Shown one piece after another: positions 1-64,000 of a stretch of DNA of 64,000 nt. Below the pieces are notes generated by a model, which saw only the letters and a list, made by a program, of their open reading frames with translations, was not told the DNA's origin and ran no database searches. This DNA is from Blautia sp. AF19-10LB (GTDB taxonomy: Bacteria; Bacillota; Clostridia; Lachnospirales; Lachnospiraceae): the NCBI RefSeq assembly GCF_003461245.1, contig NZ_QTWS01000005.1, forward strand, positions 1 through 64,000, written 5' to 3'. Each line of letters begins with the position of its first letter. Position 1 is the first letter of the stretch. The position numbers and the translations under genes are program-made.

Positions 1-1
1 T

Positions 2-121
2 CAACCTGTTTCTGGGCAAACGCCAAATCAGCTTGCCTATGATAACTTAATGACATTGGGAAAATCCGGGGTTTCTTTTTATGTCTTCAGAACACTGCTT
101 CAAAAGCTGTATTCAGATTAG
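2..121 (+). CDS. C-terminal end of an unidentified protein (partial, cut by window edge)
   Basis: An open frame enters from the left edge and runs 39 codons to TAG at 119-121, ending LLQKLYSD. It overlaps the last codon of the binding-protein gene on the other strand, so the two would be convergent. The composition is protein-like, but the piece is too short to assign a family. It may be the tail of a mobile-element gene or chance. Confidence is low. Confidence 0.3.
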   Translation, partial: QPVSGQTPNQLAYDNLMTLGKSGVSFYVFRTLLQKLYSD

Positions 122-1233
122 TCATAAAGGTTCGGAGCGATCTCTTCGTCGTCCATGTTTGTGGAATCATACCAGTATCCATCTGTAGGAACGTCTTCAA
201 GTTCTTCTCCGTTTGCTGCTGCTGTCAGAGCGTAGATTGCATAGTATCCCATCATCAGAGGAGACTGTGTAACTGCTCCGAGGAATGTTCCGTCCTGAAC
301 TGCTGCTTTGATGATAGAACCAGCGTCGAAACCAACACCGATAACATCGCCGTTTGCTGCGTCAGAACCAAGAACGTTCAGGTTTGCGTTAGCTGCAAGA
401 ACACCTTCTGCTGCTGTCTGGTTGGAACCGAAGATAGCGATGCAGTTTTCTTTGGAAAGGATAGCCTGTGCTTCATTGGAGCAAAGCTCTACAGTTGTCT
501 GTGCCGGAACTGCAACCTGGATAACAACGTCTGCATCTGCTTCTGTTGCATCAGCGCCTTTTGCTGCGTTTACATAGAATTCGTTTCCTGCAACTGCTAC
601 TGTTTTGCCGTCAGCCTGAAGAAGTTCAATCATTTTGTCGATGAATCCGCCGCCACGCTGCTGAATGTTCTGAGCTGTAGCATCCTGGTTAACTTCACCG
701 ATAACAACCTGTCCGTCTGCATTAGCTACTACGTCTTTGATTGCATCGTACATATGAGTTGCTGCTTCTGCACCAGCCTGTGCGTTGTCTGTGCAGACTT
801 CACATACTACAGATCCTTCCGGAGCATCTGCGATACCTGTATCAAATGTTACAACCGGGATTCCTTTGTCAGCACATGTCTGCAGTGCATCCAGAACAGA
901 AGATGTATCGCATGCTGCAATACCGATTCCTTTCGGGTTGGAAGCGATTGCTGTGTTGATCATGTTAACCTGGTCAGCGATATCGGACTCACTGTTCGGT
1001 CCCTGTGGTGTGTAAGTAACACCAAGTTCTTCAGCAGCTTTCTTCATACCTTCCTGAGCTGCATCCCAGTAGGTAGACTGGAAAGATTTAACCATCATCG
1101 GGAATTCATATGCTTCGTTTGCTTTCAGATCTTTGAACTGATCCGGGAGATCAGCTGCCATAACTGTTGACATAGACATTCCTGCTACCATTGCTGCACA
1201 GATGCTTAATGCTACCACTTTCTTGAAATTCAT
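118..1233 (-). CDS. Sugar ABC transporter substrate-binding protein (RbsB/Peripla_BP_4 type)
   Basis: A 371-residue exported binding protein that would deliver a sugar or polyol to the permeases encoded just upstream. Residues 1-27 form a signal peptide with a lysine start, hydrophobic core and a VMA|AD cleavage site; I see no lipobox, unusual for a Gram-positive binding protein. The mature part has the periplasmic-binding-protein-4 pattern: YWDAAQEGMKKAAEELG early, then DVIGVGFDAGSIIKAAVQDG near the end, as in ribose- and xylose-binding proteins. A strong ribosome site (AAGGAGG) precedes the ATG. It is the last gene of the ABC operon, separated from the permease gene by a hairpin that may set its expression apart. 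The ligand cannot be read from sequence. Confidence 0.9.
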   Translation of the reverse strand: MNFKKVVALSICAAMVAGMSMSTVMAADLPDQFKDLKANEAYEFPMMVKSFQSTYWDAAQEGMKKAAEELGVTYTPQGPNSESDIADQVNMINTAIASNPKGIGIAACDTSSVLDALQTCADKGIPVVTFDTGIADAPEGSVVCEVCTDNAQAGAEAATHMYDAIKDVVANADGQVVIGEVNQDATAQNIQQRGGGFIDKMIELLQADGKTVAVAGNEFYVNAAKGADATEADADVVIQVAVPAQTTVELCSNEAQAILSKENCIAIFGSNQTAAEGVLAANANLNVLGSDAANGDVIGVGFDAGSIIKAAVQDGTFLGAVTQSPLMMGYYAIYALTAAANGEELEDVPTDGYWYDSTNMDDEEIAPNLYD

Positions 1234-1282
1234 AACTTACTTCCTCCTTATAAATTATTATATAGTTTTTTTTATTATGATA

Positions 1283-1305
1283 CGTCAGTAGGAATTAGTC
1301 TGACG
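1283..1305. promoter_or_regulatory. Palindrome upstream of the binding-protein gene
   Basis: CGTCAG and CTGACG arms (1283-1288 and 1300-1305) lie in the leader between the last permease gene and the binding-protein gene. It could be an operator or an RNA stem. A TATAAT-like box follows on the minus strand close to the ribosome site. No regulator can be named. Confidence 0.3.
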
Positions 1306-1327
1306 CCCCACATACTTAGTTTGGATA

Positions 1328-1355
1328 AAGAAAAACTGCAAAGCAGTTTTTCTTT
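1328..1355 (-). terminator. Hairpin (partial terminator or attenuator) between permease and binding-protein genes
   Basis: Thirteen-base perfect arms (AAAGAAAAACTGC / GCAGTTTTTCTTT) with a 3-base loop overlap the stop codon of the permease gene. On the minus strand the 3' arm ends in a U-rich stretch. Such a stem between transporter genes often stabilises or attenuates part of the message so that the binding protein is made at a different level. Confidence 0.6.
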
Positions 1356-2334
1356 ACATAGCTGCTTTTTTCTTTTCTTTGATGATATCGATCAGGACTG
1401 CTACGATAAGAACAAGACCTGTGATGATCTGCTGCCAGTTTGCCTGAAGTCCGACATATGGAAGACCGGTCTTCAGAAGCATGATAACGAAGATACCAAC
1501 AAATGTACCAATTACGGAACCGTAACCACCGGTTGCTGCAACACCACCGACGAATACACCGCCGATCGCATCCATCTCAAGTCCGGCACCGGTACCAGGC
1601 TGTACAGTAGGTGTAACTGCTGCATAAGCGATAGCTGCAAGACCTACAAACAGACCACATACTACATATACCATTACATGGTAAAATTTAACGTTGATTC
1701 CTGAAAGAGCTGCTGCTTCTTTGTTAGATCCGATCGCGATAGTATAACGTCCGAATTTTGTATGGTTCAGAACGAATTCCATCAGGATAACCAGAAGTAC
1801 CATCCACAGGAAACCAATTGGATAACGAGAAGCACTTCTTCCTGTACCAACAGTAATCTTGAAGATTGTATGGAACCATCCACCGTCCTGGGTAAGTGCC
1901 GGCCACGGTGTTGCGCTGCAGAGAGAACCTGCACCACGGGTGATCATACAGGTACAAAGAGTTGCAAGGAATGGCGGCAGGTTCATGATTCCGATCAGAA
2001 CACCATTCAGTGCTCCAACGAGGATACCAAGTACCAGACAGAGCAGCATAGCTGCTGCAACCGGCCATCCGTGGCTTCTTACCATTGTTCCAGCGATCAA
2101 TGCGTAACAAACCATACCAGTTCCGATTGACAGGTCTACACCTCCAGTGATAAGTGGGAAGGTAACACCGATTGCCATCAGAAGATCATAGTAGGAGAAA
2201 TCGAGCATACTCAAAAGAGTTGTATACTGTCTGAACTCCTTACTCATTATGGAGAATACCGCACTGAGTGCGATAATAACCAGCAAAACAATAAATCTCT
2301 GATCACTTAAAATACTTTTTTTCTTCTTAGTCAT
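1354..2334 (-). CDS. Sugar ABC transporter permease (RbsC/BPD_transp_2 family)
   Basis: A 326-residue membrane protein with about eight to ten hydrophobic segments, forming one half of the import channel. It has the family's GVTFPLITGGVDLSIG segment near residue 60 and a C-terminal GLVLIVAVLIDIIKEKKK end. It follows the ATPase gene by 11 bases and shares the operon with a second, different permease, so the channel is probably a heterodimer, unlike the RbsC homodimer. The start has a good ribosome site (AAGGAGG). The family is the CUT2 group for monosaccharides and polyols. Confidence 0.9.
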   Translation of the reverse strand: MTKKKKSILSDQRFIVLLVIIALSAVFSIMSKEFRQYTTLLSMLDFSYYDLLMAIGVTFPLITGGVDLSIGTGMVCYALIAGTMVRSHGWPVAAAMLLCLVLGILVGALNGVLIGIMNLPPFLATLCTCMITRGAGSLCSATPWPALTQDGGWFHTIFKITVGTGRSASRYPIGFLWMVLLVILMEFVLNHTKFGRYTIAIGSNKEAAALSGINVKFYHVMVYVVCGLFVGLAAIAYAAVTPTVQPGTGAGLEMDAIGGVFVGGVAATGGYGSVIGTFVGIFVIMLLKTGLPYVGLQANWQQIITGLVLIVAVLIDIIKEKKKAAM

Positions 2335-2345
2335 GACTTTCCTCC

Positions 2346-3860
2346 TTAATCGATATTCCTTGTAGCCTTATCCATGATGTGTTCCTGTGTTGCTTCAGAA
2401 ATATCAATATCTCCTGTCACTTTACCTTCGCACATGATGATGATACGGTCACTCATTCGGAGAATCTCTGTCATTTCAGAAGAAATCATAATGATGGATT
2501 TGCCTTCTGCTGCCAGTTTACTCATTAACTTGTAAATTTCGTTCTTGGCACCAACGTCGATACCTCTGGTCGGCTCATCGAAGATCAGGATGTCACTGTC
2601 TCTGGTCAGCCATTTGGCGATTACGACTTTCTGCTGGTTACCACCGGAAAGGTTTACAACCAGCTGATCACCACTCGGTGTCTTGGTAGCAAGTTCTTTG
2701 ATGTATTTCTCACTGACTTTTTTCTCTTTTGCTTTGTTGATGAAAATTCCGTTTGTGAATTCTTCCATTGTAGCCAGTGTTGTGTTTTCGTTTACAGATT
2801 TCTGTACAACAACACCATATCTTCTTCTGTCCTCTGACAGATAACCGATACCATATTTAACAGCATCCTGCGGTGTATTGATTGTTACTTCACGAAGCTT
2901 TCCGGTCTGCTTGTCCATAATGGAAATCTTACCGCTCTGCTTCGGATCTGCTCCAAACAGTGCTCTCGCTGTCTCAGTACGTCCTGCACCCATCAGTCCG
3001 GAGAATCCAAGAATCTCACCTTTTCTCAGTTCGAAGCTTACATCCTGAACCATCTTTCCTGCATTCAGATGCTCTACCTTAAGAACAACCGGTGCATCCG
3101 GAGCAACCATACTGTGTTCCTTAGGATCTTCGTAAATAACACGACCAACCATCATGTTGATGATGTCTTCTTTTGTACTGTCTTTTGTGATCAGAGTTCC
3201 TACATAGCCGCCATCTCGCATGACAGTTACACGGTCTGTGATCATCTTGATCTCATCCATACGGTGTGAGATATATACGATACCGTAATTCTTCTCGCGA
3301 AGATCACGGATGATTACGAACAGGTCAGCAATTTCTTTCTCGGTAAGAGCTGCTGACGGCTCATCAAAGATGATAACCTCTGCTTTGTGAGAGATTGCTT
3401 TGGCGATCTCACACATCTGCTGTTTACCAACAGTTAAGTTGCTCATCTTTTCTCTTGGATCGATCTCGATGTTCAGATCCTGGAATAATTTCTTGGAGTC
3501 TTCGATCATCTTCTTGTCGTCTACACGGATTCCCTTCTTCGGCTCACGTCCGATGAAGATATTCTGTGCAACAGTAAGGTCTCCGACCATGTTTAATTCC
3601 TGATGTACGATTACGATACCGGCATCCTGTGCTTCACGGGTATTATGGAAAGCAACTTCCTGACCCTTGTATGTGATAGAACCGGAATCCTTCTGATAAA
3701 TACCGGTAAGAACCTTCATCAGTGTTGATTTACCGGCACCGTTCTCTCCCATAAGTGCATGTACTTCACCGCGTCTCACTTCAAAGTTAACGTGATCCAG
3801 GGCATGAACTCCAGGAAAGGACTTATCAATATCCTTCATTGTTAAGATAACGTCACCCAT
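2346..3860 (-). CDS. Sugar ABC transporter ATP-binding protein, double ATPase (RbsA/MglA type)
   Basis: A 504-residue cytoplasmic ATPase with two fused nucleotide-binding halves, as in RbsA, XylG and MglA. The N-terminal half has Walker A GENGAGKST (residues 38-46) and Walker B VIIFDEPSAAL; its signature LTVGKQQM is degenerate (LTVGK), as is common in this family. The C-terminal half has a degenerate Walker A region (GLMGAGRTE), signature LSGGNQQK and Walker B ILIFDEPTRG. It powers import through the two flanking permeases. The gene lies 20 bases after the first permease gene and 11 before the second. Confidence 0.93.
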   Translation of the reverse strand: MGDVILTMKDIDKSFPGVHALDHVNFEVRRGEVHALMGENGAGKSTLMKVLTGIYQKDSGSITYKGQEVAFHNTREAQDAGIVIVHQELNMVGDLTVAQNIFIGREPKKGIRVDDKKMIEDSKKLFQDLNIEIDPREKMSNLTVGKQQMCEIAKAISHKAEVIIFDEPSAALTEKEIADLFVIIRDLREKNYGIVYISHRMDEIKMITDRVTVMRDGGYVGTLITKDSTKEDIINMMVGRVIYEDPKEHSMVAPDAPVVLKVEHLNAGKMVQDVSFELRKGEILGFSGLMGAGRTETARALFGADPKQSGKISIMDKQTGKLREVTINTPQDAVKYGIGYLSEDRRRYGVVVQKSVNENTTLATMEEFTNGIFINKAKEKKVSEKYIKELATKTPSGDQLVVNLSGGNQQKVVIAKWLTRDSDILIFDEPTRGIDVGAKNEIYKLMSKLAAEGKSIIMISSEMTEILRMSDRIIIMCEGKVTGDIDISEATQEHIMDKATRNID

Positions 3861-3880
3861 TGTTTCATCCTCCCTTTCGA

Positions 3881-4858
3881 TCAGTTCTTTCTACGTCTTG
3901 CAGAAACATCGGCATATACAGCTACGATTACGATGATACCTGTGATGATCATCTGCTGTCCTTTACCAAGGCCAAATGCCATGATTCCCTGCTGAAGAAG
4001 AGAGATAATAAATACACCGATCACAGTACCACCGATGGAAGCAAGTCCACCAACCATGGATGTACCACCCATTACACAACCAGCAATTGCTTCGTTGTTG
4101 TACTGATCGCCATAACCTGGCTGAACGGTTGTATATGTAGCTACAAAGAACAGTGCTGCGATTCCTACCAGGAATCCACAGATCACATAAGCAAGCATGT
4201 TCCATTTCTTGGTATTAACACCGGAAAGACGAACCGCTTCTGTGTTGGAACCAAGGCAGAGGATATAACGTCCAGGTTTTGTGTTGTAAAGAACAATGCC
4301 ACACACAACTGCCATTACCAGGAAGATCACCAGACCTACCGGGAAACCTTTGTAAGATACAATGTTACGGAACCATCCGTTTGTCGGGTCACTGCTCAGC
4401 GGCCAGCTTACAGACTGTGTCTTGGTGAAGACTGAAGCAATACCTTTGGCGATGTTCATGGATGCCATGGATACGATAAATGCCGGAACTGACAGGTAAG
4501 ATACCAGCCATCCATTAAAGATACCAAATGCAAGACCGATGAGTACACAGATCACCATTGCTGCTGCACAAGGAACACCATAAGATGTCATGCAGTAACC
4601 AGATACCAGTGCACAACAGAACATTACCGGTCCGATGGAGAAATCGATTCCTCCGGTTGCGATTACAAATGTAACGCCCAGTGATAAGAAGCCCAGGAAG
4701 TATACATAGTTTAAAGTAGATTTGACACTGTCTCCAACAGGGAACTTACTTCCCAGAACTACTTTAAAGACTACGAACATGAGAACAAGAATACAGACAA
4801 GCAGTATTCTGTTCAGGCCGAGCTTTTTCACGATTGGATTTTGTTTGAGCTTTTCCAA
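3881..4858 (-). CDS. Sugar ABC transporter permease (RbsC/BPD_transp_2 family), first gene of the transport operon
   Basis: A 325-residue polytopic membrane protein of the same CUT2 permease family as the gene at 1354-2334 but clearly divergent from it. It carries GVTFVIATGGIDFSIGPVMF near residue 60 and QMIITGIIVIVAVYADV at the end. The ribosome site AAGGAGGG precedes the ATG. It is the first gene after the terminator that ends the sensor operon and so probably has its own promoter. Together with the ATPase, second permease and binding protein it forms a complete importer. Confidence 0.9.
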   Translation of the reverse strand: MEKLKQNPIVKKLGLNRILLVCILVLMFVVFKVVLGSKFPVGDSVKSTLNYVYFLGFLSLGVTFVIATGGIDFSIGPVMFCCALVSGYCMTSYGVPCAAAMVICVLIGLAFGIFNGWLVSYLSVPAFIVSMASMNIAKGIASVFTKTQSVSWPLSSDPTNGWFRNIVSYKGFPVGLVIFLVMAVVCGIVLYNTKPGRYILCLGSNTEAVRLSGVNTKKWNMLAYVICGFLVGIAALFFVATYTTVQPGYGDQYNNEAIAGCVMGGTSMVGGLASIGGTVIGVFIISLLQQGIMAFGLGKGQQMIITGIIVIVAVYADVSARRRKN

Positions 4859-4898
4859 TTTTTCACCCTCCTTAAAAGTTTACACATATCTCGCGTTT

Positions 4899-4926
4899 TC
4901 TATATAATACCGTTAATTCTGCACAA
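4899..4926 (-). promoter_or_regulatory. Possible promoter of the ABC transporter operon
   Basis: On the minus strand TTGTGC, a 16-base spacer and TATAGA lie about 40 bases before the first permease gene and just after the terminator of the sensor operon. The match to the sigma-A consensus is moderate. The response regulator encoded upstream would be expected to bind close by. Confidence 0.35.
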
Positions 4927-4945
4927 TTGTAATGGAAAATCTTCC

Positions 4946-4991
4946 AAAAAAAGGTTAAATATTTACGGTTCATACATAAATATTTAACCTT
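4946..4991 (-). terminator. Rho-independent terminator of the sensor operon
   Basis: Perfect 15-base inverted arms (AAGGTTAAATATTTA at 4951-4965 and its complement at 4977-4991) are followed on the minus strand by a run of seven T. It sits 26 bases after the stop codon of the gene at 5017-6009 and ends the regulator-kinase-binding protein operon. Confidence 0.8.
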
Positions 4992-5016
4992 CTTTATAGA
5001 TTTTTTACTATTTTTC

Positions 5017-6009
5017 TCAGGAAAGCCTGAGTGTATTAAACGGAAACAGCAGTTTCTCTATTTCACTGGAATACATATTTTCCGGGGTTACCAGTTCACA
5101 TCCGGAGTTTACATCCTTTTCGTATTTTTTGCCGCGGAGCATGAGAACCGTTTCCTTGACTCCCATATATCCCATCTTAAAAGCCTTCTGTACGACCAGT
5201 CCCTTAAAGACTCCGTTCTCCATAAGCTGAACTGCCTCCTGGGAACTGTCCACACCGACTACCTGGATCCGGTCTTTTGCACCGGCCGCCTTGACAGCTC
5301 TGGCTGCACCGACAGAAGAATATTCATTCATTCCCGCGATCATCTTGAGATTCGGATATTTTTTCATCAGCTCAACAGTGAGCTGGCGTGACTTCTCATA
5401 CTGCGAATCACAGTACACCACTTCCACGATATTGTCTGCCAGTTTTCCGAGACCTTTGCGGAATCCCTCTTCTCTCTCGACGGCAGTAGATACGCCTTTG
5501 ACATGTGCCACAACCGCGATCTGATCCTCCGGACCGAGAAGTGTTGCCGCAAATTTCCCAAGCTTTTCTCCCGCTTCCAGATTGTCTGTAGCTACCGTCA
5601 GATCCTGTATTGCTTCTTTTGTGTAGGAATCAATAAAGCCGATCCTGATTCCGTCTTCTTTTGCTTCTTTCAGAAGGGCATCCGATTCTGTGAAACTGGA
5701 CGGTGAAAAAAGAATCGCATCCGGTTTCTTTTCTATTGCCTCCTTCAGAAGTTCATTCTGACGCTCTACGTCATTTTCTTCGGAAGGCGCAAGGATACCG
5801 ATCTCTGCATTGTATTCTTTGGCTGCCATTTTTGCTCCGAGGATCAGGGATTTCCAGAAATCATTTGTCCCGTCGACAACTTTTGGGATGTAGATCAGAG
5901 AAAGCTTCCTCTCCTCGATTATTTTGTGTCTGTACCAGACTGCTCCCCCCAGCCCTCCTATCAGACAGACTACGAGACAGACACTCAGCCATTTTTTATG
6001 TTTTTTCAT
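5017..6009 (-). CDS. Membrane-anchored or secreted sugar-binding sensor protein (Peripla_BP_4)
   Basis: A 330-residue periplasmic-binding-type protein with an N-terminal hydrophobic segment (residues 9-26) after lysines; no lipobox is placed correctly. The fold signature is IPKVVDGTNDFWKSLILGAKMAA near residue 40 and IQVVGVDSSQEAVQLMENG near 245. Its start overlaps the kinase stop by 4 bases, so the two are translationally coupled, and it lies on the other side of a terminator from the transporter operon. Inference: it captures the ligand and presents it to the Cache-type kinase, as proposed for similar triads in Firmicutes, rather than serving transport. It may alternatively be a second transport receptor. 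Confidence 0.82.
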   Translation of the reverse strand: MKKHKKWLSVCLVVCLIGGLGGAVWYRHKIIEERKLSLIYIPKVVDGTNDFWKSLILGAKMAAKEYNAEIGILAPSEENDVERQNELLKEAIEKKPDAILFSPSSFTESDALLKEAKEDGIRIGFIDSYTKEAIQDLTVATDNLEAGEKLGKFAATLLGPEDQIAVVAHVKGVSTAVEREEGFRKGLGKLADNIVEVVYCDSQYEKSRQLTVELMKKYPNLKMIAGMNEYSSVGAARAVKAAGAKDRIQVVGVDSSQEAVQLMENGVFKGLVVQKAFKMGYMGVKETVLMLRGKKYEKDVNSGCELVTPENMYSSEIEKLLFPFNTLRLS

Positions 6010-7793
6010 CGTACTGCCTCCTGTCTGCCCGGAATCGTGATCGTTGCTGTGGTTCCTTCGCCTTTTTTGCTCTCATAGGTAATTCCATAGTCATCGCCAT
6101 AGTAAAGCTTCAGACGTTTCTGCACATTGTAAACACCCACACCGTTCGAATGGTAGTTGACCTTGTGCCTGTCATAAATATGGGCCAGCGTTTCCTCATC
6201 CATTCCCACTCCGTCATCGATCACCTGAAGAACCGCATTTCCGTCTTTCATGAATCCCTTTATAATAAGAAGTCCTTTACTCTCTTTGTACTTCAGTCCA
6301 TGATAAATCGCATTCTCAATGATCGGCTGAAGAACCAGCTTGATCAGTGGGATATGTAATATAGAAGGCTCTACCTCAATCTGAAATTCCAGTTTGTCTT
6401 TGTAACGCATTTTCTGAATGGTAAGATAGCCTCGGGCATATTCCACTTCATTTGCGATCGGAACTACTTCATCCTCATTGCTGATACTCTGTCTCAGAAG
6501 GCGGGCCAGAGATGCCGTCATCAGCACAACTTCTTCGTTTTTCTTTCCTTCTGCCATCCATATGATAGAATCCAGTGTATTGTACAGAAAATGCGGATTG
6601 ATCTGTGACTGCAGTGCTTTGAGCTCACTTTTTCGCTTCTGTTCCTGCTCATAGACGTTCTGTTCCATCAGTTCCTGAATACGGTGTGTCATCACATCAA
6701 AGGATTTGGTCAGACTTCCTATCTCATTATCGGAGTCTACTACAACATCCGAAATGCTGAAGTCTCCCTCCTGAACCTTCTCCATAGAATCGCGGAGTTT
6801 CTGAATCGGAAGCGTGATACTCCGTGCCATAAATCTGGAAAAAAGAAGAGAGACAATCACCAGCAGCACTGCCATAAGCACATAAATACTCTGGGCCTGC
6901 CGGCTCTTGCTCAGAAGTTCCCGGACACTGGTACAGTCCACGACCGTCCATCCGGTCTTGTCTGATCTGGAAATGGAGTACAGCTTTCCATCCTTGCCGG
7001 TTCCTGTCAGAACTGTATCATCTTCTGTGTCCATGATCAGATTGATATTTTCTGTCTGCAGTTCATTGTAAAGCTGCTGCTGCTGTGGATGATAGACAAT
7101 ATTTCCTCTGGCATCCAGAATAAATGCATATCCCTTGGTTCCCACTGTACTCTGATCACACAGTCCGCTGATCGCGCTGTAGTTCAGATCAATAAAAAAG
7201 ACGCCTTCTTTCTCACCACTGCCTCCACGGTCACGGATTCCACGGCTCAGAGTGATCACCCACGGCCGCTCTCCGCTGATGATATGCTGCACATGAGAAG
7301 AGGTGAGCATCGGTCCTTCCGGACTGTCAAGTGCCTGTGTATACCATTCCTGCGTGTTCAGATCCAGATCTCTGTTCACTGATTTTCTTCCATTATTGAT
7401 CAGCATCCTGCCGTTTTTGCTGATGATCCCGACGTTTCGGATGTCACTCCGGCTGTCCAGGATCGTCTCAAACTGATTCAGAATACGGTATCTCGCCTCA
7501 TTGTCGATCTCATCATCAAAAAGATAATCCTGTACATCCTGACTGCTGGAGATCAGATATGCGATATTTTCCATGTAGTCTATGTAGGAATCAATGTTCT
7601 GGTTCATCTGTTTGATGATCGTGTGCGTATATTCCGAAGAATTCTCAAAAATAGACGTATTGGTAAATCGCATGGAAACACCGGTCACAATCACAACCGC
7701 ACAGAGAACCAGAAAAGCAACCGTTGCAAAAATAACGCTCTGAATGCTTTTGAACTTTCCTACGACTACAGTTGCAAGTCCTTTTTTGTTCAT
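6006..7793 (-). CDS. Sensor histidine kinase, YesM/LytS-like (His_kinase PF06580 type)
   Basis: A 595-residue kinase with membrane segments at about 21-42 and 303-322 enclosing a roughly 260-residue extracellular Cache-like sensor. A HAMP linker (about 323-375) and the His_kinase region follow, with phospho-acceptor H401 in QSQINPHFLYNTLDS. The ATPase lobe has the N-box IIENAIYHGLK and G-box IDDGVGMDEETL. It should phosphorylate the regulator encoded just upstream, whose stop overlaps this start by 4 bases. With the coupled binding protein it likely senses the sugar imported by the adjacent transporter. Confidence 0.93.
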   Translation of the reverse strand: MNKKGLATVVVGKFKSIQSVIFATVAFLVLCAVVIVTGVSMRFTNTSIFENSSEYTHTIIKQMNQNIDSYIDYMENIAYLISSSQDVQDYLFDDEIDNEARYRILNQFETILDSRSDIRNVGIISKNGRMLINNGRKSVNRDLDLNTQEWYTQALDSPEGPMLTSSHVQHIISGERPWVITLSRGIRDRGGSGEKEGVFFIDLNYSAISGLCDQSTVGTKGYAFILDARGNIVYHPQQQQLYNELQTENINLIMDTEDDTVLTGTGKDGKLYSISRSDKTGWTVVDCTSVRELLSKSRQAQSIYVLMAVLLVIVSLLFSRFMARSITLPIQKLRDSMEKVQEGDFSISDVVVDSDNEIGSLTKSFDVMTHRIQELMEQNVYEQEQKRKSELKALQSQINPHFLYNTLDSIIWMAEGKKNEEVVLMTASLARLLRQSISNEDEVVPIANEVEYARGYLTIQKMRYKDKLEFQIEVEPSILHIPLIKLVLQPIIENAIYHGLKYKESKGLLIIKGFMKDGNAVLQVIDDGVGMDEETLAHIYDRHKVNYHSNGVGVYNVQKRLKLYYGDDYGITYESKKGEGTTATITIPGRQEAVR

Positions 7794-9409
7794 TTACGCT
7801 TCTCCCTTGCATATTCTGTCGGCGTGCATCCTGTCATCTTTTTGAATGAGATTCCGAAATAATGTGCATCGGCAAATCCGACTCTCTCTGCGATCTCATA
7901 GTTTTTCATGGTCGTATTTTCCAGAAGTTCCTTTGCCTTCTCCATTCTGGTGCGGATCAGAACCTCTGTAAAAGTTTCTCCCGTCACTTCTTTGAATATG
8001 GTGCTGAAATAACTGGTGCTGATATTAAGATAAGAACAGATATCATTCAGACTCAGGTTCGGATCCATATAATTTTTCTGAATATAATCCAGTGCCATTC
8101 TTGCCTGGCGCTCACCGCTGGATGTATTCAGTTCTGTCAGGGCATCATAAACCTGTAAAATATATTCTTTTACGATTTTGCATGCCTGTTCAAAAGATTT
8201 CTGCGCCGTTACCTGACAGAGCAGATCTTTTCTTTCGTCGCGGATTCTGGAGATATCGGAAGAAACTTCCTCTCCTGCCACATCCACGACACGGATCACC
8301 TGCTGAAGATACATGCAGGCGCGGCTCTTCTCTGCAAATGACTGTTTCACCTGTTCTTCGATGGACTGAAATTCTGCTTCCATTTCTTCTTTTTTGCCGG
8401 ATTTGAGAAATTCTTTCAGTCTGTCCAGAGATTTTCGAAGATCGATATCCTGTACCGGATGTATTTCCTCCATATCGATCAGAAGGCTTCCCCCCAGAAG
8501 ATACCGATACTGCAGGGCCTGTACCGCCACATCATGAGAACCGCTGAGTTCTTCCAGAGTCTTTACCCATTTGCCGATTGCCATGGATACTTCTGTTCCC
8601 ATGACCTTTCTGATCTCTGTCTGAATCTCATGGCAGATTTCCTTGATTCTTCCGTTAAAATTGCGGCTCCATTTTTCCTGAAAAAGCACGCATACACGGT
8701 TGTTTCCTTCCTGATAAACAATTCCTTCATTCTCACGGTTCACAATCTCATCGCTGATGTTAAAAAGGACAAATGCCATCAGCGCACTTTCCTGGCGTTT
8801 CTCCATATCCAGCTGATACATACCTGAATAAAGATCTATATCAAAAACTGCCACGCGGTATCCACACCCGGAAAGTGTGATTCCCATTTCTTCCAGTTTG
8901 TCCAGGCTTTTCTGGATATCTATGGTGCAGTTTACAAGAGCCTCCAGTGTCTTGGATCGTATCACCTGTGCATTTTCGCGATAGTTCTCGGAGGTTTTGG
9001 TCAGTGATTCCATTTTGGCTTTTTCTTTGCGGGTCTGTTCTACTTTTTCTTTCATTTTCTGAATTACGCCAGTAAGTTCCATCGCCGTCACCGGTTTGAG
9101 CAGATATTCGCTGACTCCGTACTGAATTGCCTTCTTGGCATACTCAAACTCTCCAAAACCGCTGAATACTACGATCACAATATCCGGGTAGTTGTCATGC
9201 AGGAAATGGCTTAATTCCATTCCGTCCATATAAGGCATGAGGATATCTGTCAGGACAATATCTACAGGGTGTTCCTGTACAAATTCTGCCGCCTGTTTTC
9301 CATTCTCACAGTCACCTACCAGTTCGCAGTCCATACTTTGCCAGTCGATGTTTTCTTTTATTGCATCCCTGACGAGAATCTCGTCATCTACCAGTAGTAT
9401 CCGATACAT
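7790..9409 (-). CDS. AraC-type response regulator (YesN-like)
   Basis: A 539-residue regulator: receiver domain at residues 1-120 with phospho-acceptor D55 (VLTDILMPYMDG) and K in LLKP, a central linker of about 300 residues, and two C-terminal AraC helix-turn-helix motifs (ICSYLNISTSYFSTIFKE and VGFADAHYFGISFKK). The frame is open further upstream to 9676, but the start at 9409 is chosen because it has a GGGGGAC ribosome site and begins MYRILLVDDE, the standard receiver start; the extension is low-complexity and lies over a hairpin. It probably activates the ABC operon downstream. Confidence 0.93.
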   Translation of the reverse strand: MYRILLVDDEILVRDAIKENIDWQSMDCELVGDCENGKQAAEFVQEHPVDIVLTDILMPYMDGMELSHFLHDNYPDIVIVVFSGFGEFEYAKKAIQYGVSEYLLKPVTAMELTGVIQKMKEKVEQTRKEKAKMESLTKTSENYRENAQVIRSKTLEALVNCTIDIQKSLDKLEEMGITLSGCGYRVAVFDIDLYSGMYQLDMEKRQESALMAFVLFNISDEIVNRENEGIVYQEGNNRVCVLFQEKWSRNFNGRIKEICHEIQTEIRKVMGTEVSMAIGKWVKTLEELSGSHDVAVQALQYRYLLGGSLLIDMEEIHPVQDIDLRKSLDRLKEFLKSGKKEEMEAEFQSIEEQVKQSFAEKSRACMYLQQVIRVVDVAGEEVSSDISRIRDERKDLLCQVTAQKSFEQACKIVKEYILQVYDALTELNTSSGERQARMALDYIQKNYMDPNLSLNDICSYLNISTSYFSTIFKEVTGETFTEVLIRTRMEKAKELLENTTMKNYEIAERVGFADAHYFGISFKKMTGCTPTEYAREKRK

Positions 9410-9463
9410 TTTTGTCCCCCATTTGTATTTTGTCTGTTTACGTTCCTGTTTACCCAGTATTTT

Positions 9464-9492
9464 ATTGTACCATAAAATAAAAAGTTTTTGAA
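9464..9492 (-). promoter_or_regulatory. Promoter of the sensor operon
   Basis: On the minus strand TTCAAA, a 17-base spacer and TACAAT with the extended TGG in front of it lie about 60 bases upstream of the response-regulator start. Spacing and the extended -10 fit a vegetative promoter. Confidence 0.5.
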
Positions 9493-9604
9493 GTAGGGAG
9501 TTTCTGGAATTGTGGGGATGTGTGTGGTGGAGGTGACGGAAGGAAGGAGGGGTGCAAAGCACGCCCGTCCCCACACCAAAGCCGCGTGGCCAAGCAGGGG
9601 GAGT

Positions 9605-9652
9605 CTGAGGGGGAGCTTCGGCCTTCGCAGACTTCGAGATGCTCCCCCTCAG
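9605..9652. repeat. GC-rich inverted repeat between the sensor operon and the aldo/keto reductase gene
   Basis: Twelve-base perfect arms (CTGAGGGGGAGC / GCTCCCCCTCAG) enclose a second, competing pair AGTCTG/CAGACT. It is much richer in GC than its surroundings and resembles in style the hairpin at 12818-12846. It follows the aldo/keto reductase stop on the minus strand. It could act as a terminator or be a dispersed palindromic repeat. The rest of 9410-9692 holds the promoter noted separately and no gene. Confidence 0.55.
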
Positions 9653-9692
9653 GGTTTTCATATTTTGCAAAATCAAAGGGGATCCAAGGGGA

Positions 9693-10694
9693 TTATTTAA
9701 CTATGAATCCCTCTTCATCCCACAAATCATGCCAGTCCTTCGCGCCTTCCCACAAAAATACCTGTCCTTTGACAAGTCGGTTTCCTTTTTCGAGGGTTGC
9801 GATCTTTGCCATTTCTTCTTCGGTCAGTGGATCTTCTGTGACGCATTTCAGGTTGCTTGCATAGTTATGTACAGAGAATGGAATAGAGATCTCACCTCTC
9901 TGGTGTGCCCATTTCAGTGCGATCAGTGCCGGATGTACGCCGTGTGCTTTGGCGATTTCCTGCATTTCCGGTGTCTGCATGTCAGCTACGTCTTCCGGGC
10001 AGATATCTCTTTCCGGTCTTCTTGGGGATCCAAGTGGCATATAGCCTACCGGCTGGATGTTATGTGCTACCAGGTAATCGTACTGTTCCTGCTGCTGGAA
10101 GCATGGATGCAGTTCCAGTTCACATGCTGCCGGTTTGATCTTCATTAACGGAAGAACTGCTTCCAGTTTCGGAATTGTCATGTTGGAAATACCGATGTAG
10201 CGGATCTTGCCTTTTTCTACAAGTTCTTCACACTGGCGGTAAGTATCCATAAATTCTTCCACACTGAACGGTCTGGAATCCGGATTTCTGGAATCTACAT
10301 CACAGAATGGTGCATGATAGTTCGGGAACGGCCAGTGAATGAAGTACAGATCCACATAGTCGCACTGCAGATCCTGAATGCTCTTTGTGCAGGCCTCTTC
10401 TACTTTTCTGTGCATGTCATTCCATACTTTTGTCATGATGAAGAGGTCTTTTCTCTCTACTACGCCTTCATCCATTGCTGCTTTGAAAACTTCTCCGATC
10501 TGATGTTCATTTCCATAGCATGCTGCGCAGTCAAACATGCGGTATCCGCTGCGGATCGCACCTGCAACTGCTGCGGATACATCTTCTGCACTTACTCTGT
10601 CAGAACCAAAGGTTCCCATTCCCATGCACGGAACTTCTTCTCCTGACGGAAGTGTTACTTTCGGCACGATTGCCGGATCGATAAATTCTGCCAT
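9693..10694 (-). CDS. Aldo/keto reductase
   Basis: A 333-residue NAD(P)H-dependent reductase of the (beta/alpha)8 AKR family, acting on an aldehyde, aldose or ketose. The catalytic tetrad is visible: D in YRMFDCAACYGNE, Y in the same motif, K in IMTKVW, H in DLYFIHWPFP. The cofactor-binding end is ISIPFSVHNYASN, which departs from the usual IPKS. It lies last in the kinase/dehydrogenase group, 74 bases after the PfkB kinase gene, with its own ribosome site (AGGAGG). It may interconvert an aldose with the polyol used by the pathway. Substrate is not predictable from sequence. Confidence 0.88.
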   Translation of the reverse strand: MAEFIDPAIVPKVTLPSGEEVPCMGMGTFGSDRVSAEDVSAAVAGAIRSGYRMFDCAACYGNEHQIGEVFKAAMDEGVVERKDLFIMTKVWNDMHRKVEEACTKSIQDLQCDYVDLYFIHWPFPNYHAPFCDVDSRNPDSRPFSVEEFMDTYRQCEELVEKGKIRYIGISNMTIPKLEAVLPLMKIKPAACELELHPCFQQQEQYDYLVAHNIQPVGYMPLGSPRRPERDICPEDVADMQTPEMQEIAKAHGVHPALIALKWAHQRGEISIPFSVHNYASNLKCVTEDPLTEEEMAKIATLEKGNRLVKGQVFLWEGAKDWHDLWDEEGFIVK

Positions 10695-10768
10695 TTTTGT
10701 TTCCTCCTGATTGATAATTATATAGTTTTCGTTTTCTTATATTTTTTTAAGTTTTTCGTAGCCGTTAG

Positions 10769-11698
10769 TTACAATTTTTCAATCTTAATCTGTGGTAACA
10801 GTTTCTCCATATCTTCCATCACGAAGAATCCTGTCTCCTCACGCATTGCTGCCGCTGCTGAGATCGCGCTGGCTCTTCTTAATGTTTCTTCCAGAGAAAG
10901 CCCCTCGCTTAATCCAAGTGCAAAACCTGCGATCATGGAATCCCCGCATCCTACAGTATTTACTGCATCGATCTTCGGAACGATCGCACGGTAAGTTCCT
11001 TCATCACTGACTGCCAGGGAACCATCTGCTCCGAGGGAGACTGCTACGATCTCCACTCCTTTGGCGTGGATCGCTTTTGCTGCATCAATAATGTCCTGAA
11101 TGTCATCACAGTGTTTGCCTGTCAGCATGCGGATCTCGTCGATGTTTGGCTTGATCAGTGTCGGGCAGGCTTCGATTCCCATTTCCAGAAGTTTGCCGCT
11201 GGTGTCGAGAATGACTGGTTTGCCTGCTTCTTTGGCAATCTTGACAAGCCGCTGGTATGCGATTCCATCCAGTCCTTTCGGTACGCTTCCTGACATGGAA
11301 ACGACATCTGCATCCTTTACCAGTTCTTTGAATTTTTTTTCAAAACCGGCGAAGTCTTCTTCTGTCAGGGTAAATCCTGGCTCCAGGAATTCTGTCTGTA
11401 CATGATTGACTTCATCCCAGATATTGATGCAGGATCTGCTCTCTGCGGCTACATGATAAAACTCGCCTTTGATGCCGAATGGTTTGAGAGCATCTTCGAT
11501 ATAATTTCCTGCGTGACCGCCGACAAATCCGGTAGCCACAACCTCGGCACCGTAGATGGATGCCGGTTTTGATACGTTGAGGCCTTTACCTCCGGGAACG
11601 TAAGAACATTCCCGGACGCGGTTTACTTCGCCTACTTTATAATCATCTACTACATATCTTTTATCGATTGCAGCATTTAATGTAACTGTCAGTATCAT
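10769..11698 (-). CDS. PfkB-family sugar-phosphate kinase (tagatose-6-phosphate kinase or 1-phosphofructokinase type)
   Basis: A 309-residue cytoplasmic kinase of the PfkB/ribokinase family, LacC/FruK branch: it starts MILTVTLNAAIDK, with the glycine motif VPGGKGLNVSKPA near residue 35 and the catalytic motif NTVGCGDSMIAG near 250 (Asp of GxGD is the base; Cys replaces the usual Ala). It would phosphorylate a ketohexose phosphate to the 1,6-bisphosphate that the class II aldolase splits. It starts 2 bases after the dehydrogenase stop, so the pair is co-translated. Tagatose 6-phosphate is the preferred guess from the GatD-like neighbour; fructose phosphates remain possible. Confidence 0.85.
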   Translation of the reverse strand: MILTVTLNAAIDKRYVVDDYKVGEVNRVRECSYVPGGKGLNVSKPASIYGAEVVATGFVGGHAGNYIEDALKPFGIKGEFYHVAAESRSCINIWDEVNHVQTEFLEPGFTLTEEDFAGFEKKFKELVKDADVVSMSGSVPKGLDGIAYQRLVKIAKEAGKPVILDTSGKLLEMGIEACPTLIKPNIDEIRMLTGKHCDDIQDIIDAAKAIHAKGVEIVAVSLGADGSLAVSDEGTYRAIVPKIDAVNTVGCGDSMIAGFALGLSEGLSLEETLRRASAISAAAAMREETGFFVMEDMEKLLPQIKIEKL

Positions 11699-11700
11699 CT

Positions 11701-12753
11701 TTATTCTTCCTCGTTTGATAAGAGAATCTTTCCTTGTACAAGTCCCGGTGTCTTGAATAACTGGAATGCTTCCTGTGTCTGGCTCATCGGGATCTTTTTG
11801 TAGATGAAGCCCGGGTCAAATTTGAGCTGACCTGTTGCGAAGTAATGTGCTGTCAGATCCCATTCGCGTCCCGGATATGGTGCACTGTAGGACATCCAGG
11901 AACCTGTCAGTTTGAATTCTTTACGGTTCATGTTTTCCCACTGTTTTGGTGTGAAGGTCAGGTTCTCATGTGGTGTTCCGATGAAGCATACGTGTGCTTT
12001 GTTTGCAGCCAGTTCGAATGCCATATGCATGGTCGGAACCTGTCCTGCTGTCTCAAATACGAATCCGTATCCTTTGCCGCCTGTGATCGCCATTGCTTTT
12101 TCCATGTAGCCTTCTTCTTTTGTATTGATGACTTCGTCTGCACCGAGACGTTTTGCAAGGTCAAGACGTTCATCACTGATGTCGAATACGACTACTTTCT
12201 TGGAACCGAAGATCTTGGTCCACTGCATGGTGAACATTCCTACAGTACCGCCGCCGAGGATTGCTACGTATTCGCCGCCGTGATAGTCGTTCTGGAATAC
12301 ACCGTGGATCGCTACGGTTGCAGGCTCGAACATTGCGCCCTGTTCGTAGGAAACGCTCTTGTCAAATGGAACTGCATTCTGCTCTGGAACTACTACGTAG
12401 TCTGCGTTGCTTCCCTGCTGTCTGGAACCGATGAAGCTGTAGTGTTTGCAGAGAGAGAAGTTTCCCTGCTGGCAGTCGTCGCATTTCATGCATGGGAGGA
12501 GTGGTGCGCCGGATACGCGGTCGCCTACTTTAACCTTGGTTACGCCTTCGCCGACTTCTACTACGTCGCCGGAGAATTCGTGGCCGAGGACTATAGGATA
12601 AAAATGAACACCGTTGTTCAATACTCGCGGGATGTCGGAGCCGCAGATGCCGGAGTATCTGACGCGGATCTTCACTGTGCCTTTGGATACCTGTGGTTCT
12701 TCAACTTCCTGATACTGTACGTCTTCGTTTGCTACTACTACTGCTGCTTTCAT
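11701..12753 (-). CDS. Zinc-dependent polyol(-phosphate) dehydrogenase, galactitol-1-phosphate 5-dehydrogenase-like
   Basis: A 350-residue medium-chain dehydrogenase. Catalytic zinc ligands lie in SGICGSDIPR and GHEFSGDVVE, the structural zinc cysteines in LPCMKCDDCQQGNFSLC, and the NAD-binding motif in ILGGGTVGMF. The wording of several blocks (CGSDIPR, YPIVLGHEFSG, GSWMSYSAPYPG.EW) is close to E. coli GatD. It would oxidise galactitol 1-phosphate or a similar polyol (phosphate) to a ketose (phosphate). Neighbours are the FGGY kinase upstream and the PfkB kinase downstream. Exact substrate is inference; sorbitol- or threonine-type dehydrogenases share the fold. Confidence 0.85.
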   Translation of the reverse strand: MKAAVVVANEDVQYQEVEEPQVSKGTVKIRVRYSGICGSDIPRVLNNGVHFYPIVLGHEFSGDVVEVGEGVTKVKVGDRVSGAPLLPCMKCDDCQQGNFSLCKHYSFIGSRQQGSNADYVVVPEQNAVPFDKSVSYEQGAMFEPATVAIHGVFQNDYHGGEYVAILGGGTVGMFTMQWTKIFGSKKVVVFDISDERLDLAKRLGADEVINTKEEGYMEKAMAITGGKGYGFVFETAGQVPTMHMAFELAANKAHVCFIGTPHENLTFTPKQWENMNRKEFKLTGSWMSYSAPYPGREWDLTAHYFATGQLKFDPGFIYKKIPMSQTQEAFQLFKTPGLVQGKILLSNEEE

Positions 12754-12817
12754 AATGTGGTTTTGCTCCTTTCGTCAAAGGGGAGAAACGTACCGCTGTG
12801 GCCGCGGTGGGCTGTAT

Positions 12818-12846
12818 CCGAGGGGGCGAGCGCGTCGCCCCCTCGG
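12818..12846. repeat. GC-rich perfect hairpin in the leader of the dehydrogenase gene
   Basis: Twelve-base perfect arms (CCGAGGGGGCGA / TCGCCCCCTCGG) around a GCGCG loop. It lies 65 bases upstream of the dehydrogenase start. With no T-run on either side it is not a typical terminator. It is similar in style to 9605-9652 and could be a dispersed palindrome or an RNA-processing stem that separates expression of the FGGY kinase from the genes below it. Confidence 0.55.
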
Positions 12847-12942
12847 GCACCCCCTGCGCTTTTTCCTGAAACATGAGCTACGTTATTGATAGTTCTATGT
12901 TTTGGTGGGGGTGTTCTCTCCTGGTTATTTATGTTGGTAGAG

Positions 12943-13062
12943 TGTCCTGTGTGGGGACATACTGTCGAATGTTGTATATTATGATGTTCCTGTGAGGAAC
13001 GTTGTCCTTAAGGGAACAATATTGCTGGTTATTATATAAATCTGTATCCTCAAGTGGATACA
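12943..13062. promoter_or_regulatory. Cluster of four short palindromes between the FGGY kinase and dehydrogenase genes
   Basis: Within 120 bases lie TGTCC-N7-GGACA (12943-12959), GTTCC-N5-GGAAC (12986-13000), an imperfect TTGTCC/GGGAACAA (13002-13019) and TGTATCC-N6-GGATACA (13043-13062), all of the form T-G-N-(N)CC ... GG(N)N. The last ends 5 bases from the FGGY kinase stop. They could be repeated operator sites or serial RNA stems. The intergenic stretch 12754-13067 holds nothing else except the hairpin at 12818-12846. Confidence 0.4.
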
Positions 13063-13067
13063 AACTC

Positions 13068-14582
13068 TTAGTGTTTGATCATCAGGTGGGCCAGGGATTT
13101 GTAGAGATCCAGGTAGGTTTGGTAGGTCTGGTCGTAAACTGTTTTGTTGTCCGAATCTGGCTCGTGGTGACGTGTTTCTTTTACGGTCAGGGTTACGGCT
13201 TCGTCGTAGTCTTTGTAGAAGCCTGTTCCTACTCCGGCGAGGAGGGCTGCTCCCAGGGTTGTGGCTGTGTCGGAGGCTGGGACTACGATTGGTTTGCCTG
13301 TGATGTCTGCCTTGATCTGGGTCCAGAGGTGGGAGTTGGCGGAGCCGCCCATGGCTCTGAGGACTTCAACTTTGGCTCCGGCTTCTTCGGCAATTTCTAG
13401 GTTGTGTCTGAGGGAAAGGGCTACGCCTTCCATGCAGGCACGGACCATGTGACCTTTGGTTTTGGCGAAGTCAAGGCCGTAGAAGACACCTTTGGCGTAT
13501 GGATTCCAGATCGGAGAACGTTCGCCGGACATGTATGGGAGGAAGACCATTCCGTCACAGCCTGGAGATACTTTTTCGGCGATCTCGTTTAGCTGATTCA
13601 GGGAAGATTCTCCTGTCTGTTCTTTCATCATTCGTTCGTAGTCTGCGAATTCGTGTTCGAACCAGCGCATGACTCCGCCGCCTCCGGTGGTTCCTCCCTG
13701 GAGAAGCCATTTGTCCGGGATGACGTGGTAGCCGAGGATCAGTCTTGGATCGGCTTTGTATTCGTCCATGCAGATGCTCATTCCGCCTGCCTGTCCGCCC
13801 TGTTCCTGGGTTTCGCCCGGGTGGATGACTCCTGCACCGAGGGTTCCGCACGCTGCATCGAGACCTCCGGCTACAACCGGTGTGCCTTCTGCAAGTCCGC
13901 ACTCCTGTGCAGCTTTGGCAGTAACCGTGCCGACTACGTGGTCACAGTTGCAGATCTCCGGAAGGAAATTCATCGGGATTCCAAGACGCTCACACATTTC
14001 TTCGTCCCAGCAGCCTTTGCGCATGTCGAAACAGTGGAGACCGTAACCCTGTGATACATCCTGGGTGATGGCGTCTGTCAGCTTGAATGCGATGTAGCTG
14101 TTGGACTGAAGGATCTTGTAGATATTTGCATAAACTTCCGGCAGATTTTCTTTGTACCAGATGATTTTTGCTGTTGTATAGGATGGCTGGAGTGAATTTC
14201 CTGCCACTTCAAAGATCTTGTCTGCGCCGATTTCTTCGTTCAGGCAGTCGCAGATGGACTGTGCTCTGGTGTCCATCCAGATTGGTGTGTTGGTAAGGAC
14301 TTTACCCTCTTTGTCAATGGCGATTGCTGACCAGCTCTGACCATCGATTCCGACTCCGGCAATCTCCTCCGACGCAATCCCTGCTTTCTGAATAGTTTCT
14401 TTTGTTGCCTTGCAGACTGCGCTCCACCATTCTTCCGGATTCTGCTCTGCCCAGCCTTCCTGTGGATAGTATACTGGATAGTCGCCGTTTGCCGCTGCCA
14501 GGACTTGTCCATTTCTGTCAAATACAGCAACCTTGCAGGCACTTGTCCCGATATCAATTCCAAGTAAATATGATTTTGTCAT
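13068..14582 (-). CDS. FGGY-family carbohydrate kinase (xylulokinase-like)
   Basis: A 504-residue ATP-dependent kinase with both FGGY lobes: N-terminal phosphate motif LLGIDIGTSACKVAVFD, substrate region GVGIDGQSWS and WMDTRAQ, catalytic Asp in VVAGGLDAACGTLGAG, and C-terminal ATP motif RAMGGSANSHLWTQI. Length and motifs match XylB. A start 15 bases further upstream is open, but the ATG at 14582 has the better ribosome site (GGGAG, 8-base spacing) and begins MTKSYLLG. In this context the substrate may be a hexitol or ketose rather than xylulose, since no xylose isomerase is present. It is transcribed with or below the LacI regulator gene. Confidence 0.88.
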   Translation of the reverse strand: MTKSYLLGIDIGTSACKVAVFDRNGQVLAAANGDYPVYYPQEGWAEQNPEEWWSAVCKATKETIQKAGIASEEIAGVGIDGQSWSAIAIDKEGKVLTNTPIWMDTRAQSICDCLNEEIGADKIFEVAGNSLQPSYTTAKIIWYKENLPEVYANIYKILQSNSYIAFKLTDAITQDVSQGYGLHCFDMRKGCWDEEMCERLGIPMNFLPEICNCDHVVGTVTAKAAQECGLAEGTPVVAGGLDAACGTLGAGVIHPGETQEQGGQAGGMSICMDEYKADPRLILGYHVIPDKWLLQGGTTGGGGVMRWFEHEFADYERMMKEQTGESSLNQLNEIAEKVSPGCDGMVFLPYMSGERSPIWNPYAKGVFYGLDFAKTKGHMVRACMEGVALSLRHNLEIAEEAGAKVEVLRAMGGSANSHLWTQIKADITGKPIVVPASDTATTLGAALLAGVGTGFYKDYDEAVTLTVKETRHHEPDSDNKTVYDQTYQTYLDLYKSLAHLMIKH

Positions 14583-14686
14583 TTCTGCTGCTCCCATTTC
14601 TCCACTACCTGTAAACAGTAGCGATTCCTTCTATAAATTGCTGCCACATTCCGGCAGTCTGTTCCAGTTGTTGCTGTTCACTCCAT

Positions 14687-15709
14687 TCACGGCAGCTTTC
14701 CGTTCAGAAAGCTTACGGATTTTCCCTCAATGATCTCTGTCCGGAGTTTTTCAGAAAAGCTTTCTTCGCCTTCCTGCTTTCCGTTCTCAAGATGTTCCAG
14801 CATGATCCTGGCTACCTCTCTGGCAATTCCGTCCGTTGGCTGAGACACAATCGTAAGTTTCGGGTTACATGCACGTGCAAACTGAAGATTGTCAAATCCA
14901 ATCAGGGACAGCTGCTGTGGAATCTGGATACCCAGTTCATTTACTCCAATCATCGCCCCCATTGTCATCTCGTAGTTCGTAACAAAAACAGCAGTCATAT
15001 CCGGATTGTCCCGAACCAGCTTCTCCAGTCCGCGGACCCCTCCCTGGATCGTGTAATCTCCATGAAAGATCAGGGAATCCCGAATCGATATTCCTGCCTC
15101 ATTCAACGCTTTGGAATATCCTGCCAGACGCTCCTGTGCTGTAAAAATCCCCTCCGGTCCACCAATAATTCCAATGTTTCTGTGACCTTTTTTTATGAAG
15201 CACTGCACTGCATCCTCTGCCGCTTTCCGATTATCAACCAGAACACTGTCGCAGGAAATCCCCTGTATCTTACGGTCGATCAGAACAATAGGCTTCCCTG
15301 TCTTCTGGAACTTCCTGAGATGATTTCCCTCTTCATCTACTGGCATATTGATGATTCCATCCACACGCCTGCGGATCAGGAATTCCACCGCTTCACATTC
15401 CAGTTTCTTATCAGTCCGGCAGTCACATACGATCGTTGCATAACCGTGGCTCCGTAGAACATCCTCCATTCCGGTGATGATCTCAGCACAAAACGTATTG
15501 TTCAGCTCCGGGATCACAACACCGATAGTCTTGGTCGCATTGGTCTTCAGTCCTCTGGCAACCTCATTGACTTCATAGTGAAGCTCCTCAATGGCTTCTT
15601 CAATCTTTATTCTGTTTTTTTCCCTGACATTCCCGCCATTAAAATAAGAAGAAATCGTAGCCAGACCAAGACCTGTCCGTCTGGCAATATCTTTCATCGT
15701 TGCTGCCAT
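14687..15709 (-). CDS. LacI-family transcriptional regulator
   Basis: A 340-residue regulator with an N-terminal LacI helix-turn-helix (MKDIARRTGLGLATISSYFN) and a hinge helix ending near residue 60, followed by a sugar-binding-protein-like effector domain (TIGVVIPELNNTFCAEIITG). It lies between the aldolase gene (26-base gap) and the FGGY kinase gene (about 100-base gap), all on one strand, so it is likely autoregulated with them. It probably represses the kinase, aldolase and perhaps the divergent mutarotase in response to a sugar phosphate or the substrate. Confidence 0.92.
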   Translation of the reverse strand: MAATMKDIARRTGLGLATISSYFNGGNVREKNRIKIEEAIEELHYEVNEVARGLKTNATKTIGVVIPELNNTFCAEIITGMEDVLRSHGYATIVCDCRTDKKLECEAVEFLIRRRVDGIINMPVDEEGNHLRKFQKTGKPIVLIDRKIQGISCDSVLVDNRKAAEDAVQCFIKKGHRNIGIIGGPEGIFTAQERLAGYSKALNEAGISIRDSLIFHGDYTIQGGVRGLEKLVRDNPDMTAVFVTNYEMTMGAMIGVNELGIQIPQQLSLIGFDNLQFARACNPKLTIVSQPTDGIAREVARIMLEHLENGKQEGEESFSEKLRTEIIEGKSVSFLNGKLP

Positions 15710-15735
15710 CCCGCCTCACTGCCCTTCTGTATCAG

Positions 15736-16587
15736 TTATTCAGCTTTTCCGTCACATCCGCAGACTTTCATTCTTGCCATAACAAGTTCTTTGACTGCCT
15801 GGATTGCTGTTTTGCCATATGCTTTCGGATCAATGGTATCCGGTTTTTCTGCAAGAAGTTCTTTGACTGCTTTGGAGTATGCTGCACGAAGCTCTGTTGC
15901 AAAGTTTACCTTGCAGATACCACGTTTTACACAGTCCATAACATCCTCATCACTGAGACCGGATGCTCCGTGGAGAACCAGCGGGATGTCAACAACTTCA
16001 CGGATCTCGCTGAGACGTTCTTTGTCCAGAACCGGTGTACCTACATAGAATCCGTGTGCAGTTCCGATTGCAACTGCAAGAGAAGTAACACCTGTACGCT
16101 CTACGAATTCTTTTGCTTCCTGCGGATCTGTGTTGGTGTCTGCCTCTGCTTCAAGATCATCTTCCTTGCCGCCGACTTTGCCAAGCTCTGCCTCACATGG
16201 GATGTTCAGCGCTTTTGCCACATCTGCCACACGCTTTGTCTCTGCAATGTTTGCTTCAAAATCCAGCTTGGAGCCGTCGATCATAACAGAAGTATATCCA
16301 GCATGCATTGCCTGCATAGCCAGTTCAAAGCTGCTGCCGTGATCCAGATGAAGGCATACCGGAACAGATGCTTTGGCAGCCTCAGCTGCAACGATTGCTG
16401 CATAAGTCTCTACCGTGCCATATTTGACTGTGGATGGAGTTGTCTGGATCATTACCGGTGCTTTCAGTTCTTCTGCAGCCTGGATGATTGCTTTGACCAT
16501 CTCCATATTCTCAGCATTAAAAGCTCCTACTGCGTATCCGCCTTCCTGTGCCTTTAACAGCATTTCTTTTGATGTTACAAGTGACAT
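15736..16587 (-). CDS. Class II ketose-bisphosphate aldolase (FbaA/GatY/KbaY family)
   Basis: A 283-residue zinc-dependent aldolase. Zinc ligands and active-site motifs are visible: CLHLDHGSSFE near 80, MIDGSKLDFEANI near 105, GTAHGFY near 175 and LVLHGASGLSDEDV near 205. It would cleave tagatose 1,6-bisphosphate or fructose 1,6-bisphosphate to glyceraldehyde 3-phosphate and dihydroxyacetone phosphate, the last step after the PfkB kinase. The family also includes the inositol-pathway IolJ enzyme, but no other iol genes are seen. A strong ribosome site (GAGGAGG) precedes the ATG. It is the first gene of the leftward group. Confidence 0.92.
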   Translation of the reverse strand: MSLVTSKEMLLKAQEGGYAVGAFNAENMEMVKAIIQAAEELKAPVMIQTTPSTVKYGTVETYAAIVAAEAAKASVPVCLHLDHGSSFELAMQAMHAGYTSVMIDGSKLDFEANIAETKRVADVAKALNIPCEAELGKVGGKEDDLEAEADTNTDPQEAKEFVERTGVTSLAVAIGTAHGFYVGTPVLDKERLSEIREVVDIPLVLHGASGLSDEDVMDCVKRGICKVNFATELRAAYSKAVKELLAEKPDTIDPKAYGKTAIQAVKELVMARMKVCGCDGKAE

Positions 16588-16636
16588 GATGTTTTCCTCC
16601 TCATCATTATATGTATGATATTTTTATAGTAACTTC

Positions 16637-16659
16637 ATAACCGTTCAGTATCCTCACAG
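16637..16659. repeat. Short conserved intergenic repeat, copy 1
   Basis: A 23-base stretch (ATAACCGTTCAG followed by TATCCTCACAG) matches 19 of 23 positions of a second copy at 43336-43358. Both copies lie shortly upstream of a minus-strand gene start (here 50-72 bases before the aldolase gene). Function is unknown. Confidence 0.45.
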
Positions 16660-16773
16660 CTATATAAATGCCTGTTACTGCAAAACCGAAACGTTTCCGT
16701 TTGACTTCATCATACCTCTGTAACGGCTTTCTGTCAACCGTAAAATATTCATCTTTTACAGGAGAATATTCCC

Positions 16774-16802
16774 TTGTCAAACCATTCAAATGCAGGTAAA
16801 TT
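16774..16802 (+). promoter_or_regulatory. Promoter of the FucU-type mutarotase gene
   Basis: TTGTCA, a 17-base spacer and TAAATT on the plus strand, about 90 bases upstream of the mutarotase start. The transcript would pass through the hairpin at 16826-16868 before reaching the gene. Confidence 0.5.
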
Positions 16803-16825
16803 TTAAGATAGTGATAAAAAGAAGC

Positions 16826-16868
16826 GTCCCTGTCTGCTCATGCAGATCCGGACACCCTATTTTTTTTA
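16826..16868 (+). terminator. Leader terminator or attenuator in front of the mutarotase gene
   Basis: Nested arms GTCC/GGAC and TCTGC/GCAGA form a stem followed by ACCCTA and eight T. It has the look of a Rho-independent terminator but stands between the promoter and the start codon, with no plus-strand gene before it. It may be an attenuator of the mutarotase gene. Confidence 0.5.
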
Positions 16869-16892
16869 TAGAAATGAACGGAGGGCACAGAT

Positions 16893-17336
16893 ATGTTAAA
16901 AGGAATTCCTGAAATCTTATCACCAGAATTATTAAAGGTATTATGCGAAATGGGACACAGCGACCGTCTTGTAATCGCAGACGGCAACTTCCCGGTTGAA
17001 TCCATGGGCAAGAATGCGATCACCATCCGCTGCGACGGACACGGTGTACCGGAAATTCTGGAAGCTATTCTCAAAGTTTTCCCGCTGGATACTTATGTAG
17101 AGCATCCTGTAAACCTTATGGAAGTTATGCCTGGTGACGATGTAGAAACCCCGATCTGGGATACCTACAAAGAAATCATCCGCAAATACGATGACAGAGG
17201 AGACGCAGTTGTAGGAAACATCGAGCGTTTTGCATTCTATGACGAAGCCAAAACAGCTTACTGCATCATCTCCACAAGTGAAAAAGCTCTGTATGCAAAC
17301 GTTATGCTGCAGAAAGGTGTTGTCATCAACAATTAA
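16893..17336 (+). CDS. fucU: RbsD/FucU-family sugar mutarotase (L-fucose mutarotase-like)
   Basis: A 147-residue cytosolic mutarotase that would speed conversion between anomers of an imported sugar. It matches FucU in length and wording: ISPELLKVLCEMGHSD at the start with the key His, ADGNFP, VEHPVNLMEV, RFAFYDEAKTAYCIISTSE and the C-terminal ANVMLQKGVV. It is divergent from the aldolase/LacI group, preceded by its own promoter, a leader hairpin and a GGAGGG ribosome site, and followed by a clear terminator. Its presence suggests that the sugar handled by the island passes through an aldose or ketose ring form; no fucose isomerase or fuculose aldolase is seen here. Confidence 0.88.
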   Translation: MLKGIPEILSPELLKVLCEMGHSDRLVIADGNFPVESMGKNAITIRCDGHGVPEILEAILKVFPLDTYVEHPVNLMEVMPGDDVETPIWDTYKEIIRKYDDRGDAVVGNIERFAFYDEAKTAYCIISTSEKALYANVMLQKGVVINN

Positions 17337-17359
17337 TCATCGGCCATCTTTTCTTCTGA

Positions 17360-17393
17360 AATGCTCCGGACTTTATTGTCCGGGGCATTTTTT
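17360..17393 (+). terminator. Terminator of the mutarotase gene
   Basis: The stem AATGCTCCGGAC / GTCCGGGGCATT with a short loop is followed by a T-run, 24 bases after the stop codon. Confidence 0.85.
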
Positions 17394-17414
17394 CATGTTA
17401 TGATAATTATATGC

Positions 17415-17453
17415 AAGTCCCCACATTGCTCTTCGCAACCCTGTAGGGGACTT
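17415..17453. repeat. Inverted repeat AAGTCCCC/GGGGACTT
   Basis: Eight-base perfect arms with a 23-base spacer lie between the mutarotase terminator and the peptidase pseudogene. It may be part of the peptidase gene leader or a REP-like remnant. Confidence 0.4.
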
Positions 17454-17519
17454 ACTTGATTCGTTAAAAAATGCAGTCAGGCACTTTCCTGATCTGTCAA
17501 GTTAACAGGAGGATTTTTA

Positions 17520-19811
17520 ATGAGGAAAAAAACACCCCGATTCCTGCGCAGTCTTTCTGTGATTCTCTCTGCCGCTGTTCTGGCAGGAAGTTTCACTCCT
17601 GCCGTTCAGACTGTTTCTGCACAGTCCACTGATATTGACTTTATTTCTTCTGACGAAGAGGTGACTTCTTCGGATACAGACATCAGTCTGGAAGATATAG
17701 ACGAAAACACAGACGCTTCTGCTGAAGCAGCGCCTGACACAGACATCCCGGATATTTCACAGGATTCCTCTGGCACTTCCATTGAAAACGAATCCCCTGC
17801 TTCCTCTCAGACAGAAGATGAGGATACGTTCACATCCGGAGATTCCGACGAAACAGCCGAAAACCTGGATTACATTCTCGGCCGTCCTATGACAGAAGAG
17901 GAACGACAGGCACAGCTCGCGCCGATGCAGACTTTGACCACCTTTACCCCAGAAGAAGAGGTAAACAGTGATTTTTCGGTCTCTCTCTGCGATATTTTTC
18001 CTGAAAGTTACGATTCCAGAGAACAGAACCTCATAACTTCCGTCAAAAACCAGAACCCTTTTGGCATCTGCTGGGCTTTCAGTCTGCTCTCCACAGCGGA
18101 AACACCCCAGATGACCATTTTATCCACCAGACCAATTATCATAACGGTGGAAATGGCATGATCGCTTCCTTTTTCCTGAGTACCTGGTCCGGCATGGCTA
18201 CAGAAGATCAGGTTCCGCTTCCCACGGACAACTCTCACATCCGCGACCTTTCTTCTTCCATGATCCCGGACAGCAGCCTTGCCTATGATACTTCTGTCTA
18301 TCTTGAAGATGCTGTTTTTTCCGCTTATGACGCAGACAGAGTCAAACTCCTGATTTCAGAGTACGGTTCTGTTTCCACCATGATCTATATGGATAATTCC
18401 GGAAAATACTACTGCCCTGACACCGCCGCCTCCTGCTATCCTTTTGACGGTGTGGTTAATCATGCAGTTACTCTTATTGGGTGGGACGACAATTACAAAA
18501 AAGAAAAATGACGGAGTCACTGCCAGCACCGCCAGCCTTAATCTCCCGGCCGGTTACTCTGTTGCCAATATTTTTACCGCAAAAGCCGGAAATGGAAGCT
18601 ATGAAGAACTCGGTGAGATCGTAACCGCTTCCAAAAACGATTATACATCCTACCAGATTCAGGTCTACACAGATCTGAAAAATCCATCCAATCCGGTCAG
18701 CGGAACACCTGCCTATGCAGAGCCTTTTGAATACACACAGGCACTCGCCGGAATTGATACCATCCCCCTTCCGGAACCGGTTCTGCTTGCCCCGGGTTCT
18801 CAGTATTCCGTTGTCATCACCGTGACCGGAAACCCGGTTTCCTACTATGTGGAAAAATCTCAAGACCTCGGCTGGATCACCGTTTCTGCCGACACCAGCC
18901 CGAACCAGAGCTTTTATTCCAGAAATGGATCTTCCTGGATTGATGTTGGGAAGCTTGCAGATCCGTATTGCTTTTCGATTAAGGCGCATACGAAGACTGT
19001 AACTTTTGTTCCGACTGTTTCTCCGACACCAACCGTTACTGTAACTCCGACTGCTACTCCAAAACCGACCGCCACTCCGAAACCGACCGCCACTCCGAAA
19101 CCGCGTACCTACCAGGTAAAATATGTCAAAAATACCCGGCTCAGTGTAGGAAGTCTTCCTTCTGATAAGACCAAATACACTTCCGGACGAAATGTCAAAG
19201 TTCAGAAAGCACCTTACTGCACTTCCCGTTTCTTCACCGGCTGGAATACCAGAGCCGATGGAAAAGGTACACGTTACTTACCGGGACAGACCTTTAAGAT
19301 CAAACAGAACATCACTTTGTACGCACAATGGAGCCTGAGTTATACAGCTTCTTCTCTGATCTACCGTGTAACCGGCAGGCAGACCGTCACCTGCTATGGA
19401 ACTTCCAACAGTCGCCTTGGCAAGGCTGTCATACCACTCACCATCAAATATGCAGGCGTCACCTACAAGGTAACTTCTGTATGGAGCAAGGCCTTTGCCA
19501 ACAAGAAGAATCTTTCCAGCGTTGTGATCGGACATAATGTTTCTGCCATCGGAAGCCAGGCTTTCTATAACTGCAAAAATCTGAAAGCCGTCACGATCGG
19601 TACCGGACTGACACGCATCGGTTCCCAGGCATTCCGGAATGTAAAAGCAAAATGCGTCATCACAATCAAAAGCCAAAAACTCAAAGCCGTTTCATCCAAA
19701 ATTGACCAGGGCGTAAAGCAAATGACCGTCCGCGTCCCGAAGGCAAAGTATTCTGCTTATAATCGGCTTCTGCGTAAGAAATCAAAAAGCGTTATTATTA
19801 AGAAATTTTAA
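17520..19811 (+). pseudogene. Secreted papain-like (C1A) surface peptidase with List-Bact and BspA-type repeats, disrupted
   Basis: It begins with an AGGAGG site and a signal peptide (about residues 1-35), then an acidic Ser/Asp/Glu linker and a papain-like core: Cys motif in NPFGICWAFSLLS and His motif in NHAVTLIGWDD. The reading frame breaks twice. At about 18095-18105 the frame shifts, and the continuation ASFFLSTWSG is in another frame. At about 18508 the frame ends after WDDNYKKEK and resumes as GVTASTASLNLPAG, losing the NSWG (catalytic Asn) region. The C-terminal part is intact: beta domain, Pro/Thr linker TPKPTATPKPTATPKP, a List-Bact repeat (GWNTRADGKGTRYLPG) and LRR_5-type repeats. 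The internal losses look like deletions, so no active enzyme is expected. Confidence 0.8.
19008..19811 (+). repeat. 804-bp direct repeat, copy A (3' end of the peptidase pseudogene)
   Basis: This stretch aligns without any gap with 39775-40578 (constant offset 20,767). By eye the first roughly 470 bases differ at only one position; the remainder shows scattered differences concentrated at the 3' end. The sharp change in identity inside one gene suggests recent gene conversion. Confidence 0.85.
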
Positions 19812-19815
19812 CAGC

Positions 19816-19871
19816 AAACCTCCCCGTTCAGGAATACTGCCATTTACGGCAGATCCGAAGCGGGGAGGTTT
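19816..19871 (+). terminator. Terminator after the peptidase pseudogene
   Basis: The arms AAACCTCCCCG and CGGGGAGGTTT (11 bases, perfect) with a 34-base structured loop begin 5 bases after the stop codon and end in TTTTAG. Confidence 0.7.
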
Positions 19872-19907
19872 TAGTTGAGATATTGGTTTAAGATTCGGTT
19901 GTAGCTC

Positions 19908-19948
19908 AGCCATGTGGGACGGGAAGTGAACCACACCCCGTCCCGGCT
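19908..19948 (-). terminator. Hairpin after the PD-(D/E)XK pseudogene
   Basis: The arms AGCC...GGGACGGG / CCCGTCCC...GGCT lie 6 bases downstream of the stop codon of the minus-strand pseudogene. No T-run follows on the minus strand, so termination is uncertain. Confidence 0.45.
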
Positions 19949-19953
19949 GATAT

Positions 19954-20924
19954 TCATTTTTGAAGCAATGCGATCTGTTTTTTCAGTTCTTCAATAATGT
20001 GTTCTTTTTCTTTCATCTTTTCGTCCTTTTCCAATATCATTTTCTGCATCTCGCTGTCCTTCTTCTTCAACTGTTCTTGCTGTCCCACTATCATTTCCTT
20101 CTGCTCGTCTATCGTCTCCTGCATTTCATCTACCATATATCTCACAGTATTACGATTCATGATTCTCAGTTCTTCCGAAAATATCCCCATAACATCCTCC
20201 ACATTCCGGCATATGTAATACACATGCTCATACATCTCCCTGAATTCCGGGTAAGTATTAATCAGTTCTATGATCTTCTCCGGTTCATCCATACCCAGAA
20301 ATGTCAGCCATCCGTCCATTTTGTTCTTGATACCTTTATTTTCTACATTTTCTTTAAAGATGTCAAGAGGAATAAAAATATATTTTTGCAGTAAATCCAT
20401 CTCCAATCCTGTATCTGACTGCTGCGTAAAGGTATGAATATAATTATCCGCATATTTCTGAAAAACTACCGGGCTTTTTTGTACTGGCGGAGCAACAGAT
20501 CTGAGGAATAACACGCACACCGCTCTCACGGAAAGGCATATCCAATCTTCTGTACCTCTACATTGCAGTATGTCCCATCCTCAAAACGTACCAGGATATC
20601 CATGATCAGCAGTGACTGCTCGTCCGCAAGCCTGGTGGAATCTCCCAGCAGTACATCTACAATTTTCACTTTTCGATTCAACAGAATACTGAGAAATTCT
20701 TCCAGTCTCTCCGGTACGGTTCCCGGATTTATAATCTCCTTAAAAAACGAATCATACAGCATCTTGATTCCACGCACTCCTGTACAGAAATCCAGAAATT
20801 CCTGTCTCTGCGCCTCCCTCCAGCTGTAAAATTTTTCTGTAAGTTTCACGGTCGCATCAATTTCTCTCAAAATTTCTTCCCTGCTTCTGAGCATGGGAAA
20901 ATACTGCTGAAGTTTTGTTTGCAT
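19954..20924 (-). pseudogene. PD-(D/E)XK nuclease family transposase (Rpn/PDDEXK_2 type), broken
   Basis: The 5' part (from 20924) reads LYDSFFKEIINPGTVPERLEEFLS and VRFEDGTYCNVEVQKIGYAFP, with the catalytic E-V-Q of the nuclease core. An in-frame TGA follows at about 20525; past it the same frame continues ERCACYSSDLLLRQYKKAR, which is the expected family sequence, and then stops again. The rest resumes in another frame as KSPVVFQKYADNYIHTFTQQSDTGLEMD and runs through a coiled-coil tail. So there is one nonsense change plus a small deletion with frame change. The family is thought to promote recombination. A second broken or degenerate set lies near 38 kb. Confidence 0.8.
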
Positions 20925-21095
20925 AAGCAGGCTTCCTTTCGTTTGGGCAATTTTAATAGATTTTTGCTTTGTTGGATTTCTGTTTCAGAACTGAAACATA
21001 TAAGAATGCCCTGACGGGCTTAGAATTTAAGATATAATCAGTGTAGCACGATATGTACTTATACAGCAAGAAAAATCATTCGACAGACTTAACCA

Positions 21096-21154
21096 AAACC
21101 CTCCCCGTTTCCGGGACTGTCATGTTGTGACAGTCCCGGAAACGGGGAGGGTTT
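21096..21154. terminator. Strong bidirectional terminator-like hairpin
   Basis: Twenty-seven-base perfect arms with a 5-base TGTTG loop; the outer ends are AAACCC and GGGTTT. It lies 62 bases after the stop of the giant surface-protein gene and upstream of the PD-(D/E)XK pseudogene. It should end the giant gene's transcript. The rest of 20925-21215 shows no gene. Confidence 0.8.
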
Positions 21155-21215
21155 GTTAAACGTCCCGCATGGAATCAACCACGCGTGACAGGGAAAATGC
21201 CAGAAAACACCATCC

Positions 21216-24200
21216 CTACTGGAGAAATTCGGGTTTAATCTTTGCAAGAGTATAGATGATGTTATCGTCCTGTTGTGTGCCGCTCACTACAGTAGTTGCA
21301 CTGCTTCCTAAAACTTCGGCCTGAAGAAAGACCTTGTAATTAGAATACATATGACTCTTGTCTTCGACATTGTCTATTTTTACTTTGAGCCGAATTGCCT
21401 GTGTTAAAATGTTTCCATTAAAGACAGAATCAGTCCTTACATTATCATCTTTCCAGTACGTCTCCTTTGGAACAGTCCATGACCAGCTTCCTGCTTCTCC
21501 ATTTGTTCCAACAGTATATTCAACGGTACCAGAATCCTTTGATTTCAGTTCCACATCCAGATAATCCTTCGCATCTGCCAGCGCATTCTGATATTCTTCC
21601 AGTGATCCAGATGTATTCTTTGGCATCAAACTTAATGTAAATCTGATACCTCTGGAATTTTGCAGTTCTTTGTCTAGGTCCTTCATTGCTGACAAATCAT
21701 AAACAGCTGTCGTATCTATCAGTGAACTTTCCTGAGAAGCATCCAGATACTGAAGATCCAATAAGTTGATACCCAGCTGGCTGATCTGGTCTGCTTCATA
21801 AGTAAGTTTTGCGCCTACCGGAGCATCCCTGTAATATGCAGTCCGCGTACCTGGTGCCAAAGCACGGTTTGTACTGTACGTAATACTCTGTTTTTCTGTG
21901 GAAAGCTGTGAGGAATATGTCAGCTTTGTAAAGTCTGTCGGTAAACTCTTGCCATCTTCAATCTTTGACTCCGGAATCGCATTCAGACCCGACGTTGGAA
22001 TATTTACATCCATCTTAAGTTCCACATAAAAAGTACTACTACCAGCAGTTCCCTTTACCCGATCACGCACTCCCTGAAGACTGATTGCATTCTCAATCGT
22101 ACCATCTGTTGATAACGGTAATTCCATAGTTCCGTTATTTGAAACCCACGCATATTCCGTAGCTGACGTTTCTCCTGAAGCTACACTCCATGAACCATTT
22201 GTATATTGATAGTATACTCTGGAAGTTCCGCTTCCTGTATAAACATAGAACTTTGCAGTTCCGGATGATCCACTTGGGAACTGTTGACCCAGAGTCTTTC
22301 CATTTACCGTATTTTGTATGCCACCCACGAACCTCTGATATAATTCATCATATGAGTTATACGTCTGTGTATTTGGAAACATGATTGTATCCACCACATC
22401 TACCTTCATAGTCGAGTCCGAAGCTGATATTTTCTTTGCCAGATCAGTTATATTTTCTTCTTTTACACTGTGCGTATATCCGCTTGAAATAACGTATGTA
22501 CTTGCAGTACCTCCATGATCATCCTCCGTCCAATTACCTTTTTTTTTCGTTCGGTAGTTAATATTGTGAGGAATTTTGTCTGTTACTTCTGTCTGTATAG
22601 AGCCATTCAGCAGTCCACTGTTCGTACCTTTTGGAACGGTAACCACAAGATAATATTCCTCTGAAACCGCGCTCTTTGTTCCGGTTTTTAAACTGCTGTC
22701 CGCAACTTTAATGTTATATCCTCCGGTTTCTGTTCCCTGTGCCAGTCTGTAATAAGAATATGTTCCGTCTTGGTTCTTGATCTTAACTGTTGGTTTCGGA
22801 TATTTTCTTCCATCAGAAACTTCTATATCTTCTGGTTTTCCATTCTGATCCACTTTTATAAACGTGCCATTCTCTGACGATTCTGCAACAGCTCCCATCA
22901 GTTCTCCAATACTTGGTGCCTGGTACGCTGTTCTATCTGAAGCCCTGAATTCACTCATTGCAATTTTATTCGCCTCAGCGACTGTAAGACTTGAGTTATC
23001 CGGAACTCTATAATAATATACCTTACCATTTGTACAATCCACCAGAGATAACTGTGTCCCTGCTGGAAGCTTTACATCTGTTCCCTGAGAAAATACGATC
23101 TTCTTATCCAATGATTCGGTTACGTCACCACCACCGTTAATGTAACTCTGCCAGCCATAATCTGTAAATGTTTCTTTCTCACTGTTATATGTGTATTTCA
23201 GATAAGCTGTGATCGAACTTCCGAAACTTTCCAGGACATGCCTTTCCAGACTTTCATATGTACTGCTTTGGAAGTTTGTTCCATAACTTAATGTCGCTGA
23301 AAAATCCAGCTCCAGCATACGGCGAACAACAACCGGAACCATCACATTATATTTGTGGACTGTTCCATTTATATCTGTTTCTGTAAATGTCACCATCAGA
23401 AGAGTAAAACGATCCCGTGTATTATCATATTCTGAACTGGTATTGAAGCTGAGTGCTCCGGTACTGTTTCTGGATATTCGAAGTGAAGAAGTTTCCGATG
23501 GCTTTCTTATAAATTTTCTGCTTGTCGTATCATAGCTGTATACATCTGCTCTTGCTGTAACATGTGCATTCTCGGAAGTGTTTAATGCATTCGCCCTTGA
23601 GAATCCTCCATTTGTAACAATATCCAGATATTTTGAAATTTCTGTCGCATCGTTTCCTGTAATCTGCAGTACCGGAAAATCAGAGTTCGCTTTTGTTGAC
23701 TGATTCGCATTGTATGTAGAAATCATCTTACTGAATTCAAATGTAGTTATACCTGTATCCGCGTATTTGTACAGACCGGCATTTGCTGAACCAGTATTAT
23801 TATAGTCGTTGTAAATTTCTTCAGCCTTTACTGTAAAATTCGATCCGTTTGTTTTCCAGGACGCCCCGTCTCCATAAAGGTAAAACTGTTTTGCCGGAGT
23901 CGTAGCAGTTCCTTTTGTTGAAACATATGCTGTACTTTTTGGGCTTGTCACCACATATGGTTTCACAGGTATTTCTGCCGTATCTGTATCATTCGTTTTT
24001 TCAGGAATTGCCAGCAGTTTATCTGTTTTTCCATCTCCAACAGACTGTGCACCCAATGCTGCACCAGAATAATCAGCAAAGGCTATATAACTTTTGTTCT
24101 TTATTGTATTTGCAACACTTGAGTCATTGTTGATTACACCGTACAACTGTGTTACGGAATTCTTTTTCCCAGCATTTTCATAATATGCCTCTGCGTTCTG

Positions 24201-27200
24201 AATACTCAGACCTGCTACCGATATTGCTCCCGTTTTGCTGTCAACAAGACCGATTACCATACCAACTTTATTTGACTGAGTACAATGAATACTTGTATTG
24301 TTCAATAATAAATTTGACGCCGTCAGATTTCCTCGAATATCGCCAGTAAAACCTCCCGCAGTTGTATCGTTTGTAGTACCCTGAATTTCAGAATCTTCTA
24401 CTGCACAGTCAAACAAATACAGTGTATCCAGATTCGCCGCCCAGTCTACATCTCCCAGCATGCCGCCACATCCCCATTTGTTGGAAATCATTTTCATGTT
24501 GCTGACTTCACACTGTTTCATTTGGATTTTTTTATTAGGAGCAGTAGATAATCCAATCATACCGCCTGCGGTTTCTTCTCCGGTTATTTCATACTTTTGA
24601 TCTTCAGTTCCATTTACCACACAATTCTGTAACTTTACCGTTACTGCGGTATTTCCTACTACTCCTCCTGACTTTCCGCCTGTTATGGAAGTTTTCTGTA
24701 CCTCGCAGTCACTGATTGTGACCTCAGCCCCCTGAATTCGCCCCACAATTCCGCCATCGCCGCCGCTAGTACTTTCGACGCCTCTCAAATCGCTAACATT
24801 TATGGCAATAGTATCTGCCCGGCAATTCTGAAATTCACATGAATCATCAGTCCTCCCATTTGCCCTTCCTACAAGACCACCGGCATAGCCGGTTCTTGAT
24901 TTCACAGATATAATTCCATTCGGTTCCGCATCGCTTCCTTTCACCACCGCTTTACGGATCTGATATCCCTTATTATCAATTTTTCCAATAAAGCCGCCGG
25001 CACACTCACCTGCCTCACTCGTAACTCCCTGCATCACAGCTTCATCCGTGTTCTCATCCGTATTGATTTTTATCTGTGTCCTTATATATCCAAAAGTGCC
25101 TCCGGCATATGTAGTTGTATTGTCAGCTTTCCCAATCTTTGAACTCCGTCCGACAACGTAGTTTTGCTGTGTTATGTTCAGGGAGCTGATAACACTGGTC
25201 TTATCCTGGCTGTCCACATATCCCACAAAACCACCGGCGGAATTCGCAGCTTCAACCACAATATTGTTATACTGGGAATTTGTTATCTGTACTCCCACAG
25301 AAGTCCTGTTGTTCATCGTTGGTTCTAACAGGCAGGCAATATTCTTGCTTGCTGTATAGCCGACAGGTTTTGTCGTCGGAGCTGATTTTCCAGAACTGCC
25401 AAGCAGTCCTCCTGCATCAACAGATCCCTTTATGTGCATATTCCGAACAGTTACCTGATCAAATTTAATATTTGCCGTACTGGTACTTTCACTGGCAGAA
25501 ATACTGGCAGTCGTACCGGCAAAGCCACCTACTCCCACATTGCTCTTATAGGTATTCCAATCATCAGAAGGACTCTCTATTTCCTCGCCCTCAGCGGTGT
25601 AATATTTCAATGCCACTCCGCCAGATACCGTTCCAGTTGAATTACTTCCCTGAAGTGTCAGATTGCTGATGGTTGTCGTCTTTCCAGGTCTAAGTAAATT
25701 AAATACTCCACCGATGGATGCAGAATGGAAATCGTCATCCGCGTATTCTTTTACAGTTGTATCCAGAATCAGAGCACTTCCACTTCCATCCATACTCGCT
25801 AATTCCGGTACAATGCCTTTTGCATCAGAAACCGTCGCATTCACAATCGCATTCGAAACATATCTTGCAGCAATTCCCTGATACCCACTTCCATAAGCAG
25901 TCATGTCATAATTTCCCTGTTGCAGATTAATAGTTGCAGATGCACTGCAGATCTTAAAGCTGTCTTCATTTCCATACTTGCTGAGCAGATATGGCAGATT
26001 CGTTGTTCCAGGTATGCTCTGGTCATCTGATTTTGCCAAGTTCTCATCCCCATCGGTTCCTGTTTTTCCAATGTGACTGTAGGATGCCTTCCTTACCTTT
26101 CCATACTTACCACCAAACTGAAACTCGTATGTTCCTGCCGTCTTGTTTCCACCATTTGTCTGTGTACTGTAAGCGTTGCTGCTTCCACCAGACACAGCAC
26201 CACTGTTGACAGCTGCTGACAAAAGCAACAGTCCCTGTGCGTCTTTTACAGTCGTAGTTGTTCCCGTTGTACTGATCGTTGTACTGATACTTCCTGTATT
26301 ATCTGTATCAAGCTGGTTGATCTTATAATTCTTGTCTGTATTATCAAGCACAATGCCAGATTCATTGAACGCAAATCCATCCAGTACACGTCCTACATAC
26401 GGATTGACATACATGCTCTTTTTCGCACTGGCATCCACAGAAACCGCATCACCTGAAAGCATTGTATCAGTCAGTCCTGTCTTTGCAGATGTACCGTTTC
26501 CCATTCCGCGGAAGATCACACCTCCACCGCAGACAGAACCAACATAACCGCCTACTGGGATCAGATGTTTCTTCGTTCCTGTGACAGTCAGCCAACTATC
26601 CACCATTGTTATCGACACATTGTCAATAATGTTATCCCCGCCAAGGACACAGCCAATCACACCGCCAAAACATGCATTCTGATAATAATCTGAGGTTTTC
26701 GTTCCATCATACGTCAGGGTCTTTCCAGTTCCCTCATAAGAAACTGTCAGATTTTTTACTACACTACCATAACTGTACGGAATCAGACCATTTCCTGTAG
26801 TGGCACCTTCCAGTACCAGCTTAGTGCCACTTTCATTTGTACTGGTAAGCACACCACGGAACGGCCATGTATCATTTGAACCAAAGCCTCCGAAGTTCGT
26901 CAGACTCATCTGATATGTGCCATCGTTCTGCTTTGTTCCTACAATATCATAATATGCGTTCAGCATATACTGCAGGATTACTTCATTCTCCAGTGGTTCT
27001 GCGTCCGGCACTTCTTCCCATACCGACGCATTCTGCGTTCTTATATTCCGTACCTGCTTCCACTGTGAGCCATTAAACTGATACGTTACATCATATGTGC
27101 TATCATTCTGTCCTGTACAGAAAGCGTTCTGATTACTGGTGATCGTAACTCTCCAGTCCTTACGTGCCATACCAGTCGACAGATATTCTGAGATGATCAT

Positions 27201-30200
27201 CATCTGACCTTCTGTCGTGATATTATACGGATGTCCGTAAGTTCCACATCCTTTTACTATGTCTGCAACTCGCTGGTTAACTTTTATTTCATGTGCCAGC
27301 TGGGTTTCATTATATCCTGCACACACATATGGAAGATATCCGGAAAAATCCACACTATTCTTATTCGTGCCATCTTTTATGATTCCATCATCCGTTCCAT
27401 GCAGTTTTTCATCATAATACCAATTCTGCAGATTTGTGTACTCTGAGGAAGCAGATATTTCCTTTCCATAGGTCACATTTCTATGTTTATAACTGCCGTT
27501 CTCTCTGTCATCTGCCTGATAAAAGTTGTAAGTTGCAACAGAAGAAGAACCATTATGTTTAAATGATTCTAATAAAGTGGCATGTGTAAAGATTCCTCCC
27601 TCTCCGACGGCATGATCCGGAAGAGAAATATTCAGGAAAGACAGATTAATCTGTACTCCATCCGCAGATCCCACGTTTCCGATCAGACTGGAAGCTACCG
27701 CGTTTTTGGACTCATAACTATTCGTTATTCCATTCACAGTCAGTGTTGTATAATTTCCAATTGTATTAATCAGAAGCGGTGCATAATCTGCTCTACAATT
27801 CGTAACCTTCAGATTTTCAAAACAAATATCATCTATCGTTACCTCAGCTTCACACGTTGCATTCTCTTTCTTGTTTCCACGTACATTTCCTGCAAATAAC
27901 ACACCCGAACCACTGTTGTTATTTACTTTTCCAACACTTCCTGAAAAAGTAACATCGCTAACATTCACTGTCATTTTAGCATCAGAATCATTTAAATGAT
28001 TCAAAAACAGCCCACAGTGCATCGTGTAATGCTGTGTACGTGATGCATCGCTGTCTGCCGCAGTAGACTTATTGGTTTTACTGTTTTCAAATCCTTCAAT
28101 TTCCTCATTGTGAAATTTTATAATGGCATTCTGCACTGTAATGCTACTATCCAGATCAATCGGATAATAACTGTACTTCTTCATATCCAACGTAATCTTT
28201 TCTGATGCACCACCGATTGTAGTACTTTTCGTTATATCTGAAATGTTGTACTTATTACCCTCTTTGTTGAAAAAATAGCTGATATTCGTCCATGTATAAC
28301 GGTATACACTCCACAGAAGAAGTTCTTCCGAAGTATCTATATACCCATCAAACTTCTTACTGTCTTTGTTTGCCTTATCGATACACCTCTTCAAATCATA
28401 ATAGTAACGACTACATCCATTTGTCTGATGCTGCTGTCCATATGCGGTCCGGTTTATATAAGTCGTGCATTCTTCTGCATCTACACCAACCCAATTATCT
28501 GCTCCACTCGCCTTGGTCGCAATAGAAACAACCCCGTTTTCACCATTTTTTGTAATTGAATCTGCCGATGCAGCTGTATAAGCTACAAATTCATCAAATG
28601 CACCAGAAGTGGTTACATTGATATCTACCCCAAAACCAATTCTATACGCAAATTTAGTTCCATCATCCCAATACTTTGTCGTATTCAGATACAGTGCCCC
28701 AAGCTCTGTGTTCGTGCCATCTATTTTTTCTGTTCCTTTTTCTCCGCGGCACACCAGCAATCCAACATTTTTGCCTGCCTGAATCTTCAGATTTTGCATA
28801 TCAATTCCATAAGAACGGATTTCCCAGATTCCACTGGAACGATATGCCAGCCCCCCTACATTCTCTGCCTTCGGAGCATTGATCTCAGCACTTTGCACCG
28901 TCAGCTTGGTATCCGTTCCATCATTATTGTCATTTTCTCCCATGAAATAAACGCCAACATGACTCCAGATACTGCCAAACAGTCCTCCACACATCTTTGT
29001 CGCATTTGGAGCATCTATCTTAAATCCATCAAATGTCACATTTTTTATTTCCATCCAATGATTTGCATCTCGTGTACTGTTCGCATTTTTAATAATTCCA
29101 ACAAGACCACCTACATAGGCATACTCCTTTGCATCACTGGTGATTCCACCGCCGACTGTCAGGCTCTTACATCTCAGCTTGAATGTTACGCTATCAACTC
29201 GTCCGATCACTCCACCGGCAAATACTCTTGTCTCAGCTGCTTCTGCCACATTTTGAATTGTAATCGTCGAAGAACCTTGAGTCTTATTGTCCAAAGTCAG
29301 ATTTCCAGTCGCAGTTCCAAAAAATCCGCCAACAGATACACTATTGCTGCCGTTTGGGGCGTCTGCCAAAATTGTTTCCTGTACAATGATGCCCTGGGTA
29401 ATCGCATAAGCAGTATCAACCCCATCAGCTTCCGCAGCAATACCTCCAGCCTCTATTGCGTTTCCTGCGTTACTCACATGAATCTTCCCTGCAAGAACAA
29501 GATTATTGAATCCTCCACTTGCAGATGACCGGACCTTCGCAAAAAGCCCCTGGCACTTGTGAAAATCTCCATAAGCATATACTTTTCCGCAACCTTCTGC
29601 TCCCTCACCAGCAGCCTGAGCTTTTTGATGGCCAAATGTTTCACCAATTCCAAGAGTCAGTGTATGTTTATCAGTTCCACCAGAAAAAGTCCCTGTGTAT
29701 ACAGTTTCATCTCCCGCGTCACGACTCAGTCCGGTTATTCCTGTACCACTTAAATCTATATCTGCTGTAAGTGTGATGTTTTTTGCATAAAGATTTATCC
29801 AGTTAGAATTTGTAATACTGGAATCTGCACTGAAATATCCTCTGGAATTCATCGCTATAGACAATAATGCGAAATCGTCCGCAGAAGAAAGGCTGATAGC
29901 ATCACTCCAATTCTCAGTCTTGCCCAATTTGACCTGATGCTCTTCGGTTATCGTAATCAAATTGCTGCTGAGTCCGGTTGTTGAAGTATTGTCTGCATTC
30001 AGGCGAATAATCTGTCCGTAATTTCCGATGTCGTTCACTGCCGAACTGTAGCTGGTAAAATCACTTCGCTTATATGTCCATCCCTTTCCATTTCCATCCC
30101 CTGTTGCATAGATCAGTCCACAGTTATTATATCTTACTATCTGTGCTACCTGATATCTTCCCTGAAATTTCACATCTGTAAGATCTGTAATTCCTGATAA

Positions 30201-32777
30201 TTCCAGTACACTCCCCTGACCGGCATATCCTAAAATACCAGCACCTTCCCACAGGCTGCTGTCACTTCCATTCGTCGATACAGTTACATCCTCTGCCTTG
30301 AGGATACTTTTTTTAGTCAAATAGGCTGTAATCCCTCCAAAATATTCACCTGCATGCGGAAGTGATATCGTCACCTCCACATTTTTTACTTCAAGATAAG
30401 TAGCCTTACTTTCTGTGTCATCACCCGTTCTTCCAATCAATCCACCGTGATACCTTGGTCTATCAGAACCCGAAGTAAAATTAGAGGTAACCTTAAAATT
30501 CTGAATCAGTAATGTACTTTCTTTTGCAGATGTCGTCAGCTGTCCTGCTATGGCTCCATATCCTTCTGCGTTTCCACCTTTTTTTTTATAGGTTGACTGA
30601 AATTCAAATTTATTATTTTCCTCACTGTTTCCGATTGTGTATTGAATTGCTCCCTGCAGATTCAAAATGCCAAAATATCCACCGGCATTTCCTCCACCAG
30701 GGCTTTGAATACCATGCACGAATACCGTTGGTTCATTAATTACCACCTTATCCGGCAATGTCTGATCATTTTTGACAACCTCCTTATTTAGTGTATAATT
30801 TCCGATAAATCCACCAGCCTGTGCACCACTCTTGCTTCCACCTACAGATGGTTCAGCTACTGTAACATTCCCATTCAGATTCTCTGAAGTAACGTTATCT
30901 ACTTTGCCGGATACACCACCAGCCGCAGTACCTCCTTCAATCGTCATAGAAGTAAGTGTAATTGCAGCAGTACCATCTGTTTGAAGCTTTGTATCGAACG
31001 CCATGGTTCCTGCCAGTCCACCGGCTGCCCCTGCACTGGAGCTAACTGTTGTCGACTCAAAATTAACTGCCGCACCGGCAGATGTTATGATTTTGGCACC
31101 ATTATTCGCTTTGGCACCCTCATTCGCCATTACTCCAGTCAGGCCACCGGCATTCGCAGATCCTTCAATTGTTACAGTATTACTAAAGCTAAGATTCTGT
31201 TTTATATTGATCACTGCGTTATCACTCAGTTTGCCTGCCAGGCCACCGGCATTTCCGGCAGTTGCAGTTGCAGTCACTGTCACATTATCAAATCTAAGAG
31301 TTGTTTCTATGTCAAGCTCTGTTCCGTTTTCCATCACACCAACAACACCACCGGCACTTCCTGCCGCTGATGTGATACTTACCTTATTCTCTGTCGAACC
31401 ATTTGGATACGTATAACCATCCTGAATGCAAATTGTTCCACTGCTCAGAGTGTTACAGATCAAACCTGTATTTCCAGTCGCAGAAGTTGCGTTGATATTA
31501 GTTCCATAAGTAATACCTGATCCAATATTTAATGTATGTCCTGCAACTCCCTGTACTGTTCCAAGCAGACTTCCCATCGTTGCTGAAGAAGCACCATTCA
31601 CTTTGACCGGCAATACATGTGATGTCGAACCATCTGACATTGTATCAAACTGATATACCTCCGCCATCATCGGCATCGAACCATCCCCGCACCAGGTAAT
31701 CGTCAGGCTCGCATTATAATACATCCCAACCGTTGCAATTGATGACAGGCCTCCAAAAAAGCTATGATCTACTCTCAAGGTCGCAGGAGCTGTTCCTGAA
31801 ATCTTTCCCTGGAAAGGATTCGTTGCATCACCAATTCCCTGATATGAGTATTCCTGCTGCGTAATAAATGTTTCTGATGTCTCAAGTGCCTCTCCTGCCC
31901 CCTCAGAATCTTCATTTGCAGAGGCTGCAGATGAAGATTCTGTAATGTTCTGTTCATCTGCAGTATCTTCCAGCTCTGCTTCTGTTACATTCTGAATCTC
32001 TGTATCTGTCTCTTCGCCATTATTCTGTATTTCCACCGACTCTGTGCTCTCGGTCTCGGCAACAGCCTCCTGCAGATTCTCTTCATCATTTACTGCAGCC
32101 ACAGTCGTTCCATTCATATGGTCTGAAATGTCTGTATTTGCTTTTATGTTCGCTTTTGCAGTAACATCCCAGTCACCGGAGTTGTTAAACAATACAGTAA
32201 TATTCTGTACTTCGCTCTGATCACAGTTTGAAAGCAAAATCAAATCTGTCGCATCAAAGAGTGTCATCGTCTTTGTATTTGCATCATAATGTTTGAGCTG
32301 TTCCAGATGCAGCTTTCCGGTGACAGCTGCCTGTACTGTCGGTACCTCTTTCTCCTGCACATCAGCCACAGAATCCGTCCCTGACTGTGTTCCATCAGAA
32401 AACATGTCCTCTTCTTCTGAAACAGATATCTCTGATTGGTCGATATCAGAAGTATCCTCACTGTTGTCTGTATCGTCTTCTGTAATTTCCACATCTGTAT
32501 CGAAAAAATCTGTATCGTCTTCTGTCTCTGCAGACTCACTGGTACCCTCTTCTGATGCTGTTGCAGCTTCTGTATTTTCTGTCATCCCTACAGATACAGT
32601 ATTTTCTGATTCTCCTGCTGCAGCATTTTCCGATTCTGCTGACAATGCCGTTTCTGTTGTATTTTTATCTTCCTGACTTTCTACGCTGGCACTGATTTTC
32701 ACTATGCCTGTCGGCATTACATATACTGTTAAATTCATTGCCACAAATGCTGCCAGAACCTGTTTGTATTTTTTCAC
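21216..32777 (-). CDS. Giant secreted GLUG-repeat surface protein
   Basis: A 3,853-residue protein. The frame is open from 32786, but that GTG overlaps the ribosome site; the GTG at 32777 (KKYKQVLAAFVAMNL..., GGAGG about 10 bases upstream) is preferred. A signal peptide (about 1-31) is followed by a long acidic Ser/Thr/Glu/Asp-rich stretch to about residue 330. Then comes a very long beta-solenoid-like region with at least 25 GG-x-x-G units of GLUG type (for example NAGGLAGKLSD, YAGGLVGRANG, CAGGFIGKIDN). The last 900 or so residues are repeat-free beta-rich domains. I see no LPXTG, C-terminal membrane helix, SLH or choline-binding module, so attachment is unclear. It is the last gene after three SipW-type genes. 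Inference: adhesin or matrix protein. Confidence 0.85.
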   Translation of the reverse strand: MKKYKQVLAAFVAMNLTVYVMPTGIVKISASVESQEDKNTTETALSAESENAAAGESENTVSVGMTENTEAATASEEGTSESAETEDDTDFFDTDVEITEDDTDNSEDTSDIDQSEISVSEEEDMFSDGTQSGTDSVADVQEKEVPTVQAAVTGKLHLEQLKHYDANTKTMTLFDATDLILLSNCDQSEVQNITVLFNNSGDWDVTAKANIKANTDISDHMNGTTVAAVNDEENLQEAVAETESTESVEIQNNGEETDTEIQNVTEAELEDTADEQNITESSSAASANEDSEGAGEALETSETFITQQEYSYQGIGDATNPFQGKISGTAPATLRVDHSFFGGLSSIATVGMYYNASLTITWCGDGSMPMMAEVYQFDTMSDGSTSHVLPVKVNGASSATMGSLLGTVQGVAGHTLNIGSGITYGTNINATSATGNTGLICNTLSSGTICIQDGYTYPNGSTENKVSITSAAGSAGGVVGVMENGTELDIETTLRFDNVTVTATATAGNAGGLAGKLSDNAVINIKQNLSFSNTVTIEGSANAGGLTGVMANEGAKANNGAKIITSAGAAVNFESTTVSSSAGAAGGLAGTMAFDTKLQTDGTAAITLTSMTIEGGTAAGGVSGKVDNVTSENLNGNVTVAEPSVGGSKSGAQAGGFIGNYTLNKEVVKNDQTLPDKVVINEPTVFVHGIQSPGGGNAGGYFGILNLQGAIQYTIGNSEENNKFEFQSTYKKKGGNAEGYGAIAGQLTTSAKESTLLIQNFKVTSNFTSGSDRPRYHGGLIGRTGDDTESKATYLEVKNVEVTISLPHAGEYFGGITAYLTKKSILKAEDVTVSTNGSDSSLWEGAGILGYAGQGSVLELSGITDLTDVKFQGRYQVAQIVRYNNCGLIYATGDGNGKGWTYKRSDFTSYSSAVNDIGNYGQIIRLNADNTSTTGLSSNLITITEEHQVKLGKTENWSDAISLSSADDFALLSIAMNSRGYFSADSSITNSNWINLYAKNITLTADIDLSGTGITGLSRDAGDETVYTGTFSGGTDKHTLTLGIGETFGHQKAQAAGEGAEGCGKVYAYGDFHKCQGLFAKVRSSASGGFNNLVLAGKIHVSNAGNAIEAGGIAAEADGVDTAYAITQGIIVQETILADAPNGSNSVSVGGFFGTATGNLTLDNKTQGSSTITIQNVAEAAETRVFAGGVIGRVDSVTFKLRCKSLTVGGGITSDAKEYAYVGGLVGIIKNANSTRDANHWMEIKNVTFDGFKIDAPNATKMCGGLFGSIWSHVGVYFMGENDNNDGTDTKLTVQSAEINAPKAENVGGLAYRSSGIWEIRSYGIDMQNLKIQAGKNVGLLVCRGEKGTEKIDGTNTELGALYLNTTKYWDDGTKFAYRIGFGVDINVTTSGAFDEFVAYTAASADSITKNGENGVVSIATKASGADNWVGVDAEECTTYINRTAYGQQHQTNGCSRYYYDLKRCIDKANKDSKKFDGYIDTSEELLLWSVYRYTWTNISYFFNKEGNKYNISDITKSTTIGGASEKITLDMKKYSYYPIDLDSSITVQNAIIKFHNEEIEGFENSKTNKSTAADSDASRTQHYTMHCGLFLNHLNDSDAKMTVNVSDVTFSGSVGKVNNNSGSGVLFAGNVRGNKKENATCEAEVTIDDICFENLKVTNCRADYAPLLINTIGNYTTLTVNGITNSYESKNAVASSLIGNVGSADGVQINLSFLNISLPDHAVGEGGIFTHATLLESFKHNGSSSVATYNFYQADDRENGSYKHRNVTYGKEISASSEYTNLQNWYYDEKLHGTDDGIIKDGTNKNSVDFSGYLPYVCAGYNETQLAHEIKVNQRVADIVKGCGTYGHPYNITTEGQMMIISEYLSTGMARKDWRVTITSNQNAFCTGQNDSTYDVTYQFNGSQWKQVRNIRTQNASVWEEVPDAEPLENEVILQYMLNAYYDIVGTKQNDGTYQMSLTNFGGFGSNDTWPFRGVLTSTNESGTKLVLEGATTGNGLIPYSYGSVVKNLTVSYEGTGKTLTYDGTKTSDYYQNACFGGVIGCVLGGDNIIDNVSITMVDSWLTVTGTKKHLIPVGGYVGSVCGGGVIFRGMGNGTSAKTGLTDTMLSGDAVSVDASAKKSMYVNPYVGRVLDGFAFNESGIVLDNTDKNYKINQLDTDNTGSISTTISTTGTTTTVKDAQGLLLLSAAVNSGAVSGGSSNAYSTQTNGGNKTAGTYEFQFGGKYGKVRKASYSHIGKTGTDGDENLAKSDDQSIPGTTNLPYLLSKYGNEDSFKICSASATINLQQGNYDMTAYGSGYQGIAARYVSNAIVNATVSDAKGIVPELASMDGSGSALILDTTVKEYADDDFHSASIGGVFNLLRPGKTTTISNLTLQGSNSTGTVSGGVALKYYTAEGEEIESPSDDWNTYKSNVGVGGFAGTTASISASESTSTANIKFDQVTVRNMHIKGSVDAGGLLGSSGKSAPTTKPVGYTASKNIACLLEPTMNNRTSVGVQITNSQYNNIVVEAANSAGGFVGYVDSQDKTSVISSLNITQQNYVVGRSSKIGKADNTTTYAGGTFGYIRTQIKINTDENTDEAVMQGVTSEAGECAGGFIGKIDNKGYQIRKAVVKGSDAEPNGIISVKSRTGYAGGLVGRANGRTDDSCEFQNCRADTIAINVSDLRGVESTSGGDGGIVGRIQGAEVTISDCEVQKTSITGGKSGGVVGNTAVTVKLQNCVVNGTEDQKYEITGEETAGGMIGLSTAPNKKIQMKQCEVSNMKMISNKWGCGGMLGDVDWAANLDTLYLFDCAVEDSEIQGTTNDTTAGGFTGDIRGNLTASNLLLNNTSIHCTQSNKVGMVIGLVDSKTGAISVAGLSIQNAEAYYENAGKKNSVTQLYGVINNDSSVANTIKNKSYIAFADYSGAALGAQSVGDGKTDKLLAIPEKTNDTDTAEIPVKPYVVTSPKSTAYVSTKGTATTPAKQFYLYGDGASWKTNGSNFTVKAEEIYNDYNNTGSANAGLYKYADTGITTFEFSKMISTYNANQSTKANSDFPVLQITGNDATEISKYLDIVTNGGFSRANALNTSENAHVTARADVYSYDTTSRKFIRKPSETSSLRISRNSTGALSFNTSSEYDNTRDRFTLLMVTFTETDINGTVHKYNVMVPVVVRRMLELDFSATLSYGTNFQSSTYESLERHVLESFGSSITAYLKYTYNSEKETFTDYGWQSYINGGGDVTESLDKKIVFSQGTDVKLPAGTQLSLVDCTNGKVYYYRVPDNSSLTVAEANKIAMSEFRASDRTAYQAPSIGELMGAVAESSENGTFIKVDQNGKPEDIEVSDGRKYPKPTVKIKNQDGTYSYYRLAQGTETGGYNIKVADSSLKTGTKSAVSEEYYLVVTVPKGTNSGLLNGSIQTEVTDKIPHNINYRTKKKGNWTEDDHGGTASTYVISSGYTHSVKEENITDLAKKISASDSTMKVDVVDTIMFPNTQTYNSYDELYQRFVGGIQNTVNGKTLGQQFPSGSSGTAKFYVYTGSGTSRVYYQYTNGSWSVASGETSATEYAWVSNNGTMELPLSTDGTIENAISLQGVRDRVKGTAGSSTFYVELKMDVNIPTSGLNAIPESKIEDGKSLPTDFTKLTYSSQLSTEKQSITYSTNRALAPGTRTAYYRDAPVGAKLTYEADQISQLGINLLDLQYLDASQESSLIDTTAVYDLSAMKDLDKELQNSRGIRFTLSLMPKNTSGSLEEYQNALADAKDYLDVELKSKDSGTVEYTVGTNGEAGSWSWTVPKETYWKDDNVRTDSVFNGNILTQAIRLKVKIDNVEDKSHMYSNYKVFLQAEVLGSSATTVVSGTQQDDNIIYTLAKIKPEFLQ

Positions 32778-32852
32778 GAATCTCACTCCTCCAGAATTAA
32801 GATCTGCTATCTGATCTTCCGTCAGATATCTGTCATCAAATCTGATTTTGTG

Positions 32853-33815
32853 TTACTGCGTTATCTGTGTTGCAGTAAAACTGATATTGCTGTTCATTTC
32901 ATCCCAGGTAGCCGGAATGGTAGATGTATTTTTGTAAAATGAAATCAGATAATCACCTTCTCCTTTTGTCTGATCCATCTTCATTGTAATCTGTTTCCAC
33001 CCAGAATGAGTTATACCTGATGAGGGCGTTAAATTATTAGTACTCAGGAAAAACTGATCTATTTCCAAAACATCAGGATTCCACTCAAGTACCGCAGTTG
33101 CCTCACCACTTGAAATAGAAATTTCATAATTAAATCCATCATAGTCAGTCGGATTTGCGTTTGTATCGTAAACAAATTTCCCCTCTGAACTGAATGTAGC
33201 CGTTGCCGTTCCAACGCACGGTGAAATCACTGCTGCCAGTTTCTGCCCATTCGTTACAGACAGATTGCGTGGAACCGCAGTCACTGTAATTTTCACCTGA
33301 TCCAGATCACTGACTGGGAAGTGTATATTAAACTTATGAGATCTGGCTGTACGGCCCGTCAGAGTCAGATCTTTTACCTGAAATTTTGTTCCACTGCCAC
33401 TAACGGTTCCCGCATCCGTGCTTATACTATATCCATTTTCTCCACCGCCGCTGAATGAAATGGTCAGATCATACGTAATATCTCTCTGACTTATCAGGTT
33501 TGTATTTCCATCTGTGTAGTTATACACATAATTATATATATCCAGCTCAACGTCTAATCGCTCTGAGTTTTTGTTGTCTTCCCCAAATGAAACAATTCTT
33601 GTCGCATATGAACTCTCTGCAGCATTAGAAGCACAACTCTGCAGATAATTTGAAGTAAAACGTACCGTTTCATTATCTCTGTTTCGTGCCACACCACGCT
33701 GAAAAGCCTGACTGGTGTATGCTGCAAAACTGCCTCCTGCAACTGCAAGCAAACCGATCAGGCAAATAACTGCCAGCACTGTTCTTTTCCATTTTGGTCT
33801 GTCTGTAAATCTCAT
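32853..33815 (-). CDS. SipW-type secreted protein of the giant-adhesin operon (third gene)
   Basis: A 320-residue predicted exported protein. Its N-terminus has basic residues, a hydrophobic stretch (13-31) and the ending AGGSFAAYTSQAF, which resembles the SipW-dependent signal of TasA/camelysin-type proteins. The mature part is Thr/Ser/Asn-rich and probably beta-rich. It starts 25 bases after the preceding gene and ends about 75 bases before the giant gene. No enzyme motif is visible. It may be a fibre subunit or an accessory to the giant protein. The family is not recognised. Confidence 0.65.
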   Translation of the reverse strand: MRFTDRPKWKRTVLAVICLIGLLAVAGGSFAAYTSQAFQRGVARNRDNETVRFTSNYLQSCASNAAESSYATRIVSFGEDNKNSERLDVELDIYNYVYNYTDGNTNLISQRDITYDLTISFSGGGENGYSISTDAGTVSGSGTKFQVKDLTLTGRTARSHKFNIHFPVSDLDQVKITVTAVPRNLSVTNGQKLAAVISPCVGTATATFSSEGKFVYDTNANPTDYDGFNYEISISSGEATAVLEWNPDVLEIDQFFLSTNNLTPSSGITHSGWKQITMKMDQTKGEGDYLISFYKNTSTIPATWDEMNSNISFTATQITQ

Positions 33816-33840
33816 TCTCTAACCTCTTACCCTGCTTTAT

Positions 33841-34554
33841 TTATGCAGTTTGTGCCAGAATATAGAAAATATCTGTTTCTTTTGTTGTTTCTGTCCAAGT
33901 TACCTCGCAAACATAATAGGTACGGTGATTCTGAACACCATCAATCATCACCTGATTCTCCACTGTGCTTTTATCCGCATTCAGGGGCTGACTGGTCAGC
34001 CAGTACAAGGGTTCTGCATGCGTCTGGACACTCTGGTAATCTCCGTAATTGTTATTATGTTTAGATGTATTGGCATATTTATAATCCGTTGTCGTTTTTT
34101 CATTGTCAAGGTTTATATACGTGCCCTCGATTGGATTTGCAGCGTTGTAACTGTACGTATATCCACTGTCGGTTCCATTCGAAGAAACCGGATACAGCTT
34201 AAATGTCAGACCTTTAAGGTTCGTTGTATGTGCAATTTCCAGCTTAAATTTATCTGCTGCACTCTGCACACAGATTACTCTCCGCACCGTCACGGTATTG
34301 CCATTTTTGTCTGCAGCTGTATAATTCAGATCCAACGATGTCAGTTCTGAGCCATTCGGTCCCAGGATTGTTATGTTTGATGGTTCTTTTATTGGCATCA
34401 GCGTTGCCATATCTGTCTTATTAAAAAACCATGCAAATGAAAATCCCACAAGCAATACTGCAACAACCACAAGTGCTGCGATCGAATAGTATAATTTTTT
34501 TCTGTTCACTGTTTTTTTCGTTTGTTTATCCTGCATTTCTATTTCTTCACTCAT
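33841..34554 (-). CDS. SipW-type secreted protein of the giant-adhesin operon (second gene)
   Basis: A 237-residue protein with a Lys/Arg-rich start, one hydrophobic helix (about 22-44) and the signal ending GFSFAWFFNKTD, the AWF motif typical of SipW-dependent signals. The rest is Thr/Asn-rich with many Tyr and no catalytic motif. It lies 34 bases after the first gene and 25 before the third. The processing peptidase SipW is not in this window. Confidence 0.65.
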   Translation of the reverse strand: MSEEIEMQDKQTKKTVNRKKLYYSIAALVVVAVLLVGFSFAWFFNKTDMATLMPIKEPSNITILGPNGSELTSLDLNYTAADKNGNTVTVRRVICVQSAADKFKLEIAHTTNLKGLTFKLYPVSSNGTDSGYTYSYNAANPIEGTYINLDNEKTTTDYKYANTSKHNNNYGDYQSVQTHAEPLYWLTSQPLNADKSTVENQVMIDGVQNHRTYYVCEVTWTETTKETDIFYILAQTA

Positions 34555-34588
34555 TTATTCATTCCCTGTATCTGACTGTTCTGATCTG

Positions 34589-35668
34589 CTAGTCTGCCGG
34601 ATCCACCTGAATCTGCACATAGACATATCTTGCATTTTTGCCAATATACTCATCTGCCTGATTATAATAGTTACTGCAAGTATTTAATGTATCATCATTC
34701 ATTTGGTTGTTTATATCAGCGGTAATTTTTGTATCATCTGTTGCTGCTACATCGTAAAAAAGTTTACTGCTGTTTACATTCTTCTGCTTATTTATAAAAT
34801 CATTCAGGTTTGAATATTCGCTCTGCTCTACTACATTCGTAAACAGATCGCCCTGTGTACTTCTGTCCGTATAAATATAATTACGGAAATACTGAGGCCA
34901 TTTCCAGTATAAAGTCACCTTATATGGCATGTCCTTTGTAAATGTTGCGGAGTTATCTGTTTCTGAACCCGGAGCATTCAATTTTAATTCCTCCTCATCC
35001 CCAATCCAGCCATAATAGCCTTTTTCATTATCCAGATGTCTAAAAAAGAGGATATGTCCATTAAGAAGACGCTGGATTTTGTCATTATCTAACTCTATTG
35101 CTTTTCCGCTGTTATCTTCTGTATAGCCTTTCAGATTTAACTTAACTGCAGCCGATGTAAGTCCGCTTTTCTTCGGTATCAGATAAAATTCCAGTTTCCC
35201 GCCTGCTCCTGGTACCAGACTTTCCTGCCCGTTAAGATACCATGCCAGACCACTTGTACCTACATGAAATTCCGGATTATTTCCATTCAGATCTTTTTCT
35301 AATGTTTCTTCAGTTCCCGTATATATATCTATATATTTTTCGTACTTTTGACTTGATGTTCCCGCTGAAAGAATATTTTTATTATTTTCCTTCAATTTAT
35401 CTATTTCGACCTTCTGCCTTGATCCTATACTTGCCAGTTCAAACGGTACTGTGTTCTCCGCAGAAATCTGCGTCCCTGTCATGGTAACACGGTTATTTGC
35501 CACAAACCAGGCAATACAGACTGCGACAATTGCAAGCAGTGCTGTAAATGCAAATCTGAGGCTACGCTTCGCGTTTTTCTTTTCTTCCTGTATGCGTTCC
35601 TGCAGTTCTTCCGGCGACAGATTCTCCAGTTCATCTGGAATCTGATCTGTTTTATTTCCATCTGCCAT
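34589..35668 (-). CDS. SipW-type secreted protein of the giant-adhesin operon (first gene)
   Basis: A 359-residue protein. The frame extends to 35755, but the ATG at 35668 has a GGAGGTG ribosome site and begins MADGNKTDQIPDEL. An unusually long cytoplasmic N-tail rich in Glu and Lys (about 1-42) precedes a hydrophobic helix ending CIAWFVANNRVTMTG, the SipW/TasA-type signature also seen at 60737-62657. The mature part has ENTVPFELASIGS and ends YVQIQVDPAD. Because of the long tail it may remain membrane-anchored as a fibre base. It is the first gene of a four-gene operon. Confidence 0.65.
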   Translation of the reverse strand: MADGNKTDQIPDELENLSPEELQERIQEEKKNAKRSLRFAFTALLAIVAVCIAWFVANNRVTMTGTQISAENTVPFELASIGSRQKVEIDKLKENNKNILSAGTSSQKYEKYIDIYTGTEETLEKDLNGNNPEFHVGTSGLAWYLNGQESLVPGAGGKLEFYLIPKKSGLTSAAVKLNLKGYTEDNSGKAIELDNDKIQRLLNGHILFFRHLDNEKGYYGWIGDEEELKLNAPGSETDNSATFTKDMPYKVTLYWKWPQYFRNYIYTDRSTQGDLFTNVVEQSEYSNLNDFINKQKNVNSSKLFYDVAATDDTKITADINNQMNDDTLNTCSNYYNQADEYIGKNARYVYVQIQVDPAD

Positions 35669-35832
35669 CGGTACACCTCCATATTTATCATCAAAATTTC
35701 TTCTTATGTAATGTATACTCTGTTTTATGGTATCATAGCAGAATTTCAATTTCAATAAAAACTCTTTTTATCATGAATTATAACATATTTTTTTCGACAT
35801 TGTGTGGCTGTATTGTGATTTTTTTGACCAAC

Positions 35833-35876
35833 ATCAAAAGTCGCGGCCTGCACTTCCGCCTGCCACGACTTTTGAT
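35833..35876. repeat. Hairpin of the AAAGTCG-GGC family, copy 1
   Basis: Eleven-base perfect arms ATCAAAAGTCG / CGACTTTTGAT, then a C-A mismatch and GGC/GCC. The same outer sequence and the same mismatch occur at 43596-43642. It lies just downstream of the Rpn-type remnant. It is either a terminator or a dispersed palindromic repeat. Confidence 0.55.
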
Positions 35877-35884
35877 AGAAAACT

Positions 35885-36001
35885 TTATTGCATTCCCTCG
35901 TGAACGCCACTCTCATATTTCTCTTCCAGTTCATCTTTGAATAACTCTCTTAATGCATCACACACAACGACATCTCTCCTCTTTCTTACTGTAAGAATAG
36001 C
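35885..36001 (-). pseudogene. C-terminal remnant of an Rpn/PD-(D/E)XK transposase-like gene
   Basis: A minus-strand frame reads ILTVRKRRDVVVCDALRE then LFKDELEEKYESGVHEGMQ and TAA. The end pattern (CDALRELFKDELEE, a charged Gly-rich tail) is like the C-terminus of Lachnospiraceae Rpn-type proteins. The frame has no start and no 5' part, so this is a leftover. Confidence 0.45.
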
Positions 36002-36029
36002 ATATTGCAGAACTCGGTTCAATGGGATT

Positions 36030-36065
36030 CTGGGGACGGTGTTTTCGGCTCGTTTGATGTCCCAG
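36030..36065. repeat. REP-like hairpin next to the RAYT gene
   Basis: CTGGGGAC / GTCCCAG arms enclose GGTGTTTTCGGCTCGTTT. The core GGGGACGG-GTTTTC-CTCGTTTG recurs at 37606-37676 and, inverted, at 38526-38567. It lies about 70 bases past the 3' end of the Y1 transposase gene. Confidence 0.55.
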
Positions 36066-36133
36066 TGGTTTCTGGTTTAGGATATCGACAGATTCACAGT
36101 CAGATGATGATTTGTAAAGAGTTCCCTATCGGT

Positions 36134-37585
36134 TCATTTATTTCCAGCATGCACCTTCGCATACACTTCATTTATTGCCTCGATATAGCAATTATAGGAT
36201 GAATGCCTGTCCGTATCCTGTCTGGAAAGATGCATGTTTTTTTTGACCAGATAAGTTTCCCTAACCTTCATCCAATGGGCAGGCTTCAGAAATTTTTCCT
36301 TGGAATTCAGATCTTTTATTGATATTCCCTGTTCCCAACAGTACTGATCTGATCTTGTGTTTCCTGTTTTCTTATGGATCAATCGATACCAATTCCCACA
36401 ATCATCTTCTCTTACAATACAAAGATCAATGCGAAATGGCGTCTTATTTCCCTTCTCCAACTGTACTTTTTTTGTCGTAATAACTGATGTGGAATCATCG
36501 CATGTTTTCCAGTCATTCCTGACCAATATTTCATTGAAGGATTCTATGATTGTAGTTTTTAATTGCCTTGGATCATTCCATATATCAATATTTTGCGCCT
36601 CTTCAATCCACAAATTAAAGTCATAATCTATCGCTTCTCGTTCATTCTGTGTTACAAGCCCTCTTTTTTTACTGCCCGCCACAGCCATCCGTGCCTGTAT
36701 CCCACGGCCTTTAAGATTTTGCACCAGTTGATTGACCATGCCGGCACAGATACGATAGGATTCTTTCAGATAGACTTTGTCTGTTACAAACTTATACATA
36801 ATATTCTCCTTTCGAATCCCACGCCTTCCAGATAGCTTCGTTGCTAAATCGTTATAATATAACAAAATTCCGGTAAGTCTGCTAAGCTGGCGGACAGAAA
36901 TACCGGAATGTTTTAATAACTGCAGGTATTGATTTCTTGTAAAAAGGTCAAGACGCTGAAAGTCCGAGGGGGAATTGCAAGATGTTTTTGCCTGAATTAT
37001 CCTGAGAGCATCCACATCAGAAAGATGTACAGAAGAATGATGCTCCATGCATTTTTCGTCTGAATTACTATTGAGATAGTTCATGCATTCCACATGACTT
37101 TGAAACAAACTAAGAATTTTGTCGATATCTATAAAAGAAGCCTCCAAATCCGCATACGCATGGTAACTACTCCAGAAATATGTACCTGGTATCGTTTCCA
37201 ATCCTGCGTGAAGTGGGTTTTGATGAATATATCGAAATATCGTTTTGAGGTGTCCCAGGTCATTTACCGGTTCACTTTTATATCGATCCTGAAACAGATT
37301 TCCTATGCGTTGATACCTCTGGTTGTACCATCTGACAAATTTTACTTCTATTTTCTGCATTATCATGCCGGGCTCTGTACTTGTATGCCCAATCAATAGA
37401 TGTATATGATTATTCATAAGACAATAGGCATATACTCTGAAATTACAAATGTCTTTATAATAACGCAAAATGCTGATAAATTGCTGATAATCATATTCGT
37501 CTTCGAAAATAATCTGCTGATTAACACCTCTCAAAATGATATGGTTAATATTGAGAGCACTCTTTTTTCTGGCTTGTCTTGGCAT
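36134..37585 (-). CDS. RAYT-like Y1 (HUH) transposase fused to a nucleotidyltransferase-like domain
   Basis: A 483-residue frame. Residues 1-250 are a Y1_Tnp/REP-associated tyrosine transposase: HUH motif H60-I-H62 in MNNHIHLLIGH, probable catalytic Y119 in FRYIHQNPLHAG, and a helix-turn-helix SGISVRQLSRLTG near 228-240. Residues 263-483 are unrelated and show a nucleotidyltransferase pattern: G304-S305, D320-Y-D322 and D387 (FRIDLCIV). An internal ATG (M263, position 36799) has an AAAGGAG ribosome site 6 bases upstream, so the second domain may also be made alone, or may be an older gene joined to a truncated transposase. REP-like hairpins lie on both sides. Confidence 0.75.
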   Translation of the reverse strand: MPRQARKKSALNINHIILRGVNQQIIFEDEYDYQQFISILRYYKDICNFRVYAYCLMNNHIHLLIGHTSTEPGMIMQKIEVKFVRWYNQRYQRIGNLFQDRYKSEPVNDLGHLKTIFRYIHQNPLHAGLETIPGTYFWSSYHAYADLEASFIDIDKILSLFQSHVECMNYLNSNSDEKCMEHHSSVHLSDVDALRIIQAKTSCNSPSDFQRLDLFTRNQYLQLLKHSGISVRQLSRLTGILLYYNDLATKLSGRRGIRKENIMYKFVTDKVYLKESYRICAGMVNQLVQNLKGRGIQARMAVAGSKKRGLVTQNEREAIDYDFNLWIEEAQNIDIWNDPRQLKTTIIESFNEILVRNDWKTCDDSTSVITTKKVQLEKGNKTPFRIDLCIVREDDCGNWYRLIHKKTGNTRSDQYCWEQGISIKDLNSKEKFLKPAHWMKVRETYLVKKNMHLSRQDTDRHSSYNCYIEAINEVYAKVHAGNK

Positions 37586-37605
37586 AAATTGCTCCTTTCA
37601 CAAAT

Positions 37606-37676
37606 CACTGGGGGGGGACGGAGTTTTCCGGTTCAATTAGTGTCACTTATGGATACATCAAAAACTCCCTCCCCTA
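37606..37676. repeat. REPIN-like inverted pair at the 5' side of the RAYT gene
   Basis: GGGGACGGAGTTTTCCGG at 37614-37631 is followed by an imperfect inverse copy at about 37657-37676 (the complement reads GGGGAGGGAGTTTTTGAT; 14 of 18 positions match). Two inverted REP units form a REPIN, the usual substrate of RAYT enzymes. It starts about 20 bases upstream of the transposase start. Confidence 0.5.
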
Positions 37677-37687
37677 TGATTGCCTGA

Positions 37688-38380
37688 TTAGATTAGCATG
37701 TTCCTGACAGCTTTTACTTTATCTACAGAAACATGAAATACTTCTGCAATCTCTTCCATAGAGTATTTTCCTAAATCCAGCATTGACTTTATTCCTGTTT
37801 CAATTCCAGTTTTAAATCCAGCTTCTACTCCAGCTTCAAATTCTGCTTTGCGAAGTTTCTTTTCTTCCTCTTCCTTGTCATATTCAAATATGCTCATAGC
37901 AATAACCTCCGCTCGATTTTTCCTTAGAAATTCGACAAGAATTCCCTCATGGATGCATTCGTTTACAGCACGTTCCACGGCTACATCCAACTTCATTTCT
38001 TTTGTGTAATTTCGTACTTTTGCCACATACTGTGCATACTCCTTTAGTATCAGGCATTGTTCCATCAGTTCCTCGTTGTGCCCTTCATTGATATTTAAAG
38101 TGAGTACTTTTAATTCCAGATTTGGTGTCTCCGTCAGGTTCTCATATGCATCTAACAGCAAATCCTCCCACCTGTCTTCTGGTCGTTCTGTCCCATTATA
38201 GAATGCAAAAAAATTGGGGGGTGGTATCTTCTGTAAGGTTGAAGAATATAATAGTACCTCCTGTTTTTGCAGGAGTCCAAAAATGTAGTATGTTGTTTCT
38301 GCCACCATGTCAAACTCCTGCTTTTGATTTTTGTTGGGTTTAAAAGCATGAATTTCTGAAATGATTTTAGAAAAAAACAA
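37688..38380 (-). pseudogene. Rpn-type protein, N-terminally deleted paralogue
   Basis: The C-terminal 190 residues closely match the gene at 38561-39454 (YNGTE, LELKVLTLNINEGHN, EFLRKN, MSIFEYDKEEEEKKLRKAEF), but the nuclease half with its D and E-x-Q residues is missing. The frame's first 40 codons come from what is the untranslated leader in the intact paralogue: the ribosome site CAGGAGGTA is read here as Q-E-V. So a deletion has fused the leader to codon ~140. The product, if made, lacks the catalytic core. The end carries a helix-turn-helix-like MEEIAEVFHVSVDKVKAV. Confidence 0.75.
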
Positions 38381-38456
38381 ATAGACGGCATAGATGCCTG
38401 GAATAAAAAGAAATATACTTTGGGTTTATGGTAGCATTCTTTCTCTTCTGATTCAA
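38256..38456. repeat. Duplicated Rpn leader, copy 1
   Basis: This 200-base stretch (from ACCTCCTGTTTTTGCAGGAG onward) aligns with 39461-39656, the upstream region of the intact paralogue, including CAAACTCCTGCTTTT, TTTAAAAGCATG and AATAGACGGCA blocks. It contains a small hairpin CTCCTG/CAGGAG over the ribosome site. Confidence 0.65.
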
Positions 38457-38525
38457 GGTATTTTAAAATATTTTTCCATATTACCACCGTGGGAAATGCA
38501 TTATAACTCACATTGATTCAAAAAA

Positions 38526-38567
38526 CACTGTAACACCAAACGAGTCGGAAAACTCCGTCCCTAGTGG
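38526..38567. repeat. REP-like element overlapping the 3' end of the intact Rpn gene
   Basis: On the minus strand it reads CACTAGGGACGGAGTTTTCC then GACTCGTTTGGTGTTACAGTG, the same core as 36030 and 37606. The TAG inside it is the stop codon of the Rpn gene, so insertion of the element may have cut the protein's C-terminus. Confidence 0.5.
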
Positions 38568-39454
38568 TTTCTTCTAACTTCACCAATTGATAATCCCAGA
38601 ATTTCCGCAATCTCATCAAGCGTATATTTACCCGTACTGTACATATACTGTATAATTTCTTTTTTTCCAGCTTCCCTGCCGGCCTCAAATTCTGCTTTGC
38701 GAAGTTTCTTTTCTTCCTCTTCCTTGTCATATTCGAATATACTCATTGCTATTACCTCCGACTTGTTTTTCCGAAGAAATTCTGTAAGAATATTATTCTG
38801 AATACAGTCATTCACTGCCTGTTCCACTGCAACATCTAATTCAGTCTCTCGAGCGTACTCCCTCACCTTTGCCACATATTGTGCATATTCTCTCAAAATC
38901 TGGCACTGCTCCATAAGCTCACCATTGTGACCTTCATTAATATTCAGTGTGAGTACTTTCAATTCCAGGTTCGGCTCACCCGACAGGTTTTGATATGCTT
39001 CTGAAAGATAATTTATCCAACTGTCTTCCTTCTTTTCTGTCCCATTATAAAATACAATAAAATTCGGTGCAGGAATTTTCTGAATCACTGAAGAATACAA
39101 TGATCTGTGGTTTACAAACTTTTGGTATTCTGCTGATATGTAAAACAAATCTCTCAACGGCATATTAGGAGTATAGGTTGACTGATGTTCATACAAAAAC
39201 AGTCCTGTATCTACAATAAATGCCAAGTCATTTTTCATTCCCATGTAGATAGCGTTTTCCAATGTTACAATTTCCAGCGCCGCTTCATCTTCATACGCAC
39301 TTCCATTTACAGCATTATAAAGTGACAATAAATTCTTTCTGTCAGAAAACAGCATTCGAAATACAGTATCCTTATACTTTCTGTTTGCTGTCAGATTTTT
39401 TCTTACATTACAATTCTTCTTTACAGCAATTTTTCGATTCTTTCTTCTTGTCAT
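38561..39454 (-). CDS. Rpn-family recombination-promoting nuclease / putative transposase
   Basis: A 297-residue protein with a basic N-terminus, the Rpn opening RKYKDTVFRMLFSDRKNLLSLYNA, and a PD-(D/E)XK-type core: D76 in KNDLAFIV and E89-H-Q91 in FLYEHQST. The C-terminal half has LELKVLTLNINEGHN, a charged helix YDKEEEEKKLRKAEF and a truncated helix-turn-helix-like end LDEIAEILGLSIGEV. The start has an AGGAGG site. Compared with its paralogue the last residues are lost at a REP-like element. The family consists of DNA endonucleases that raise recombination; the role here is not known. Confidence 0.82.
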   Translation of the reverse strand: MTRRKNRKIAVKKNCNVRKNLTANRKYKDTVFRMLFSDRKNLLSLYNAVNGSAYEDEAALEIVTLENAIYMGMKNDLAFIVDTGLFLYEHQSTYTPNMPLRDLFYISAEYQKFVNHRSLYSSVIQKIPAPNFIVFYNGTEKKEDSWINYLSEAYQNLSGEPNLELKVLTLNINEGHNGELMEQCQILREYAQYVAKVREYARETELDVAVEQAVNDCIQNNILTEFLRKNKSEVIAMSIFEYDKEEEEKKLRKAEFEAGREAGKKEIIQYMYSTGKYTLDEIAEILGLSIGEVRRNH

Positions 39455-39460
39455 AGATAT

Positions 39461-39656
39461 ACCTCCTGTTTTTTGCAGGAGTCAAAAAATGTACTGTTTT
39501 TTATCACTTCAAACTCCTGCTTTTATTTTGATCGGAATTTAAAAGCATGGATTTCTGAAATGTTTTTAGAAAAAATAAATAGACGGCAAAATGCCCTGAA
39601 AGTTTAAGAAATATGCTTTGATTTTATATTATCATTCTTTCTATGCGAGTTCAAGA
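39461..39656. repeat. Duplicated Rpn leader, copy 2
   Basis: The upstream region of the intact Rpn gene, matching 38256-38456. Its far end (ATTCTTTC..CGAGTTCAAG) runs into the first codons of the truncated peptidase fragment at 39643, marking a recombination junction. Confidence 0.6.
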
Positions 39657-40578
39657 AATTATTGACAGCGCAGGTTTTCAGATTAGCGTAACAAAGGTTC
39701 CTACGGTTACGCCAACGCCGACCGTTACGGTGACTCCGACTGTTTCTCCGATGCCTACTGTTACTGCAACTCCAGTTCCGACTGTTTCTCCGACACCAAC
39801 CGTTACTGTAACTCCGACTGCTACTCCAAAACCAACCGCCACTCCGAAACCGACCGCCACTCCGAAACCGCGTACCTACCAGGTAAAATATGTCAAAAAT
39901 ACCCGGCTCAGTGTAGGAAGTCTTCCTTCTGATAAGACCAAATACACTTCCGGACGAAATGTCAAAGTTCAGAAAGCACCTTACTGCACTTCCCGTTTCT
40001 TCACCGGCTGGAATACCAGAGCCGATGGAAAAGGTACACGTTACTTACCGGGACAGACCTTTAAGATCAAACAGAACATCACTTTGTACGCACAATGGAG
40101 CCTGAGTTATACAGCTTCTTCTCTGATCTACCGTGTAACCGGCAGGCAGACCGTCACCTGCTATGGAACTTCCAACAGTCGCCTTGGCAAGGCTGTCATA
40201 CCACTCACCATCAAATATGCAGGCGTCACCTACAAGGTAACTTCTGTATGGACCAAAGCTTTTACCGGAAAGAAGAATCTTTCCAGCGTTGTGATCGGAC
40301 ATAATGTTTCTGCCATCGGAAGCCAGGCCTTCTATAACTGCCGGAATCTCAAGGCCGTCACGATCGGTACCGGACTGACACGCATCGGTTCCCAGGCATT
40401 CCGGAATGTAAAAGCAAAATGCGTCATCACAATCAAAAGCACCTGCCTTACCACCGTTTCCTCTAAAATCGATCAGGGTGCAAAAAAGATGACCGTCCGC
40501 GTTCCAAAAGCAAAATATTCAGCCTATAACCGCCTGCTGCGAAAACACTCCAGAACAGTCCTTGTGAAACGATTCTGA
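39643..40578 (+). pseudogene. 5'-truncated copy of the peptidase C-terminus (List-Bact and LRR_5 repeats)
   Basis: The 311-codon frame has no signal peptide and no ribosome site of note. Its first five or so codons lie in the duplicated Rpn leader; then come a Pro/Thr-Val linker (PTVTPTPTVTVTP...), the List-Bact repeat (FFTGWNTRADGKGTRYLPG) and LRR_5-type repeats (SSVVIGHNVSAIGSQAFYNC). From 39775 it is the partner of the 804-bp repeat at 19008. Without the export signal and peptidase domain it is probably a fragment serving as a sequence donor. It abuts the stop codon of the convergent histidine kinase. Confidence 0.75.
39775..40578 (+). repeat. 804-bp direct repeat, copy B
   Basis: Gap-free partner of 19008-19811, same orientation, 20,767 bases away. 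Near identity over the first 470 bases would allow homologous recombination that removes everything between, including the giant-adhesin operon. Confidence 0.85.
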
Positions 40579-43305
40579 TCAGTCCACCATCTGTGGCTGA
40601 ACCAGTTTTGCCACTGCCCGAAGTACAAGTTCCGTATTCAGCGGCTTCGCAATGTGTTCGTTCATCCCAGCTTCTTTTGACCTTATTTTATCTTCCGTAA
40701 AAGCATTTGCAGTCATTGCAATGATGGGAATTGTTCTGGCATCTTTTCTGTTCAATCTGCGGATTCTTTCGGTTGCTTCATAACCATCCATCTCCGGCAT
40801 CATGACATCCATCAGGATCGCATCGAAGCAGCCTTCCGCAGATTTTTCAAAAATTTCAAGGGCTTCCCGGCCATTCCATGCCTTTGTCACAACCGCCCCC
40901 GCATTCTGTGTGATAAATTCCACGATTTCCATATTCAGTTCATTGTCCTCAACCAGAAGGATATTCATCCCGGCAATGGAACATACAGATTTCTTTGCTT
41001 TCTGTTCTGCCTCTCTTTTTTCCGCATCAATTTTGAACGGTATCGTGATCACAAATGTAGTCCCCTTGTCCTTCTCACTCTCAAAAGTAATATCTCCGCC
41101 CATTCTTTTTACAAGCGCCATCGTAATCGACATTCCAAGTCCCGTACTGCCATATTTGCTGTAACCGCCGACCCTCTCCTGCGTGAACGGTTCAAAAAGA
41201 TGTTCCTGGAATTCCCGGCTCATGCCAATTCCCGTATCTCTGCAGGTAAATTCGAACACTGCAGTATCACCCTCTGTAGAAATCTCTCTGCATCTCAGCA
41301 TAATCTTGCCATGCTCCTTATTATACTTGACTGCGTTACTTATAAAATTCATCATGATACGTTTTACATAAACCGGACTGCCGATCAGATTCCAGTGGGC
41401 AACTCCAATGTTGTCCTGGGTGATTTCTATTTTTCGTTCCTCCGCCATTTTTTCGATTACTTTAAGAACGCTTTGTTCTATATCATGAAGGTTAAATGGA
41501 ACCTCCTCCAGCATAATCTCACCGGATTCCAGTTTTCCCATATCAAGAACCTCATTGATCAGCTCCAGCAGAAGGTGAGAGGCATCCCTGATCTTTTCTC
41601 TGCATTCTGCCAGTTTATTTATATCATTATGGTAATAATCCGCGACCTCGAGCATCCCGCAGATTCCATTGATCGGTGTGCGGATATCATGACTCATTCT
41701 CCTGAGGAAATTTGTCTTGGCTTCATTGGCACGCTCTGCAGTATCCAGTGCTTCTTTCAGAAGCTTCTGCTGTCGGATTTCAGCCTCCACGACATCATCT
41801 ACATTCAGGAATCCCAGCACAATGATCCCTGAATCCTCGTTTCTGATAACGCGGAACTGATAATAATGAATCTCATCTCCGTTTTTTACCCGGTAGTTGC
41901 CCTTGTACTCTTCTTTTTCCCTGATCCTCTTACGCACATTGCGAAGCCTCAGTACTTCATGCAGCATATCGCGGTCATCCGGATGCACCCGCTCTTCAAT
42001 GTATTTTGCAAGAAACTTCTTATAAGAATAGCTGCCGTCCTCTTTCTTCTTCAGTCCATCTTCATTTCCCTCTTCCTCTTTGATGATCGAGAGCGTTTTT
42101 TCTCGGAGATTCAGAAGATATACATCCCTGTAATTGCTGCTGAGTGTACGGACAATACTGACCTGCGTCTCATATTCCTCCTGTGACCGGGTAATATCCA
42201 CTCCATACAAAAGTCCCTCCAGATGATTATTCGACGGATTTATCAAAAGCCGTACCACGTACTTTGAAATACGTGCAATATTGTCATCATAATAGCATTT
42301 CGAAATTCTCGTTATCTCCACCTGTCCTGCATTGTAGTTCTCAAGCATGGAGTTTCGACAGAAAGCATCGATGAAATCCTGTCTGTCCTGCTCCTTCGGA
42401 ATATACTGTGCCGTATCCCGGACAAACGCATCAATCGTACAATCCGACTCCAGTGTATCCACGATCGCAGATGTTCCACCGGTTTTGAGTATCTTATCAT
42501 CCGTGATATCCAGATGAAAATATCCCGCCGCATGAGAAATGGAACCGATCAGGGAATTCAGTTGATTTTCATATATTTTGCGTGCATTTACATCATTATC
42601 CTCGCATGCGGCAGCGATTACAAAATCCTGCTCATCCTCCGTTTCACCGTTTCTGGTAACCAGAAGATAGTAATAATGCGTCTCTTCTCCTGCACTCCTG
42701 AAATGTACCCTGAAACTCGATGAATTTGCAAGTTTCTGTTCCAGATAATCCAGTTCCATTTTTTTCAGGACGTAGCTGCGGTCATCTGGATGGATATAGC
42801 GGGTAAGATATTCCCTCACTGTATCATAATCCGCATTATCTTTCACAATACTGTTGTCCGGATCATTTGTAAATTCAGAGCGGTAAACAGAAATTGTTTT
42901 CTGCTGACGGTTGACAGAATAAACTGCCACATAGTCCGAAGCAAGCCGATTGACTGCCCCCAGAAGACGCAGAGATTTCTCTCCTGTAGGAATCGCACTT
43001 GACAGTCTCTCTCCCTCTGCAACGGTACTGAAAACCAGTGCATGCCCTCTGCCGCCGTCTGGAAGGATGGTATCCACCGCATCCACAGTCTCGTAAATAT
43101 GACGAATGGGATCCAGATACGTCTTTGGACCACAGATTCCATTGACAACCGGACACGGCGGACATGGTGCATCCAGTCCCATCAGTGCTTTGTAACATTT
43201 CATTCCCATCTGAAGACTCGGATAGATTTCCTTCGCTGTCTCGTTAAACCCAATAATATTGTAATCCCCGTCAATACTGTAATATCCTGATGAATGTGCC
43301 CCCAT
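40579..43305 (-). CDS. Soluble hybrid histidine kinase with Cys-containing PAS domain and receiver
   Basis: A 908-residue protein (start at 43305 with GGAAAGGGG upstream; the longer frame to 43362 reads through a repeat). There are no membrane segments. Order: a PAS-like domain with C37, C48, C51 and C58 (CYKALMGLDAPCPPCP), further PAS domains to about 520, His kinase A with H in SHDIRTPING, ATPase lobe (DTGIGMS, STGLGMSI), and a C-terminal receiver with phospho-acceptor D in LMDVMMPEMDG. It senses an intracellular cue and passes phosphate internally; a partner phosphotransfer protein is not seen here. Its stop codon touches that of the convergent peptidase fragment. Confidence 0.9.
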   Translation of the reverse strand: MGAHSSGYYSIDGDYNIIGFNETAKEIYPSLQMGMKCYKALMGLDAPCPPCPVVNGICGPKTYLDPIRHIYETVDAVDTILPDGGRGHALVFSTVAEGERLSSAIPTGEKSLRLLGAVNRLASDYVAVYSVNRQQKTISVYRSEFTNDPDNSIVKDNADYDTVREYLTRYIHPDDRSYVLKKMELDYLEQKLANSSSFRVHFRSAGEETHYYYLLVTRNGETEDEQDFVIAAACEDNDVNARKIYENQLNSLIGSISHAAGYFHLDITDDKILKTGGTSAIVDTLESDCTIDAFVRDTAQYIPKEQDRQDFIDAFCRNSMLENYNAGQVEITRISKCYYDDNIARISKYVVRLLINPSNNHLEGLLYGVDITRSQEEYETQVSIVRTLSSNYRDVYLLNLREKTLSIIKEEEGNEDGLKKKEDGSYSYKKFLAKYIEERVHPDDRDMLHEVLRLRNVRKRIREKEEYKGNYRVKNGDEIHYYQFRVIRNEDSGIIVLGFLNVDDVVEAEIRQQKLLKEALDTAERANEAKTNFLRRMSHDIRTPINGICGMLEVADYYHNDINKLAECREKIRDASHLLLELINEVLDMGKLESGEIMLEEVPFNLHDIEQSVLKVIEKMAEERKIEITQDNIGVAHWNLIGSPVYVKRIMMNFISNAVKYNKEHGKIMLRCREISTEGDTAVFEFTCRDTGIGMSREFQEHLFEPFTQERVGGYSKYGSTGLGMSITMALVKRMGGDITFESEKDKGTTFVITIPFKIDAEKREAEQKAKKSVCSIAGMNILLVEDNELNMEIVEFITQNAGAVVTKAWNGREALEIFEKSAEGCFDAILMDVMMPEMDGYEATERIRRLNRKDARTIPIIAMTANAFTEDKIRSKEAGMNEHIAKPLNTELVLRAVAKLVQPQMVD

Positions 43306-43335
43306 AAAGTCCCCTTTCCTGTTCCATTCTATTTC

Positions 43336-43358
43336 GTAACTGTTCAGCACCCTCACAG
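43336..43358. repeat. Short conserved intergenic repeat, copy 2
   Basis: GTAACTGTTCAG then CACCCTCACAG, 19 of 23 identical to 16637-16659. An inverse copy of its first half (CTGAATAGTTAC) lies at 43389-43400, so together they make an 11-of-12 inverted repeat in the kinase gene leader. Confidence 0.45.
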
Positions 43359-43450
43359 TCACGAGTCAAAATGCCTCGCGGGATACTGCTTTCTGAATAG
43401 TTACCTAACTGTTTAATACATCGAACTGCATAAACAGTATTATCAATAAG

Positions 43451-43479
43451 AGTATATCATTTTTTGAAGCAATTGGAAA
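43451..43479 (-). promoter_or_regulatory. Possible promoter of the hybrid kinase gene at 40579-43305
   Basis: On the minus strand TTTCCA, a 17-base spacer and TATACT, about 150 bases upstream of the start. Between it and the gene lies the inverted repeat 43336-43400. Confidence 0.35.
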
Positions 43480-43595
43480 TCTGTTTATTTGTTGTGGAAA
43501 ATATAAAAATTTATTACTAATAACCAGATGTTTAGCACAACTGAAGCATATGATATCATTTGTTATAGAATTTGATCAGGAATGCTCTTAGTTAT

Positions 43596-43642
43596 AAAGT
43601 CGCGGCAGGTATCTTCGCATCTCATATACCCGCCACGACTTT
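43596..43642. repeat. Hairpin of the AAAGTCG-GGC family, copy 2
   Basis: AAAGTCG-C-GGCAGGTAT / ATACCCGCC-A-CGACTTT, with the same C-A mismatch as copy 1 at 35833. It is about 75 bases after the stop of the second hybrid kinase gene and has no T-run. Confidence 0.55.
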
Positions 43643-43716
43643 GGATAAAATTTTATTCTAACGCATATTATGTTCTTCCAGCATTTTTAATTTTCCCATA
43701 CACACCTGGAATTGAA

Positions 43717-46700
43717 TTACAGCCAGCTTTCCAGAACATCATTCAGCTTATTCATATCCAATGGTTTTGCAATATGTCCATTCATGCCTGTATTTTTGGC
43801 CAGCTGTACATCTTCTGCAAAAGCATTGGCAGTCATGGCAACAATTGGCAGTTTTCCCTGTTCACCCGGAAGGCTCCTGATTGCCGCTGTTGCCTCATAA
43901 CCATTCATAACAGGCATTTGAATATCCATAAAAACAAGATCATACAATCCTTCCGGAGAAGCTTCCACTTTTTCAACTGCAATTTTTCCATTTTCCGCTG
44001 TTTCCACTTCTGCCCCTGTCATCTGCAGAATTTCAACAGCAATTTCTCTGTTCAACTCATTATCCTCAACCAGCAGAATCCTTTTTCCTGTGTAATCTGC
44101 TTCAGACAGCTCATCCAGATAATTTCTTGCTGTTTTTTCTTTTCTGCCAGAAGTAAACTGCCGCAATGTAGCCGTTAGCCGGGAACGGAACAGCGGTTTT
44201 GCAATAAAAGCATCTACGCCTGCAGCCTTTGCTTCTTCTTCGATCTCGCTGAATTCATAAGATGTCAGTACAATAATGGTAATCTCTTTCCCTATCCGTT
44301 TCCGGATCTGTCTGGCTGTCTCTATGCCATCCATTTCCGGCATCTTCCAGTCCAGGATAACAGCAAAATAATCATTTTTTAGCTCATGACGTGCATAACA
44401 ACGTTCAACAGCTTCCCTGCCAGAGAGGACCCATTCGCCTGTAATCCCAATCTCCTTCAATGTGGCAACTGTACTTTCACAGCATGTCTTATCATCATCC
44501 ACAACCAGAACAGGCAGATTCATCAGATTTCTGTCCTGTTCTTTTTCTTTTTCCTGAAGTTCCAGATAAATTGTTACTGTAATTTTAGTTCCCTTATGTA
44601 AGGTGCTTTCCACTTTAATATTACCATTCATCAGGTTCACAATATTTCTGCTGATTGCCATTCCAAGACCTGTTCCCTGAACTCTGGTTGTCCGATGGTC
44701 ATCTGCGCGGCTGAAAGGATCAAACATGATTTTCTGGAATTCCGGTGACATACCGATTCCATTATCCTCAATCGTAAATTCATAGCATCCAAGTTCCGAA
44801 AATCCATTTGGCTTTTCCTCTATGGAAAAAGTAATATTCCCACCATCCGGTGTATACTTGATCGCATTACTCATCAGATTCACAAATACCTGCTGGATTC
44901 TCAGGCTATCACCACAGACACTCTCATGTTCAATGTGATTAATGTGTATATCTAAATTGTGTTTATGTTCATCAATCACCGGTTTTGTGAGTGTTATAAG
45001 ATTATCCACCAGATCTGGCAGATTGAAATCCTCCTGTGCCAGCGTCATTTTTCCACTTTCAATACGTGCCATATCCAGCACTTCATTAATCAGCCCCAGC
45101 AGATGACGGCTTGATTTTGTAATTTTGCTGAGACACTCAATGACTCTGTCCTGACTCTCAATATTTGCTCCTGCGATTGCCGTCAGACCCACAATGGCAT
45201 TCATCGGCGTCCGGATATCATGGGACATATTGGAAAGGAATTCTGTTTTCGCACGATTTGCATTTTCTGCGGATCGGTAAGCCTCTTTCAGTGCCTGACG
45301 GGATTCAATCTCTGCTTTCTTCTCCTGTGTCACATCCATGGATGCCAGCAATACCTTTACCAGCTTTCCATTCTCCCATTCCAGAGGAATATAAGAAGCG
45401 ATTTTATAAATCTTTTCATCCAGGCTGCAGTACTCAAACTTATAAATATCATTTTCACTTTTCAGATTCTTCCGGATATTTTCCGGTGCTGTCAGGATAT
45501 CCATAGTCTCCAGTGGTTCCAGTGTCTTATACTTTTCAAGAACCTGTATCTGAAAATCATGATAGAATCCCAAAGGTTTATATATCATCTGTCCATTCAG
45601 GTTGTAGAATTCATATCTGTCATTTTCCAGATCACAGACAACAAAACGGTCAACCAGACGCACAATGCTCTGGATCAGCTGCTCCATGGAAGCATTGTCC
45701 GCTGCCATTTGCAGATGCCGTGCGCTCTCCACCTTTGCCTCTGTAATATCCCGCAGGAAAATCATGGCATATTCTGAATCCTCTATCTCTCCACGTATGA
45801 TCACATTACGGACCCATCGTTCTTCACCATTCAGAGTGATGCGGCACTCCAAAGCCAGTTCTGTTTCCAGACCCTTCAGCCTTTCTGCAACATAACCACG
45901 GTCGTAAAAAGCGGATACCGCCTTCTTATCTGTCTCCACAACATAGGAATCCACAAAATGACGGATCAGTTCATCCCATGTATGACTCTGTTCAAAGACT
46001 GTCATCAGGGACGGTTCAACCTTAAAGGTATCAAAAGTATTCGCTTCCAGATTCACATAATACTCGCACAGGTCTGCTTTCGTAAAAGCCCTGTGGAAAG
46101 CAGCAGATTTTTGTGCCTGCATGGTCTCTTTTTTCTCTGCATCAATATTAATAAAAATCCCGGCAATCCTGCTGGCAGAACCATCCAGCCGGCGTATCAC
46201 TTCTGCCGATGCCCGAAACCACTGGTATTGATTATCCTTCATTCTCATACGATACTCTACCTGGTATTTTATCTGGTTCGTCTTATCCTTAATTGCCGCC
46301 TGAAGCTGCACCATTACTCTTTCTTTATCCTGTGGATGCAGAAGGTCTGACCAGGATTCCAGTTTATTCGGAAAGTCCAGAGTGTCATGATAGCCAAGCA
46401 TTTTTCGGAATTCATGACTCCAGTTTGCATTCACAATCTCACTGTTTTCGTCACAGTCAAAATACCAGAAGCCGGAATAGATAGCCTCATTGAGCAGTGC
46501 CAAATTTACATGATCCCAGTTGACCTGTACGGACATAACCCAGATCTGTCTGCCTGCTTCATCTGTCGCATCCTCTTTATAAAGCCGTACATTATTCACG
46601 GTACCGTCCGCAGTAAGGATCTGTGCTTCCCCTGCTCCGTGAAGCTGCGAAAAACGGTCTCGATTCATTATATCTTCCCCATTATAAAAGAAGTTTTTCA

Positions 46701-46923
46701 ATGAGCCTTTTGTCTGTTTCATGAAAGTATCGAATGTATATCCTGTACTATGCAACAGCAGATTATTCACAGACAAAATAGACAGGTTTTGGTCATAAGA
46801 TCCTGTCATTATACCTACCCCGCCATTATTTTCCAGTGTTTTCTGTACGGCCTGTAACATGGCCTGTGTCTGCCCCGTTACATTCTCACCTAATGAATAT
46901 ATTTTGTCTTCATAATTTTTCAT
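43717..46923 (-). CDS. Soluble hybrid histidine kinase with PAS domains and two receivers, under a c-di-GMP riboswitch
   Basis: A 1,068-residue cytoplasmic protein without membrane helices. Several PAS-type domains (about 1-520) precede the kinase core with H in NMSHDIRTPMNA, the ATPase motifs EDNGIGMSPEF and GTGLGMAIS, then receiver 1 (D in VILDWKMPEMDG) and receiver 2 (D in VFMDIQMPVMNG). Both receivers keep the acidic pair and the lysine. The gene has a long leader (about 340 bases) that contains a cyclic-di-GMP-I riboswitch and a TTTTGGCAT/ATGCCAAAA palindrome, so its expression should follow the cellular c-di-GMP level. Output partner unknown. Confidence 0.9.
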   Translation of the reverse strand: MKNYEDKIYSLGENVTGQTQAMLQAVQKTLENNGGVGIMTGSYDQNLSILSVNNLLLHSTGYTFDTFMKQTKGSLKNFFYNGEDIMNRDRFSQLHGAGEAQILTADGTVNNVRLYKEDATDEAGRQIWVMSVQVNWDHVNLALLNEAIYSGFWYFDCDENSEIVNANWSHEFRKMLGYHDTLDFPNKLESWSDLLHPQDKERVMVQLQAAIKDKTNQIKYQVEYRMRMKDNQYQWFRASAEVIRRLDGSASRIAGIFINIDAEKKETMQAQKSAAFHRAFTKADLCEYYVNLEANTFDTFKVEPSLMTVFEQSHTWDELIRHFVDSYVVETDKKAVSAFYDRGYVAERLKGLETELALECRITLNGEERWVRNVIIRGEIEDSEYAMIFLRDITEAKVESARHLQMAADNASMEQLIQSIVRLVDRFVVCDLENDRYEFYNLNGQMIYKPLGFYHDFQIQVLEKYKTLEPLETMDILTAPENIRKNLKSENDIYKFEYCSLDEKIYKIASYIPLEWENGKLVKVLLASMDVTQEKKAEIESRQALKEAYRSAENANRAKTEFLSNMSHDIRTPMNAIVGLTAIAGANIESQDRVIECLSKITKSSRHLLGLINEVLDMARIESGKMTLAQEDFNLPDLVDNLITLTKPVIDEHKHNLDIHINHIEHESVCGDSLRIQQVFVNLMSNAIKYTPDGGNITFSIEEKPNGFSELGCYEFTIEDNGIGMSPEFQKIMFDPFSRADDHRTTRVQGTGLGMAISRNIVNLMNGNIKVESTLHKGTKITVTIYLELQEKEKEQDRNLMNLPVLVVDDDKTCCESTVATLKEIGITGEWVLSGREAVERCYARHELKNDYFAVILDWKMPEMDGIETARQIRKRIGKEITIIVLTSYEFSEIEEEAKAAGVDAFIAKPLFRSRLTATLRQFTSGRKEKTARNYLDELSEADYTGKRILLVEDNELNREIAVEILQMTGAEVETAENGKIAVEKVEASPEGLYDLVFMDIQMPVMNGYEATAAIRSLPGEQGKLPIVAMTANAFAEDVQLAKNTGMNGHIAKPLDMNKLNDVLESWL

Positions 46924-47020
46924 TTTATAAAAATCCTCTCTCCGTCTTATGCCTTCTTCATCCTGCTTTTATCTGTATACAGAGAACCTGTCCCTGCCAG
47001 TTTTCTTACCCATTTTGCCA

Positions 47021-47058
47021 TTTTGGCATACAAAAAAGAACACATGCCAAAATATGCC
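47021..47058. promoter_or_regulatory. Palindrome in the leader of the riboswitch-controlled kinase gene
   Basis: CATTTTGGCAT at 47021-47031 and ATGCCAAAATATG at 47046-47058 form an inverted repeat about 100 bases before the start codon, between the riboswitch and the gene. It could be the terminator or anti-terminator stem of the expression platform or a protein operator. Apart from this and the riboswitch I see no gene in 46924-47451. Confidence 0.4.
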
Positions 47059-47159
47059 AGTGTCCCTACTACATTTCTTCAAAATCACACATCCGTATAG
47101 TATAAAAGTTATCGAAATCTCTTCCGTTTTCACATCTTTTCTATATATGATATGAAAAC

Positions 47160-47245
47160 AGTGGCAACCGGCTGACCTGGTCAAACTTTTTGACTTTAGC
47201 CCCTTCTGGCTTTGCGTCCCTGCCTTTCAGCAGGTTTGCCTTTAA
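47160..47245 (-). ncRNA. Cyclic-di-GMP-I (GEMM-I) riboswitch
   Basis: On the minus strand the conserved blocks appear in order: GGCAAACC, a short stem with GAAA tetraloop (CTGCTGAAAGGCAG), GGGACGCAAAGCC, then GGGGCTAAAG, and the tetraloop-receptor arm GGTCAGCCGGTTGCC. These are the sequence signatures of the class I cyclic-di-GMP aptamer. It lies 237 bases upstream of the hybrid kinase gene (43717-46923) and starts about 18 bases after the predicted transcription start. No other gene lies between, so that kinase is the regulated target. Whether binding switches expression on or off cannot be read with certainty. Confidence 0.9.
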
Positions 47246-47269
47246 ATAATTTCTATTTTTATCAAAAAC

Positions 47270-47298
47270 AAAATACCATAAAGTTTTCCATACGTCAA
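47270..47298 (-). promoter_or_regulatory. Promoter of the riboswitch-kinase transcript
   Basis: On the minus strand TTGACG, a 17-base spacer and TATTTT preceded by TGG (extended -10). The start of transcription would fall near 47263, just before the riboswitch. Confidence 0.65.
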
Positions 47299-47451
47299 TA
47301 TTGCTGGATAGAAAATCTGTGTATTTTGCGTATGCCAGCCTGCATTGTCAGTTATCGATCGGCTCGCCAAACCACTCACCATAAAATTATTTATTACAAT
47401 TTCACTGGCTGCAAGATGTGGAACCTTTACACCATCTCCTTTTCCACAAAA

Positions 47452-47479
47452 TAAGAGCCTTGCCGAAGCAAGGCTCTTA
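47452..47479 (-). terminator. Terminator of the Pel operon
   Basis: TAAGAGCCTTGC / GCAAGGCTCTTA arms with a CTTCGG-type tetraloop, followed on the minus strand by TTTTG. It lies about 80 bases after the DUF4956 gene, the last gene of the operon. Confidence 0.85.
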
Positions 47480-47558
47480 CTAAGCGTTTTTCTTCGATTC
47501 AAAGAATCTATTCGGCTTGTGATTACCGCATAAATCAACCAGTTATAATCTTTTCATT

Positions 47559-48230
47559 TTATCCATGATACTCTCCATTATACTGGATCAATGTAATATC
47601 TTCTACATTTGTGATCTTCCGGATCCTCTCTGTGAAATCGAGATCATTCTGCCGACAGAATACCTCAACTGCCATCTCTGTTTTCTCCCCACGCATCGTC
47701 TTTGACTTTATGAAATATTTCATTTTTCCAAAGTTGCGGATAATTTCATCACCTGCCTCATCTCCCTGATAATGAATCACTGCGATATAGATCCTGCCCT
47801 TCTGCTGCTTATGATAGAACAAAAAGATCATTGCGATCATCACAACTGCCGCGATCAGAGCCAGCACATACATTCCTGCTCCGGTTGTGATTCCTGTAGT
47901 GATCGCCCAGAAAAGATATAGCAGATCCATCGGATCTTTCACCGCTGTACGGAAACGAACGATAGACAACGCTCCGACCATACCAAGTGAGATCACAATG
48001 TTCGTACTGATCGCCAGAGTAACCATACAGGTAAGAAGCGTCATTCCGACCAAAGTAACCGCAAAGCTTCTGGAAAAGATTACCCCTACATAAAATTTGC
48101 TGTAAACCATATAGATCACCGCTCCAAGAAGCAATGCAATGATCAGCGAAATTGCCATCTTCGGTGCATTAAAGCTATCAAATACGCCGGATTCCAGCAC
48201 CGACTTCTTAATCATATCTTGTATACTCAT
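47559..48230 (-). CDS. DUF4956 membrane protein, last gene of the Pel operon
   Basis: A 223-residue protein with about four transmembrane helices between residues 27 and 140 (LIIALLLGAVIYMVYS, FAVTLVGMTLLTCMVTLA, LFWAITTGITTGAGMYVLALIAAVVMIAMIFLFY), the conserved MVGALSIVRFRTAVKDPMD stretch and a soluble C-terminal domain of about 80 residues. This is the DUF4956 family, often next to VTC-domain and CotH genes. Its start overlaps the VTC gene stop by 4 bases. Biochemical function is unknown. Confidence 0.85.
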   Translation of the reverse strand: MSIQDMIKKSVLESGVFDSFNAPKMAISLIIALLLGAVIYMVYSKFYVGVIFSRSFAVTLVGMTLLTCMVTLAISTNIVISLGMVGALSIVRFRTAVKDPMDLLYLFWAITTGITTGAGMYVLALIAAVVMIAMIFLFYHKQQKGRIYIAVIHYQGDEAGDEIIRNFGKMKYFIKSKTMRGEKTEMAVEVFCRQNDLDFTERIRKITNVEDITLIQYNGEYHG

Positions 48231-48976
48231 AATAGTTTTCTCTCCTGTGTTTCATTCCAATATTCAAATCCATGCAAATACTGCGATTTGTCATAACAGA
48301 GTACATATTTTGATACTGCTGTGAATTCTTGTGCATTTGGTGGAAGCAAGTCACGCACGATCTGTGGAAGCATCTCTGTGAATTTCACTTCCATAACCAG
48401 TTTCCCCGGTTCAAGCACCGGAAGTGTCGGAAGGGACGGATCAAAGATGTCATAACTTCCGACCGCAGCCCTCACATCACTGTCAAATGTAATCCTGACT
48501 GTCCCCTCATCCATGATCCACGGTACACGGTCATAGTCAACGATCGTGCGTGGACGCATGAGATTGCTGACACATTCCACATAAAATTCTCTGCACAACG
48601 GATACGGACTGCTTAACAAAAATTTATAATCTCCATCAAGGATCTTATAGAATTCTTCCTTTGTCAGCGGAGCACTTTCTTTATAAATATAACTTCCGAA
48701 TTTCTTCTTCCGCTCCAGCTTGATCGAACGGTCACTACAATCATAAATACGGATCCTGTATTTTTTTCGCATCAGGACACCAGATTCCTTTTCCGCATAA
48801 GCGCTGTTGAAATAATCTTCAAAATAGAGGCTGCGGATCATATAACCATTTCCCTTTGCATTTGGATCCTTTTTCAGCAAATGCTTCATCCTCAGCTCCA
48901 GCAATTTTTTCTCACTGGTACTGATCAGATATTTCCATTCATTACGGAAGCGTTCTTTTGATAAATCATTCCTCAT
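48227..48976 (-). CDS. VTC-domain protein (polyphosphate polymerase-like)
   Basis: A 249-residue cytoplasmic protein of the VTC family, whose characterised members make inorganic polyphosphate inside a beta-tunnel. Tunnel-lining charged motifs are present: RNEWKYLIS, RSLYFED, RKKYRIRIYD, KLERKKK, RPRTIVDYDR, VRITFDSD, LVMEVKF and SKYV. An ATG 15 bases earlier is in frame; the one at 48976 is favoured by AGGAAG spacing. It overlaps the CotH gene by 11 bases. Sitting between CotH and DUF4956, it might supply polyphosphate or act on another anionic polymer. Substrate is not proven by sequence. Confidence 0.83.
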   Translation of the reverse strand: MRNDLSKERFRNEWKYLISTSEKKLLELRMKHLLKKDPNAKGNGYMIRSLYFEDYFNSAYAEKESGVLMRKKYRIRIYDCSDRSIKLERKKKFGSYIYKESAPLTKEEFYKILDGDYKFLLSSPYPLCREFYVECVSNLMRPRTIVDYDRVPWIMDEGTVRITFDSDVRAAVGSYDIFDPSLPTLPVLEPGKLVMEVKFTEMLPQIVRDLLPPNAQEFTAVSKYVLCYDKSQYLHGFEYWNETQERKLL

Positions 48977-50744
48977 AAATATCTTCCTCAACGTTTTGTC
49001 CGCCTGTAATGTAGAAACATTTCATACCATAATTCTTTCCAGCGTCTGTTACATAATAATCAAAAGCATCCTGCGTCTGTCCAGATGTATTTGTCGCACG
49101 GACACGCACAAAATACTGACCATCTGCCGGAACTGTAGTCTCCGCTTCCGGAATTTGAATATTCTCCTTACGAAATACAATCTCATTAAACTTATAATCT
49201 TTTGCCAGTTCAACTGTGTAAGTGATCGTCTCTGCATCAAAGTCATACGATGCGTCCCAGTTGAACTTCAAAATATTTCCCTCGATTACCGGTTTTCCGA
49301 TAAAAAACGGCATTGGCTTTTCCAGGCTCTCCTTATAAAGTTTATAATTTTGTTCTACCTCTGAAGGGATTGCCGATGCAATTGTTTCATACTTCGCTTC
49401 AGTCAACGGTGCATACATCTGGTCCGGCATCTGATTTAAATACTTCTGAGTAACTGTACGATATTCCTCTATCATACTACTGATCCGATCCACACTGAGA
49501 TAGGATCTCAGATCCTGGATCGCCGCGTCAAGTTCCTCACGGAAATCCTCGGACTGCAGACATCTTTGAAAAAGAACATTTCCCCAGTAATTGCTGACTC
49601 CACATTCCCAACTTTCCTGATCGAAACGATTCTGAATGTTGTATTCGGTTCTCATGAAAGAGCCGTCATTATCCCACGCAATCAGATACCATGTGTCCGA
49701 ATTCTGTGGACTATATAAATATGTATTACGATTCTGTGTATCTACATTTCCGGTCAGTATCTGATACGCCATCCAGTACGTCAGATTTTCTCTGTCAAAA
49801 TATTGATCCAGGATATCCGCAATCGGTTGAGAAATATCATTCAGATCTGTCAGCATTTGAATCAGTTTCGTATGATCTGAATTTCCTTTGATCTCCAGGA
49901 GCTTTTCAAAGGCTTTCTGGTCATAGGTCGGATCGTCTTCTTTTTTTATTACATCTTCATAGCGGAAAAACTCAAACGAATTAATTTTGTACAACTGTCC
50001 TTTCGAATCCATTCCATGGTTCTTCATTCCTGTCTTGTTCAGCTGTTCCACCTGTGTGTACAATCCATAGTCCTGGAATTCTGAGCTGTCCCCCTCGGTA
50101 AGATCTCTTACATATAAATGTACGAACTGAGTTCTAAGAGACATCAGCTGCGGTATCCCTTTCAGAAGATCGTAGGACAGCTTATTACGGAAACGCATTC
50201 CCTCTGTCTGATGTTTATTCAGATTGATTGTGCGCTGTCCACGCCAGGTTCCTTTGTTCTTCTTCAGCTCAATCTTGTAGTTTTTCTGTGCATTACGGCT
50301 TGATGTCTGTCCTCTGATCTGCACAGTAGCATTCGGCACATTTTCACCATATCCAACCTCCCCGCTCTGCGGACCTGACTCATCACCAACCTGAAGAAGC
50401 GCCGCTGTCTGGTAACGGTCTACTCCCATCTTGTCATAATCATAGGCCGAATAACTGTTGATCTCCTTCCAGGTGTGATCCGTTCCCTCTGAAGAATTTC
50501 CGCGGGAAACGGTGAGATACATCGTCACAACACTTGTCTCGTCATCATTTTCATAGAGACTATCCTTATCCCTGAGGTGAACGTCGTTGATATCCTGTGT
50601 CTCTGCCTTTTTTATCTCTTCCTGTTGTTCTGTCTGTTTCTTTGAAGTATCCCCTGTTTTCTCCGGGGTGGTACATCCCGTCAGGCAACAGGACATTCCT
50701 AATAAAAGGGCACATACCAACGCAAGTAATTTATATTTTTTCAA
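48966..50744 (-). CDS. CotH-family lipoprotein (protein-kinase-like)
   Basis: A 592-residue secreted lipoprotein: signal peptide with lipobox LTGC at about residues 21-24, a Glu/Lys linker, then the CotH domain (about 130-430) with the motifs VQIRGQTSSRNAQKNYKIEL, KLSYDLL and the metal-binding LIAWDNDGSF, and a C-terminal fibronectin-III-like domain (ILKFNWDASYDFDAETITY ... YFVRVRATN). CotH proteins are atypical secreted kinases that phosphorylate spore-coat or surface proteins. It overlaps pelG by 14 bases, so it belongs to the Pel operon. Inference: it may modify matrix or cell-surface proteins outside the membrane. Confidence 0.83.
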   Translation of the reverse strand: MKKYKLLALVCALLLGMSCCLTGCTTPEKTGDTSKKQTEQQEEIKKAETQDINDVHLRDKDSLYENDDETSVVTMYLTVSRGNSSEGTDHTWKEINSYSAYDYDKMGVDRYQTAALLQVGDESGPQSGEVGYGENVPNATVQIRGQTSSRNAQKNYKIELKKNKGTWRGQRTINLNKHQTEGMRFRNKLSYDLLKGIPQLMSLRTQFVHLYVRDLTEGDSSEFQDYGLYTQVEQLNKTGMKNHGMDSKGQLYKINSFEFFRYEDVIKKEDDPTYDQKAFEKLLEIKGNSDHTKLIQMLTDLNDISQPIADILDQYFDRENLTYWMAYQILTGNVDTQNRNTYLYSPQNSDTWYLIAWDNDGSFMRTEYNIQNRFDQESWECGVSNYWGNVLFQRCLQSEDFREELDAAIQDLRSYLSVDRISSMIEEYRTVTQKYLNQMPDQMYAPLTEAKYETIASAIPSEVEQNYKLYKESLEKPMPFFIGKPVIEGNILKFNWDASYDFDAETITYTVELAKDYKFNEIVFRKENIQIPEAETTVPADGQYFVRVRATNTSGQTQDAFDYYVTDAGKNYGMKCFYITGGQNVEEDIYEE

Positions 50745-52200
50745 GCTTATCTCCCCTCTCTATTTTCTCTTCCAAAAAGCATCCAAGCCGTGTGAAGAAA
50801 CCTGTTTTATCCTCTGCTACAATCGGCTGTACACTCAAAATATAATACGGAAGTTTTTTTATAAAATATCCAAGACGCAGTGTACAGATCAAAAAGAACA
50901 CTGCACTTCCCAGCAAAAATCCAAACCCATAATACACCTGTGGGAAGAATAAAGACACACAGGTAAATGTCGTCGTACACGCGGCGAACATTCCTGTTGC
51001 AAATAATGCTCCTTTGTAATCTGTAAAATAAAGTAAGATCAACATCATTGTGTTAGCAATTGCATAGAGTCCATAGCCGACACAGAGTGTACGGAAATAT
51101 CCTTCCATAAGATCATTAAATCCAAGCGGAAGATATGTCAGAAGCAGCTGTCCGATCGAAATCGCCAGTGCCGTTGTAAGTAGCTGCTTTAACGCCGTAT
51201 ATTTCAGCTCCATGTTTAAAACCTTTCTCATCTCATTTCCCGCCTGCAGGATATCCTTGATTTCTCCCTTGTCATTAAACAAACTATAATAATTCCGATA
51301 TTTCGGATAGAAATTCACTTCCACAGATACAACGAAATTAACGGTTGTAATAAGAATCGTCAAATAGGCGATCATCGCAGGTACATCATGATACGGTGCA
51401 CCATAAAATAATCCCTGAACATGTACACGGATCGGTCCGCACCACATGATAACAAGATGTGCAAATAGTCCGATGTTCGTGAACAAGCCTGTAAACGCAA
51501 GCGGAAGGAACTGATCCACCCAGCGTAAAAAGAAAAATGCACTGATCTCTCTCTGCGGAAAATAACGGTACAACAGCGTCACATCCCAAAGCAGCATAAT
51601 TCCATAACCGATCGTAACTGCGATCATCAACGCCTCTACATGTGGAATCCCAATCAGGATCAATAGGAATCCGACCAACAATGATACCGCTACCGCTGTA
51701 ATAAATGAAATAAGAATCCCTTTGTAATCCTTGATCGCTGTCAGATAACTCATCGCATTCCAGGTGACGATCAATTCTCCGAAAAACTCCAGGCACAAAA
51801 ACTGATCGATCAGATTGATTCCTGAAAACAGAAGAAAAATCCCATACATGATTCCGCCGACTAAAAGCAGGATCGCTGTTGAACCCCAGAAAGAAGAAAG
51901 CACCGCCTCGTGGCGTTCTTCATACAGCATATCCGCAATATATCTCGTCACGACCATAGAGAAGAAACTGGTCACGGTCAACGAAGCGAGAAGTGTGTAA
52001 GTAATCATACAGTTCAGAAGTTCCCGGTTATGTCTCGTCGCACCGGTATGATCGCAGATAAAAGCGATTCCTACCAACAGCACGATACCGAGCAGCATCG
52101 GACCTGTACAGATCACTCCTGCATACCCATACGCTTTTGCCGTCGCTGCAAGTCCGCGCTTCTGGAATAATTTTTTTAACTCAAATCCGATTCCGGCCAT
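50731..52200 (-). CDS. pelG: Pel polysaccharide transporter PelG
   Basis: A 489-residue membrane protein with about twelve helices, starting MAGIGFELKKLFQKRG as PelG proteins do. The frame is open 14 codons further upstream, but the PelG start at 52200 with AGGAGGTGG in front of it is clear. It belongs to the MOP flippase-like group and would move the growing Pel polymer across the membrane with PelF, PelD and PelE. It overlaps pelF by 20 bases and cotH by 14. Confidence 0.9.
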   Translation of the reverse strand: MAGIGFELKKLFQKRGLAATAKAYGYAGVICTGPMLLGIVLLVGIAFICDHTGATRHNRELLNCMITYTLLASLTVTSFFSMVVTRYIADMLYEERHEAVLSSFWGSTAILLLVGGIMYGIFLLFSGINLIDQFLCLEFFGELIVTWNAMSYLTAIKDYKGILISFITAVAVSLLVGFLLILIGIPHVEALMIAVTIGYGIMLLWDVTLLYRYFPQREISAFFFLRWVDQFLPLAFTGLFTNIGLFAHLVIMWCGPIRVHVQGLFYGAPYHDVPAMIAYLTILITTVNFVVSVEVNFYPKYRNYYSLFNDKGEIKDILQAGNEMRKVLNMELKYTALKQLLTTALAISIGQLLLTYLPLGFNDLMEGYFRTLCVGYGLYAIANTMMLILLYFTDYKGALFATGMFAACTTTFTCVSLFFPQVYYGFGFLLGSAVFFLICTLRLGYFIKKLPYYILSVQPIVAEDKTGFFTRLGCFLEEKIERGDKLEKI

Positions 52201-53605
52201 CTGCCTCTTCCACCTCCTGATACATCTTCCGGTACTTTTCAATCATTTCTTCTTTTCGATAATATGCTTTCACTCGTTTCTGTGCCTTCTCCCCCATGCG
52301 GAGTCTCCGAGCTCTGGAAGCGCACATCTGATCCATTGCCTGCGCGAGCCCCTCTCGATACATCGGTGGAACACAATATCCTGCTGTTCCGTATCGATCC
52401 TCCTCATTACCATTCAGAAGCTCCCTGCAGCATCCTACATCTGTAGTCACACAAGGCCGCCTTGCAGCAAATGATTCTAAAACAGACAGCGGCTGTCCTT
52501 CCGATATACTCGTCAAAATTGTAAAATCCAGCTTCTCCATATAAGAGATGATATCCACTCGTCCTGTAAAGATCACATTTTCCAGATGAAGCTGATCGAC
52601 CAGCGCATAACACTCCTGCGCATACTCCTCATCATCGACGCCTCCCATAATGTGGAGACGCACATGTTCTCTTGTCGTGCAAAGCTCATAAAACGCATAG
52701 ATCATCGTCTTGATATCCTTGATCGGTGCCAGACGCACGATCGCACCGATGTCAACCCATCCGTCTTCCTCTTTCAATGGAATAGGGGAAAGCCTTTCAT
52801 AGTTGATTCCGTTCTCAACGACACGACATTTCTCCTTGTCACATCCCATCTGGATCTGTGCATGCATGGCATTGGTAAATAATGCTGAGACTAGAAACGC
52901 TCTCGTATAAATAATATCCGACAGCATATAGAAGAAAGAAATCCACTGCTTTTTAAATGCCGGCTGTACCCATTTTGCACGAATGATCTCTTCTTCACGC
53001 TCTCTTGTGTATATTCCATGCTCTGTCAGCAGCACTTTCTTCTTATAAACATACCCGCCCAGGCATGCAAGAAGTCCGCCATATCCTGTACAGATTGCAT
53101 GATAGACATCTGCCTTGGGCACTTCACTTCCCATTAGATAAAAGACCGGAAGCAGCATAGAACGCATTGTGTGAAATGCATCCGCAAACGGAGTATATGG
53201 ATAATCTTTTATACAGCACTCCGTCAATATATTCAGGAATTCCTCACTTCTTAAAAAAGACATAGGATTCAGCTTCTGGTCATGATAGAGCCGAAACAAG
53301 ATTTCCCAATTCGGGCGTCTACACAGCATCAGCTCTTTCAGGCTGTTCGTCTCTTCCTCTGTAAAGGCATGAAGCATTTTTCCTGAATCCTTCAGCCGCA
53401 AGGCGTCATCCAGAAAGACCTCGTGAACTTCTACAACATTTTTCGGAAGCTCGTAGACAAATTTCCCTTTATCCTTCGCATTTGCCCCAATCACCCACAG
53501 AACAAACTCATGCTCTTTCATTTCATTGATATACTGGTGCATCCAGGTGGATACACCTCCAAATATGTAGGGATAACACCCCTCCAATATGAGACAGATT
53601 CTCAC
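52181..53605 (-). CDS. pelF: Pel glycosyltransferase PelF (GT4)
   Basis: A 474-residue cytosolic GT-B glycosyltransferase. It opens with ICLILEGCYPYIFGGVSTWMHQ, a PelF hallmark, has LTEHGIYTREREEE mid-protein and the GT4 donor motif E-x7-E in SISEGQPLSVLE. In characterised systems PelF polymerises UDP-sugars for the Pel polysaccharide. It ends inside the start of pelG and follows the deacetylase gene by 39 bases. Confidence 0.92.
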   Translation of the reverse strand: MRICLILEGCYPYIFGGVSTWMHQYINEMKEHEFVLWVIGANAKDKGKFVYELPKNVVEVHEVFLDDALRLKDSGKMLHAFTEEETNSLKELMLCRRPNWEILFRLYHDQKLNPMSFLRSEEFLNILTECCIKDYPYTPFADAFHTMRSMLLPVFYLMGSEVPKADVYHAICTGYGGLLACLGGYVYKKKVLLTEHGIYTREREEEIIRAKWVQPAFKKQWISFFYMLSDIIYTRAFLVSALFTNAMHAQIQMGCDKEKCRVVENGINYERLSPIPLKEEDGWVDIGAIVRLAPIKDIKTMIYAFYELCTTREHVRLHIMGGVDDEEYAQECYALVDQLHLENVIFTGRVDIISYMEKLDFTILTSISEGQPLSVLESFAARRPCVTTDVGCCRELLNGNEEDRYGTAGYCVPPMYREGLAQAMDQMCASRARRLRMGEKAQKRVKAYYRKEEMIEKYRKMYQEVEEADGRNRI

Positions 53606-53644
53606 AATTAACTCCTTATCTGTCGCGTGTTACCGCTTTGTATT

Positions 53645-55489
53645 TCAATCTTCTAATTTCTCGATAGTTACTGTTGGTTCCTTTGCCTGAAGCAGATAGA
53701 GATTTCCTGTCAGATGTGTAAGTTTTCCTCCCGAAACTTCACCCGGTGTTCCTTCATTGATCCTCACCATAAAATATGCTTCATCATAGAAGTTTTTAAG
53801 CTTCAATTCTATAGACTGCTCTGTCACTGTCTTTGTAAATGTAACCGCTCCATAACGCTGAATCGCACCGGATAGTTCCGAACCGGTGAGTTGTCTCAAG
53901 GACGGTGCCGAATCCACCAGCCAGTCCATATATTCAGCGAGGTTGCTCTTCATCTTTTCCCAGCCAAGTGCTGCACCGCGGTCTTCGTCCAGAAGATCAT
54001 CCGGATGAATAAAATGACTGTTCACAAAATGCATATTTAATTCCGACAGTGCCGCCATCTTCATATAATCATCGATAATTGCACCGGAGATGATACGCGG
54101 CTGTTCTACAATCCCATCCTTTGCAACTTCAAATTCCTGCACATACGCAAACTCACCGGTGAAATAATTACTGGCGATCGTCCGGATCTCCGGGAAATCT
54201 TTCGCGAGCATCTCTCTTCCTTCTGCTGACAATACATTGGACGGCGGTACATAGACTGACATTGATACACTGGGAAATGTATCCTCTCCAAAATGGATCA
54301 ATTCTTTTACAGCCTTTTTCATGGCCGCCTCATTTTTCCATGTATCATACGGAAGCACGTCACCATAATCCACATTTGAAAGACTCAACGGCTGATGATT
54401 GTATCCATGATACCCGAGTTCTCCACCTTGATGAAGCAGCATATTTCCAAAATACTGAAAACGTCTGGTATCCTTCTGTTTCTTAATCGTTCCATCCGTC
54501 GCATCCTCATAATTTTCAATAATCACACCGGTATAGCGAATGTTGTGATCGGATGCAAGCTCCTGCATATCCGGCCACCACACATCCATATAGAAATCAC
54601 TAATGCTCATTCCATAGTCCCGCTTCACATAAGTAGCATCTCCCTCCGGAACCGGTGATGGAAAGTCATCCAGATAAAATGCTGATCCATTGATCACCGG
54701 ATAAACCCCCACATCAGTAAGGAGACTGTAGGAAGCCGCATAGAATCCACGCACCGCTTTCTCATACAGTCCAAAGTTGTCTACTACAAACTTCCCTTTT
54801 CCATATTGGTTTTCCCAGATCAGCGGCGCTCCCTTTTCATCTCTGATTCTCGCATATACCTGTGCTTTTTCGCTCAACTCGACCGCCCAGGCAGCATCAT
54901 ACGGATCTGTGATCGTATAAGCCTGTCCCCCGCCAAGCATAAATTCCGGTTCAAAATAAATACTGTCTACAAGTGTATTGTCATATCCGGAAGAAATGAT
55001 TCCAAGCTTCTGCTCAATCACTGATGAATACGCTGTTTTCTGAAGTGTCAGGGCAAAAAGTACATTCCCACCCTCTGACACCCAATCACACAGTTCCATA
55101 AGATTCTCTTTCAACGGACTTACATCACTCAGTAATACAACAACCGTTTCATAAGCATGATAATCTGGAATAGAGGATGCACTCTGCAGGTCTACCACAT
55201 CTGTTCCAACCTTCATATCTTTAAAAATTTGTTGAAACTGCTCCCATGCAGCCACACTCGCCTCATCTTCACTGTTACGAAGTACCAGACAGGTCTTCGG
55301 CAGTGATTTCGCAGCCATCTGTTCCGTAACCACTTCTTCCTGACTGAGATATGCGACTTTTCTGTCTTTTTCAGTATATTGAATTCCACTTCGTTCAGCA
55401 AAAAGGACGACCGCGATCATCAGAAATACACCCAGGATCACCAGCATACTTTTAAACGGAAATGTTTTCAATGATTTTAATCCAGCCAA
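53645..55489 (-). CDS. pelA: PelA-like extracytoplasmic deacetylase (DUF2194)
   Basis: A 614-residue protein with an N-terminal membrane anchor (about 14-31) and a large extracellular part. Deacetylase-type metal and catalytic residues are visible: D274-D275 in FYLDDFPSPVPEG and H361-x3-H365 in GYHGYNHQP. The middle contains a Rossmann-like domain resembling a glutamine-amidotransferase fold (TVVVLLSDVSPLKENL). No glycoside hydrolase domain is obvious, unlike Gram-negative PelA, which fits the separate deacetylase (PelADA) of Gram-positive clusters. It would partly de-N-acetylate Pel and make it cationic. Its start overlaps the pelE stop by 13 bases. Confidence 0.82.
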   Translation of the reverse strand: MAGLKSLKTFPFKSMLVILGVFLMIAVVLFAERSGIQYTEKDRKVAYLSQEEVVTEQMAAKSLPKTCLVLRNSEDEASVAAWEQFQQIFKDMKVGTDVVDLQSASSIPDYHAYETVVVLLSDVSPLKENLMELCDWVSEGGNVLFALTLQKTAYSSVIEQKLGIISSGYDNTLVDSIYFEPEFMLGGGQAYTITDPYDAAWAVELSEKAQVYARIRDEKGAPLIWENQYGKGKFVVDNFGLYEKAVRGFYAASYSLLTDVGVYPVINGSAFYLDDFPSPVPEGDATYVKRDYGMSISDFYMDVWWPDMQELASDHNIRYTGVIIENYEDATDGTIKKQKDTRRFQYFGNMLLHQGGELGYHGYNHQPLSLSNVDYGDVLPYDTWKNEAAMKKAVKELIHFGEDTFPSVSMSVYVPPSNVLSAEGREMLAKDFPEIRTIASNYFTGEFAYVQEFEVAKDGIVEQPRIISGAIIDDYMKMAALSELNMHFVNSHFIHPDDLLDEDRGAALGWEKMKSNLAEYMDWLVDSAPSLRQLTGSELSGAIQRYGAVTFTKTVTEQSIELKLKNFYDEAYFMVRINEGTPGEVSGGKLTHLTGNLYLLQAKEPTVTIEKLED

Positions 55490-56370
55490 AAAGCCAATTC
55501 CTCCTTACTCTTAGACGACAGATAGATCTGCTCCTCTTTCATCTGTCTTAAACACTGCTGCAACTCCGCTCCCTTTTTTCGTTCTGCCAGATACCGGATC
55601 TTCAAAATCCAGAACTCCTCTTTCCGATGCCATTTCTGATCCATCAGCCCTAGAATCTCTTCCGCCTGAACATAATCTCCTGTTTTCATCAGATTTTGGA
55701 ACAGACGCACACATGTGGAAAGCGTCGTTTTCACCTTCAGCTTTTGTCTTAAAAGACGGATATAATGTTTCCTCTGTTCTCTCTCCATCTGGGCTTCCAG
55801 AATCCCCTGATTCAGATACTCTTCCATAAAATCACAGTACTGCTCCAGGATTTCCGGATCGTCCGGTGATGCCGCATACAGCTTCTCCATCTTCTGCAAA
55901 CGAAAATCATATTCCTTGGAAAGTTCAACCATGGCTGTGATCGCATAATGGACAACCTCTACATCTTCATTCATGCGGGCCTGTTTCAGAAGATCCATAT
56001 ATTCTTCCGGATCATCATTTAACACATCCATGATCAGTTCACGGCGCACTCTCGGTTCGTTAATCAAAAGTGCTTCCTCTAACGGAACGATCTTTTTGTC
56101 CGTATCCGAAACTGCCTGAAAAATATTTTTATAAATCTCTTCATTTACACGAAGCTTTTCCACTCCCGGTTCTATCCTATTGTCTCTTCTGGTCAGCATT
56201 TGCAAATGCAAAAGCAGCACGCACACTGTTCCCCAGAAAGGAACGAAGATCACAAGTGCCATCAGATATTTTTTCACCTTCAGCAGATGTGTCTTTATCC
56301 CCAGCCAGACCAGCACACAGCAGACAATATGCAACAGGATCAGGAATACTCCAAGCACTGTCTGAATCAT
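55477..56370 (-). CDS. pelE: Pel complex membrane protein PelE
   Basis: A 297-residue protein with two N-terminal transmembrane helices (about 4-24 and 33-58) and a cytoplasmic all-helical region of HEAT/TPR character to the end (for example EEYMDLLKQARMNEDVEVVHY, DYVQAEEILGLMDQKW). Position between pelD and pelA, topology and length match PelE of Gram-positive clusters, which scaffolds PelF, PelG and PelD. It overlaps pelD by 4 bases. Confidence 0.82.
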   Translation of the reverse strand: MIQTVLGVFLILLHIVCCVLVWLGIKTHLLKVKKYLMALVIFVPFWGTVCVLLLHLQMLTRRDNRIEPGVEKLRVNEEIYKNIFQAVSDTDKKIVPLEEALLINEPRVRRELIMDVLNDDPEEYMDLLKQARMNEDVEVVHYAITAMVELSKEYDFRLQKMEKLYAASPDDPEILEQYCDFMEEYLNQGILEAQMEREQRKHYIRLLRQKLKVKTTLSTCVRLFQNLMKTGDYVQAEEILGLMDQKWHRKEEFWILKIRYLAERKKGAELQQCLRQMKEEQIYLSSKSKEELAFWLD

Positions 56371-58478
56371 AATTTTTCTCCTGTATTTGCATTCTCCACG
56401 GTATCGATCTCATGACAGACGAAGCCGTCATTTTCCAGTCTTGCAAGAATGATCGGCAAGGAACTTCTGTCCGTCTGTGAAAGAATGAGGAAGAGCTCTC
56501 CTTTTTCAGAAATCCCCCAGACATCATTTTCACGGACCGAAGCCTGTAGCGCTGTGTCTGCCTCTTCCAGTGTCATCTTCGGATACTCCAGCTTCAAAAG
56601 CACATAGGATGCCCGATTCTCCTCCCTCATAGAATGGAAGGAATACAGCCGTTCTTCAAAATACTCCTGCTTCAATATACGTGTACCCTGCACGTACTGC
56701 CTGTTCTTGATTGCCTCCTGATATTCCAGTGCGTGCAAAAGTGCTGTTTCTACCAGACCGCAGAGAATCTGGAACAGATTCAGATAATAGAGGGAAAGCT
56801 GTTCATTTCCCACTTCCTGAATGAAAATCAGCATCACGAGCTCTCCATCCTTGTGAATCCCGTTCATATACATCGGATAGCCGTCCAGGAAATTCCGGTT
56901 TACCCACACCTTTCCTGACACAATCGTCTCTTTCGCTTCCAGATAATCATCCAGACAAATGGATTTTTTCAACACATCTGTCATTCCCTGGGATGCGATC
57001 TCAAGACGTCCATAGCTCTGATTCTTTCCAACTGAATAAATCGCAAATGTATGATTCTCAAGAACTGATTCCATCACATGCAGAGTTTCAACAAAAAGCT
57101 CCTGCGGAAGAATGATATCCAGTTTTTTCGTAATATCAAAAATCTTACCAAAGCTGTCACGGCTTCCCAGAATCTGCTTCTTGTACTGCCGTTTATCAGA
57201 AAGCGTCTCCTGATACATTTCTCTCATAAACAGAAATTTATCCAGGATCAGTTTATTCTCCTCTTTCATGAATTGAATATTATCTCTGTTTTTCAGTCGG
57301 ATGTAACCACAGATCGCGCCGACTGCAAAATAGAAGATAAACGGAATCCAGTTCGAAGGTTCGTAGAAAAGTGTCGTCCAGCCGATCCCGGTTTTCGTAT
57401 ATGCTGCCAGCAATGAAAGTGTTTCCAGCCCCGCTGCAGCAAGCCCGTAATTAATGCCGTACAGACTGCTGAACAGCACGATGTAAACAAGCCTCAGATC
57501 GATCATCTGAAACTGCACCTGATTTCCCGCCATCCGGTTCAGTGCTTCAAAAACAAAAAATGTGAGCAGCAATTCCACGATTTTCACGATTTTATCATGT
57601 GCTTTCAAAAAAGTTTTTACTACATCGATCTTCCGTGTCTTATGGTTCGTTTTCTCACAATAATCCTCATAAATTTCTGTGAGATCCTCCAAAAGAGAAA
57701 TCTTCGGAAACCAGCCGTATTCATTTCTCAGAACGTGGTCATCAGATATCCCATCCTGGATCAGCACATCTGACAAATAGGTAATATTTGCAGCCGGAAA
57801 CATCTGTGCCAGTCTCTCCCCGAACTGTTGAAAAGTAAAATGAAATACCTGCGGAACCTGAAGACAGGCGCTCCCCTCTCCCCAGTTATCAAAAATCTTG
57901 TATAATAAATCCCCAAGATCACTCAAAGCAAGAAAATGCATCTCCTGTGCCGGTGCTTCTTCAAATGTAATCTGCTTCTTATTGATCACAGTTGAGAACA
58001 GCTTGAAAAAATAATCCTCCTCATAAGTACCGGAATAAAGATACGGCACACGCAGAATCTTGACAGCGATCTGATGCAGCTCGCCGTATTGCCTGCAGAA
58101 CTCTTCTGCCGAGCGGACCATCAGCGTATTTCCTGTTGTATCTTCATATAAACTATCCGGTCCTGTAATATACAGAAGCCTGGAATTCAGATTCCCCTTA
58201 TAGTAATGTAATAGCTTGTGTAAAGTCTCAATCTCACCCTCCATCGTCCCATGAAATGTAAGATAATTAGAAAAATAAATCACTCCCTCAAATTCATACG
58301 TCTTGAAAATGTCTTTGAATTCTTCCTCCGTCTTCGGCATCGGGTATACCGATAAGCTCTTATTGCGATTTGACTTTTGTTCAGTCTCTCCAAGAAGAAG
58401 GATCTGACACTCAGGGAAAGCCTCCTCGATAAATTCTGTTGTAATATATCCGATATTTCCGGTCACCAGTAATTTCAT
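56367..58478 (-). CDS. pelD: PelD c-di-GMP receptor with N-terminal SDR-like domain
   Basis: A 703-residue protein. Residues 1-275 form a degenerate nucleotide-sugar epimerase (SDR) domain (KLLVTGNIGYI at the start; no clear Y-x3-K). About four transmembrane helices follow (roughly 300-395), a coiled stretch, a GAF-like domain (about 440-590) and a degenerate GGDEF domain. In the last, R649-E-N-D652 is exactly 5 residues before EKGEL, the position of GGDEF, which is the spacing of an I-site. PelD binds c-di-GMP there and turns on polymer synthesis. SDR fusions to PelD are known from Gram-positive clusters. It follows the cyclase gene by 52 bases. Confidence 0.85.
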   Translation of the reverse strand: MKLLVTGNIGYITTEFIEEAFPECQILLLGETEQKSNRNKSLSVYPMPKTEEEFKDIFKTYEFEGVIYFSNYLTFHGTMEGEIETLHKLLHYYKGNLNSRLLYITGPDSLYEDTTGNTLMVRSAEEFCRQYGELHQIAVKILRVPYLYSGTYEEDYFFKLFSTVINKKQITFEEAPAQEMHFLALSDLGDLLYKIFDNWGEGSACLQVPQVFHFTFQQFGERLAQMFPAANITYLSDVLIQDGISDDHVLRNEYGWFPKISLLEDLTEIYEDYCEKTNHKTRKIDVVKTFLKAHDKIVKIVELLLTFFVFEALNRMAGNQVQFQMIDLRLVYIVLFSSLYGINYGLAAAGLETLSLLAAYTKTGIGWTTLFYEPSNWIPFIFYFAVGAICGYIRLKNRDNIQFMKEENKLILDKFLFMREMYQETLSDKRQYKKQILGSRDSFGKIFDITKKLDIILPQELFVETLHVMESVLENHTFAIYSVGKNQSYGRLEIASQGMTDVLKKSICLDDYLEAKETIVSGKVWVNRNFLDGYPMYMNGIHKDGELVMLIFIQEVGNEQLSLYYLNLFQILCGLVETALLHALEYQEAIKNRQYVQGTRILKQEYFEERLYSFHSMREENRASYVLLKLEYPKMTLEEADTALQASVRENDVWGISEKGELFLILSQTDRSSLPIILARLENDGFVCHEIDTVENANTGEKL

Positions 58479-58530
58479 ACGTCACCTCGTAATCATATAT
58501 TGCACATTTCTATCATTTCCAACCTATCAT

Positions 58531-60123
58531 TTATGCAGAAGATGTATTTTCTTTTATCCTCTTTTTGTCTTTATACATCTTCTCGTCAGCACAATGGATC
58601 AGCTCCGGCAGATTCTTTTCCTCCGCATCTGTCCAGGCATATCCCATTGCAACAGAGATAGGAATGTCACTTTGTTCATCGGCAAATTCAATCTCCGCTC
58701 TGACTTGCCTTATGATCTCTTCTGTTTCTTCGGCTGTCTTGTTTTTCAGGATAATCACGAACTCATCACCGCCGATTCTGTAACACTGACCGTTCTGTCC
58801 AACGGCAGCTCTCATACACTTTGCGATTGTGATAATAAGCTCATCACCTTTATTATGTCCCAGGCTGTCATTTATCTTCTTCAGATTGTTGGCATCCATC
58901 ATTATGTAGGAAATCATTCCCGGGAAAACAGCATTACTCTTGTTCTCCTCCAGAAATGCCGTTCTGTTTCCAAGACCGGTCATCGTATCCATATAGGCCA
59001 TTCTTGCATAGATCTCGACATTGGCATTCTCCTGAACCTGCTCATACATTACGATACAGGCTGCATTGATCAAAAATGCGATAAATATCGCAATACCGAC
59101 CGAATAGATATAGGAATAGCTCACTACATTTCCATAATAAAATAAAACGAGTGCTATAATGCTGAAAACGCAATATGCTACACATCCATTAATAACTATT
59201 TGCAATTTAAGATTTTTATGCTTTTTGTTCTCATTGACCCCATTCCAGATCACGCGCAGAAGTGTTACTGTCATAAGCAGATGTTCACAGATAAGTATTA
59301 TGATCACCATATCACATCCGCTGATATAATTTAACAGATAAAGGACTAAGTTAAAAACAAACAGCTTACGCATCACGGACAGCATCCTGTGTTTACCCGG
59401 CATGATCTCTTTGATAAATTCCAGAAGAGGGAACGGCAATGTGAAAAAGGACAAGAATGATATCTGCTCAATAATACTGGTGTGCTGAGTGACTAACAGC
59501 AAAATCTGTGAGTCTGTCACCACCCAGATTCCTTCGGTCAAAATACAGATTCCCAAATTCCGCAGTGCACGGTAGATCTTCTCCGTTTTTCCCGCTTTCA
59601 TATAAAGACAGGCGACAATACACAGCACACCAAAAGCAAGCGACAGCACACCGATAAGCACCGCATAAAGGTTATCCTTTATGATCCGTCTGTACATACT
59701 GGTATTGTCTCCTATCAATATCCCCGAGCTCTCAATGCCTTTCAGATTATCTTTCGTCCCACCGATAAAGCTGATCGTCAAACTGTCTCCTGATGGAATA
59801 TCAAACAAATGCACTGATCCATCTCTTTTTCCGTTCCTGTGATAGATCGTCTCATTGCCCACACGCACATAATAATTTTTCCAATGGGATCTGAGAAGCA
59901 GCACCCATTCCTCGTGCTCTCCTCTATCTGATAGGCTGAAGGTGACCTCCGCCTTCGTAACACCGTCGAAAGCATCAATCGTCCACTCACCTTCCGGAGC
60001 ACTTACTTTTCCTGTAAAAACTCTGTCGGGAGCATTCTCATATCTCCCGCAAATGTATAATGCAGCTACCATAAAGAAGATAATTATAAGAGTAACTGCA
60101 GTATGTATCTTTTTCATAATCAT
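58531..60123 (-). CDS. Membrane diguanylate cyclase (GGDEF), first gene of the Pel operon
   Basis: A 530-residue protein: an N-terminal membrane helix, an extracellular beta-rich domain (about 35-150), seven or eight transmembrane helices (about 160-375, 7TM-DISM-like) and a C-terminal GGDEF domain with RIGGDEF at 449-455 and MDTMTGLGNR at its front. Substrate-binding residues are intact. The four residues where an I-site RxxD would stand read G-Q-N-G, so product inhibition is unlikely. It should make c-di-GMP for PelD encoded next. Ribosome site is weak (GAGAG). The promoter and a palindromic leader lie just upstream. Confidence 0.92.
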   Translation of the reverse strand: MIMKKIHTAVTLIIIFFMVAALYICGRYENAPDRVFTGKVSAPEGEWTIDAFDGVTKAEVTFSLSDRGEHEEWVLLLRSHWKNYYVRVGNETIYHRNGKRDGSVHLFDIPSGDSLTISFIGGTKDNLKGIESSGILIGDNTSMYRRIIKDNLYAVLIGVLSLAFGVLCIVACLYMKAGKTEKIYRALRNLGICILTEGIWVVTDSQILLLVTQHTSIIEQISFLSFFTLPFPLLEFIKEIMPGKHRMLSVMRKLFVFNLVLYLLNYISGCDMVIIILICEHLLMTVTLLRVIWNGVNENKKHKNLKLQIVINGCVAYCVFSIIALVLFYYGNVVSYSYIYSVGIAIFIAFLINAACIVMYEQVQENANVEIYARMAYMDTMTGLGNRTAFLEENKSNAVFPGMISYIMMDANNLKKINDSLGHNKGDELIITIAKCMRAAVGQNGQCYRIGGDEFVIILKNKTAEETEEIIRQVRAEIEFADEQSDIPISVAMGYAWTDAEEKNLPELIHCADEKMYKDKKRIKENTSSA

Positions 60124-60154
60124 TCTCTCTTATAATATTTTTTGCCATTCCGGC

Positions 60155-60199
60155 AGAAATAATCGCGTCAGCATAACTGCTGGATTATTTCTGATTATA
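60155..60199 (-). promoter_or_regulatory. Promoter -10 and operator-like hairpin of the cyclase/Pel operon
   Basis: On the minus strand TGGTATAAT (extended -10, 60194-60202) is followed at once by a palindrome: AGAAATAATC / GATTATTTCT outer arms (60155-60164, 60183-60192) and CAGCA/TGCTG inner arms. It covers the expected transcription start and 5' end, so it may be an operator or an mRNA 5' stem. No regulator can be named. Confidence 0.5.
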
Positions 60200-60268
60200 C
60201 CATAGATTCTCATTTTTGAGTTTATTTTTAGAATAAAAATCCAACACAGTAATAAAGGGTGGTAAGTC

Positions 60269-60391
60269 ATGAACGAAAATGAGCAGAAAGTCGGCTCAAT
60301 CGCCGATCAAAAAAGTAAGATAAGGTAACGTTATAAAGGAATCACCCCTGATGAACTTGATGTGATTCCGGCTCTTCCGCAGGAAAATATC
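60269..60391 (+). pseudogene. N-terminal remnant of a serine recombinase gene
   Basis: From ATG 60269 the frame reads MNENEQKVGSIADQKSKIR, a TAA, then RYKGITPDELDVIPALPQEN. The RERYKG...LDVIPA pattern is how many Clostridia large serine recombinases begin before the catalytic domain; the TAA would be one base change from GAA. Homology stops near 60391 and the catalytic domain is absent. Confidence 0.5.
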
Positions 60392-60549
60392 AGTATCCGC
60401 AGTGCTGGATTTTCGTCCACAATTCTCATTGCTTTCACCTGGAGTTCACGATATTCTGAGTGATTCTTTTTCAAATACTTAGTCACCCATTTCTCCACTG
60501 ATTCCCGTAGTGTACTTTGTTCCCACATGATGTCCTGCTTTTTTCGCAT
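60392..60549 (-). pseudogene. Truncated small ORF beside the recombinase remnant
   Basis: From 60549 a minus frame reads LRESVEKWVTKYLKKNHSEY and RELQVKAMRIVDENPALR, helical and protein-like. After about 60400 it runs into antisense of the recombinase remnant, so the natural C-terminus is lost. Small helical ORFs of this kind commonly accompany Lachnospiraceae mobile elements. No function is assigned. I see nothing else in 60200-60268 or 60550-60690. Confidence 0.35.
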
Positions 60550-60686
60550 ATTGCATTTCTCCCTTCTGAAGTTCTCTTTTCAGTTACATGACTATACCAG
60601 AAGTCGTGGAAATAGCAATTCATCAGATGTACCGAAAATGCGTGGAGGAGATTGGGGATAGTAGACAATATGGGGATATTTGGGTA

Positions 60687-60716
60687 AAAGAAAAGCCATG
60701 GCTTGTGCCGTGACCT
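60687..60716 (-). terminator. Probable terminator of the SipW/TasA-type operon
   Basis: On the minus strand a stem AGGTCACGGC / GCCATGGCTT (one mismatch) with ACAA loop is followed by TTTTCTTTT, about 20 bases after the stop at 60737. Confidence 0.55.
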
Positions 60717-60736
60717 CTCAATTCATATTTGCTGTC

Positions 60737-61714
60737 TTATTCAGCAGAAATACCTGCCAGTTTTACATTTACGTTATAAGTTGCCGGATCTTCTGCGGCT
60801 GCATTATTAATGCAGTCAGCATCCGTACCTTCCATCCAGATATATACTCGCATCTTTACGCCATCATATCCTACGGAAGAAGCAATTTTCTGTGTATCAC
60901 TCGTTGCATCATAATCATTACCATTCTTTGTCGCAACCCAGTTTCTATTTTGCTGATCTGTATAATGAGTCGCATAAATATACGGGTATGTAACCATAAG
61001 CGGCTTTAACTTTCCATCATCGGCTGTACCAATATACGTCCAACCATCGACTCCTTCAGCATCATTGCCCTTGCCTGTTTCTTCATATGGTGCATAGACT
61101 ACTTTCAATTCTTCGTTTCCATCATCACTGTATGTGCCATCTGCGTTTTTCTTGATATTCTGAATAGTAATACCCACACGCAGAGATTTTGGAATGGTAT
61201 CCGTTGTTGGTGTTCCGTTCGTAGTCAAGGTAACTGGACTTCCTTCTGACGCATCTAAATATACATCAGCAAGACCCGTTTCGGTAATTGTGTAAAGAAC
61301 ATACTCACTCTTGATATATGCATAATGAGTTTCCCCACCTGCCATATATTCTCCAGGTTTTGAATTTTCTCCGGTAATAAAAGTGGGCTGCATATAGGAA
61401 GCAACTTTTCCTTCACCGTTAATTCCCTGATTCACATACCATGTTTTTAAGTCATTTGTAGATGATGGACTTATCTTTCCACCCTCTGTTGATGCCACCA
61501 ATGATGTCTGTTCCCCACCATGTTGTGGTCCCTGCTTAGCAGTTGCAATCTGCAAAATAAATCCATTTGTTGTTGCACTGATATTGGTTGTGACCGCTTC
61601 AACGGTATTGTTTGCAACATACCATGCGTAAGTTGCCGATGTTAAGGCTATTCCAGATATTAAAACGGAAGCAGCAGTCGCTATTAACTGCATTCTCATT
61701 TTCTTTATGTTCAT
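60737..61714 (-). CDS. SipW/TasA-type secreted protein (second cluster, third gene)
   Basis: A 325-residue exported protein. The ATG at 61714 (MNIKKMRMQL, AAAGGTGGG upstream) is preferred over the GTG at 61726. The signal peptide ends SATYAWYVANNTVEAVTTN, the SipW-dependent form shared with the neighbour at 61818 (STYAWFVSNNNV). The mature part is beta-rich with Thr/Gly/Asn and ends YNVNVKLAGISAE. TasA-like proteins form matrix fibres in Bacillus; here sequence shows only the signal type and general make-up. It is separated from the previous gene by two hairpins. Confidence 0.7.
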   Translation of the reverse strand: MNIKKMRMQLIATAASVLISGIALTSATYAWYVANNTVEAVTTNISATTNGFILQIATAKQGPQHGGEQTSLVASTEGGKISPSSTNDLKTWYVNQGINGEGKVASYMQPTFITGENSKPGEYMAGGETHYAYIKSEYVLYTITETGLADVYLDASEGSPVTLTTNGTPTTDTIPKSLRVGITIQNIKKNADGTYSDDGNEELKVVYAPYEETGKGNDAEGVDGWTYIGTADDGKLKPLMVTYPYIYATHYTDQQNRNWVATKNGNDYDATSDTQKIASSVGYDGVKMRVYIWMEGTDADCINNAAAEDPATYNVNVKLAGISAE

Positions 61715-61740
61715 TTTCCATCCCACCTTTTTCAGTTTCT

Positions 61741-61803
61741 ACATGCCAAAAAGTAGAAATTCTTTTCTACTCTTTGGCATGTACCCCACGCCACAACCGT
61801 GGG
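61741..61803 (-). repeat. Two hairpins between the SipW/TasA-type genes
   Basis: CCCACG/CGTGGG (61785-61803) and a long ACATGCCAAA..AGTAGAAA / TTTCTACT.TTTGGCATGT stem (61741-61782). Neither ends in a T-run. They probably protect or attenuate the message between the two genes. Confidence 0.55.
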
Positions 61804-61817
61804 ATACTATAACTATC

Positions 61818-62657
61818 TTATTTGAACTCTGTTGGTGTTGCAGAAAAAGATACTGTTGCACCAACATTCTCCTGAAGTGCTGTAAGCTGTGTTGTTTTAA
61901 CCTCTTCATTTGCACCATCATAGAACGCATAAAGTTTAACACTAACATCGCCTTCTGCTTTTCCAAATACATCAGTACGGATAATGCCAAGTTTCTTTGT
62001 CGTATCATCTGTCACAACAGTACCTGCCAGACAAGAAGCCTCAACACCTGTCGGAGAAACCAATGCCCAGTTGTTCTGATCAATATATACAAGAACTCTA
62101 ATAGCACCTGCTAACTTTTTGTCAGAACCAGTAGATACTGTCATGCTATCAACTTTCAGATTTGTAAACTGTCCGTCATATGTACCAGTACCAATATAGA
62201 ACTGATTCAGAAGTGCATAGTCAGCAGTAACAGCTGCAGTTGGATCACCTACAGCAAAACGAGTACCACTCTTTTCTGCTGCATTTTCTTTTTCTTCAGC
62301 ATAAGCAGATTCAAACTGATAAATTTTTGTATCTGCATTTTCTTTAGAAACATTAAAGTTCTTTGCCCACTGTGCTGGATAAAGTGCAGCGTCTTCATAT
62401 GTCTTTCCAGTTCCAACTTCTTCGGCAGCAGTTGCTGAAGATGTAGAAGATGTACTTGTTTTCTTTGTATCAATTACCAGATAAGCAGAGTTACTCTGCG
62501 CACTGATATTTGTTGTTGTAGCTTTTACATTATTATTACTTACAAACCAAGCATATGTACTTGATCCGAGCGCTACAGCGGCAACGCATACCATGGCAAC
62601 AGCTGCTGCCATCTGTTTTTTCAGCGCTTTTACGCTGTTGTTTTTTGTTTCGTTCAT
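61818..62657 (-). CDS. SipW/TasA-type secreted protein (second cluster, second gene)
   Basis: A 279-residue protein with Lys-rich start, hydrophobic core (about 15-33) and the signal end GSSTYAWFVSNNNVKATTTN, the clearest SipW-dependent signal in the window. The mature part is rich in Thr, Ser, Ala and Lys, with no Cys-based or enzyme motif. The ribosome site is GGAGAG. A long structured leader precedes it. Its N-terminal resemblance to 60737-61714 suggests an old tandem duplication. A role as matrix fibre subunit is inference. Confidence 0.72.
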   Translation of the reverse strand: MNETKNNSVKALKKQMAAAVAMVCVAAVALGSSTYAWFVSNNNVKATTTNISAQSNSAYLVIDTKKTSTSSTSSATAAEEVGTGKTYEDAALYPAQWAKNFNVSKENADTKIYQFESAYAEEKENAAEKSGTRFAVGDPTAAVTADYALLNQFYIGTGTYDGQFTNLKVDSMTVSTGSDKKLAGAIRVLVYIDQNNWALVSPTGVEASCLAGTVVTDDTTKKLGIIRTDVFGKAEGDVSVKLYAFYDGANEEVKTTQLTALQENVGATVSFSATPTEFK

Positions 62658-62720
62658 ATCATTCTCTCCTTCGTACAGTTTTGGGAATTTCCTGCAGTTA
62701 GAATTCTTTTTTGTATTTAG

Positions 62721-62851
62721 ATCAAACTCCCACCGGGCCCGGTTAGGAGAGTTTCCCTCTACCGTTTCCGGTGAGGCTTTCAGCTAACCACAAAATCTCT
62801 TCCCTGCCACGGGAATTCCCTCTGTAATATATATAATCGGCGGTTGTGGCA
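62721..62851 (-). ncRNA. Structured leader RNA of the SipW/TasA-type genes (unidentified)
   Basis: On the minus strand several stems fit together: TGCCAC/GTGGCA (62846-62851 with 62805-62810), a palindrome GGGAATTCCC (62811-62820), GGTTAG/CTAACC (62784-62789 with 62741-62746) closing an internal stem CCTCACCG-GAAA-CGGTAGAGG with a GNRA loop (62756-62776), and a final CTCC..ACCGGGCCCGGT..GGAG stem. It does not match a riboswitch class I know; the 209-base gap contains no gene. Confidence 0.45.
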
Positions 62852-62866
62852 CCGGTTATAACGATA

Positions 62867-63874
62867 TTATTGATTTCTTCTGGTTTTCCAGGTTACTTCT
62901 TTATCTGTGTAATAGCTGTCATTTGGAGCTTCGTTTCCTGCTGCATTGATCGGCTTGTTCTTGTTCAGGGTATCCTTAATATCCGTCACAAATTTCCACA
63001 GGAGACTGGTGTCATCGTCGAAGTCTGTGTCGATGTGCATGCTCATCTCCACACTGCCTCCGATAATAGAGTCTACACATTCCGAATCATCACCCTCCAT
63101 CCAGATGACAATGGTATATTTATCGACATTTCCTACAAGGAAGCTATCTTCCTTATACTCGCATACGACATCGTCTGACAAGAAATTTGTGCAGTCTTTC
63201 TCAGGTTTTCCATCTTTTGCCGGTTCTGCATAGATCATTTTGTCTCCGTTTCGCCATACTGCGATACGGACAGCGTTCTCGGCTCCCTTGGAACAGGAAT
63301 CCAGAGTGATCCTGGCCTTATAACTCAGGTCGATCTTTCCTGCATTTCTGACAAAATATGTATATGCCATATAGTTCTTGCCATTGTGTGCACCTTCATG
63401 ATCGTCCAGGTCATCTGGAAGATCTTCGATCGAAATATTCGTGGCATCTTTGACCATGGCTGCGGTAAGTCTCGCAGTTGCACCCTTGAAATCACCATTG
63501 TCAGCAATGCTGATACCTCTTCTGTACATTTCCAGACGGTCAAGATTGATCGTGAAGTTACCCATTTTTTCCTGCATAAACGCAGCAGCAAACAGAACAC
63601 CGACCGTAGCAAGCATTGCAAGCAGAGCAAGATTCAGTTTATCCAGTCGAAGCAGTGCCGCTCCGATCTGCCGCCGTTTCCTGTGAGGCCGGTACATACT
63701 GACGATCTTTTCCGGATCGACATCTCCGCCCTCCTGCTCCATCAGGGCTTCCAGTTCCTCAATTCGGATGATCTGGTCCGTCTTTGATTTTTTCTTTTTG
63801 AAAAAACGCCGTCTGTTCTTTTTTTCTGCCTTGTTTTCAAGTTTTTTTATCTTTTTTTCGGTTTTCTTTTTCAC
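62867..63874 (-). CDS. Membrane-anchored protein with long basic cytoplasmic tail (second cluster, first gene)
   Basis: A 335-residue protein starting with GTG (AAAAGG 8 bases upstream). Residues 1-75 are strongly Lys/Arg-rich and cytoplasmic, with one membrane helix at about 83-101 (LALLAMLATVGVLFAAAFM), then an extracellular domain (NFTINLDRLEMYRRGISIADNG... ) with a single Ig-like look and six or so Cys. It lacks the AWF signal of its neighbours but shares their position and TasA-like domain style, so it could be the anchor or first subunit of the fibre. Its start overlaps the stop of the upstream gene (GTGA). Confidence 0.6.
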   Translation of the reverse strand: MKKKTEKKIKKLENKAEKKNRRRFFKKKKSKTDQIIRIEELEALMEQEGGDVDPEKIVSMYRPHRKRRQIGAALLRLDKLNLALLAMLATVGVLFAAAFMQEKMGNFTINLDRLEMYRRGISIADNGDFKGATARLTAAMVKDATNISIEDLPDDLDDHEGAHNGKNYMAYTYFVRNAGKIDLSYKARITLDSCSKGAENAVRIAVWRNGDKMIYAEPAKDGKPEKDCTNFLSDDVVCEYKEDSFLVGNVDKYTIVIWMEGDDSECVDSIIGGSVEMSMHIDTDFDDDTSLLWKFVTDIKDTLNKNKPINAAGNEAPNDSYYTDKEVTWKTRRNQ

Positions 63875-64000
63875 AGTTTATACCTTTTCTTTACGTATGC
63901 CACGTAATCCTGCATATCCTGACATTCCTGCTGGTCTGCAAATCTTAACTGGATACCTGCTACGAAGCGGAACGGGCTGCCTTTCGGCATTTCCCTCGTC
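63871..64000 (-). CDS. C-terminal end of an unidentified protein upstream of the TasA-type cluster (partial)
   Basis: The last 42 codons of a frame entering from the right edge: REMPKGSPFRFVAGIQLRF then ADQQECQDMQDYVAYVKKRY and KL, TGA. The stop overlaps the next start by 4 bases (GTGA), a sign of real translational coupling. The end has a strand-then-helix pattern faintly like the end of a PilZ domain, but it is too short to name. Confidence 0.5.
   Translation of the reverse strand, partial: TREMPKGSPFRFVAGIQLRFADQQECQDMQDYVAYVKKRYKL

Follow-up and report, generated by a model that had tools for sequence, protein, structure and literature searches.

A Gram-positive Pel operon, pelDEADAFG, has been described in Bacillus cereus ATCC 10987, and the clostridial and streptococcal types carry genes for CotH, a polyphosphate polymerase and DUF4956 (PMC7112168). 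In the same source, the acting cyclase of B. cereus, CdgF, is named as a separate gene, and bifidobacteria have a dual cyclase/phosphodiesterase gene in place of DUF4832. A c-di-GMP riboswitch preceding a two-component system is found in cmrRST of Clostridioides difficile, where the switch is positive and the system has two response regulators and an invertible element (PMC6837544). Among the titles listed by searches of an open-literature library, none concerned a mobile riboswitch-kinase unit or on a cyclase-led pel operon in Lachnospiraceae.

Here we analyzed a locus in which both kinds of element are neighbours. The window is the whole 64,000-nucleotide stretch of Blautia sp. AF19-10LB DNA, and a sequence-only reading of it had proposed a single c-di-GMP circuit. 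Taken as a whole, our findings are probably best explained by two independent c-di-GMP modules that lie side by side. The appearance of a single circuit is probably due to chance proximity, because the riboswitch and kinase look like a separate unit that has spread between genera and come to lie there. The distinction matters because it sets a likely module of a gut anaerobe, a pel operon with a cyclase built in, apart from an element that lies beside it by chance.

The pel operon and its cyclase

The operon occupies positions 60123 to 47559 of the minus strand, from the cyclase gene to the DUF4956 gene (Table 1). Judged from its genes, it is a member of the Gram-positive Pel operon kind, with the identity of its polymer as Pel being predicted. 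It resembles the types described in PMC7112168 in gene order, in its accessory gene set and in a PelD with a degenerate GGDEF domain and an RxxD motif; a degenerate epimerase domain is common to clostridial PelD and the window PelD. It differs from these systems in that a cyclase leads the operon. Beyond pelG, the operon runs on through the genes for CotH, VTC and DUF4956. The Pfam scan gave no hydrolase match for the PelA-type protein, in keeping with a PelA that has a deacetylase domain only, and DUF2194 is probably PelADA, judging by its position. The pel operon adds a member to an already known kind, and the newer element of the locus is the transferred riboswitch-kinase unit.

Table 1. 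Features of the pel operon and the adjacent riboswitch-kinase unit in the window.
Feature	Position	Strand	Basis and details
Membrane diguanylate cyclase, first gene	58531..60123	-	Pfam GGDEF 106.6 bits; motif alignment
PelD	56367..58478	-	Epimerase-like domain at the N-terminus, membrane part, GAF, degenerate GGDEF carrying an RxxD I-site
PelE	55477..56370	-	Assigned by position (order and relatives in other pel loci); no Pfam match
PelA-type deacetylase protein	53645..55489	-	Pfam DUF2194 575.8 bits, partial DUF2334 37 bits
PelF glycosyltransferase	52181..53605	-	NCBIfam PelF 319.6 bits, cut-off 100
PelG	50731..52242	-	Pfam PelG 466 bits, cut-off 29
CotH-type kinase protein	48966..50744	-	Pfam
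VTC (polyphosphate polymerase type) protein	48227..48991	-	Pfam
DUF4956 membrane protein, last gene of operon	47559..48230	-	Pfam
Likely terminator hairpin of pel operon	47450..47481	-	14-bp stem; folding, -26.6 kcal/mol over a 51-base stretch
Promoter-like site of riboswitch-kinase unit, TTGACG-17-TATTTT	47270..47298	-	Scan and conservation
c-di-GMP-I riboswitch aptamer	47160..47250	-	Rfam RF01051, 73.6 bits, cut-off 35, E 1.5e-12
Leader terminator with U run (expression platform)	47031..47066	-	Folding; conserved in aligned leader-keeping copies
Hybrid histidine kinase, PAS-HisKA-HATPase-REC-REC	43717..46923	-	Pfam PAS, HisKA, HATPase_c, two receiver domains

That the operon opens with a cyclase having an intact GGDEF motif and no I-site is borne out: the Pfam match and the motif alignment agree, the motif reads RIGGDEF, and no RxxD stands at the I-site position of that alignment. 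The gene is followed by pelD on the same strand after a gap of 52 bp. We found the same arrangement in G001, the nearest genome compared, where the block from the cyclase through pel is 96-99.8% identical in protein and a cyclase of 96.6% identity likewise leads pel with a gap like that in the window. This conservation, together with the distantly related GGDEF genes that precede pelD on its own strand in two further loci (L042 and L071), argues against the view that the cyclase is a chance neighbour that does not serve PelD in particular. In favour of that view, a close full-length relative was found in only one of 299 genomes (G001; matches at 30-33% identity in three others were not taken as orthologues), and in [Ruminococcus] faecis, whose pel operon is closely related, the 22-kb locus has neither cyclase nor riboswitch. 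We consider a chance neighbour unlikely, if by no means negligible. No EAL or HD-GYP phosphodiesterase was found among the 40 window proteins scanned with Pfam, a set from which short ORFs were left out.

PelD, encoded next to the cyclase, is a likely c-di-GMP receptor. It carries RENDVWGISEKGEL, an RxxD aligned in register with a degenerate GGDEF domain, and R649, D652 and R680 are invariant across 12 aligned sequences. The I-site previously noted in this protein therefore stands, while its supposed lack of a GGDEF domain does not, since a degenerate one is present. We gave more weight to a model of the C-terminal part (pLDDT 73.9) because the full-length model reached a pLDDT of only 59. In Foldseek, the best match of the C-terminal model was Pseudomonas aeruginosa PelD (4etz, E 2.3e-7; 4dn0, E 2.3e-6), at 13-16% identity and low TM-scores of 0.30-0.37. 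Both proteins have an RxxD I-site that lines up in register with a degenerate GGDEF; the window protein differs by this low similarity and by an extra N-terminal epimerase-like domain, also seen in Foldseek searches of the models. In VIA-align, GAF and GGDEF folds came out on top, and PelD (4dmz) shared rank 42 with many other entries. Neither Pfam nor NCBIfam matched PelD, its alignment retrieved only epimerase-type chains from a sequence search of the PDB (E up to 1), and a genome scan with the single sequence as query gave no match; a second genome scan used the alignment as query. By analogy with B. cereus and P. aeruginosa, we propose that the membrane cyclase would make c-di-GMP, which PelD would bind at its I-site and thereby be activated, and that PelD, PelE, PelF and PelG would make and export the polymer.

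The riboswitch and its predicted response

A c-di-GMP-I riboswitch does head the kinase gene next to the 3' end of pel, as first proposed; we found the aptamer in the kinase's own leader. It belongs to the sole Rfam family above cut-off in the window, and a search of positions 43000-64000 at E up to 1 yielded no second c-di-GMP riboswitch, the other matches being sub-threshold ones to drum and istR. Although promoter-like sites in the scan were near the chance number (56 versus 44.3 in shuffles, sd 7.0), TTGACG and TGGTAT of the riboswitch promoter are kept in five other genomes (G001, G192, G160, G264 and G028) and a paralogue. The consensus terminator scan listed neither the leader terminator nor the pel hairpin. 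The kinase had no NCBIfam kinase family over cut-off among the matches listed, and a second hybrid kinase follows it at 43362-40579. The unit resembles cmrRST in placing a c-di-GMP riboswitch before a two-component system, and differs in its class I aptamer, its one hybrid kinase and its spread between genera. The cmrRST riboswitch, Cdi-2-2, has a class II aptamer, as its name indicates.

When the aptamer was imposed in folding, the leader terminator reached a probability of 0.98-0.99 in all five leaders. Without it, the values were 0.67 in the window, 0.04 in G192, 0.32 in G160 and 0.63 in G233, so that the aptamer raises the terminator probability in these four. Folding thus points to an OFF switch as most likely, in which c-di-GMP binding would favour the leader terminator and lower kinase transcription. 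An ON switch, with kinase expression raised by c-di-GMP, would agree with the C. difficile riboswitch, which raises expression of the cmrRST kinase operon (PMC6837544), and with the G001 leader, whose predicted terminator is independent of the aptamer (0.98 without, 0.99 with). Given the other four leaders, we regard an ON switch as rather improbable.

Two loci side by side

The cyclase, PelD and riboswitch do lie within 13 kb on one strand, and this compactness, together with a stretch of 390 bp ahead of the cyclase gene (60388-60779) that is likewise found upstream of the G001 riboswitch-kinase (94%) and partly recurs in G264, would fit one integrated circuit. Under that reading, cyclase, PelD and riboswitch-kinase would be co-selected and the kinase would feed back on matrix production. 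The stretch does mean that the pel and kinase-unit loci have some shared history. Synteny led us to reject the integrated circuit, which we consider very unlikely. Window positions 47530-63779 match the G001 pel region (95-98% at the nucleotide level), whereas 43715-47300 match a place 0.5 Mb away (94%), where the G001 riboswitch and kinase lie; among the matches listed for 51 pel genomes, none of 41 aptamers lay within 20 kb of pelG; and the [Ruminococcus] faecis locus and the presence of the kinase unit at other places in seven other genera point the same way. The strong pel hairpin and the conserved riboswitch promoter moreover both lie between operon and kinase. Membership of the riboswitch and kinase in the pel circuit is not supported, and none of our results ties the kinase to matrix production. 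The adjacency could still be functional in the window's own lineage.

Homology to G001 breaks just between the two units, and a metagenome assembler could be misled by the near-identical copies that several gut genera carry, so that the adjacency might be an assembly error between two such copies. Against this, window 47351-47191 is 92.5% identical to the G264 copy, and the part just upstream of the promoter (47351-47300) resembles that copy's flank, as would be expected of a real unit that brings a flank of its own; we also saw no direct sign of a faulty join. We find such an error highly improbable. Under the preferred reading of two modules, their neighbourhood would be a rearrangement seen only in the window, and the c-di-GMP pool of the cell would be the most that they have in common.

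The unit's kinase gene occurs in 7 of 299 genomes, from seven genera. Between genera it is 92.9-97.7% identical, compared with 76.3-82.0% for the rpoB loci, and it is the higher of the two in all 21 pairs. By this comparison, riboswitch and kinase are a horizontally spreading unit with its own promoter, and it turns up at other places in other genera irrespective of the position of pel. The second module would thus consist of this unit, its kinase transcription reduced when c-di-GMP favours the leader terminator. By moving between genera, the unit could provide gut bacteria with c-di-GMP-controlled sensing. A broader idea, to which we give even odds, is that c-di-GMP-gated sensor cassettes pass between gut bacteria of the Lachnospiraceae type. 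In such cassettes a c-di-GMP-I riboswitch would precede operons for hybrid histidine kinases and for solute-binding proteins, and the sensors that a cell builds would depend on its c-di-GMP level. The cassette of the window occurs in eight lineages or more, the window plus seven genera. Three of eight unit copies have a damaged or replaced aptamer, G264 and G028 being among the damaged ones; if the cassette reading is true, such repeated damage would make gated kinases ungated, and the natural copies with a damaged aptamer make the switch directly testable.

Pairing of c-di-GMP-I riboswitches with kinases

A unit was counted as paired when a kinase gene on its strand started at most 3 kb downstream. 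Across the 17 pel genomes that have aptamers, a hybrid-kinase gene lies downstream of 16 of 38 c-di-GMP-I units; the positives cluster in five of these genomes, where kinase genes follow 16 of 20 units. Elsewhere, 5 of 40 further units were paired: 2 of 35 that were roughly the best-scoring among the matches listed, a non-random choice, and 3 of 5 picked for earlier kinase or cassette hits. We therefore rejected a family-wide rule that c-di-GMP-I riboswitches control kinases. The background rate was 2 kinases in 583 gene units of 40 pel loci; as the paired units cluster in five genomes, we place no weight on a Fisher value for this comparison. Pfam and our own kinase profile disagreed on two units: G264:C20, which is a PAS fragment that lacks the kinase core and lies close to the end of a contig, and G026:C9, whose kinase starts 2,995 bases downstream.

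Separation of the riboswitch-kinase unit from the pel operon

We found that the riboswitch-kinase unit, in which a c-di-GMP-I aptamer precedes a hybrid histidine kinase gene, is separate from the pel operon that it neighbours in the window (Table). Our comparison set held 299 genomes spanning 298 genera of one family, and in the nearest of them, G001, homology to the window is split: positions 47530-63779 match the G001 pel region at 95-98% DNA identity, and positions 43715-47300 match G001 1600909-1604487 at 94%, on the same contig as its pel region and 0.5 Mb apart from it. PelG scored above cut-off in 51 genomes, 17 of which have c-di-GMP-I aptamers (41 in total), and none of these lies within 20 kb of pelG, a count limited by draft contigs and stricter filters; the nearest is 44 kb away (genome G271). 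The sequence-only reading had joined cyclase, PelD and riboswitch-kinase in one c-di-GMP circuit, of which the cyclase and PelD part is plausible, whereas the kinase part fails on this synteny.

Table. Ends of the pel operon and parts of the riboswitch-kinase unit in the window
Feature	Position	Strand	Location
Membrane cyclase	60123-58531	minus	first gene of pel operon
DUF4956 gene	ends 47559	minus	last gene of pel operon
c-di-GMP-I aptamer	47250-47160	minus	3' of DUF4956 gene
Hybrid kinase, 1068 residues	46923-43717	minus	3' of aptamer

Transcription probably terminates after the pel operon, 3' of which lies a hairpin with a 14-bp stem (47481-47450; 51-base stretch folding at -26.6 kcal/mol). 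Upstream of the aptamer, a consensus scan gave a promoter-like TTGACG-17-TATTTT, and TTGACG and TGGTAT are conserved in G001, G192, G160, G264, G028 and one paralogue. Counting against this separation, the scan reported neither the post-pel hairpin nor the leader terminator, and the number of promoter-like sites in the scanned stretch was about that in shuffled sequences.

A stretch of 392 bases 5' of the cyclase gene (60388-60779, small ORF inside) recurs upstream of riboswitch-kinase in three of eight genomes searched (G001 at 94%, partly G264 and G103), a hint that the two loci once recombined. Just 3' of the DUF4956 gene, a drum RNA match falls below threshold (47479-47562, minus strand; 39.7 bits, cut-off 43, E 2e-4).

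Cyclase and PelD in the pel operon

The operon runs from the membrane cyclase through PelD, PelE, a DUF2194 PelA-type protein, PelF (319.6 bits against the NCBI PelF model, cut-off 100), PelG (466 bits against Pfam PelG), CotH and VTC to DUF4956. CotH, polyphosphate polymerase and DUF4956 genes, as well as a degenerate epimerase domain in PelD, have already been described for clostridial pel operons in the available part of PMC7112168. PelD matches in named relatives include those of [Ruminococcus] faecis JCM 15917 (78%) and Blautia schinkii (52%), which makes a gut bacterium of Lachnospiraceae type the most likely source of the window.

Alignment bore out the motifs noted earlier, namely RIGGDEF with no RxxD before it in the cyclase and the I-site segment RENDVWGISEKGEL in PelD, where R649, D652 and also R680 are invariant in all 12 aligned sequences, the window's included. 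In B. cereus PelD, c-di-GMP binding requires R363, D366 and R395 (available part of PMC7112168); judged by spacing, R680 may be the equivalent of the third residue. The full-length PelD model is weak (pLDDT 59), and its Foldseek matches were sugar-nucleotide epimerases plus GGDEF proteins. For the C-terminal model (pLDDT 73.9) the best match was P. aeruginosa PelD, with low TM-scores (4etz, E 2.3e-7, TM-score 0.37; 4dn0, E 2.3e-6, TM-score 0.30). We infer that the window's PelD binds c-di-GMP.

Of the 299 genomes, G001 alone contained a close full-length relative of the cyclase, at 97% identity and likewise as first pel gene; the protein database held relatives at 71-96%, listed without their gene neighbours. 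The 22-kb pel locus of [Ruminococcus] faecis, which extends 10 kb upstream of pelD and no more than about 1 kb beyond the operon end, contains neither a GGDEF gene nor a riboswitch. Among 46 scanned pel loci, five contain a GGDEF gene (L035, L042, L067, L069 and L071): on the same strand and no more than about 1.6 kb ahead of the mapped part of PelD in L035 (from G001), L042 and L071, and about 6 kb upstream in L069. Those of L042 and L071 are about 28% identical to the window's. A cyclase gene ahead of pelD is thus rare, and seems to have more than one origin.

Upstream of the cyclase lie three genes (60737-63874, minus strand) without Pfam or NCBIfam match, two of whose N-termini end in STYAWFV-like stretches; the N-termini presumably resemble TasA/camelysin-type secreted fibre proteins. 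Elsewhere, a 3856-residue ORF (21216-32786, minus strand) has no Pfam match.

Spread of the riboswitch-kinase unit

The window's unit has DNA counterparts at 93-95% identity in seven of the 299 genomes, which represent seven other genera (G001, G160, G192, and, partial or interrupted, G119, G028, G264 and G233). Among these seven, kinase genes share 92.9-97.7% identity, whereas the rpoB loci, compared over the best single alignment (3.0-4.3 kb), share 76.3-82.0%, and this holds in 21 of 21 pairs. On the evidence of sequence identity, these comparisons show that the unit spreads horizontally. A longer form (kinase, solute-binding protein, second hybrid kinase) occurs in G001, G119 and G264; its latter two genes are absent 3' of the kinase in the window, G192, G160 and G028. 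About 250 bases of the longer-form tail directly follow the kinase in G192, as if the middle of that form had been lost by recombination. The kinase of G233 is truncated, and an integrase-like gene resembling the Tn916 type ends just 5' of its aptamer.

Merging tandem copies, the 41 aptamers of the 17 pel genomes form 38 units. In 16 of these, all from five genomes (G026 5/5, G264 4/5, G119 3/4, G001 3/4, G192 1/2), a hybrid-kinase gene on the same strand starts no more than 3 kb 3' of the unit, and is often preceded by a solute-binding protein. Among 40 further family units five have a kinase, three of them among five units picked for that reason. The pairing is thus a trait of some lineages and not of the whole family. 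It has a precedent in C. difficile cmrRST, where a c-di-GMP riboswitch precedes a kinase operon (available part of PMC6837544).

Directly 3' of the window's kinase lies a second hybrid histidine kinase (40579-43362, minus strand), whose kinase part shares 60% identity with that of a kinase from an operon headed by a riboswitch in G264 (L195). Between the two (43332-43405), a stretch of about 42 bases has many scattered matches of about 80-95% in G001, like an interspersed intergenic repeat.

Aptamer condition and predicted switching

Of eight copies, five (window, G001, G192, G160 and G233) keep the aptamer intact, those of G264 and G028 have lost its 3' part, and that of G119 has another sequence in place of the leader. 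We call the G264 and G028 aptamers damaged instead of absent because the former still scores 42.4 bits (cut-off 35) and the latter gave one match (E 3.4e-6) that does not specify its position in G028. Every intact leader has a hairpin and U run, about 95 nt 3' of the aptamer in the window, and at this position a hairpin with different paired bases is retained in a G264 paralogue (75%). With Rfam aptamer pairs imposed, folding (an equilibrium calculation without tertiary contacts) gave terminator probabilities of 0.98-0.99 in all five leaders, compared with 0.67 (window), 0.98 (G001), 0.04 (G192), 0.32 (G160) and 0.63 (G233) otherwise. This rise points to a predicted OFF switch in four of the five.

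Elsewhere in the family, a GGDEF gene lies at most 3 kb after a c-di-GMP-I riboswitch in 2 of the 38 and 5 of the 40 units, including L198 (G023:C32), a possible feedback on c-di-GMP synthesis. Three tandem aptamers precede an ORF of about 1490 codons at L182 (G263:C26:727-987), and two precede one of about 1550 codons at L177 (G141:C55:81965-82292).
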